Shown here: piece after piece, positions 1 to 33,036 of the stretch
How positions within the stretch are numbered: position 1 is the first letter of the stretch
Layout of the letters: each line of letters opens with the position of its first letter
Origin: Prevotella sp.
GTDB lineage: Bacteria; Bacteroidota; Bacteroidia; Bacteroidales; Bacteroidaceae
Assembly (NCBI GenBank): GCA_017428055.1
Contig: JAFRRN010000046.1
Span: 1 to 33,036, forward strand
Direction: 5' to 3'
DNA length: 33,036 nucleotides
Notes under the pieces: model-generated
Databases searched by the model: none
What the model was told of the DNA's origin: nothing
What the model saw: the letters and a program-made list of their open reading frames with translations, nothing else
Position numbers and translations under genes: made by a program

Positions 1-27
1 ATGTGTTAACATTAAACAGATAGAACT

Positions 28-1098
28 ATGATTGTAGCAAATCCCATTTATGACATCGTCTTCAAATACCTAATGGAAGACGAGCGAATCGCAAGAACCA
101 TCCTCTCGGCATTGCTGAAGAAGGACATCGTGAAAGTGGAAATCCGTCCTCATGAATATGCCAATGTGCAGCGTGATGCCATCTCGGTGTTCCGCATCGA
201 CTTCGGCGCAACAGTCAGGGAGGCGGACGGGAAGGAACACCTCATCTTGATAGAGTTGCAAAAGACGTGGCTTGAGACAGAGACCCTCCGATTCCGCCAG
301 TATCTCGGCGTTCAATACCAAAGCAAGAACAACATGGTCGGCAACAGCAAGGACGCACACGCCTTGCCAATGGTGGCGGTGTACCTGCTCGGGCACAAGG
401 TTGGCGACATTGAGGAGCCTGTCCTCTACGTGCAACACCAGTCATACGACTACAATGGCAACGTGGTGACCAAGGGTCTCCCCAATCCCTTTGTTGACAG
501 CCTGACGCACAACAGCATCATCGTGCAAATCCCACGGCTGCACGGACAGATCAACAATAGGCTTGACAAGGTGTTGAGCATCTTCGACCAGACGCGAATA
601 AACAAGAACAATAGCCAGGTACTGATGTTGGACGACCATCTCTATGACAATGACGAGGAGATGAAGCCCATTCTCCATCGGCTCCTTATGGCGGCATCGG
701 ATGCAGACATGCGAATGGACATGAACGTGGAAGACGAGTACTATTCAGTTATCGAGAGCCGCGATACGGAAATCATGATTAAGTTGAAGAAGATTGCAGA
801 ACAGAGGGCAAGGATAAAAGAAAAAGACGCGAGGATTAGGGAGAAGGACGCGCAATTGGAAGAGAAGGACGAGCAATTGGAAGAGAAGGACGCGCAATTG
901 GAAGAGAAAGATGCACAGATTGAAGAGAAAGACGCACAGTTGGAAGAGAAGGATGCTATGCTCAAAGAGAAAGACATACAGATGGAAGAGGTGGTACGTA
1001 ACTCCATTTTGGCATTACATCGTTCTGGCTTGACCGTTTGGCAGATAGCCAAAAGCCTCGGTGTAGATGTGGAAGTGGTGAAGTCGGTGGTAAAGTAG
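28..1098 (+). CDS. Rpn-type PD-(D/E)XK nuclease / putative transposase with heptad coiled coil
   Basis: A 356-residue protein resembling the Rpn / PDDEXK_2 nuclease-transposase family, which is common in Bacteroidota and linked to DNA cleavage and recombination. The N-terminal ~230 residues hold the nuclease fold. The PD-(D/E)XK motif is readable as D58 (RIDFGA) and E76-x-Q78-K79 (IELQK). Residues ~261-316 are eight back-to-back heptads of type AQLEEKD, predicted to form a long coiled coil. The last ~30 residues (GLTVWQIAKSLGV) read as a helix-turn-helix. The next gene is convergent and ends 14 bp away. Only 27 bases lie upstream, so the promoter cannot be judged. The family match is recognised by eye. 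DNA cleavage by this protein is inferred from the family. Confidence 0.8.
   Translation: MIVANPIYDIVFKYLMEDERIARTILSALLKKDIVKVEIRPHEYANVQRDAISVFRIDFGATVREADGKEHLILIELQKTWLETETLRFRQYLGVQYQSKNNMVGNSKDAHALPMVAVYLLGHKVGDIEEPVLYVQHQSYDYNGNVVTKGLPNPFVDSLTHNSIIVQIPRLHGQINNRLDKVLSIFDQTRINKNNSQVLMLDDHLYDNDEEMKPILHRLLMAASDADMRMDMNVEDEYYSVIESRDTEIMIKLKKIAEQRARIKEKDARIREKDAQLEEKDEQLEEKDAQLEEKDAQIEEKDAQLEEKDAMLKEKDIQMEEVVRNSILALHRSGLTVWQIAKSLGVDVEVVKSVVK
808..975 (+). repeat. 21-bp in-frame tandem repeat encoding eight heptads
   Basis: Eight consecutive 21-bp units inside the nuclease gene encode ARIKEKD, ARIREKD, AQLEEKD, EQLEEKD, AQLEEKD, AQIEEKD, AQLEEKD and AMLKEKD. The unit length equals one coiled-coil heptad. 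Gain or loss of units would therefore keep both the reading frame and the coil register. Confidence 0.9.
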
Positions 1099-1112
1099 AT
1101 TCCCTCCACATG

Positions 1113-1430
1113 TTACAGCACGACAGCCGTCCCGCTCACCGCTACCATCAGCATCGAGTTGCCTTGGCCGATGGTCTCATAGTCGATGTCGATGCCAACC
1201 ACGGCATTGGCCCCTAATGCGGCGGCACGTTCCTCCATCTCCTTCATGGAGGTGTCTTTCGCCTCGCGTAACACTTTCTCGTATGAGCCGCTGCGCCCGC
1301 CCACGATGTCGCGGATGCCCGCCATAAAGTCCTTTAAGAAATTGGCTCCGATGATGGTTTCGCCTGTCACTACGCCCTTATAGTCACGGATGGGCCGTCC
1401 TTCGATGGTTGGTGTTGTTGTCAGAATCAT
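1113..1430 (-). CDS. YbjQ/UPF0145 family heavy-metal-binding-domain protein
   Basis: A 105-residue protein typical in length for the YbjQ (UPF0145) family. Family features visible are an N-terminal segment followed by [17 protein letters not shown], a central [14 protein letters not shown] stretch, and the conserved [18 protein letters not shown] near the C-terminus. Members form small pentameric barrels and are annotated as putative heavy-metal-binding proteins, but no biochemical role is firmly established. The start is the ATG complementary to 1428-1430. The gene is convergent with the nuclease and lies 208 bp downstream of mnmA on the same strand, separated by the half-site array at 1509-1569. 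I could not place a convincing promoter for it. Confidence 0.9.
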
Positions 1431-1508
1431 GATTGTATGTTGATAGGTTTACATATATAAGACGAATGGAATGGTCGATAAGTTGCAATTGATTTAGTGA
1501 AAAACGTT

Positions 1509-1569
1509 GTCCAAGCATTTTGGACGGTCTGTCCAAAACCTTTGGACGGGTCGTCCAAGGGGCTTAGAC
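1509..1569. promoter_or_regulatory. Array of alternating GTCCAA/TTGGAC half-sites at 11-bp spacing
   Basis: In the gap between mnmA and the ybjQ-like gene, GTCCAA occurs at 1509, 1531 and 1553. Its reverse complement TTGGAC occurs at 1520 and 1542, with a one-mismatch TTAGAC at 1564. Every start is exactly 11 bp from the next, about one helical turn. Each neighbouring pair can form a hairpin (for example arms 1518-1525 and 1531-1538), so alternative mutually exclusive stems exist. It could be an operator array for a dimeric regulator, a terminator region for mnmA, or a palindromic repeat element. The pattern is directly visible. Its function is unknown. Confidence 0.6.
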
Positions 1570-1638
1570 GAGTTGTTTCCCGTATGTATAATGGACTTGG
1601 GCATGGGCTAAAGAGAGAGGGAAGGGCCTATTGGATGG

Positions 1639-2721
1639 TCAGATGGTGATTTCCCCCGACCCATAACAGCGGTGGAAATCCTTGTCGTACACCACGCAGA
1701 ACTGCCCTGGGGCTACGCCTTGCACCCATCGGTCGGTATGTACGATATAGCTGCCTTCTCCCGTTTGTTCCAATAATCCATCGAAATAATCGGGCGTATG
1801 CCTGATTTTGAATGTCACTTCTTTGGGCAATTTTCCTCCCTCGGGCGTGAGATAGTGGAAGTCCTTGATAGGAAACTCCTTGCGATGCGCCTTGATAGGC
1901 TCGTAGCCCTTGATGACATAGAGGATATTTTGCTCGATGTCTTTCTTCACTACGTTCCACGGTCCACCACCCAAGCCTAAGCCTTTCCTTTGCCCGATGG
2001 TATGGAACCAATGCCCATGATGCTTGCCCAATACCTTCCCAGTCTCCATGTCGATAACGTCGCCTTCCCATTCACCGAGGTAACGACGTAGGTAATCGTT
2101 GTAATTGATCTTGCCGAGGAAGCAGATACCTTGCGAATCCTTGCGCCTGGCATTCACCAAATGTTCGCGCTCGGCAATCTCCCGCACCTCCTCCTTGCGG
2201 TATTGGCCGATGGGGAAGAGGGCTTTCTTCAGTTGCCAGTCGTAGATCTGCGCGAGGAAGTCGGTCTGGTCCTTCACGAGGTCGGGGCTGGTGGTGAGCC
2301 ATTTATGCCCGTCAATCCATTCCGTCTGCGCATAGTGTCCCGTGGCGATGAGGTCATAGTCGTGTCCGCGTTTCTCGTCGAAGGCGCCAAACTTAATAAG
2401 GCGGTTGCACATCACGTCGGGGTTGGGTGTCTCGCCGGCGCGAACCTTCTCCATCGTGTAGCGTGTCACGTTGTCCCAATATTCCCTATGGCAGTCAACA
2501 ACCTCCAACTTGCATCCGAAGCGGGCGGCAACGGCTGTAGCCATCTCCATGTCCTCCTCGCTCGAACAGTCCCATTCCTCCGTCTCCTCGGGGCCGATCT
2601 TGATGTAGAAGCAATCGGGATGAAGCCCTATCCGCGCCAGTTCGTACAACACCACGCTGCTATCCACGCCCCCAGACAACAGCACGGCTATCCGCTTGTC
2701 TCGTATCTCAAAGTCGTTCAT
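1639..2721 (-). CDS. mnmA: tRNA-specific 2-thiouridylase MnmA
   Basis: MnmA activates U34 of tRNA Lys, Glu and Gln with ATP and transfers sulfur to make 2-thiouridine in the cytoplasm. The PP-loop SGGVDSS is at residues 16-22. Both catalytic cysteines are present: C105 in PDVMCNR and C200 in SQGICF. ATGHYA and DQTDFLAQ are also present. The 360-residue length is normal. I chose the ATG at 2719-2721 rather than one 57 bases upstream because a -7 box (2727-2734) overlaps the longer version and the family begins just before the PP-loop. That start would leave almost no 5' leader. The gene is divergent from the GHKL ATPase gene. Confidence 0.95.
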   Translation of the reverse strand: MNDFEIRDKRIAVLLSGGVDSSVVLYELARIGLHPDCFYIKIGPEETEEWDCSSEEDMEMATAVAARFGCKLEVVDCHREYWDNVTRYTMEKVRAGETPNPDVMCNRLIKFGAFDEKRGHDYDLIATGHYAQTEWIDGHKWLTTSPDLVKDQTDFLAQIYDWQLKKALFPIGQYRKEEVREIAEREHLVNARRKDSQGICFLGKINYNDYLRRYLGEWEGDVIDMETGKVLGKHHGHWFHTIGQRKGLGLGGGPWNVVKKDIEQNILYVIKGYEPIKAHRKEFPIKDFHYLTPEGGKLPKEVTFKIRHTPDYFDGLLEQTGEGSYIVHTDRWVQGVAPGQFCVVYDKDFHRCYGSGEITI

Positions 2722-2726
2722 GTGTG

Positions 2727-2734
2727 CAAAATTA
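2727..2734 (-). promoter_or_regulatory. Bacteroidetes -7 box for mnmA
   Basis: The minus strand reads TAATTTTG, a perfect TAnnTTTG, ending 5 nt before the chosen mnmA ATG. An ATTG (complement of 2752-2755) could serve as -33 element but with only a 17-nt spacer. If used, transcription would begin almost at the start codon. Confidence 0.5.
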
Positions 2735-2793
2735 CGAAATTGTTTCATTCGCAATGATAATTTATGGAAAAAACGCACAAAAAGACATGATTA

Positions 2794-2825
2794 TTTGGAG
2801 GGATTTTATATTTGTAGTATATTTG
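2794..2825 (+). promoter_or_regulatory. Promoter (TTTG-N20-TATATTTG) for the GHKL/STAS-like pair
   Basis: TTTG at 2794-2797, a 20-nt spacer, and TATATTTG at 2818-2825 give an exact Bacteroidetes primary-sigma promoter. Transcription would start near 2829-2831. That excludes the ATG at 2828 and favours the ATG at 2846, which is preceded by TAGGAG. Confidence 0.75.
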
Positions 2826-2845
2826 CAATGAACAATAGTAGGAGC

Positions 2846-3499
2846 ATGAATATTGACAAGCTGATTGACAAATACTTTACAGGTGAAGCGTCAAACGTTG
2901 CCATTGAGGTGTTTGACGATACAAATATCTATGCCGTTTATTCAGATATAGTGAAAATGCTGCATGATTACCCTGAGATAGAGTTGTCGATACTTCAAGC
3001 TATGGCTTATTGTTTCTATGAGATTCTTGACAATGTGCTGACTCACTCCACAAAGAAGATGGGAACGGTCATCACCTTTTTTGACAAAAGAAACACAAGA
3101 GTCATGATTCTTGTTGCGGATGATGGAATTGGTGTCAGGAAATCATTGTCGGAAAATCCACGATACAATAACATCACGGAGGAAGATGCTTTGCGTCTTT
3201 GTTTACAAGATGCCGTAACAGATGGAAAGGGTATGGGATATGGATTGTTTTCTACCATGCAACTTATTAGCAATGCTGGCAGTTTGTTGCAGATTCATTC
3301 CGGGAGAAGTGTTTTGTCGTTTGATGGTAATAATATCTAAGTATCAGAGGCATCACCATGGCAGGGTACCATTGTCTATTTCGAGTTGCACTCCGACAAG
3401 GTGATTGACCCGAAACAGGTTTTAGGGGGGAAGGCTGACCCGGAAAGTGATTATGACCAACTTTTTGAAATAGATGACAACATGGATGAGTTGTGGTAA
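2846..3499 (+). pseudogene. GHKL (HATPase_c) anti-sigma-like ATPase interrupted by an in-frame TAA
   Basis: A 217-codon frame with a single in-frame TAA at 3338-3340 (codon 165). Upstream of the stop the GHKL ATP-binding motifs are intact: N-box E59-ILD-N63, G1 box DDGIG at 92-96, and G2 box GKGMGYG at 127-133. Downstream, the same frame stays open for 52 more codons. It begins VSEASPWQGTIVYFEL, which looks like the missing last strand of the fold, and ends at TAA 3497-3499. One A-to-T change of an AAA lysine codon would explain it. The fold resembles SpoIIAB/RsbW-type protein kinases and anti-sigma factors, and the partner 21 bp downstream is STAS-like. A stable 164-residue truncated protein, or readthrough, cannot be excluded. 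Confidence 0.8.
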
Positions 3500-3520
3500 A
3501 TTGAGTAAAGGAAAAAGGTA

Positions 3521-3820
3521 ATGATAAAATTCGATTTTAGGAATATTGGCGAATATCTTGGTACTCGCCAGTTGGGAGAACAGGTACGGGAGCAATTGTT
3601 GCCATTGATACAAGGGCAAGAGAAGGTGGAGTTGGATTTCACGGGTGTGGAAGTCGTCTCTAACTCGTTTGCTGATGAATGCTTGGCTAAGTTGTTGTTT
3701 GTCATGCCGCTTGCCGAGCTTAAACAACGCACCACGTTTACGGGCGTAAATGATTTGGCTCGTAAGAACATCGCCATTGCTTTCCGAAGGAGAATGAGGG
3801 CAATGGAGAATCAAGGATGA
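3521..3820 (+). CDS. STAS-like domain protein (DUF4325)
   Basis: A 99-residue protein matching the STAS-like DUF4325 pattern. The core strand VELDFTGVEVVSNSFADECLAKLL (roughly residues 36-59) corresponds to the region that carries the phosphorylatable serine in SpoIIAA-type antagonists. Serines 47 and 49 lie in that loop. The start ATG is preceded by the purine-rich AAAGGAAAAAGG. It follows the GHKL ATPase frame by 21 bp and precedes a hairpin terminator, so the two genes form a compact bicistron like a partner-switching module. Family assignment is by eye. The regulatory role is inferred from the pairing. Confidence 0.8.
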   Translation: MIKFDFRNIGEYLGTRQLGEQVREQLLPLIQGQEKVELDFTGVEVVSNSFADECLAKLLFVMPLAELKQRTTFTGVNDLARKNIAIAFRRRMRAMENQG

Positions 3821-3825
3821 ATGTT

Positions 3826-3871
3826 TAGTGTTTAGTGCTGGATAGACATATATTCACTAAACACTATTTTT
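3826..3871 (+). terminator. Rho-independent-type terminator after the STAS-like gene
   Basis: A perfect 12-bp inverted repeat (TAGTGTTTAGTG at 3826-3837, CACTAAACACTA at 3855-3866) with a 17-nt loop, followed immediately by five T residues, 6 bp after the stop codon. The stem is AT-rich and resembles other simple intergenic palindromes of Bacteroidota. Confidence 0.7.
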
Positions 3872-3924
3872 AGTGCTTTCCGCAAAATTTCCTGCCGAAA
3901 GTGGGGAGATTGCGGAATTTGTTG

Positions 3925-3932
3925 TATATTTG
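3925..3932 (+). promoter_or_regulatory. -7 box for the structured RNA locus
   Basis: TATATTTG at 3925-3932 is a perfect TAnnTTTG. No TTTG lies about 20 nt upstream, so the -33 element is weak or absent. A start site 3-6 nt downstream would fall at 3935-3938, exactly the 5' foot of the first RNA hairpin. Confidence 0.6.
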
Positions 3933-3934
3933 CA

Positions 3935-4192
3935 AACGGTAACGGGGGAGAAATCCCGTGCCGTTGATGCATAAGCTTATTATTTCGCACTTTACCGAAG
4001 ACGCCTGGAAACTTCTTTTGGAATAGTTCGATTTAATAACGAGGGGGAGAAACCTATATGGTTTTCCCTGTCTACAAATTGGCTATGCACACGCCTTCGG
4101 CGTGGTAGCATTCTTATATAGTAGACAGGGGTTCCATTTCCAGGCGCGCCCCTTAGGTAAAGTGCATAAGAGTGGCCACGCCATTCTTTATG
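3935..4192 (+). ncRNA. Highly structured RNA (candidate 6S-like or novel ncRNA / leader)
   Basis: No convincing protein is encoded here, but long complementary segments nest. A 5' hairpin pairs 3935-3939 with 3961-3965 and 3942-3946 with 3955-3959. A long rod follows: 3976-3980 with 4166-4170, 3987-3996 with 4156-4165 (10 of 10), 4002-4011 with 4137-4146 (10 of 10), and 4066-4075 with 4121-4130 (10 of 10). It is capped by 4082-4085 with 4106-4109 and 4090-4095 with 4099-4104. A large asymmetric bubble (4012-4065 against 4131-4136) interrupts it. The ~200-nt rod with a central bubble recalls 6S RNA, but I cannot match it to a known family. It could instead be a cis-acting leader of the gene at 4279. 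Confidence 0.6.
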
Positions 4193-4203
4193 TCCTTTCC
4201 GTT
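4165..4203 (+). terminator. Possible terminator hairpin competing with the RNA closing helix
   Basis: 4165-4176 (CATAAGAGTGGC) can pair with 4180-4192 with one bulge and one G-U pair and a 3-nt loop, followed by the pyrimidine-rich TCCTTTCCGTTT. Bases 4165-4170 are also used in the rod's closing helix, so the two structures exclude each other. Confidence 0.4.
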
Positions 4204-4278
4204 TACATGTATGAATTGAATATTGACAATTATTTAACTTAGAAGTTGCGCACGACACGGATTTTAGTGTAGAATATC

Positions 4279-5121
4279 ATGAAGAGATTACTATCAGTTG
4301 TGTTATTCCTCTGTTTAGGAATGTCACTTGCAGCACAGACAGAAAACGGTAACTTAATAACTCTCAAAGGAAGGGTGGTTGAAGCATATACAGACAATCC
4401 TATAGCAGGCATACCTGTCCAAGTTTCTGCGTATGACTACCCCTTTGTATTCGATATAACAATCTATACAGACCAAGATGGCTATTGGACTATACAAGCT
4501 CCATCGGGACATGATTACGATTATATCGTCGATGCCGCCTCATATGGTTACTCTGTTGAGGGTATATATAACGATAATGTTACAAAACTCTTTCCTTTGG
4601 AATTGTTGGCTATCGTCAAGGGAAAAGTTGTTGATGCAACAAATAGAAAACCTATACCTAATGCAAAAGTTTCAATTATTTATCATTATAGTTTTATCAG
4701 TCTTTTTGATCCCCATGAAGATGATGAGGGGTCATATGAAATTGAAGAAACTGTCACCGATGAATATGGTAATTATTCGTGTGTATTTATGCTCAAAATG
4801 AAAGATAGGTTTGAATTTGGTGGTCAGGACAGTTGGAGTTATAGTGTTCGATGTGGAGATTATGAAGAATATTTAACGGGGGGTTATGATTATGGTGAAG
4901 GTAAATTAATAGTTGAAAATGGAGAATTAATGGTTGTATATGAGAGAAATATCGAAACAACAATGGTTGTGGTTGGCGAAGATGCTGGTCTTGTTGACGG
5001 AATCTATGTCATCTCAAAGAGAAGCTACGACGAGAGACATTATGGGATTTCGGGTGCCGAGGTTGTTCCCACATCCAAGGGCTTACACATCGTAAAAGGC
5101 AAGAAAGTCATGGTCAAGTAG
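4279..5121 (+). CDS. Secreted hypothetical protein with two carboxypeptidase-regulatory-like repeats
   Basis: A 280-residue protein with a clear N-terminal signal peptide (hydrophobic core LLSVVLFLCLGMSLA, cleavage near AAQ). Two beta-sandwich repeats follow: residues ~28-95, starting LKGRVVEAYTDNPIAGI, and ~112-195, starting VKGKVVDATNRKPIPNAKV. Each carries the G-x-V/V-D pattern of CarboxypepD_reg-like domains. The C-terminus KGLHIVKGKKVMVK resembles the final strand of a degenerate type-IX-secretion (type A) sorting tail. The function is not recognised; extracytoplasmic is the safe statement. The gene is AT-rich compared with the neighbouring carbohydrate-use genes and stands alone between the structured RNA and a terminator at 5193-5240. 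I see no strong promoter between 4193 and 4278, so readthrough from the RNA locus is possible. Confidence 0.75.
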   Translation: MKRLLSVVLFLCLGMSLAAQTENGNLITLKGRVVEAYTDNPIAGIPVQVSAYDYPFVFDITIYTDQDGYWTIQAPSGHDYDYIVDAASYGYSVEGIYNDNVTKLFPLELLAIVKGKVVDATNRKPIPNAKVSIIYHYSFISLFDPHEDDEGSYEIEETVTDEYGNYSCVFMLKMKDRFEFGGQDSWSYSVRCGDYEEYLTGGYDYGEGKLIVENGELMVVYERNIETTMVVVGEDAGLVDGIYVISKRSYDERHYGISGAEVVPTSKGLHIVKGKKVMVK

Positions 5122-5192
5122 GTATGTTTCAAGGAATCACTTGTCAAGTGGTAAATCGCATAGGATGAGTAATTCCATAGAGTTAGAGAGCA

Positions 5193-5240
5193 AAAGGGGA
5201 GTTGGCTATTGCTGAATGGTGCCAGCTCCTCTTTATTTTT
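5193..5240 (+). terminator. Hairpin terminator after the 4279-5121 gene
   Basis: AAAGGGGAGTTGGC at 5193-5206 pairs along all 14 positions (two G-U pairs) with GCCAGCTCCTCTTT at 5221-5234, followed by ATTTTT. Confidence 0.7.
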
Positions 5241-5319
5241 CAAAACATAAATGATAATATGTGGGCTATGCAATAATAATAAAAAAAGGAACTGATAGAT
5301 GGAAATTATATTTTTTTTG

Positions 5320-5327
5320 TATCTTTG
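5320..5327 (+). promoter_or_regulatory. -7 box upstream of the sialidase operon
   Basis: TATCTTTG is a perfect TAnnTTTG. The -33 region has no TTTG but a T-tract lies at 5311-5318. Transcription would start near 5331, giving an ~105-nt leader that contains the palindromic repeat 5358-5432. Confidence 0.55.
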
Positions 5328-5357
5328 CCCTTGCAATGAAATAGAAAAAAGATGGGT

Positions 5358-5432
5358 GTAGGGGCAGGTCTGCGTATCTGCCCGCAGCCAATGATGTTTA
5401 ATTCACGGGCAGATACGCAGATCTGCCCCTAC
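5358..5432. repeat. REP-like long palindrome abutting the sialidase start
   Basis: Two 27-nt arms (5358-5384 and 5406-5432) are reverse complements with one mismatch that would be a G-U pair, separated by a 21-nt loop. The arm begins GTAGGGGCAGGTCTGCG. The right arm ends 4 nt before the first ATG of the sialidase. This GGGGCAG/CTGCCCC type of element resembles dispersed bacterial REP/REPIN repeats. Copy number cannot be judged from one window. Confidence 0.85.
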
Positions 5433-5436
5433 ATAA

Positions 5437-8400
5437 ATGATGATGATGAAGAAGATGTTGCTTTTCGTGTTATGTGTTTTGGCGGCATGTCATGTCCATG
5501 CGCAAGCGAATGAACGTATCTACCGTGCCGAGGACATTGTGACGGGATGGTATCAAGTGAAGTGTACGGTGGCGGCGGCAAGCGAGGCGGCTTATGTGGG
5601 GTGCTTTTGGCTGAATGCAGCACAGGAATACGAGCAGAACAGCAGTTCCCATTATCCGATATTGTTGCAGACATCGCCCTCCGCACCAGCCGATGACGAT
5701 GCCCTGTATTACATCCGGATTGAGAAGGACGGTGCATCAACCTACGTGCAATCCACCAACGGTCATTATGTGGAGAACCATGTGTTCTCGACCATCACGC
5801 CGTACAATGTCACTCTCACCTATAATGACAATGGCTTTGCCATTGGTCCGGGGTGGCGCAACTGGCCGACGTTGGGAAATATCATTGGCTTGCAGGCCGC
5901 CTCTGTGGGTAAGTATCTCTATGACATTTATCCCATCGACCCCGTTGAGGCAGGGCTTGATGTATGGCAAGTGTCCATGAAGGGGATCACTGAGAGTTTC
6001 TCTCAGGCTTACGACCATACACAGGTCACTTGCACGACGGCAGGGGCGAAGGGATTGACAAAGGTGTACGACAAAGGTTATCTGTTCTTTCCCCGTGGCA
6101 CAGTGCCATTGCCAACAGATTTCACCGTCAGCAATGAAGAACCCGAAGTGACGGTTAATGCCGATGAAAAGACCATCACGCTCTCTTTTAATCAAAGTGA
6201 TGATGAACCCGTGAAGGAGTTTACCGCCTATCGCATTGTCAACGCCAATGGCAGGGGAGCCATCTATTACAGTCCCGATCATTCATCGGAGTTTGTCTGG
6301 TCAACGGGAAAGAATGATTCCAACACCGATGCGGAGAATTACCAATGGGTGTTTGTGAAGTCAGACGATGGCGACTATTATCTATATAATATAGGTAGGC
6401 GCGCGTATATGGAACCCACCTCTGGTATGGGCAACTTCTCTGGGCAGACATGGGTGTTTACTCAAAACAAGGTAGGTGTTACGTTAACATCGATGGGAGG
6501 GAGCAACTATTCGTTGCGCACCACGCAGGGAAATGTCTATATGTCGGTAAGCAACAGCTATACTGGGCCGCTCATCTCCTATTATGCCGCTGGTGATGGG
6601 GGCGTACCGTTCTATTTCGTCAAGGGAGACCCCGTGAGTGATGAGGTGAGAGACAACATCCTCAACGGCAACCATTCATTGTTACCACGGGACGTGAGTG
6701 TCAAGCAAGGTTATCAGACGGTGGGAAGAAACAATGACAAGGCTTTGTTGTTGCGCGTGGGAATCCCTGGCAATTTGCCCGGGGCAGCATTGGATAAGCT
6801 GACCGTTACGCTCAAGGACAACACATTGGCAAATGTAGCATCGTTGAATGTCTATCAAACCAATAACCAAGAATTTTATGCGGAATCTAATCCCACGATG
6901 TTGGGCGAGATGACTCCAATGGACAACGTGGCGGAAGTTCCGCTCAATGGCTACGTCTTGCAAAACGGTTCCAATTATCTTTGGGTGACAGCCTCCATCA
7001 AGGATGATGCCACGTTGGGCGACTATGTAGATGCGATGCTCACACAGATAACCTATACCTTTGAGGGAACATCCCAAACGCTTGACATTCCCACGACAAC
7101 AGGCGACCCCAACGGCAAGGCACAGATATTCAACGTGCAGAGTTTCGCCTACGTTCCCACGACCGATGATTGCCGTTTCTATCGCATTCCCGCTATGATT
7201 CTCGACAAGGAGGGCAACATCGTAGTGGCAAGCGATAGGCGTTATGGCAGTAATGCCGACTTGGGCAACCATAAGATTGACGTGAGCATTCGCCGTAGCG
7301 AGGACGGAGGCAAGACATGGAGTGAGCAAAACATCATTGCCGTGGGCGATGGGAAGACTGTTTCCGACTATGGCTATGGAGACCCCGCCTTGGCACGTAC
7401 CAAGAACGGGCGACTGATTTGCGTGATGGCTGCCGGCTCCACGATGTATTGGAACGGTATGCGCAATGCCGCCATCTGCCTGAGTGATGACAATGGAATG
7501 ACATGGACAAAGCCCCGCCAGTTATACACCTCCCATTTCACGGATGCCGTGAATGGCAAGACCAATGAGTTTGGCTTCTATGGCAACTTCATTTCATCGG
7601 GTAAGGGACTAACTACCTTCGATGGAACCGTCATGTTTACCAACAATTGCCTTACGTATGAGAATAAGACTTCCCCACAATGCTACATCCTCAGTTCAAA
7701 GGATGAAGGTGAGAGTTGGACGATAGGATCTTCTAATGCGTACAAGGGTTGCGATGAGTCGAAGTTGGAGCAACTCAATGACGGAAGGCTGATGGTTTCG
7801 GTGCGCCAAAGTGGCGACCGTGGCTTCAATACGGGATCGGCAGACGCTTCCCAATGGAGTTCGCAATGGCGCAATAGCCAGATTACGGGCAATGCCTGTA
7901 ATGCAGACATCCTCTATTTCAGTCGTGCCACGGAGGGGAAGATGGATATTCTGCTTCATACCTATATCAAGTCGAGTTCGCGCGAGAACCTGACGCTTGC
8001 GATGAGTATCGACCAAGGGCTGACGTGGCAGGATGTCTTGAATATCCAGCCAGGAGGCTCTTGCTATTCCACGATGGTGAAACTTGCCAATGACGACTTG
8101 GCGATTCTTTACGAAGACGAGTCTTATTCCGTGGGGAATGGATATGCCTTGAATTTCGTAACCATCACACGCGAACAGATAGAAGCATTTGCCCGCCAGT
8201 TAGGGGCAGAGGATGGGGGAGATAATTACCAACGCGCCATGCAATCCTTGCAAGATGGTGGGGTGTTTATGATTTCCACTTCCTTTCTGAATGATGAAGA
8301 GATAGACGGCTCTTTTTATTTGAAAGCTGATGGAACGTTGACTGAAGATGAGAGTGAGGCCAAGTTTTTCACCTTTCAATGCAAGCCAATCGCCAATGGT

Positions 8401-9279
8401 TATAAGGCAGCAGGATGGAAAAGCGGGCAGTTCACCAATCCCGTGAATATCTCCACGAACACGCAATTCATCCGCACGGATGCGCAAAACAGGAATGACT
8501 GGGAAGCGCAGGTCATCTTGCAAGACAAGGAGACTGGGCTTTATGCCATTCGCGCCACCAATGCGCCGACAGAGAATACATGGGGAGCCAATGCGTTTTG
8601 GACAACTGATGCTGAGGGACATGCTACATACGACTTGAATGGTGGCGAGCATTATATCTGGAAAATCGTCAAGGTAGGGGAGACCCCTACCTTTGACGAG
8701 ATGCAGACCTATCGCATACGAAGTTGTGAACAAGGGGGCTATTTGATCATTGACAATGATGGAGGTCTTGGCAGTTACTATTCGGGGCAGGATGCTTATG
8801 CAAAGGACTTCACTATCCAACCCGTGGCAAATGAGTTGGGAGCGTTTACCATCAAAGATACCAGTGCCAACCGATATATAGGAATGCCCAATGCCGATGG
8901 CGAGTGGAATATGAGTACCGCTGCTGCCCAATGCCGAATCCAAAGGATGGAGGTTGATGGAAAGAATGTATACTATATCCAAGCCCCTTTTTCATACGGG
9001 TATGCTAATGCCTCGTTGCGCTGCTTGGCATACCCACGTGAAGACGTGGCAGGGGATTTCGGCGTAGTGAGTTACGCGAAGAATGGCAAGGAATGCCATT
9101 GGGACATTCTCACCACGGAGGAAGCCCTTGCATTGGAAGTGCGACAGATTGACGATGGCGGTGGGTTACAACCACCCACCATCTATTCCGTGGGTGGCAT
9201 TCTCCGTTCACAAGAGCAGCGTGGCATCAATATCATCCGCCATGCTGACGGGCATGTTACAAAGAGTGTAAAGCGTTGA
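5437..9279 (+). CDS. Exo-alpha-sialidase (GH33-type), multi-domain, secreted
   Basis: A 1280-residue protein that would release terminal sialic acid outside the cytoplasm. It has a signal peptide (start MMMMKKMLLFV, cleavage after VHA). A BNR-associated N-terminal domain lies at ~420-550. The propeller holds the arginine motif YRIP near residue 582 and four Asp-boxes: SEDGGKTW (~620), SDDNGMTW (~683), SKDEGESW (~754) and SIDQGLTW (~856). Beta-trefoil-like segments flank it (~30-400 and ~930-1250). The C-terminus (QRGINIIRHADGHVTKSVKR) resembles a degenerate type-A sorting tail. Four ATG codons in a row make the exact start uncertain. No Shine-Dalgarno sequence is seen because the REP palindrome ends 4 nt upstream. 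It leads the seven-gene plus-strand run, 3 bp ahead of the beta-galactosidase gene. Confidence 0.88.
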   Translation: MMMMKKMLLFVLCVLAACHVHAQANERIYRAEDIVTGWYQVKCTVAAASEAAYVGCFWLNAAQEYEQNSSSHYPILLQTSPSAPADDDALYYIRIEKDGASTYVQSTNGHYVENHVFSTITPYNVTLTYNDNGFAIGPGWRNWPTLGNIIGLQAASVGKYLYDIYPIDPVEAGLDVWQVSMKGITESFSQAYDHTQVTCTTAGAKGLTKVYDKGYLFFPRGTVPLPTDFTVSNEEPEVTVNADEKTITLSFNQSDDEPVKEFTAYRIVNANGRGAIYYSPDHSSEFVWSTGKNDSNTDAENYQWVFVKSDDGDYYLYNIGRRAYMEPTSGMGNFSGQTWVFTQNKVGVTLTSMGGSNYSLRTTQGNVYMSVSNSYTGPLISYYAAGDGGVPFYFVKGDPVSDEVRDNILNGNHSLLPRDVSVKQGYQTVGRNNDKALLLRVGIPGNLPGAALDKLTVTLKDNTLANVASLNVYQTNNQEFYAESNPTMLGEMTPMDNVAEVPLNGYVLQNGSNYLWVTASIKDDATLGDYVDAMLTQITYTFEGTSQTLDIPTTTGDPNGKAQIFNVQSFAYVPTTDDCRFYRIPAMILDKEGNIVVASDRRYGSNADLGNHKIDVSIRRSEDGGKTWSEQNIIAVGDGKTVSDYGYGDPALARTKNGRLICVMAAGSTMYWNGMRNAAICLSDDNGMTWTKPRQLYTSHFTDAVNGKTNEFGFYGNFISSGKGLTTFDGTVMFTNNCLTYENKTSPQCYILSSKDEGESWTIGSSNAYKGCDESKLEQLNDGRLMVSVRQSGDRGFNTGSADASQWSSQWRNSQITGNACNADILYFSRATEGKMDILLHTYIKSSSRENLTLAMSIDQGLTWQDVLNIQPGGSCYSTMVKLANDDLAILYEDESYSVGNGYALNFVTITREQIEAFARQLGAEDGGDNYQRAMQSLQDGGVFMISTSFLNDEEIDGSFYLKADGTLTEDESEAKFFTFQCKPIANGYKAAGWKSGQFTNPVNISTNTQFIRTDAQNRNDWEAQVILQDKETGLYAIRATNAPTENTWGANAFWTTDAEGHATYDLNGGEHYIWKIVKVGETPTFDEMQTYRIRSCEQGGYLIIDNDGGLGSYYSGQDAYAKDFTIQPVANELGAFTIKDTSANRYIGMPNADGEWNMSTAAAQCRIQRMEVDGKNVYYIQAPFSYGYANASLRCLAYPREDVAGDFGVVSYAKNGKECHWDILTTEEALALEVRQIDDGGGLQPPTIYSVGGILRSQEQRGINIIRHADGHVTKSVKR

Positions 9280-9282
9280 CAC

Positions 9283-11022
9283 ATGAAGAGGACACTTGCC
9301 ACATTATTGTATATATTAGGTTTCCTGTTGCCAACCTGTTCCCAACACGTTTCGTTTCCTTTCCCTATCTTGGGGGGCGAATTAAATAATTCGGCGGTAA
9401 CCAGCGTGGAAGACATCGATGAGGTGATGCCAAGGATGAAAGTCTTGGGATTGAACACAGTGTTGGTGCCAGCCTATTGGGAACTGATGGAACCGCAGGA
9501 GGGCAAGTTTGACTTCACGTTGATAGACCGCACCATCGACCAAGCTCGCCAAAACGACTTGAAAGTAATCTTCCTTTGGTTTGGCGCATGGAAGAACTCC
9601 ATGTCTTGTTATGCCCCAGCATGGTTTAAGCAAGACACCAAGCGATTCCCGCGAGCCATGACGAAGACGGGTAAGCCCTTGGAGATTGCCAGTTGTTTTT
9701 CGGAGAATGTGCTTCACGCTGACAACAGGGCTTTCACGGCTCTGATGAACCACATCGCAGACAAAGACCGCGAGGCGGGAACGGTCATCATGATGCAGAT
9801 AGAGAACGAAATTGGCATGTTGGAAGATGCCCGCGACCATTCGCCTTTGGCAGAGAAAGCCTATAACACCAGTATTCCCAAGGATTTGCGCAGGATATGG
9901 AAGATAGGAAAGGATGTGACTTGGAAGGAGGCGTTTGGCGACGACATCTACGGGGAAGAGAAATTCATGGCTTGGCATTACGCTTGTTATGTGGAGCATC
10001 TCGCACAAGCTGCCCGTTCCGTCATGCCACGGATGCCGCTCTATGTGAATGCCGCCATGAACAGTCGTGGGCGTAAGCCTGGCGAATACCCCTCGGCGGG
10101 ACCGTTGGCGCATCTCATCGACATCTGGCATCAGGGTGCGCCAAGCATCGACCTGTTGGCTCCCGACATCTATGACACGGGATTCAAGGGATGGGCTTCA
10201 CAATATGCCCTGCCCAACAACCCATTGTTTATTCCCGAGTCACGGTGTTGCGAGAATAGTGGCGCACGTGCCATGTATAGTTTTGGCGAACATCATGCCA
10301 TAGGCTTCTCGCCTTTCGCCATTGACCAAGCATTGCCCCAAGAGACGGAGAGTGTCACCAAGGCATACGGCTTACTTCGCCAACTCTCTTTCTTAAATGA
10401 AGAATTAAGAATGAAGAATGAAGAATCGGCTCGCGCTATTGGTTCGCTGCAACAAAAATCTTCATTCTTCATCCCTCATTCTTCATTTCCGTCTTGGGGC
10501 TTGCTCTTTGACCAAGACGACAAGGAGCGGGTCATCGAGGATGAAGACGTGGTGATGACTTGCAGACACTATTTCACATTGCCGTGGGATGCCCGTGCCA
10601 AGGACGGCACGACATGGCCGGAGGGTGGAGCCATGCTCATTCGTCTTGCCAAACATGAATACCTGTTGGCAGGGAGTGGCGTGGTGGTGGACTTTAAGAC
10701 TCTATCCGAAAAGCAACAGGAAGATGCAAAAGTGTTGGGCGAGGATGGTTTCATTTTGGAAAATGAAGAATTAAGAATGAAGAATGAAGAATTGGCTCGT
10801 GGCAATGGTTCCCAGCAACAAATTATTTCACTAAATAATGATTCTTCATTCAAGGGCAGGCGGCTTGGGCTGTTGTCCGTAGACGAGGTTTCGGTCAAAG
10901 AAGACGGCAGCTTCCAATACCTTCGTCGCCACAATGGAGACCAGACCCACCAAGGGCGGCATGTTCGAATTTCCGTGGGGGACTGGAAGATCTTGCATGT
11001 CCGATTGTACGAATACAAATAA
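9283..11022 (+). CDS. GH35/GH42-like beta-galactosidase with C-terminal DUF5597
   Basis: A 579-residue clan GH-A glycosidase with N-terminal signal peptide (possibly lipoprotein; PTC at 17-19 is a poor lipobox). The TIM barrel covers ~25-350. The acid/base is E176 in QIENEIG and the likely nucleophile is E319 in LFIPES. A DUF5597-type domain follows from ~410 (GLLFDQDDKERVIEDEDVVM). Retaining beta-galactosidase activity is inferred from the family; the true substrate is unknown. Two segments, residues 372-402 and 494-523, do not look like family sequence. They are translated copies of a palindromic DNA repeat (NEELRMKNEE). The gene sits 3 bp after the sialidase and 45 bp before the symporter. 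Confidence 0.85.
   Translation: MKRTLATLLYILGFLLPTCSQHVSFPFPILGGELNNSAVTSVEDIDEVMPRMKVLGLNTVLVPAYWELMEPQEGKFDFTLIDRTIDQARQNDLKVIFLWFGAWKNSMSCYAPAWFKQDTKRFPRAMTKTGKPLEIASCFSENVLHADNRAFTALMNHIADKDREAGTVIMMQIENEIGMLEDARDHSPLAEKAYNTSIPKDLRRIWKIGKDVTWKEAFGDDIYGEEKFMAWHYACYVEHLAQAARSVMPRMPLYVNAAMNSRGRKPGEYPSAGPLAHLIDIWHQGAPSIDLLAPDIYDTGFKGWASQYALPNNPLFIPESRCCENSGARAMYSFGEHHAIGFSPFAIDQALPQETESVTKAYGLLRQLSFLNEELRMKNEESARAIGSLQQKSSFFIPHSSFPSWGLLFDQDDKERVIEDEDVVMTCRHYFTLPWDARAKDGTTWPEGGAMLIRLAKHEYLLAGSGVVVDFKTLSEKQQEDAKVLGEDGFILENEELRMKNEELARGNGSQQQIISLNNDSSFKGRRLGLLSVDEVSVKEDGSFQYLRRHNGDQTHQGRHVRISVGDWKILHVRLYEYK
10396..10487. repeat. In-frame palindromic repeat insertion, copy 1
   Basis: Arms 10396-10424 and 10459-10487 pair over 26 of 29 positions; the left arm starts AATGAAGAATTAAGAATG and the loop is 34 nt. 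It begins on a codon boundary (codon 372) and is read through as NEELRMKNEE...SSFFIPHSSF. It lies in the linker between the barrel and the DUF5597 domain. Confidence 0.85.
10762..10850. repeat. In-frame palindromic repeat insertion, copy 2 (decayed)
   Basis: The left arm 10762-10790 is identical to that of copy 1, and the inter-arm segment is similar (GGCTCG...GGTTC...CAACAAA). The right arm is decayed; only ATTCTTCATT at 10841-10850 survives. It also begins on a codon boundary (codon 494) in the same phase, giving NEELRMKNEELARGNGSQQQ. Confidence 0.8.
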
Positions 11023-11067
11023 AATGAAAATACACTATTATTAACTATTTATAAATCAAACAACAAA

Positions 11068-12459
11068 ATGACACAATTATCAGAGCAAAAAGGCTTTTAC
11101 AAGCTATCGTGGCTACAGCGCATCGGCTTCGGCTCGGGCGACTTAGCCCAGAATCTCATCTTTCAGGTAATCTGCACTTACCTGTTGTTCTTCTACACAG
11201 ACATCTATGGACTCACACCGTCGGCAGTGGCCGTCATGTTTCTTGTGGGCAATGTAGCTAACGTGATATGGGACCCCATCGTTGGGGCGTTAATCGACAA
11301 GAGCAACCCACGTTATGGCAAATACCGCTCGTACCTGCTTTATGTGGGCATCCCGCTATCGGGTTTCGCCATCTTGTGCTTCTACAATGGTTTTGCGCCG
11401 TCGCTGATTTACGCATACGTCACCTACATATCTATGCAACTGCTCTATACGTTCATCAACGTGCCATACGGAGCATTGAACTCATCGCTGACGCGCGACA
11501 CGAATGAAATCACCATCCTTACTTCGGTGCGTATGTTTATGGCGAACCTTGGCGGTCTGGCTGTCAATTCTGGCCTTCCGTTGTTTATCGCCCTGATTGC
11601 GGGCGCACCGTCAGACAGTCTTCCTAAAGATCCTTCGGCATGGTTCACGACGATGACTATTTATGCCATCATTGGTTTTTGCTTACTTCTGTTTTGCTTC
11701 TCGCAGTGCAAGGAGCGTGTCGTCATGGATGCAAAAGTCACAGATGACGTGAAGGTGAGTGACCTTTGGATGGAATTCCTTCGCAACCGCCCCTTGCGCG
11801 TTCTTGCATTTTTCTTCATCACCGCTTTCGCGATGATGTCGGTGGGCAATGCCGCCGGAGCCTATTTCATCAACAGCAACCTACACGGCTCGGCTCAGGA
11901 GTTGTCGATATTCATGGCTTTGGGTTCAATCCCCGCATTTCTGTTTATGCCACTTGTTCCTTGGTTCAAGCGCATGGTCGGAAAGAAGAATATGTTCTAT
12001 ATCTTCCTCGGTGCCGCCATCGTCGGTATGGCAATGCTCTATTTCATTTCCAAGATGGAGAATCCGAGCATGATGATGATTTATGTGGCGCAGTTTATCA
12101 AGTCGACGGGTGTCATCGTGGCCACTGGTTATATGTGGGCACTGGTTCCCGAGGTTATCTCATACGGCGAATACACAACTGGGCGGCGTATTTCGGGTAT
12201 CGTCAACGCCTTGACAGGATTGTTCTTCAAAGCCGGTATGACTTTTGGAAGCATTGTCGGTCCTGCGGTATTGGCATACGTAGGTTATAACAGCGAGGTC
12301 GTCGACCAGACTCCTTTTGCAGAGGAGGGTATTCTGTGGCTCGTCTGTGTCATTCCCGCCATATTGCTGGGTCTTGCCATATTCATCATCTCAAAGTATG
12401 AGTTGACAGACGAGGTTATCGATGACATCAACAAGAAGATAGAGGAGCGTAGCAAGTAA
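11068..12459 (+). CDS. GPH-family sugar:cation symporter (MFS)
   Basis: A 463-residue inner-membrane transporter of the glycoside-pentoside-hexuronide:cation symporter family. The diagnostic segment WDPIVGALIDKSNPRYGKYR (residues ~67-86) matches the D-P-x-x-G...D-x-T/N...G-K-x-R loop between helices 2 and 3 of MelB/XylP-type carriers. About 12 hydrophobic segments are visible and the length is typical. The gene ends 1 bp before the GH10 start (TAATATG), so translation is probably coupled. Between a xylanase, a xylosidase-like GH43 and an alpha-glucuronidase, it most likely imports xylo-oligosaccharides or aldouronates with Na+ or H+. The substrate is inferred from context. Confidence 0.9.
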   Translation: MTQLSEQKGFYKLSWLQRIGFGSGDLAQNLIFQVICTYLLFFYTDIYGLTPSAVAVMFLVGNVANVIWDPIVGALIDKSNPRYGKYRSYLLYVGIPLSGFAILCFYNGFAPSLIYAYVTYISMQLLYTFINVPYGALNSSLTRDTNEITILTSVRMFMANLGGLAVNSGLPLFIALIAGAPSDSLPKDPSAWFTTMTIYAIIGFCLLLFCFSQCKERVVMDAKVTDDVKVSDLWMEFLRNRPLRVLAFFFITAFAMMSVGNAAGAYFINSNLHGSAQELSIFMALGSIPAFLFMPLVPWFKRMVGKKNMFYIFLGAAIVGMAMLYFISKMENPSMMMIYVAQFIKSTGVIVATGYMWALVPEVISYGEYTTGRRISGIVNALTGLFFKAGMTFGSIVGPAVLAYVGYNSEVVDQTPFAEEGILWLVCVIPAILLGLAIFIISKYELTDEVIDDINKKIEERSK

Positions 12460-12460
12460 T

Positions 12461-13567
12461 ATGAAGAGACTCATGTTTACCGTACTCATGGCAGCTTCGG
12501 CTGCCTTTGGTACGCAGGCACAAGGGCTGAAGGATGCCATGGGCAAATACTGCTTGATTGGTGCCGCCATCAACCAATGGCAGAGTGATGGACAGGTGCC
12601 AGAGGGTGATGCCATTGTTGACAAGCATTTCAATTGCGCCGTGGCCGAGAATTGCATGAAGCCTGAGACGCTGGCTCCCGCCGAGGGCATCTTTGACTTC
12701 CGTGTTGCCGACAAGTTCGTCAACTATTGTCAACAGCATAACCTCAAGGTGATAGGTCATTGTCTCGTTTGGCACTCACAGGCTCCCGACTGGTGGTTCA
12801 CCAACGGTTATTGCGCTTCCCCCGCATCGAAAGAGGTGGTGAAGGAACGGCTTATCAAGCACATCAAAACTGTTGTGGGACATTACAAAGGTCAGGTTCA
12901 TGGATGGGACGTGGTGAATGAGGCCATTGAGGATGATGGCTCTTTCCGAAAGTCGCCGTTCTATAACCTCCTTGGCGAGGAGTTCATCGAGATTGCTTTC
13001 CGTACCGCCCATGAGGCAGATCCTGATGCCGAATTGTATTACAACGACTACTCCATGTCGGGAAAGACCAAGCGCGAGGCCGTCTGCAGATTGGTTAAGA
13101 ACCTTAAAGCAAAGGGACTCCGCATTGATGGTGTCGGTATGCAGAGCCATAATGGCATGGACTATCCTGACCTTGCGGAATACGAGAAATCGATGGATGC
13201 CTTCGCTGCTTGTGGCGTGAAGGTCATGATTACCGAGTTGGACTTGAATGTCCTTCCCAACCCCCAAGGCTTTGGAGGAGCCGCCGTGGAGCAGAGCTAT
13301 GAGTACCAGCAGAAGATGAATCCATACGCCAACGGCCTCCCCAAGGAGAAAGCCAAGGAAATCCAGAAGCGTTACATGGACTTCTTCAATATCTATTATA
13401 AGCATCGTGACCAAATCTCCCGCATCAACCTGTGGGGCGTTGCCGACCATAACTCTTGGCTCAATGGCTGGCCCATCAAGGGGCGTACCAATTACCCCCT
13501 CCTCTTTGACCGCCAATATCAACCAAAGCCTATCGTGCATGACATCATCAACCTCTATTCCCATTAA
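12461..13567 (+). CDS. GH10 endo-1,4-beta-xylanase, secreted
   Basis: A 368-residue single-domain GH10 enzyme that hydrolyses internal beta-1,4-xylosidic bonds with retention. The signal peptide covers ~1-21 (cleavage near TQA-QG). Barrel motifs appear in order: AENCMKPE, HCLVWHSQ, WDVVNEAIED with acid/base E154, YYNDYS, GVGMQSH, and MITELDL with nucleophile E259. The C-terminal barrel strand LWGVADHNSW is present, so the domain is complete. With no cohesin, dockerin or carbohydrate-binding module, it probably acts in the periplasm on oligosaccharides already imported. It is tightly linked to the symporter upstream and is followed after 82 bp by GH43. Confidence 0.95.
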   Translation: MKRLMFTVLMAASAAFGTQAQGLKDAMGKYCLIGAAINQWQSDGQVPEGDAIVDKHFNCAVAENCMKPETLAPAEGIFDFRVADKFVNYCQQHNLKVIGHCLVWHSQAPDWWFTNGYCASPASKEVVKERLIKHIKTVVGHYKGQVHGWDVVNEAIEDDGSFRKSPFYNLLGEEFIEIAFRTAHEADPDAELYYNDYSMSGKTKREAVCRLVKNLKAKGLRIDGVGMQSHNGMDYPDLAEYEKSMDAFAACGVKVMITELDLNVLPNPQGFGGAAVEQSYEYQQKMNPYANGLPKEKAKEIQKRYMDFFNIYYKHRDQISRINLWGVADHNSWLNGWPIKGRTNYPLLFDRQYQPKPIVHDIINLYSH

Positions 13568-13649
13568 CACCCCCGTTCCGTTTGTTACGGCATTGCCGCA
13601 ACAGACAGAACTCCATAACCCCAATGATAACCATAAAAACACATAGAAA

Positions 13650-14681
13650 ATGAAAGCAAAGTATCTATTCCCACAAGATTACATGGCAGACCCCTCTGCC
13701 AATGTGTTCAACAACCGTCTGTACGTCTATCCCTCCCACGACCGCGATAGTGGTGAGGCTTTCGATGACGATGGAGGTCATTTTCAAATGCGCGACTATC
13801 ACGTGTTGTCTTTCGACGATGTGGAAAATGATGCCGCTACCGATCACGGTGTCATTCTCGACGTTGACCAAGTGCCTTGGGCAGAGAAGCAGATGTGGGA
13901 CAACGATGTAGTGGAGAAAGATGGTAAGTATTATCTCATCTTTTCTGCCAAAGATTATAGTGGCGTGTTCCATCTTGGCGTGGCTGTTGCCGACCGTCCT
14001 GAAGGACCTTTTGTTCCAGAACCCCATCCTATCCGTGGCTCTTTCTCTATCGACCCCTGTGTGTTCAAGGATGACGATGGGCAGGTCTATTGCTATTTCG
14101 GAGGTCTCTGGGGCGGACAGCTGCAATGGTGGCGACCCATCCCCGATGGTCAAGCACCCGTTGCAGGAAAGTATGGCGACGACAACGGACTTATTGACTT
14201 GGGACCTGCTCCCGACCGCAAGACCCAGCTCTTTGCCAAACCCGATGCGCCCGCCCTCCATAGTGCCGTGGTGCGCATGAGCGATGATGTGTTGCAGTTT
14301 GCCGAGGCTCCACGCCCCGTTGTCATCCTCGACAAGGATGGACAGCCGTTGAAAGCCCGCGACCCGCATCGTTTCTTTGAGGCATCGTGGATGCACAAGT
14401 ACCAAGGGAAATACTATTTCAGCTATTCCACGGGCGACAGCCACTTCCTCTGTTATGCCATCGGCGATTCTCCTTACGGACCTTTCACGTTCCAAGGAGT
14501 CATCCTTGAACCTGTTGTAGGATGGACTACCCACCATTCCATCGTGGAATATCGTGGACAATGGTACTTGTTCTACCATGATTGCGTACCCTCTAATGAC
14601 ATCACCCATCTGCGCTCCTTGAAGGTGCAACGCCTTTTCTACAACGAGGATGGCACTATCCAGACCGTCGTCAATGACTAA
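13650..14681 (+). CDS. GH43 beta-xylosidase / alpha-L-arabinofuranosidase, cytoplasmic
   Basis: A 343-residue GH43 five-bladed propeller enzyme. The inverting catalytic triad is visible: base D14 (YMADPSANVF), pKa modulator D135 (SIDPCVF) and acid E244 (FFEASWMHKY). There is no signal peptide, so it should be cytoplasmic and act on oligosaccharides delivered by the GPH symporter. The length and lack of an accessory beta-sandwich domain fit the short subfamily 1 type. The start ATG at 13650 follows TAGAAA. The 82-bp gap from GH10 shows no terminator or promoter. Xylosidase versus arabinofuranosidase specificity cannot be read from the sequence. Confidence 0.9.
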   Translation: MKAKYLFPQDYMADPSANVFNNRLYVYPSHDRDSGEAFDDDGGHFQMRDYHVLSFDDVENDAATDHGVILDVDQVPWAEKQMWDNDVVEKDGKYYLIFSAKDYSGVFHLGVAVADRPEGPFVPEPHPIRGSFSIDPCVFKDDDGQVYCYFGGLWGGQLQWWRPIPDGQAPVAGKYGDDNGLIDLGPAPDRKTQLFAKPDAPALHSAVVRMSDDVLQFAEAPRPVVILDKDGQPLKARDPHRFFEASWMHKYQGKYYFSYSTGDSHFLCYAIGDSPYGPFTFQGVILEPVVGWTTHHSIVEYRGQWYLFYHDCVPSNDITHLRSLKVQRLFYNEDGTIQTVVND

Positions 14682-14697
14682 TTAAAAGCTTGGAAAA

Positions 14698-16665
14698 TTG
14701 AAAAGTATAAGGTTTATCATAGGCGGTCGTAAGGAAGAAAGGTTCAAAGGTATAAATAATAGGATATATCTTATCACTTTTTTACTTTTTTACCTTTTCA
14801 CCTTTTTACCTCTTCTTGCCGAGGATGGCAGTCAGCTTTGGCTGCGTTATCCTCTCTTGGAAAAGGCGACAGTTAAGGGAGTGCAAGGCAAGGTGGCACA
14901 AGTACTGCGCCAATACTATCCTGGGAGGGTCGTGACACTTGTCGTCGACTCTACCATGGATGACAATGATGGCTATCGCATCACGTCAGAGAATGGCGAA
15001 TGCCATATCACCGCCCATGGCGATATGGGGTTGTTGTATGGTGCCTTTGCCCTCCTCCGTGGCGAGACGGGAGCGGATGCACCCTTCTTCAAGTATCGTA
15101 TCTTGAACCACTGGGACAACCTCGATGGATCGATAGAGCGTGGTTATGCTGGCAAGAGCATTTTTTGGAACGACGACTTGACGTTTGACGCACAGCGATT
15201 GGAACAATATGCCATCGCCAATGCGTCCATCGGCATTAATGGCACGGTGCTGAATAATGTGAATGCCTCGCCCAAAGTCCTCTCCAATGTCTACCTCCAA
15301 AAGGTCAAGGAAATGGCGGATATCTTCCGACCTTGGGGCATCCGTGTGTATCTGTCCGTCAACTTCGCCTCGCCCATGGCATTGGGCAATTTGAAGACAG
15401 CAGACCCATTAGACCCACAAGTGGGGAAGTGGTGGAAAGCCAAGGCGAATGAGATCTATAAGCTGATTCCCGACTTTGGGGGGTTCCTTGTCAAGGCGAA
15501 CTCAGAGGGGCAGCCTGGTCCATTCGACTATGGTCGCTCTCATGCCGATGGTGCCAACATGTTGGCAGATGCCCTCTCGCCCCATGGTGGTATGGTGATG
15601 TGGCGTTCTTTCGTCTATGGTGCCAAGCACAAGGGCGAGGACCGTGTTATGCAGGCGGTGAGTGAGTTTGCCGAATTGGATGGCGAGTTCCGACCCAATG
15701 TCATCTTGCAATCCAAGAACGGACCGCTCGATTTCCAGCCTCGCGAGCCATACGCACCCATCTTTGACCAGATGAAGAAGACTCCACAGATGGCCGAGTT
15801 GCAAATCACACAGGAGTATTTAGGACAATCCAAGCATCTCGTCTACCTTGCCCCGATGTGGAAGGAGTTTTTCTCCTTTGTCAATCCATCGCGGTTGGTG
15901 GGTATAGCGGGCGTTGCCAACATTGGAGATGACACCAACTGGTGCGGTCATCATTTCTCACAAGCCAATTGGTATGCATTTGGGAGGTTGGCTTGGAATC
16001 CCACCTTGTCGTCCGAGCAGATTGCCAGTGAATGGCTTTCGCTGACCTTTGGTGCATCCTCAACTCCACAAGATGGAGAGGTGGAGGCGCAATATGTACG
16101 ATGGCCGATGGTCAAGGGGCGGTTGCTCAGCGTAATGCTCCGTTCCAGGGAGGCTTGTGTGGACTATATGATGCCGCTTGGACTGCATCATATATTCAAG
16201 TTCGACCACCACATGGGACCTGAACCCGATGGCTTCAAGGCTAATTATCCTATCGAATGGTGTCCTGTCTATTATCACAAGGCTGACTCCGTAGGCATTG
16301 GCTTTGACCGCAGCAGCTCGGGAACTCATGCCACGGAACAATACCGTGAGCCTTATAGCCTATTGTACGATGACATCACCACATGCCCCGAGGAGTATCT
16401 TCTTTGGTTCCACCATGTACCATGGGATTATCGCATGAATAGTGGGTTGACGTTGTGGGAAGAATTGCAACGCCATTACCAACGAGGGGTGGATGAGGTG
16501 GATGACTTTGCCCGCGTATGGAATGAGGTCAAGCCCAACATCGACTCCCAGCGATGGCAAGAGGTAAATGAACGATTGCTACAACAACAACGTGATGCCC
16601 GTGAGTGGCAACAGGTTTGTATCAGTTATTTCTCCACATTCCAACAAAAGAAAAACAAGAAATGA
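14698..16665 (+). CDS. aguA: GH67 alpha-glucuronidase
   Basis: A ~655-residue GH67 enzyme that removes (4-O-methyl)glucuronic acid from xylo-oligosaccharides. Family hallmarks include HGDMGLLYGAFALLRG, LNHWDNLDGSIERGYAG near residues 137-153, GGFLVKANSEGQPGP and the ELDGEFRPNVILQSK segment. There is no ATG start. The frame opens after a TAA at 14683-14685 and the only standard candidate is TTG at 14698, preceded by AAGCTTGGAA. The resulting N-terminus carries a hydrophobic core (ITFLLFYLFTFLPLLA) before the conserved EDGSQLWLRYP, so it looks like a signal peptide built from a T-rich simple repeat. The gene ends with an ATGA overlap with the esterase gene. Confidence 0.9.
   Translation: MKSIRFIIGGRKEERFKGINNRIYLITFLLFYLFTFLPLLAEDGSQLWLRYPLLEKATVKGVQGKVAQVLRQYYPGRVVTLVVDSTMDDNDGYRITSENGECHITAHGDMGLLYGAFALLRGETGADAPFFKYRILNHWDNLDGSIERGYAGKSIFWNDDLTFDAQRLEQYAIANASIGINGTVLNNVNASPKVLSNVYLQKVKEMADIFRPWGIRVYLSVNFASPMALGNLKTADPLDPQVGKWWKAKANEIYKLIPDFGGFLVKANSEGQPGPFDYGRSHADGANMLADALSPHGGMVMWRSFVYGAKHKGEDRVMQAVSEFAELDGEFRPNVILQSKNGPLDFQPREPYAPIFDQMKKTPQMAELQITQEYLGQSKHLVYLAPMWKEFFSFVNPSRLVGIAGVANIGDDTNWCGHHFSQANWYAFGRLAWNPTLSSEQIASEWLSLTFGASSTPQDGEVEAQYVRWPMVKGRLLSVMLRSREACVDYMMPLGLHHIFKFDHHMGPEPDGFKANYPIEWCPVYYHKADSVGIGFDRSSSGTHATEQYREPYSLLYDDITTCPEEYLLWFHHVPWDYRMNSGLTLWEELQRHYQRGVDEVDDFARVWNEVKPNIDSQRWQEVNERLLQQQRDAREWQQVCISYFSTFQQKKNKK
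14777..14809 (+). repeat. T-rich simple repeat forming the GH67 signal-peptide core
   Basis: A 33-nt run of TTTTTACC-type units matches the minus strand of 19238-19270 at 30 of 33 positions. It is read here as FLLFYLFTFL. The matching copy lies in the signal peptide of the lipoprotein gene, in the same codon phase. Confidence 0.7.
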
Positions 16666-18563
16666 AAAGATTTTTATTGACATCCTTGGCATTCGTCTGT
16701 GCATGGATGGCACAAGCCAAGGTGACTTTGCCACAACTGTTCCAGTCAGGAATGGTGGTGCAACGCGACAAGCCCATTCCCGTCTGGGGCGTTGCTGATG
16801 TGGGTGAAGAGGTAACGGTAACGTTTAAGAAGAAGATGTATAAGACCGTCGCCGACGTACAAGGTCGCTGGCGTATCGACATACCCAAGCAGAAACATGG
16901 CGGGCCGTTTGAGATGAAGGTCAACGACATCACCATCTCTGATGTCCTCATTGGCGATGTGTGGCTCTGTTCAGGACAGTCGAACATCGATGTCACCCTT
17001 GAGCGTGTCCATCCCCAATACTCCGAGGAGACATTATCCTATGCCAATGACCAGATACGTTTGTTCAGAGTGCAGAACGACGAGGCCACACATGGTCCTA
17101 AAGGTGATATCAGAGCTACCTCTTGGAAACCGTTGAACAAGCAGAATGCGTGGTATTTCTCTGCCGTGGGCTATTTCCTTGGGCGTGAGATGTATGAGAA
17201 AAAAGGCATCCCACAAGGCATCATCGTCAATAGCCGAGGGGGAACACCCATTCAGGCGTGGCTCGATGCCGATACACTTAAAAAGAACTTCCCCATGCAA
17301 TACCGTCGCACACAGTTTTATCAAGATGATGAGATGGTGCGAAATATGCAACGAGCCAACCAACTGGCACTCAACCGTTGGCAGAAAGTGATGGACGAGG
17401 GCGACCCAGGGCTTTTCGAAGGTTACGCTAACCGTGACTTTGACGACACCCATTGGTCCACTAAATACCAATACGACAACATTTCCGGTGAACGGATGTA
17501 TCATGGCTCCTATTGGGCAAGGCAGCAGGTCAAGGTCGATGCTGCCCATGCGGGACAGTCTGCCCGTCTGTTGGTGGGTACGCTTTATGATGCCGACTAT
17601 ACCTTTGTCAACGGCAAGGAGGTAGGACGGACATCTTACCAGTATCCGCCGCGCCGTTACACCATTCCCGCAGGGTTGCTTCAGGAGGGCGATAATGCGC
17701 TCTCCATCCGCTTCGTCACACGCGGCGGCAATCCGCATTTCATTAAGGATAAGCCCTATAAACTCATCTTTGACGACGGCGTAGAGATACCACTCTCTAC
17801 CGAATGGCGTGTGCATGAGGGGGCAAGGATGACTTATTGCCCACAGATGGATGTCAACACGCCCAACTTGCCTTCGGTTCTCTATAATGCCATGCTCCAT
17901 CCATTGGCACCTTACCCTCTCTCGGGCGTGGTGTGGTATCAAGGGGAGTCGAACACGGACGATGGCAACATCTACGAACAGATGCTTACGGAACTCGTTA
18001 CAGGGTGGAGGCAATTATGGCAGACACCCGACCTGCCGTTTGTCATTGTGCAATTGGCGAACTTCATGGAGGCGAGCGACAAGCCACAAGACACGGGATG
18101 GTCGCGCATCCGCGAGGCACAACGGCTTGCCACATGCCACATCCCCAACACGGCGTTGGCGTGTATCATCGACCTTGGCGAGGCGGTAGACATCCATCCT
18201 CTGCGCAAGCGCGAGGTGGCACAACGGATAGCAATGGGTTTTGAGCATTTGCTATGGAACAAGAAGTTGATGCTCTCGCCCCAAGTGGTGTCGTCACAAT
18301 CCGATGGTAATGATGTCGTTTTGACGCTTGACCAACCCATTAGAACTGATGGCGAGTTATATGAGTTTGAGGTGGCGGCGGCAGATGGTCGTTTCGTCAA
18401 CGCCCCAGCTACGGCGCAAGGCAACCGAATCATCATCCATTCGCCTGTCAGTGTCCCCAAGACTGTACGTTATGCGTGGAAAAACAATCCCGCCAAGGCA
18501 AATGCTTTCGGTAAGAACGACCTCCCGATGTCGCCGTTCCAACATGTCATAAGACAGGATTAA
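16662..18563 (+). CDS. SGNH-type acetylesterase (sialate O-acetylesterase family)
   Basis: A 633-residue secreted esterase with signal peptide ~1-19. The catalytic serine is S104 in LCSGQSN. Further conserved blocks are NSRGGTPIQAW (~190-200), WYQGESN (~425) and the C-terminal DIHP with D510 and H512. A ~100-residue jelly-roll-like segment (~270-370) is inserted between the blocks, as in family members. Such proteins are named sialate O-acetylesterases, but the neighbours GH67, GH43 and GH10 make xylan deacetylation the more likely job. I chose the ATG at 16662 because it yields a signal peptide and overlaps the GH67 stop (ATGA). An upstream in-frame ATG at 16605 lies inside GH67. Confidence 0.88.
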   Translation: MKRFLLTSLAFVCAWMAQAKVTLPQLFQSGMVVQRDKPIPVWGVADVGEEVTVTFKKKMYKTVADVQGRWRIDIPKQKHGGPFEMKVNDITISDVLIGDVWLCSGQSNIDVTLERVHPQYSEETLSYANDQIRLFRVQNDEATHGPKGDIRATSWKPLNKQNAWYFSAVGYFLGREMYEKKGIPQGIIVNSRGGTPIQAWLDADTLKKNFPMQYRRTQFYQDDEMVRNMQRANQLALNRWQKVMDEGDPGLFEGYANRDFDDTHWSTKYQYDNISGERMYHGSYWARQQVKVDAAHAGQSARLLVGTLYDADYTFVNGKEVGRTSYQYPPRRYTIPAGLLQEGDNALSIRFVTRGGNPHFIKDKPYKLIFDDGVEIPLSTEWRVHEGARMTYCPQMDVNTPNLPSVLYNAMLHPLAPYPLSGVVWYQGESNTDDGNIYEQMLTELVTGWRQLWQTPDLPFVIVQLANFMEASDKPQDTGWSRIREAQRLATCHIPNTALACIIDLGEAVDIHPLRKREVAQRIAMGFEHLLWNKKLMLSPQVVSSQSDGNDVVLTLDQPIRTDGELYEFEVAAADGRFVNAPATAQGNRIIIHSPVSVPKTVRYAWKNNPAKANAFGKNDLPMSPFQHVIRQD

Positions 18564-18661
18564 GGCATCTTGGATGTCATTTTTATCATGACCAGCCGTA
18601 GCCTACACCCATGTTGTTAGGAGATAGGTGAAATGAATTTGAATAGTTGTTAGATGAAGTG

Positions 18662-18715
18662 TCCAATCCGCAAATCATTTTTCCATGAATAATGTTTTGC
18701 GGATTGGATTTCTTT
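18662..18715 (+). terminator. Terminator of the glycan operon
   Basis: A perfect 13-bp inverted repeat, TCCAATCCGCAAA at 18662-18674 and TTTGCGGATTGGA at 18696-18708, is followed by TTTCTTT. It lies 99 bp after the esterase stop and just beyond the convergent end of the lipoprotein gene. On the minus strand no T-run follows, so it probably acts mainly on the plus strand. Confidence 0.7.
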
Positions 18716-19280
18716 AATTGACAGAGAGGATGCCGTAAGGTCCCGTCGTGGACGCGTGGTATCTTGTCATTTTGTTGCCGGCATCGCCATCGGAGAGGAT
18801 TCCCCCAATGTTCAAGTCATACTTGCGCTTGCAGGTGTTACATGTGGCGATCCCTGCGGTATTTACGTGCAAGGGATAGCTACGGACAGGAATCTCGTCG
18901 GGATTGAAACAATTGGGACATTCACGGTCGAAGGCGTAAAATATGAGAGGGTCTGAGAGGTTCGCAAATCCCACTATCAAGGCATCGTTCATTCCCAATA
19001 TCATGCTTCGCCTTTGGTCAATGGCATCGAGAATCGATTCCGATGACGTTCCTTGATTGCTGGAAAACTTGAAATACCTTGCCCCACCGTGGTTAGTTAA
19101 GGTGATGGTGACGAATGTTCCCGAATAGGGAGTCATTGCCGCCGCCAAGGTGGCATCATTGTGAGTGCCATTGTCGACGATGAGTACGCAAGGTCGTGTG
19201 CTAAACTCATTCTCCGTGTCCCCACAACTTGAAAGAAGTAAAAAGGTAAAAAAGAAAAAAAGTAAAAAAGGCTGACGCAT
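18714..19280 (-). CDS. Lipoprotein with two CxxC motifs (zinc-ribbon/Rieske-like C-terminus)
   Basis: A 188-residue protein with an N-terminal hydrophobic stretch ending in the lipobox LLSSC (Cys19), so it is probably a membrane lipoprotein. Residues ~120-188 contain CPNC and CNTCKRKYDLNIGG about 25 residues apart. That spacing and the YDL..GG tail resemble a rubredoxin/zinc-ribbon or a Rieske-like knuckle lacking the two histidines. The function is unknown. It is last in the minus-strand run, 8 bp after argH. Its signal core is encoded by a T-rich repeat almost identical to that in the GH67 gene. Confidence 0.7.
   Translation of the reverse strand: MRQPFLLFFFFTFLLLSSCGDTENEFSTRPCVLIVDNGTHNDATLAAAMTPYSGTFVTITLTNHGGARYFKFSSNQGTSSESILDAIDQRRSMILGMNDALIVGFANLSDPLIFYAFDRECPNCFNPDEIPVRSYPLHVNTAGIATCNTCKRKYDLNIGGILSDGDAGNKMTRYHASTTGPYGILSVN
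19238..19270 (-). repeat. T-rich simple repeat forming the lipoprotein signal core
   Basis: The minus strand matches 14777-14809 at 30 of 33 positions and is read in the same codon phase, giving FLLFFFFTFL. See the GH67 entry. Confidence 0.7.
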
Positions 19281-19288
19281 GTTTTTAA

Positions 19289-20635
19289 TTATTCATCTTT
19301 CATCTTTAATCTTGAAATTGCTTCATCTACCCGCTCGAAATGGAATTGCGAGATGGTTTGTTCCATCATTTCCACGATACGGTCATTGCAAAGATTGCCG
19401 ATGCTTCCCTCGTGGGTATGGTGAATCTCCTTGTTCGCCTTGAAAGTTCCAGCCTCAATTTCCAGCCCAACGGTTTTGTAGGCATCACGGAACGGCATCC
19501 CATTTGTCGCCAAGCGATTGACTTCTTCCACGGAGAAGATGGGGTCGTACATGGGGTTGTCGAGGATGTGTTCGTTTACTTCCATTTTGTTGATGATGTA
19601 GGAAGTCATTTGTAGGCAGTCCTTCAATTCGTCAAAGGCGGGCAAGAACACCTCCTTGATGATTTGCAAGTCGCGGAAATAGCCCACGGGAAGGTTATTC
19701 ATGATGAGCATCACCTGTTGTGGCAACCCTTGAATCTTGTTGCACTTGGCACGAATCAACTCAAACACGTCGGGGTTTTTCTTATGCGGCATGATGCTCG
19801 ACCCCGTGGTACATTCCTTGGGAAGTTTCACGAAAGAGAAGTTTTGCGAGTTGAACAGGCAGGCATCAAACGCCATCTTCGCCATTGTGCCGGCGACGGA
19901 GGCGAGAGCGAATGCCACATTGCGCTCCATTTTGCCGCGTCCCATCTGCGCATACACCACGTTATAGTTCATGCTATCGAAGCCCAGGAGGTCGGTCGTC
20001 ATTTGCCGATTGAGCGGGAACGAACTGCCATAACCCGCTGCCGACCCGAGGGGATTGCGGTTGGTCATGCGGTAGGCGGCTTGCATGAACAGCATATCAT
20101 CTGCCAACGACTCCGCGTAGGCACCAAACCACAGACCGAAAGATGATGGCATGGCAATTTGAAGGTGCGTATAGCCAGGCATCAACACATCTTTATATTG
20201 GTTACTCTTGGCAATCAACTCATCGAAGAGGATTTTCACCTCGTCAACAATCTTACGCAACTCGGCACGTGTGAATAGCTTGAGGTCTATTAACACCTGG
20301 TCGTTGCGGGAACGTCCGCTATGTATCTTTTTCCCTATGTCACCAAGTTTGCGTGTCAACATCAACTCCACTTGCGAATGGACATCCTCCACACCATCTT
20401 CAATGATGAATTCCCCACGCTCGCAAGAGGCATAGATGTTCTTCAATTCAGCCAAAAGCTGTTCCAACTCGTCCGTCTCCATCAACCCGATGGATTCAAG
20501 CATGGTGATGTGTGCCATGCTGCCGAGTACATCGTATTTGGCTAAATAGAGATCCATCTCACGGTCTCTCCCCACGGTGAACCGCTCAATATCTTGGTTG
20601 ACTTCAAAGTTCTTCTCCCACAGTTTGCTCGCCAT
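19289..20635 (-). CDS. argH: Argininosuccinate lyase
   Basis: ArgH cleaves argininosuccinate to arginine and fumarate in the cytoplasm, the last step of arginine synthesis. The 448-residue length is normal. The fumarase/aspartase superfamily signature GSSIMPHKKNPD is at 278-289, with the catalytic serine loop in it. GYTHLQ (154-159) and HSGRSRNDQ (105-113) are also present. The start ATG (complement of 20633-20635) lies inside the 3' end of the upstream SRPBCC gene, a 32-bp overlap. The C-terminal SRLKMKDE is encoded by a short GATGAAA repeat. No other arginine gene is in the window. Confidence 0.95.
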   Translation of the reverse strand: MASKLWEKNFEVNQDIERFTVGRDREMDLYLAKYDVLGSMAHITMLESIGLMETDELEQLLAELKNIYASCERGEFIIEDGVEDVHSQVELMLTRKLGDIGKKIHSGRSRNDQVLIDLKLFTRAELRKIVDEVKILFDELIAKSNQYKDVLMPGYTHLQIAMPSSFGLWFGAYAESLADDMLFMQAAYRMTNRNPLGSAAGYGSSFPLNRQMTTDLLGFDSMNYNVVYAQMGRGKMERNVAFALASVAGTMAKMAFDACLFNSQNFSFVKLPKECTTGSSIMPHKKNPDVFELIRAKCNKIQGLPQQVMLIMNNLPVGYFRDLQIIKEVFLPAFDELKDCLQMTSYIINKMEVNEHILDNPMYDPIFSVEEVNRLATNGMPFRDAYKTVGLEIEAGTFKANKEIHHTHEGSIGNLCNDRIVEMMEQTISQFHFERVDEAISRLKMKDE

Positions 20636-21053
20636 CGCTCTGTTCGTATTTAATCATTTGCAACATGTCGGCAATCCTCTCGATGCCTTCTTGTAAAGGT
20701 TTCGACACCATTCCCTTGATGAAGAGGTTGAGTTCTGCCTTCAGGGTCAGTTTCATCTTGCATGTCGATTCCGTCAGGGGCAACAATTGAATCCAAAAAT
20801 TGAAAGGCAATGGGCTTTGCGTCGTCTCAAACTTGATGGTCTTCGGCTCTTCACGGTCTACTATTCTCATGCTGATTTTGCCCACAGGAGGCACGTTGAC
20901 GGAAATGGAGTCGTTGTCGAAGGTCAGGTCTTGTGCCTTGTCCTCGGGTATGCGGTCTTTCACTTTCGACAAATTGTCAAGGTTACTCAGCCCTTGATAC
21001 ACCACCTCTTGCGGGTAGTTGATTTGTCGGATGCTGCTTTCAAATTTACTCAT
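20604..21053 (-). CDS. SRPBCC-family (START-like) protein
   Basis: A 149-residue protein with the layout of the SRPBCC/polyketide-cyclase-like superfamily. It opens with MSKFESSIRQINYPQEVVYQGLSN (strand plus helix), has a central beta-sheet, and ends with a long helix EGIERIADMLQMI. Members bind hydrophobic ligands in a deep cavity; no ligand can be proposed here. I chose the ATG complementary to 21051-21053 over an upstream start at 21110 because the longer form would overlap pyrE. It lies 19 bp after pyrE and overlaps the argH start by 32 bp, so it is co-transcribed and probably translationally coupled. Confidence 0.75.
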   Translation of the reverse strand: MSKFESSIRQINYPQEVVYQGLSNLDNLSKVKDRIPEDKAQDLTFDNDSISVNVPPVGKISMRIVDREEPKTIKFETTQSPLPFNFWIQLLPLTESTCKMKLTLKAELNLFIKGMVSKPLQEGIERIADMLQMIKYEQSDGEQTVGEEL

Positions 21054-21072
21054 TATTATATAATAAATAGGT

Positions 21073-21705
21073 TTATTGATTCCAATGGGCTGGGTCTTTA
21101 CGCCATTCATTCAATAGGGCGACATCACTTTCAAGGATGTAACCCGTTTCCAATGCCTCCGCCACGACATGCTCGTAGTCGGTGAGGGTCACCAATTCCA
21201 CGTCTGCATCCTCGAAAGCCTTGATGGCTACGGGAAAACCGTAGGTATAGGATGCCACCATGCCAATCACCTCGTTACCATTGGCACGGATAGCCTCCAC
21301 GGCTTTCAGCGAACTGCCGCCCGTGGAGATGAGATCTTCCACAACTACGACCTTCGTTCCTGGCGTCAACTCTCCCTCGATGAGGTTTTGCATACCGTGG
21401 TCCTTGGGTTTAGAGCGTACATAGACGAAAGGCAGATGCAACTCGTCTGCCACTAATGCGCCTTGTGGGATGGCTCCCGTTGCCACGCCTGCGATGGCCT
21501 CCACTTGTGGGAACTTATCGAGGATGGCATGGGTGAGTTCCAATTTCACATAGTTGCGCAAGTCGGGAAACGATAGCGTCTTGCGGTTGTCGCAATAGAA
21601 AGGCGACTTCCATCCCGATGCCCATGTGAAGGGGTTGTTGGGTTGGAGCTTGATAGCTTTGATGTTTAATAGCTTTGCTGCAAATGCTTTCTTGAGTTTA
21701 TCCAT
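21073..21705 (-). CDS. pyrE: Orotate phosphoribosyltransferase
   Basis: PyrE converts orotate and PRPP to orotidine 5'-monophosphate in pyrimidine synthesis. The 210-residue length is typical. The PRPP-binding loop VVVVEDLISTGGSS lies at 119-132, and the N-terminal WASGWKSPFYCDNR substrate region and the flexible loop RSKPKDHGMQN are intact. The gap from the upstream GH3 stop is 21 bp and to the SRPBCC gene 19 bp, so it appears to be in one transcript with both. Confidence 0.95.
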   Translation of the reverse strand: MDKLKKAFAAKLLNIKAIKLQPNNPFTWASGWKSPFYCDNRKTLSFPDLRNYVKLELTHAILDKFPQVEAIAGVATGAIPQGALVADELHLPFVYVRSKPKDHGMQNLIEGELTPGTKVVVVEDLISTGGSSLKAVEAIRANGNEVIGMVASYTYGFPVAIKAFEDADVELVTLTDYEHVVAEALETGYILESDVALLNEWRKDPAHWNQ

Positions 21706-21726
21706 GATGATTTCTTTTTTGAGTCT

Positions 21727-24087
21727 TTATTGTTGCTTGAGGAGGTTTAGGGGGTGTTGCAATTTCAAGGCATCACTCACTTTCTCTGTATAGGTGTTCA
21801 TCTTGAAGGTTGCCGTCCCCTTGATGTCTGCAATATTCGTGCCAATGTGTACGGTATAGTTTCCTGCCTCCACAAGCCATTGACTATTGGCTTCATCGAA
21901 TGAGGCAAGGTCGCGTTTGGCAATCTTCATGGTCAACGTCTCACTTTCTCCAGGTTGTAATTCACGTGTCTTGGCAAAGGCCTTCAGTTCCTTGGTTGGC
22001 TTCTCAATGCTACCTTTGGGCGCAGAGACATATACTTGTGCCACCTCCTTGCCAGCCACTTTTCCCGTGTTCTTAACGTTGACGGTTACAAACACATCGT
22101 TTCCGCTCACCTTAACCATAGGTTTACCGTATGTAAACGTGGTATATGAGAGACCGAAACCAAAGGGATATGCCACCTCCTTGTTGAACGTGTCAAAGTA
22201 GCGATAGCCCACGTATATGTCTTCCTCGTGGTTAGTGTAGTCGTAACCGGGGACTTGTCTGCCGTCGGCTTTCATCAGTTCGTAGGTATAGAAGTCTATC
22301 ATACCAGGGTAATTCTTGGTTGAGGGATGGTCTGTTGCGGCTATCGGCCAGGTCATGGTGAGCTTTCCCGATGGGTTCACCTTGCCCGTAAGGATGTCAG
22401 CAATGGAATTTCCGCCCTCTTCCCCTGGTTGCCAGGCGCAGATGATGGCATCGGGATAACCGCTCCATGATGCTGTTTCTATCACGGAACCAGAGTTGAT
22501 GATGACAATAACGGGCTTTCCTGCCGCATGGAAGGCTTGGCAAACGTCGAAGATGAGCTGCCGCTCGTCGTTGGTGAGGTTGAACTCGGTGGCGATGTCA
22601 CGGTCCACGCCTTCCCCTGCTTGCCGTCCGATGGTGACAATGGCGGCATCCGACGTGTTCGCCTCTTGGTTAATGCAAATGGGACTAATGGAAATCTCTG
22701 GGTATTTCTGTTGTCCGAATTGTTCCATCTGGTACCATTTTGCGGGGTGACGCTCCGCTTGGAACTTCACCTTGGCATATTCAATGTACTTGCGATAGAT
22801 GTCGGTGAGCGTGGAAGATGAGCTGATGCCCACATTCTTCAAGCCTTCCACCATGTCAACCACGTATGGTGTATGAACGCACCCCGAACCCGTGCCGCCA
22901 GAGAGGAAGTCGTATGACTTCTCGCCAAACAGGGATACGGTCTTGATGTTTGATGTCTGGGGATTCCATGGCAACGTGCCATTGTTCTTCAAAAGCACGA
23001 TACCCTCCGTGGCACTTTGTCGCGTAATCTGCGCATGAGCCTTGAGGTCGGGCTTATTGGTAGCGGGATATTGGTGGAAACTGGGTGTCTTCACGATATA
23101 TTCCAGCATACGGCGCACATTGCGGTCAACGTCGGCGAGGGAAAGCTTGCCATTCTTGACACCTTCGATGATTTCCTCTATTTGTTTCTGTTGCCCCGGC
23201 TCCATCAAGTCGTCCCCTGCATGTACCTCGCTGATGGTTTCCAGTCCATTGCGGATGCCTATCCAGTCGGTCATCACGATGCCTTTATATCCCCAGTCAT
23301 CGCGTAGGATCTTCGTGAGTAGGTCATGGCTACCTTGGGCATATTGTCCGTTGATGACATTGTATGATGCCATGATGGTCCAAGGGTCGCTCTCGCGGAC
23401 GGCAATCTCAAAACCACGCAAATAGAGTTCACGGGCAGCACGTTGGGAGAGCCGCTCATCCACCCGTGTGCGGTCGGTCTCCTGGGAATTCACGGCGAAG
23501 TGCTTGGCACTGACACCCACGCCCTCGCCCTGCACCCCCTGGATATAGGCGGCGGCAATCTTGCCCGTGAGCAATGGGTCTTCACTGTAATACTCGAAGT
23601 TGCGACCGCAGAGGGGGTTGCGGTGTAAGTTCATGCCTGGTCCGAGGATTACGTCGCAACGGTATTCCTTGGTCTCGTTGCCGATGGCCTTGCCAACATT
23701 CTTCACCAATTCCGTATTCCATGTGGAAGCTAAGCATGTTCCGATAGGGAAGCCTGTAGCGTAAAATGTTTCCGTTGTACCTTTTCTTGTTGGGTCGATG
23801 CGCACACCGGCAGGACCGTCGGTAAGAACGGTGGCAGGGATGCCAAGCCTGGGAATGGCAGGGGTGTTACCGGCGGCTCCCGCTACCAAGCCTGCCTCTC
23901 CTCCTACCACGGCTCCTTCTCCGAAGAAGTTGTTTGCGCCGCCCACCAACAGTTTAGCTTTTTCTTCTAATGTCATTGCTTTGAGTACCTCATCGATGTT
24001 GTCAGCACTCAGTTTGGGTTGAGCATTTGTTGTCATAGTGCATGTTGCTAAAAGCAATCCAATTGCGAGTAATTTCTTTGTTTTCAT
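21727..24087 (-). CDS. GH3 beta-glucosidase/beta-xylosidase, secreted
   Basis: A 786-residue GH3 enzyme with signal peptide ~1-22. The N-terminal barrel includes TVLTDGPAGVRI, AKHFAVNSQETDR and the nucleophile D274 in KGIVMTDWIG. The (alpha/beta)6 sandwich follows, and the fibronectin-III-like domain ends the protein (~690-770). It is a complete three-domain GH3. A glycine/alanine-rich segment (GGEAGLVAGAAG, ~62-73) sits before the first barrel strand. The sugar specificity cannot be read; proximity to the xylan operon suggests xylosidase, but it lies on the opposite strand in a housekeeping run. It is 20 bp after the DUF2059-like gene and 21 bp before pyrE. Confidence 0.93.
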   Translation of the reverse strand: MKTKKLLAIGLLLATCTMTTNAQPKLSADNIDEVLKAMTLEEKAKLLVGGANNFFGEGAVVGGEAGLVAGAAGNTPAIPRLGIPATVLTDGPAGVRIDPTRKGTTETFYATGFPIGTCLASTWNTELVKNVGKAIGNETKEYRCDVILGPGMNLHRNPLCGRNFEYYSEDPLLTGKIAAAYIQGVQGEGVGVSAKHFAVNSQETDRTRVDERLSQRAARELYLRGFEIAVRESDPWTIMASYNVINGQYAQGSHDLLTKILRDDWGYKGIVMTDWIGIRNGLETISEVHAGDDLMEPGQQKQIEEIIEGVKNGKLSLADVDRNVRRMLEYIVKTPSFHQYPATNKPDLKAHAQITRQSATEGIVLLKNNGTLPWNPQTSNIKTVSLFGEKSYDFLSGGTGSGCVHTPYVVDMVEGLKNVGISSSSTLTDIYRKYIEYAKVKFQAERHPAKWYQMEQFGQQKYPEISISPICINQEANTSDAAIVTIGRQAGEGVDRDIATEFNLTNDERQLIFDVCQAFHAAGKPVIVIINSGSVIETASWSGYPDAIICAWQPGEEGGNSIADILTGKVNPSGKLTMTWPIAATDHPSTKNYPGMIDFYTYELMKADGRQVPGYDYTNHEEDIYVGYRYFDTFNKEVAYPFGFGLSYTTFTYGKPMVKVSGNDVFVTVNVKNTGKVAGKEVAQVYVSAPKGSIEKPTKELKAFAKTRELQPGESETLTMKIAKRDLASFDEANSQWLVEAGNYTVHIGTNIADIKGTATFKMNTYTEKVSDALKLQHPLNLLKQQ

Positions 24088-24107
24088 GGATTTTTTATAC
24101 AGAATAA

Positions 24108-24935
24108 TTATTTACTCAATGGTGTTTTTTGCTTGGATAACCAATTAATATATCTTTCAAGGATATGTTTCCCCAAAAATTGAGGATTTTCAGTCATTTC
24201 GTTGATTGCAGCCAATTGATGTTTCCAACCTGTTGTTTGACCTATTTGTGTGCCTAATAGCAATTCTTCTTTTGACATTAATTTATAACTATTGTTGAGC
24301 GTCGTGTTTTTCATGTTCGTTAACACATATTCTATACACCTTTTTGTCACTATGGTATCTTCGTTTGACTCGTTTCCTTTACTTTTCGAAATGTTCATAC
24401 CCATTTCGAACAATTCTTGGAAGTTGAAAGCTTCATAGAAAGCGTCAAAGAGTTCTGCATAGTCTTTTGGACAGGATTTGTCGATTTGTACTGCCTTTGG
24501 CTTTTTATGGGCTACGACGGCTTTATAAAAATCCTCAGTCAATAGACTAGCATCTTTGAATGTCATATCAGTAAGTTGTTCGTTTTTTTGTAAAAAACTT
24601 TTGCCTTCTTTTGATGAGAGAAGTGTGGTAAGTTCTTTTAACTCATCTATTGAAACATGTTTCTCATAGATTTTTTTCAATCCCGAAATGACATCTTTTT
24701 TCCATTGCTGACTTAAATAGGTGTTTACCAATTCGTCTGATTTTTTCTTCGTGAAATCTTTTAATGTTCGTTGGTTGATGGCATATAAACTAGGCTTCAA
24801 TAAGTTTGCAGAAGAAAAATCACCCGATGGATTAGTTGCCAAGTAGGTTGTTAGTGCATCTTCATAGCTTTCTTGGGCAAGCAAGGGTGTACACCACACA
24901 AATAATAAAACGAAAATGATTTTTGCAATCCTCAT
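24108..24935 (-). CDS. Secreted helical protein, DUF2059-like
   Basis: A 275-residue protein with signal peptide (FVLLFVWCTPLLAQ, cleavage near residue 20). The rest is predicted mostly helical, rich in K, E, L and T. The segment IDELKELTTLLSSKEGKSFLQK resembles DUF2059-type repeats, but the match is weak and I do not recognise a function. It is AT-rich compared with its neighbours, like the gene at 4279. It is first in the minus-strand run and has a perfect -7 box 21 nt upstream of the ATG. Confidence 0.65.
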   Translation of the reverse strand: MRIAKIIFVLLFVWCTPLLAQESYEDALTTYLATNPSGDFSSANLLKPSLYAINQRTLKDFTKKKSDELVNTYLSQQWKKDVISGLKKIYEKHVSIDELKELTTLLSSKEGKSFLQKNEQLTDMTFKDASLLTEDFYKAVVAHKKPKAVQIDKSCPKDYAELFDAFYEAFNFQELFEMGMNISKSKGNESNEDTIVTKRCIEYVLTNMKNTTLNNSYKLMSKEELLLGTQIGQTTGWKHQLAAINEMTENPQFLGKHILERYINWLSKQKTPLSK

Positions 24936-24956
24936 GTCAATTTCTTTTTTCGGTTA

Positions 24957-24964
24957 CAAAGATA
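24957..24964 (-). promoter_or_regulatory. -7 box for the 24935-to-18714 transcript
   Basis: The minus strand reads TATCTTTG, a perfect TAnnTTTG, 21 nt before the ATG. No clear TTTG sits 19-21 nt further up; a T-run occupies that region. All minus-strand genes down to 18714 have gaps of 21 bp or less or overlap, so this may drive the whole run. Confidence 0.6.
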
Positions 24965-25070
24965 CATAAAAACATTGAAAAAAGACATATAAAAATGGTA
25001 TGAATACGGAGTATTAACGTTTGGGCGTTATTTTTTGTTGTACTTTCTATCAATCAAACATTTTTTTTTG

Positions 25071-25078
25071 TAACTTTA
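25071..25078 (+). promoter_or_regulatory. Possible -7 box for alanine dehydrogenase
   Basis: TAACTTTA differs from TAnnTTTG only in the last base and follows a nine-T tract. No good -33 match is visible. A start near 25082 would give a ~40-nt leader. Confidence 0.4.
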
Positions 25079-25123
25079 CGGCATGAAATGTACATGAATA
25101 GTTAAACTAAAAACCATATAGCT

Positions 25124-26224
25124 ATGAGAGTAGGTATTCCAAAAGAAATCAAGAACAATGAGAACCGCGTGGGAATGACCCCGGCGGGAGTGGCAGAACT
25201 GGTAAGGCGCGGCCATGAGGTATGTGTACAACATACGGCGGGCGAGGGCAGCGGCTTCAGCGATGACGACTATGTGGCGGCGGGGGCGCGCATCCTCCCC
25301 TCTATAGAGGCTGTCTATCGTGAGGCGGACATGATTGTGAAGGTGAAGGAACCCATTGAGCCAGAGTATGAGTTGGTGAAGAAAGGGCAATTGCTGTTCA
25401 CTTATTTCCACTTTGCTTGCGACCGCCCATTGACGGATGCGATGATAAAGAGCGGCGGGGTGTGCCTCGCCTACGAGACGGTGCAACTCCCCAATGGCGC
25501 GTTGCCCCTGTTGTTGCCAATGAGTGAGGTAGCGGGGCGCATGGCTGCCCTCAATGGCGCGTATTACCTGCAAAAGACGAAGGGCGGGAAGGGCAAGCTC
25601 ATCGGCGGCGTGCCTGGAGTAAGCCCCACCAACGTGCTGGTACTTGGCGGCGGCACCGTGGGCGAGGCGGCGGCGAGGATGGCGGCCGGCATGGGAGCCA
25701 TGGTCACCATCACCGATATTTCCCTGCCCCGATTGCGCCAACTCGACCTTGAATTGCCCCCCAACGTGCATACGCTCTATTCCTCTGAACACAACATACG
25801 GCAGCTATTGCCGCAGGTGGACATCGTGATTGGCTCTGTTCTTGTCCCTGGAGATAAGGCTCCGCACCTCGTCACCTGTGACATGCTCAAGCTGATGGAG
25901 CCGGGGACGGTACTCGTGGATGTAGCCATCGACCAGGGCGGATGCTTCGAGACATCGCGACCCACCACCCACAGCGACCCCGTTTATATGGAAGAGGGCA
26001 TCCTGCACTATTGTGTCGCCAACATACCGGGTGCCGTGCCGCATACATCCACCCTCGCGCTGACCAATGCCACACTCCGTTATGTCCTCGCCCTTGCCGA
26101 CAAGGGATGGCAGAAGGCTTGCCAAGACGACCCCGCCTTGGCGAAAGGCTTGAATATCGTGGAGGGTAAGGTGACGTTCAAGGCGGTAGCCGATGTCTTC
26201 GGGTTGCCCTTTTGTCATGCTTGA
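25124..26224 (+). CDS. ald: Alanine dehydrogenase
   Basis: NAD-dependent reversible deamination of L-alanine to pyruvate and ammonia in the cytoplasm. The residues known to be catalytic or substrate-binding in this family fall at canonical positions: R15, K75, H96 (LFTYFHFA) and D270 (DVAIDQGG). The NAD-binding loop VLVLGGGTVGEAA is at 171-183. The 366-residue length is normal. The gene is G+C-rich compared with the AT-rich gene upstream. It stands alone: it is divergent from the 24935 gene and is followed by a 613-bp non-coding stretch. Confidence 0.95.
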   Translation: MRVGIPKEIKNNENRVGMTPAGVAELVRRGHEVCVQHTAGEGSGFSDDDYVAAGARILPSIEAVYREADMIVKVKEPIEPEYELVKKGQLLFTYFHFACDRPLTDAMIKSGGVCLAYETVQLPNGALPLLLPMSEVAGRMAALNGAYYLQKTKGGKGKLIGGVPGVSPTNVLVLGGGTVGEAAARMAAGMGAMVTITDISLPRLRQLDLELPPNVHTLYSSEHNIRQLLPQVDIVIGSVLVPGDKAPHLVTCDMLKLMEPGTVLVDVAIDQGGCFETSRPTTHSDPVYMEEGILHYCVANIPGAVPHTSTLALTNATLRYVLALADKGWQKACQDDPALAKGLNIVEGKVTFKAVADVFGLPFCHA

Positions 26225-26772
26225 CGCATGAATCATAGTGCTCTTTGGGCATGAGCCGTGTGTTCGATGAAGGGCGGGAGACGTAGTATCTTGTTCTTGA
26301 TTTGTCAAGAAAAATTCGATTTCAAGGGGCAAATGGCTGCGTTATTTTCCACCAAACGCAAAGTGGGGCGCAAATACGCGATTCTCGTGCGTTTTCCGTA
26401 AGGTGTTGGAAATCAAAGGGTTGGCTCAATGAAGGGTTGAAAAGACCTTCCTAAAACCTCGATTTTACCCCATTTTTGCCCGAAAAACACCCCATTTGTG
26501 CCTGACGGATGCCGCATCCGCGACCCACGGATGCGGCATCCGCACTCGATAAATGCCACACAAAAAATGTTAAACGCATGATTCCGCCCAAATCGGAGGC
26601 TTCCTTCCACGTTTTCCATCGATAATTCCACTCTCCCCATTTCTATTTCGCGTAAAAACACGAACATCATTTTGTCCGGATTTTTGACATGAATAAATCA
26701 ATCCTTATCTTTGCCACGTCCCGATAAAAACTCGATAAAAATAGAGTTATGGGTAAGTTTATTGTTTGATAT
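26225..26772. other. Long intergenic stretch between ald and ilvD
   Basis: About 550 bp without a convincing gene. It contains a small hairpin (TTCTTGA at 26294-26300, TCAAGAA at 26305-26311) not followed by T residues, and the mirrored CGGATGC repeats at 26506-26542. I see no clear terminator for ald and no leader peptide for the ilv operon. The short open frames here have no recognisable protein features. Confidence 0.6.
26506..26542. repeat. Two near-palindromes in inverted orientation (REP-like)
   Basis: CGGATGCCGCATCCG (26506-26520) and its exact reverse complement CGGATGCGGCATCCG (26528-26542) are 7 nt apart. Each 15-mer is itself palindromic except for the centre base, so either two small hairpins or one large one can form. 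Confidence 0.8.
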
Positions 26773-26804
26773 TTTGCCCATCTCTGTTGATTTTTGTATT
26801 TTTG
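26773..26804 (+). promoter_or_regulatory. Promoter (TTTG-N20-TATTTTTG) of the ilv operon
   Basis: TTTG at 26773-26776, a 20-nt spacer, and TATTTTTG at 26797-26804. Transcription should begin near 26808, only ~30 nt before the ilvD ATG, so there is no room for a leader-peptide attenuator or T-box. Confidence 0.8.
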
Positions 26805-26837
26805 CACACCATTTATTTATAAAAGGAAGGATTGGAA

Positions 26838-28640
26838 ATGAAACACCAGTTGAGAAGTGCCGTATGCACGGAGGGTCGTCGTATGGCGGGAGCAAGGGCG
26901 TTGTGGGTCGCCACAGGTATGAAACAAGAGCAGTTTGGCAAGCCTATCATTGCCGTTGTCAACTCGTTTACGCAATTTGTGCCGGGCCATACTCACCTTC
27001 ATGAGATAGGTCAGATAGTGAAACGTGAGATTGAGAGCATGGGTTGCTATGCGGCGGAGTTTAATACCATCGCCATTGACGACGGTATTGCCATGGGACA
27101 TGACGGTATGTTGTATTCCCTGCCCTCCCGCGACATCATCGCCGACTCGGTGGAATACATGGTAAACGCGCATAAGGCAGATGCCATGATTTGCATTTCC
27201 AATTGCGACAAGGTGACACCGGGCATGTTGATGGCAGCCATGCGACTGAACATTCCCACCATCTTCTGTAGCGGCGGACCGATGGAGGCGGGCCGTTGGC
27301 GCGGCGAGAATGCCGACTTGATTACGGCGATGGTCAAGGGTGCCGACCCCTCGGTCAGTGATGAAGACATCGAGGAGTTGGAGCGTTGCGCTTGTCCCGG
27401 ATGCGGAAGTTGCTCGGGTATGTTCACCGCCAACTCGATGAACTCCCTTACAGAGGCCATCGGTCTCTCCTTGCCCGGCAATGGCACCATCCTTGCAACC
27501 CATAAGAATCGCATCCAACTGTTTAAGGATGCCGCCCGTCAGGTTGTCGCCAACACCTTCGCTTATTATGAGGATGGCGACGAGAGCGTCCTTCCGCGCA
27601 GTATAGCCACCCGTGAGGCGTTCCTCAACGCCATGACCTTGGATATTGCGATGGGCGGATCGACCAATACGGTGTTGCATTTGCTTGCCGTGGCGCAAGA
27701 GGCGGGTGCGGATTTCAGGATGGAAGACATCGACCAGTTGAGCCGAAAGGTGCCTTGCTTGTGCAAGTTGGCTCCCAATACCCAGAAATATAGTGTGCAG
27801 GAGTGTGGCAGAGCTGGTGGCATTCTCGGCATCATGAACGAATTAGATAAGGGTGGCTTGCTCCACACCTCTGCCATCCGTGTGGACGGCCTGACGCTTG
27901 GTGAGGCATTAGGCAAATACGACATCACTGCCGATGAGATGGACGATGAGGCCCAACGCATCTATGGTAGTGCCCCAGCCAACCGATTCTCCACGGAGAT
28001 GGGTAGCCAGGACGCGACATGGGAATCCCTTGACACCGACCGAACACAGGGTTGCATACGTGACTTGGAACATGCGTACACGAAAGACGGCGGGTTGGCG
28101 GTCTTGTTTGGCAACATTGCCCAAGACGGTTGTGTGGTCAAGACGGCGGGAGTGGACGAGTCATTGTGGCATTTCCGTGGCCCTGCCGTGGTGTTCGACT
28201 CCCAAGAGGCGGCTTGCGACGGCATCCTTGGCGGACAGGTGAAGGCGGGCGATTGCGTCGTCATCACCCATGAGGGACCTAAAGGAGGCCCGGGGATGCA
28301 GGAGATGCTCTATCCCACGTCGTACATCAAGAGTATGCACCTTGGCAAGGAATGTGCCTTGATTACCGATGGACGCTTCTCGGGCGGCACGTCGGGATTG
28401 AGCATCGGCCATATCTCGCCTGAGGCGGCGGCAGGAGGTAACATCGGCAAGGTCAAGACGGGCGACATCATCGAGATAGACATCCCGTCGCGTACCATCA
28501 ATGTACTATTGGCTGACGACGAACTTGCTGCCCGTGAACAACAACCACTTACCCGCCAACGTGAAGTGAGCAAGGCCTTGCGGGCGTATGCCAAGAGTGT
28601 CAGTTCGGCAGACAAGGGTGGCGTGAGGATAATAGAATAA
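26838..28640 (+). CDS. ilvD: Dihydroxy-acid dehydratase
   Basis: IlvD dehydrates 2,3-dihydroxy-3-methyl(pent)anoate to the 2-oxo acid for valine, isoleucine and leucine. The 600-residue length is normal. Iron-sulfur ligands are visible at C123 ([12 protein letters not shown]) and in the cysteine-rich [11 protein letters not shown] at 184-194. [20 protein letters not shown] near the C-terminus is also conserved. I chose the ATG at 26838, preceded by AAGGAAGGATTGGAA, over a TTG 6 bases upstream. It is first of a five-gene run and ilvB follows after 19 bp. Confidence 0.96.
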
Positions 28641-28659
28641 TCACTAATCATAAAAGAAG

Positions 28660-30372
28660 ATGAAAGAGATTGTATCAGGATCAGAGGCTTTGATGCGCTC
28701 ATTGGTGAACGAAGGGGTGAGAACCATCTTTGGCTACCCGGGTGGTGCTATCATGCCCGTATTTGACGCATTATATGATTATACGAGGGGAGAGGGAAAG
28801 AGGTTTGACCATATTCTTGTGCGCCATGAACAAGCTGCCGCACATGCCGCAGAGGGCTATGCACGGGTGAGTGGCGATGTGGGCGTATGCATCGTGACGA
28901 GCGGTCCGGGTGCCACCAATACGCTCACGGGCGTGGCAGATGCCATGATGGACTCCACGCCCATCGTCGTGATTTGCGGACAGGTGAGTACGGCGGCGTT
29001 GGGTACGGATGCTTTCCAGGAGGTGGACCTCGTAGGCGTTGCCCAACCTATTTCCAAATGGAGTTACCAAATACGCCGCCCAGAGGATGTGGCTTGGGCG
29101 GTGAGCCGTGCCTTTTATATCGCCCGTAGCGGGCGACCGGGTCCCGTGGTACTCGACTTCCCCAAGAACGCACAGATGCAGACATGTGAATGGAGTCCTG
29201 TAAGCGTAACGAGTGTGCGTAGTTATCGGCCTTATCCAGAGTTGGATAATGCCTCCGTGGAGGCCGCCGCCAACCTCATCAACCATGCCGAGCGTCCCTT
29301 GGCGTTGGTGGGGCAGGGCGTGGAACTTGGCGGGGCACATAACGAACTGCTTGAATTCTTGGAGAAAGCCGACATACCCGCCGCTTGCACATTATTGGGA
29401 TTGTCAGCCTTATCGAGCGACCATCCATTGAATTATGGCATGTTGGGAATGCACGGTAGTTTCGCTCCCAACGTGAAGACGCAGGAATGCGATGTGCTGA
29501 TTGCCATCGGTATGCGTTTCAGCGACCGTGTGACAGGGCTGCCATCGACGTATGCCCAGCAAGCGAAGATTATCCACTTGGATATTGACAAGGCAGAGAT
29601 TAACAAAAACATCCTTTGCGATGTAGCCGTGGTGGGCGATTGCAAGATGTCATTGCCAGCCATTACACGCCATTTGCGCAAGAACAACCATCGGGAATGG
29701 ATGAAATCATTCGAGCCTCTCAAGCAACAAGAGCAAGAGAAGGTCATCTTACCTTGCCTTCATCCTGCCGACGGTCCATTGTTGATGGGCGAGGTGGTGA
29801 ATGCCGTGGCACAGGCAACGAAGGGCGAGGCGGTGCTTGTCAATGACGTGGGCTTGAACCAGATGTTTTCGTCTCGTTATTTCAAGTATTTGAAGAAACG
29901 TTCCATCGTCACCAGCGGTGGACTTGGCACGATGGGATTCGGGCTTCCTGCCGCCATCGGCGCGTCGTTTGGCGCACCTAACCGTACCGTTTGCTTGTTC
30001 ACTGGCGATGGAGGATTCCAGATGAGCATCCAGGAGTTGGGTACAATCATGGAACAACAAGCTCCCGTAAAGATGATTCTGCTCAATAACAATTATCTGG
30101 GCAATGTGCGGCAGTGGCAAGACTTGTATTATGCCCATCGCCATTCATTTACTCACATGATGAACCCACGGTATGAATTGATAGCCAAGGGATATGGCAT
30201 CCCATACGACGTGGCCATTGACCGTGGCGACCTGGTGGCAAAAGTGGAAAAGATGCTTGCCACAGATGGCCCGTACCTGTTGGAATGTGCCGTGAAGAAT
30301 GAGGAGGACTTGCTGCCCATGACCGTCCCTGGCAGGAATGTGGATGAGATGTCGTTGGAGGCAGAATGGTAA
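28660..30372 (+). CDS. ilvB: Acetolactate synthase, large subunit
   Basis: A ThDP- and FAD-dependent enzyme condensing two pyruvates, or pyruvate and 2-oxobutyrate, at the first common step of branched-chain amino-acid synthesis. The 570-residue length is typical. The ThDP-activating glutamate is E57 (RHEQAAAHAAEGYAR). The ThDP/Mg motif runs from GDGGFQMSIQEL (~449) to NNNYLGNVRQWQ (~475-486). FGYPGG at the N-terminus and GPGATNTLTG are also present. It is followed after 10 bp by its regulatory subunit. Confidence 0.96.
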   Translation: MKEIVSGSEALMRSLVNEGVRTIFGYPGGAIMPVFDALYDYTRGEGKRFDHILVRHEQAAAHAAEGYARVSGDVGVCIVTSGPGATNTLTGVADAMMDSTPIVVICGQVSTAALGTDAFQEVDLVGVAQPISKWSYQIRRPEDVAWAVSRAFYIARSGRPGPVVLDFPKNAQMQTCEWSPVSVTSVRSYRPYPELDNASVEAAANLINHAERPLALVGQGVELGGAHNELLEFLEKADIPAACTLLGLSALSSDHPLNYGMLGMHGSFAPNVKTQECDVLIAIGMRFSDRVTGLPSTYAQQAKIIHLDIDKAEINKNILCDVAVVGDCKMSLPAITRHLRKNNHREWMKSFEPLKQQEQEKVILPCLHPADGPLLMGEVVNAVAQATKGEAVLVNDVGLNQMFSSRYFKYLKKRSIVTSGGLGTMGFGLPAAIGASFGAPNRTVCLFTGDGGFQMSIQELGTIMEQQAPVKMILLNNNYLGNVRQWQDLYYAHRHSFTHMMNPRYELIAKGYGIPYDVAIDRGDLVAKVEKMLATDGPYLLECAVKNEEDLLPMTVPGRNVDEMSLEAEW

Positions 30373-30382
30373 ATGAAGAAAC

Positions 30383-30922
30383 ATGAACGATATGGAAAAT
30401 AAGAAACTATACACCTTATTGGTATATTCAGAGAACATTGCGGGTATCTTGAATCAGATTACGGCGGTCTTTACACGGCGACAGGTGAACATCGAAAGCC
30501 TCAACGTGTCGGCGTCGAGCATCAAGGATATCCACAAATATACCATCACGGCTTGGAGCGACGAGGAGCAAATCATCAAGATCACCAAGCAGATAGAGAA
30601 GAAGATTGACGTGGTGAAGGCAAGTTATTACACGGATGAAGAGTTGTTTATCCATGAGATAGCGTTGTTCAAGATTGCCACGCCTGTGTTGTTGCACAAT
30701 CCCGAGGTCTCCCGAACCATCCGTAAGCACGATGCGCGGATGATGGAGGTGAACCCGACGTATAGCACCGTGTTGCTCGCTGGCCTTACCGAGGATATAG
30801 CGTCGCTTTTTGAGAAACTCAATGAATATGGTTGCCTCCTGCAATATACCCGTAGCGGGCGCATTGCCGTGACAAGGAGTCCCGAGGAACCCGTGAGCGA
30901 CTTGGTGAAAGACTTTGGATAA
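30383..30922 (+). CDS. ilvN: Acetolactate synthase, small (regulatory) subunit
   Basis: A 179-residue subunit that would bind IlvB and confer feedback control. The N-terminal ACT domain is clear (YTLLVYSENIAGILNQITAVF, then RRQVNIESLNV, residues ~8-80). The C-terminal half matches the second ALS-small-subunit domain. The ATG at 30383 is used; a second in-frame ATG at 30392 is possible. The 38-bp gap to the thioesterase gene is filled by an AT-rich TTCAAT-type simple repeat. Confidence 0.92.
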   Translation: MNDMENKKLYTLLVYSENIAGILNQITAVFTRRQVNIESLNVSASSIKDIHKYTITAWSDEEQIIKITKQIEKKIDVVKASYYTDEELFIHEIALFKIATPVLLHNPEVSRTIRKHDARMMEVNPTYSTVLLAGLTEDIASLFEKLNEYGCLLQYTRSGRIAVTRSPEEPVSDLVKDFG

Positions 30923-30960
30923 TCTTCAATCTATAATTTTCAATTTCAATCTAAGAAACA

Positions 30961-31704
30961 ATGCTTGACAAGATAGGTAAATACGAATTTCTGGCGGAGC
31001 CGTTCCATTGCGACTTCTCCAACCGTCTCTTCATGGGACACCTGGGCAATCACATGCTGAATGCTGCCGACTTCCATAGCAATGACCGGGGCTTTGGCAT
31101 GAACTACCTCAATACCATCAACAAGACATGGGTGCTCTCACGCCTCGCCATCGAGATGGAAGAGATGCCAAAAGCATACACTCGCTTCTATGTGGAGACA
31201 TGGGTGGAGAGTGCCATGCGCTTCTTCACCAACCGAAACTTCATGGTGTCGGATGCCGCCAACGGTAAGGTCTATGGCTATGGGCGCAGCGTTTGGGCGA
31301 TGATTGACACCGAGACACGCCAGCCAGCCGACCTCTTTGCCATCAACGAAGGTTCCATCAAGGACTATGTGGAGACGGAAAAGGCTTGTCCGATAGCCAA
31401 AAGCTCACGGGTGAAGGTGGGCGATGACGTGAATCTCATTCGCATCATCGAAACCAGTTACAGCGACATCGACATCAATGGGCATGTCAATAGCGTGAAG
31501 TATATCGAGCATGTGCTTGACCAGTGGGACTTGGCGTGGTATCGTGAGCATCCCATCCATCGGCTGGAAATCGCCTACGTTGCCGAAAGCCACGAAGGCG
31601 ATAGGCTTGCTCTTTTCCGCGAACAAGAGACAGAGAGGACTTTCAATGTCCGCATCGTCAAGGAGGATGGCACGGAGATATGCCGATGTAAGGTGGTTTT
31701 TTAG
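30961..31704 (+). CDS. Acyl-ACP thioesterase (FatA/FatB-like)
   Basis: A 247-residue double hot-dog thioesterase that would hydrolyse acyl-ACP to free fatty acid in the cytoplasm. The second hot-dog carries SYSDIDINGHVNSVKYIEHVLD (167-187), with D169, N173 and H175 in the family's catalytic region. The first hot-dog covers ~5-135, including NKTWVLSRLAIEM and the GYGRSVWAMID strand. In Bacteroidales this gene is commonly embedded in the ilv operon, as here. A link to branched-chain fatty-acid balance is plausible but inferred. Confidence 0.88.
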   Translation: MLDKIGKYEFLAEPFHCDFSNRLFMGHLGNHMLNAADFHSNDRGFGMNYLNTINKTWVLSRLAIEMEEMPKAYTRFYVETWVESAMRFFTNRNFMVSDAANGKVYGYGRSVWAMIDTETRQPADLFAINEGSIKDYVETEKACPIAKSSRVKVGDDVNLIRIIETSYSDIDINGHVNSVKYIEHVLDQWDLAWYREHPIHRLEIAYVAESHEGDRLALFREQETERTFNVRIVKEDGTEICRCKVVF

Positions 31705-31734
31705 TTTATTGTTCATCGTTCAAAGTTCATAGTT

Positions 31735-32529
31735 GTGAAAGGTTATCATTCCATTATCGTTTTCATGGTGCTTGTCATGTCGTCGGTATGGGCAAGTTAT
31801 GACAGCTATTCCGACATGGAAAGGAGGATTTCGGGCGACCTCACCCATGCCCTCGCCGCCACCATTGAGGAGAAATGCGATGCCGATTGGCTCTCGGTGG
31901 ATACCATCATCTCTTTTAGGAATAACTTGCAAATGGCGGAACTTCGTGAGCGGGCGTGCCTCTCCTTGCATGTAATGGATGAAGGGTTGCCTCCTAAGAA
32001 ACTTGTCGGAGCCATTGCGGGCGACACGTTGCATGTGTCGGAATGCCTTTATGCCAATGGCTATGTGGCATGTTCGGCGATGAATGTATGGAGAATGTCC
32101 GACCAACGGCTCTCCCTGTTCCTGTCTGCCATGTCGTTGATGTGGCTTTTGACGATGTGCTATCGCAGGTCTTCGCTATTCAGTTTGTCTGTTTATCACG
32201 GACGAGTAGGGAACGGAAACACCGTTGCATCCCCACAAACCATCAATGCAGAACAGAGATTGGTCTTTTCGGAAGAGGAGCAACGCTTTTACAATGCCCA
32301 TCATGCTCCCATCCATTTCACGCCCATGCAACAACAACTCATGCTCATGTTCCTCAATGCGCCACGCCATGAGTTGACGAAACAGGAGATTTGCGCTGCC
32401 CTATGGCCAAAGAAGGACGATCCGAGCGAAACCCTCTACACCCTCATCAAGCGCATCAAGCCCATCTTGGAGACAAACCATATCAAGATGGAGTGTGAAA
32501 GGGGACGCTCTTATCGACTCGACTTATAG
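31735..32529 (+). CDS. Membrane-anchored winged-helix regulator (ToxR-like topology, reversed order)
   Basis: A ~264-residue protein. Residues ~6-20 form a signal anchor or signal peptide. Residues ~30-120 are a presumed periplasmic domain, and ~125-143 (LSLFLSAMSLMWLLTMCY) a transmembrane helix. Residues ~190-264 are an OmpR-type winged helix (FTPMQQQLMLMFLN, then LTKQEICAALWPKKDDPSETLYTLIKRIKPIL, ending RGRSYRLDL). The DNA-binding domain is therefore C-terminal, unlike classic ToxR. The GTG at 31735 is the assumed start; an ATG at 31765 would shorten the leader helix. It follows the thioesterase by 30 bp (a TTCAAAGTTCA-type simple repeat) and its stop overlaps the convergent dockerin remnant by 6 bp. 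The target and signal are unknown. Confidence 0.75.
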   Translation: MKGYHSIIVFMVLVMSSVWASYDSYSDMERRISGDLTHALAATIEEKCDADWLSVDTIISFRNNLQMAELRERACLSLHVMDEGLPPKKLVGAIAGDTLHVSECLYANGYVACSAMNVWRMSDQRLSLFLSAMSLMWLLTMCYRRSSLFSLSVYHGRVGNGNTVASPQTINAEQRLVFSEEEQRFYNAHHAPIHFTPMQQQLMLMFLNAPRHELTKQEICAALWPKKDDPSETLYTLIKRIKPILETNHIKMECERGRSYRLDL

Positions 32530-32889
32530 CCCAAGGATGATATTAACAAGGGTAACGACATCATTGATGTTCACGTGACCGTCACCGTTGACATCGGCAT
32601 TCAACTTGCTGAATGTAACAATCATCTTGGAATTATCATGAACCCTTGTTGTCAACTTGTTGTCTACCACTGAAAGGGTAACGTCTAAACCGTCTATCGA
32701 AACCTGTTCCAACTGACAACCCTCATTGGGAGTGAAAATAAAGGTGTTGTCGGCACCATCGTTGGCATTCACCTTTCTCACATCGTTGGTAATCTCTACC
32801 TTGTTATTGATTTTCACCTTGCCTTTGCTATTACAAGCCAACGTCAGCGGAATGATGGGGATGATTTCTTCAATGTCCTTGATGCGGTT
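32524..32889 (-). pseudogene. C-terminal remnant of a secreted surface protein with a dockerin-type repeat
   Basis: The frame is open from just after a TGA (complement of 32890-32892) to the stop at 32524. It reads ...IPLTLACNSKGKVKINNKV, then a beta-rich ITNDVRKVNANDGAD...FIFTPNEGCQLEQVSIDGLDVTL segment like those preceding the C-terminus of Prevotella leucine-rich-repeat surface proteins. It ends with one dockerin-like calcium loop, DVNGDGHVNINDVVTLVNII. There is no ATG and no signal peptide, and the N-terminal part is missing exactly where the IS-like sequence begins. A TTG at 32841 gives a 105-residue frame but is unlikely to be a true start. Confidence 0.65.
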
Positions 32890-32931
32890 TCAGTCTTTAC
32901 GCGAGTTCGGGATAAGAAAGTTGTCAAAAAA

Positions 32932-32963
32932 TTTGGTAATCTGGGATAATTTTTGTACCTTTA
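32932..32963 (+). promoter_or_regulatory. Promoter for the terminal (transposase-like) gene
   Basis: TTTG at 32932-32935, a 20-nt spacer, and TACCTTTA at 32956-32963 (one mismatch to TAnnTTTG). It points to the ATG at 33011. Confidence 0.6.
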
Positions 32964-33010
32964 TATGTGATTATCAATTACTTATAAAGAATTAAACAAG
33001 AATTAAGCCC

Positions 33011-33036
33011 ATGATTACCGCTGACAAAGTTACGGA
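33011..33036 (+). CDS. Partial start of a probable IS982-family transposase
   Basis: Only eight full codons plus two bases are present: MITADKVT and GA-. The residues resemble the opening of IS982-family transposases in Bacteroides and Prevotella (pattern M-I/L-T-x-D-K-V-T-E). The gene is cut by the window end, so the call rests on this short match, the promoter just upstream and the broken neighbour gene. Confidence 0.4.

What the first reader, a model, noticed from the sequence alone, without database searches (positions are those of the whole stretch)
3935..4192. Long, strongly folded RNA locus with its own promoter; possibly an unrecognised ncRNA
Three perfect 10-bp long-range helices (3987-3996/4156-4165, 4002-4011/4137-4146, 4066-4075/4121-4130) are nested in order with a capping hairpin and a 5' hairpin. 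The whole starts 3-6 nt after a perfect -7 box. Random sequence would rarely nest three such helices. The ~200-nt rod with a large asymmetric bubble resembles 6S RNA architecture, but it could be a cis-regulatory leader of the secreted-protein gene at 4279. I cannot name a known family.
Basis: partly seen in the sequence, partly recalled or inferred. Interest (0 to 1): 0.75.

Follow-up and report, generated by a model that had tools for sequence, protein, structure and literature searches.

The report
RNA leader of Bacteroidales defence genes
A long folded RNA with its own promoter sits in front of a secreted-protein gene; relatives of it sit in front of many unrelated anti-phage defence and cell-surface genes in gut and rumen bacteria, and it looks like an undescribed RNA switch for those genes.

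Summary
In detail: the three helices, hairpins and promoter box are present, and the fold far exceeds shuffles (z -7.5). It is an RNA family: 81 full-length copies in genus loci and 80 further loci across Bacteroidales. In a phylogeny-aware test the 20 column pairs that pass are all complementary, 19 in the model's helices and one extending P2. No Rfam family matched.

It is a 5' leader, not 6S-like: the next gene (150 aa or more) lies on the same strand in 77 of 79 and 75 of 79 loci; upstream genes are less biased, 42:33 and 45:21. In the wider set 38 of 76 first genes are EcoRI-like methyltransferases of type II R-M systems; others belong to type III and IIG R-M; genus copies also precede Dnd, Ssp and BREX genes. 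In the window's clade most first genes look secreted (41 of 56).

A 19-nt apical strand can pair within the apical hairpin or with the 5' half of a terminator-like hairpin, with three-way compensatory changes. I read it as a transcription attenuator answering an unknown general signal. Termination, expression and ligand are untested.

The parts
3925..3932 (+). -7 promoter box TATATTTG (TAnnTTTG type)
   Evidence: same motif in 83 of 101 copies vs 5% of shuffles
3935..3965 (+). 5' hairpin of the RNA
   Evidence: its pair 3940/3960 is among the covarying pairs
3966..3985 (+). conserved single-stranded linker GATGCATAAGCTTATTATTT (candidate sensing or tertiary-contact element)
   Evidence: conservation
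3987..3996 (+). P1 5' strand (pairs with 4156-4165)
4156..4165 (+). P1 3' strand
4002..4011 (+). P2 5' strand (pairs with 4137-4146)
4137..4146 (+). P2 3' strand
4019..4023 (+). P2b 5' strand UGGAA (pairs with UUCCA 4132-4136)
   Evidence: covarying pairs 4019/4136, 4021/4134, 4022/4133
4132..4136 (+). P2b 3' strand
4066..4075 (+). P3 5' strand (pairs with 4121-4130)
   Evidence: among the strongest covarying pairs (4073/4123, 4074/4122, 4071/4125)
4121..4130 (+). P3 3' strand
4127..4131 (+). AGGGG, one side of the pseudoknot-type pairing with CCCCU 4149-4153
   Evidence: 4127/4153: AT 55, TA 10, GT 8, CG 6, paired in 79 of 85; 4129/4151: GC 75, AT 16, paired in 97 of 99
4149..4153 (+). CCCCU, other side of that pairing
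4090..4094 (+). strand A of the apical hairpin (pairs with B)
   Evidence: 86 of 99 to 99 of 100 copies paired per position
4099..4117 (+). strand B: pairs with A (apical hairpin) or with C (antiterminator candidate)
4166..4182 (+). strand C: 5' half of the terminator-like hairpin, complementary to B
   Evidence: 12 pairs or more in 100 of 101 copies; mean -22.9 vs -9.6 kcal/mol for shuffled C
4168..4188 (+). terminator-like hairpin, 9 pairs, followed by a short U-rich stretch
4279..5121 (+). downstream gene, 280 aa, N terminus that looks like a signal peptide, carboxypeptidase regulatory-like domain

Best explanation
The locus encodes a leader RNA of about 255 nt at the 5' end of the mRNA of the gene at 4279. 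It belongs to an undescribed family found, as far as sampled, only in Bacteroidales. It folds into a pseudoknot-containing domain (P1, P2, P2b, P3, apical hairpin, GGGG:CCCC) and ends in a terminator-like hairpin. Apical strand B has two partners: strand A in the folded domain, or strand C, the 5' half of that hairpin. I propose that B:C is an antiterminator. In the default fold B is held by A, the hairpin forms and RNA polymerase stops. When a signal destabilises the domain or favours B:C, transcription reads through into the gene. The same device precedes unrelated defence operons and surface-protein genes, so the signal must be general (a metabolite, a cell state or an infection-linked factor), not the product of one gene. 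Shown: family, structure, covariation, gene position, alternative pairing. Inferred: termination, direction of the switch, signal.
For: Next gene of 150 aa or more on the same strand in 77 of 79 genus loci and 75 of 79 wider loci, upstream genes 42:33 and 45:21 (cruder callers gave 77 of 80 and 76 of 79). Covariation: 26 of 41 pairs changed on both sides, score 0.282 vs 0.128 shuffled, 0 of 500 shuffles; of 20 pairs that pass the phylogeny-aware test 19 are pairs of P1, P2, P2b and P3 and one, 4000/4147, extends P2. B:C: each of 101 copies beats the mean of its 20 shuffles, mean -22.9 vs -9.6 kcal/mol; swapped partners -19.5, none of 5000 permutations as low (permutations ignore relatedness). 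Three-way changes: A4093/B4101/C4180 = G,C,G 89, A,T,A 6, A,T,G 4, A,C,G 1; A4090/B4104/C4177 = C,G,C 73, T,G,C 20, T,A,T 4, A,G,C 2, C,A,T 1. Terminator-like hairpin found by the scan tool at 4168-4188. TAnnTTTG 5' of the core in 83 of 101.
Against: The terminator is weak: only 32 of 101 copies have a hairpin of -6 kcal/mol or better with a U-rich tail (5% of shuffles), and 2 of the 12 copies printed (L129, L222) have none by my criterion; the scan of 3700-4400 finds 1 where shuffles give 0.8 on average. A nested fold with B:C is 13 kcal/mol worse than the rod plus hairpin (-88.3 vs -101.6), so B:C needs a pseudoknot, a factor or kinetics. As C directly follows P1, a full B:C helix with P1 intact is sterically doubtful (inference). 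B:C and GGGG:CCCC pairs are not among the 20 covarying pairs, and that alignment was fitted to the model's structure. In one search the number of further pair types (62) does not exceed shuffles (59.5, 133 of 500). Changes are counted in related sequences, not as events. No expression data.
Confidence: 0.55

Rival explanations
1. It is a trans-acting small RNA with its own promoter and terminator that merely travels with a downstream gene, acting on other targets or on a protein.
For: Promoter motif and a terminator-like end; the median gene start is 53 nt (genus, from the profile end) or 73 nt (wider set, from the core end) further on, room for a second promoter in some loci; several copies per genome.
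Against: Same-strand downstream gene in 77 of 79 and 75 of 79 loci, a much stronger bias than upstream; strand B fits the copy's own terminator better than those of other copies.
Confidence: 0.2
2. It works as a processive antitermination element (like put or EAR RNAs, recalled): the folded RNA rides with the polymerase and lets it pass later terminators.
For: Promoter-proximal position before units of different content, including defence operons.
Against: Some downstream units look like single genes by simple open-frame calls; the local B:C switch over the hairpin explains the conservation without it.
Confidence: 0.1
3. It controls translation or mRNA stability, not termination: the 3' hairpin and the start-codon hairpin hide or expose the ribosome site, or a protein binds them.
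For: Weak terminator; a conserved hairpin GATTGATAGT...ACTATCAATC just before the start codon in 30 of 101 copies.
Against: That start-codon hairpin is absent from the window and from the other surface-gene copies in the list, whereas B:C is kept in 100 of 101.
Confidence: 0.2
4. The DNA, not the RNA, matters: a small mobile element or recombination site whose hairpins fold as single-stranded DNA.
For: Patchy distribution, 69 of 398 genus genomes, and several copies per genome.
Against: Fixed orientation to the next gene, promoter motif at the 5' edge, no matching target duplications seen by eye, G-U pairs among the compensatory changes.
Confidence: 0.04

Closest known systems
Riboswitch or attenuator leaders with terminator/antiterminator switches (as a kind, recalled)
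   Same: 5' leader with promoter motif, folded domain with pseudoknot, mutually exclusive pairings over a terminator-like hairpin
   Different: No Rfam class matches; the downstream genes share no pathway: R-M, Dnd, Ssp, BREX and surface proteins; ligand unknown
6S RNA (including Bacteroidales relatives; recalled)
   Same: Long rod of similar length
   Different: No model match; several copies; nearly always before a gene; pseudoknot and switch
T-box leaders (recalled)
   Same: Large leader with terminator/antiterminator choice
   Different: No Rfam match in the window or in 16 related loci; no shared aminoacyl or amino-acid genes among the families listed
RNA-controlled abortive infection and type III toxin-antitoxin RNAs (for example the AbiF RNA of C. 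difficile, PMC12373285, start of abstract in search listings only)
   Same: A structured RNA next to defence genes
   Different: Here one RNA family precedes many unrelated defence systems and non-defence genes
Control of R-M systems by C proteins or antisense RNA (recalled)
   Same: Regulation of a methyltransferase/endonuclease pair
   Different: Here a conserved 5' leader RNA shared with other gene types

Membership tests
6S RNA | Match to 6S-type covariance models of Rfam | tested here: not met
   No hit at gathering in the window; at E up to 5 on 3821-4300 only two chance hits of other families, 14.9 and 14.7 bits; none but a tmRNA in 16 related loci
6S RNA | Free-standing gene, not tied to a downstream gene | tested here: not met
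   Same-strand next gene in 77 of 79 and 75 of 79 loci
6S RNA | Binds the housekeeping RNA polymerase holoenzyme | not testable with these tools
   needs biochemistry
Known riboswitch class (Rfam) | Match to a curated model | tested here: not met
Cis-acting attenuator (kind) | Lies in the 5' leader of a gene with its own promoter | tested here: met
   (position and motif; no transcript data)
Cis-acting attenuator (kind) | Intrinsic terminator before the gene | tested here: inconclusive
   hairpin 4168-4188 present but short U-run; 32 of 101 copies pass a strict criterion
Cis-acting attenuator (kind) | Conserved alternative pairing that excludes the terminator | tested here: met
   B:C in 100 of 101 copies, three-way compensatory changes
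Cis-acting attenuator (kind) | Signal- or ligand-dependent read-through | not testable with these tools
   needs transcription assays
Mobile repeat (MITE-like) | Insertion without regard to neighbouring gene direction | tested here: not met
Mobile repeat (MITE-like) | Terminal inverted repeats and target duplications | tested here: inconclusive
   flanks of the 81 genus copies read by eye only

The most novel reading that the evidence does not exclude
A new riboswitch-like RNA class of Bacteroidales whose main task is to gate anti-phage immunity: one sensing domain, reused in front of type II, IIG and III restriction-modification, Dnd, Ssp and BREX genes, and in rumen Prevotella also in front of surface proteins (possible phage receptors), so that a single cell-state or infection signal switches defence and surface together.
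Probability: 0.35. Interest if true: 0.92.

Novelty: new variant of a known kind. Interest (0 to 1): 0.76.

Why it matters
How bacteria time the expression of restriction and other defence systems is poorly known (recalled, not searched), above all in gut and rumen Bacteroidales. One conserved RNA switch shared by unrelated defence systems would show that they answer a common signal, and would give a direct handle (reporter, mutants of strands A, B and C, ligand screens) to find it. Even without the defence reading, it is a large structured RNA family without an Rfam entry and with a clear two-state design.

Tried and rejected
6S-like RNA: rejected (Rfam; gene linkage). Leader peptide: an AUG lies in the linker of many genus copies, but only 18 of the 80 wider loci have ATGCA there and 43 have AGCATTnGC without that AUG, so it is not a family feature. 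Phage or plasmid origin: no match in phages or plasmids, 1 and 0 stretches in viral contigs; the queries were single copies or exact motifs, so distant versions could be missed. Target-site duplication: a TTTGCA-like word is common on both sides, but nothing convincing was seen by eye. Six weak order-level places (five genomes) covering only the apical stretch of the model, and one full-length hit at E 0.001, were not counted as members. Of the 88 places of R1 outside the own genome and not already held (78, 10), flanks of 80 were fetched; the 8 weakest were not. Twelve of 93 profile hits shorter than the model were left out of the counts; the covariance model scores several of them as 5'-half or internally deleted copies (sequences). 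The covariation test on the MAFFT alignment gave 12 pairs at E<0.5; 10 fit the helices and 2 (4004/4008 and 4008/4144) do not. My first gene caller mis-chose the upstream gene of the window (an opposite-strand frame over the DUF4325 gene), so the orientation counts were redone with frames of 150 aa or more. Papers: the searches listed nothing that describes this RNA by title or start of abstract; of PMC8040213 I saw five passages, one on Prevotella candidates near uvrC, which is not this context; its supplementary tables could not be read, so the RNA may be among its unnamed candidates.

Full report
What is in the window. The region starts at a TATATTTG box (3925-3932), about 105 nt after the upstream DUF4325 gene ends at 3820; between them lies a hairpin with a T run near 3826-3871. 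No Rfam family matches.

It is a family. The window's genome holds four copies, the other three 79-80% identical to it (the covariance model also finds four). BLAST finds the sequence in 69 of 398 genus genomes, own genome included, and in none of 24 genomes of other genera. A profile from 11 copies finds 93 hits, 81 of them full length. A covariance model R1 of the core (48 copies, 183 positions) finds it in 58 of 301 family genomes and 14 of 30 genera, own included. In the order 17 of 295 genomes match at E 0.01; of these, 10 besides the own genome match over the whole model at E below 1e-4, in seven further families. In 247 genomes drawn from the class only the own genome matches. An exact-pattern scan of named genomes gave 87 stretches: nearly all titled Prevotella, Prevotellaceae, Bacteroidaceae or Bacteroidales MAGs, many from ruminant foregut, a few 'uncultured bacterium', one Lachnospiraceae, and one record titled Prevotella sp. 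tf2-5 without the MAG mark.

It is a structured RNA. On the 48-copy alignment 88.2% of cells pair (78.5% in shuffles), 26 of 41 pairs have changes on both sides and the covariation score is 0.282 against 0.128 (0 of 500); the number of further pair types is not raised (62 vs 59.5). I wrote a G-test with average-product correction and a null that replays each column's substitutions on the tree. On a purely sequence-based alignment of 80 copies, 12 pairs pass E<0.5: 10 fit P1, P2 or the 5' hairpin, 2 do not. On the model-based alignment of 101 copies, 20 pairs pass E 0.3: 19 are pairs of P1, P2, P2b and P3, and the 20th (4000/4147) extends P2 past a bulge. That alignment leans towards the structure; the first does not. 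GGGG 4128-4131 and CCCC 4149-4152 pair across the P2 strand with compensatory variants, so the fold contains a pseudoknot.

It is a leader. With frames of 150 aa or more the next gene is on the same strand in 77 of 79 genus loci and 75 of 79 wider loci; upstream genes are 42 same, 33 opposite and 45 same, 21 opposite. The median distance to the gene is 53 nt from the profile end (genus) and 73 nt from the core end (wider set). Cruder callers gave 77 of 80 and 76 of 79. All calls rest on open frames only, so single cases may be wrong.

What it leads. The wider set holds 80 loci, 78 of them outside the window's genus. Of its 76 same-strand first genes 38 are EcoRI-like adenine methyltransferases; in the two systems checked the next gene is a GmrSD_N/HNH type II endonuclease. 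Others are a type III Mod (L247), a type IIG enzyme (L249), a type II methyltransferase (L232), PDC-S11/DUF4268 (L252), HSDR_N (L222), an SNF2/HKD helicase (L192) and a DEDDh nuclease (L228); four match a sulfatase family and two an acyltransferase, and several I could not name (L201, L216, L238, L248). In the genus set a subgroup precedes DndC (L113; L116 with a DndD/PbeC-like second gene), BrxP of BREX (L112), type III Mod (L107, L114), SspB-SspC (L118) and the EcoRI-like enzyme (L124, L133); L113, L112, L107, L118 and L133 were scanned one by one, the others rest on the counts. The rest of the genus set is rich in secreted and surface proteins: LRR in 7 of 75, BACON in 7, CsgG in 4. By a crude test, signal-like N termini occur in 45 of 72 first genes against 134 of 396 other genes of the same loci, and in 41 of 56 for the high-scoring copies. 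Reverse test: 48 of 151 family genomes have an EcoRI-methylase match. Of the 30 loci given (one per genome, best first), 17 carry the RNA directly upstream on the same strand (16 at E below 1e-4, one cut-off match at 0.002); the other 13 show none even with filters off, though in one of them (L276) the contig starts 177 nt before the gene. So the link is strong but not fixed. Co-inheritance of RNA and R-M unit means these counts are not independent events. On the RNA tree (midpoint root, support not examined) defence genes of other kinds (L113, L192, L112, L114) sit inside the surface-gene clade, apart from the R-M clades, so the link to defence may have arisen or been kept more than once.

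How it may work. After P1 comes strand C (4166-4182), the 5' half of a hairpin at 4168-4188 with a short U-rich tail. Strand B (4099-4117), the 3' side of the apical hairpin, forms 12 or more pairs with C in 100 of 101 copies. Own pairs average -22.9 kcal/mol, swapped -19.5 and shuffled -9.6, with none of 5000 permutations as low. Strands A, B and C change together: G,C,G in 89 copies, A,T,A in 6, A,T,G in 4 and A,C,G in 1 at one site; C,G,C in 73, T,G,C in 20, T,A,T in 4, A,G,C in 2 and C,A,T in 1 at another. Such three-way change is what two exclusive pairings of one strand predict: A:B with the hairpin free, or B:C with the hairpin broken. That is the logic of attenuators. Against it: the U-runs are short and only 32 of 101 copies pass a strict terminator criterion (5% of shuffles). 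A nested fold with B:C is 13 kcal/mol worse than the rod, so B:C needs a pseudoknot, a factor or co-transcriptional timing. In 30 of 101 copies a second hairpin GATTGATAGT...ACTATCAATC abuts the start codon (0 in shuffles): 19 before EcoRI-like methyltransferases, 11 before other defence or unnamed genes, none among the surface-gene copies, so translation may be controlled there too.

What is known. By the searches, and by Rfam, I found no description of this RNA; many subscription papers and the supplements are outside those searches. The comparisons with 6S, T-box, put/EAR and C proteins rest on recalled knowledge; for the AbiF RNA paper I saw only the start of the abstract in search listings. 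It works like an attenuator or riboswitch but cannot be filed under any named class.

Verdict. Structured RNA family: near certain. Cis-acting leader: likely (about 0.85). Terminator/antiterminator switch: about 0.55. Shared defence-and-surface signal: open. Expression, termination and signal all need experiments.

Noticed in passing
L197, L206, L208, L221, L237 and others, within 140 nt after the RNA core: Conserved hairpin GATTGATAGT-loop-ACTATCAATC directly before the start codon in 30 of 101 copies; the loop often holds RRTGC, which by eye could pair with the GCAUU of the 5' linker.
   Followed up: partly
own genome: C36, C8, C35, C84, C9, C20, C71, C29, C17: Eleven EcoRI-methylase matches, several of them fragments, in the window's genome; they lie on other contigs than its four RNA copies (C33, C39, C11, C22), and L275 (C36) shows no RNA.
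   Followed up: partly
L061:3453-3610, L024, L076:1596-1764, L109, L121: Shortened copies: L061 has a second copy with the middle missing between short GCATAAG-like words; others keep only the 5' half.
   Followed up: partly
window 4242-4260; also L014, L055, L061 and own genome C22:34312-34352: A shared stretch like GAAGTTGCGCACGACACGG near the start codon, seen with only a few copies.
   Followed up: no
L018, L073, L074, L075, L105, just after the terminator-like hairpin: An inserted module GGTAGCA... with a GCAAGCCGATTAC-like word in most of them, followed by a repeat of a TTTGTGCC-like word.
   Followed up: no
L077, L081, L085, 5' hairpin: An extra stem-loop of roughly 22-24 nt inserted in the 5' hairpin loop.
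   Followed up: no
L018:2696-2879: A second, divergent copy of the RNA core in the same locus.
   Followed up: no
window 2696-3820: A HATPase-like gene followed by a DUF4325 STAS-like gene, then a hairpin with a T run near 3826-3871.
   Followed up: partly
window 5437-24087: Glycan-use genes: BNR sialidase-like, GH35/42, MFS sugar transporter, GH67, GH3.
   Followed up: no
L130:4360-4758: A tmRNA gene beside an RNA copy.
   Followed up: no
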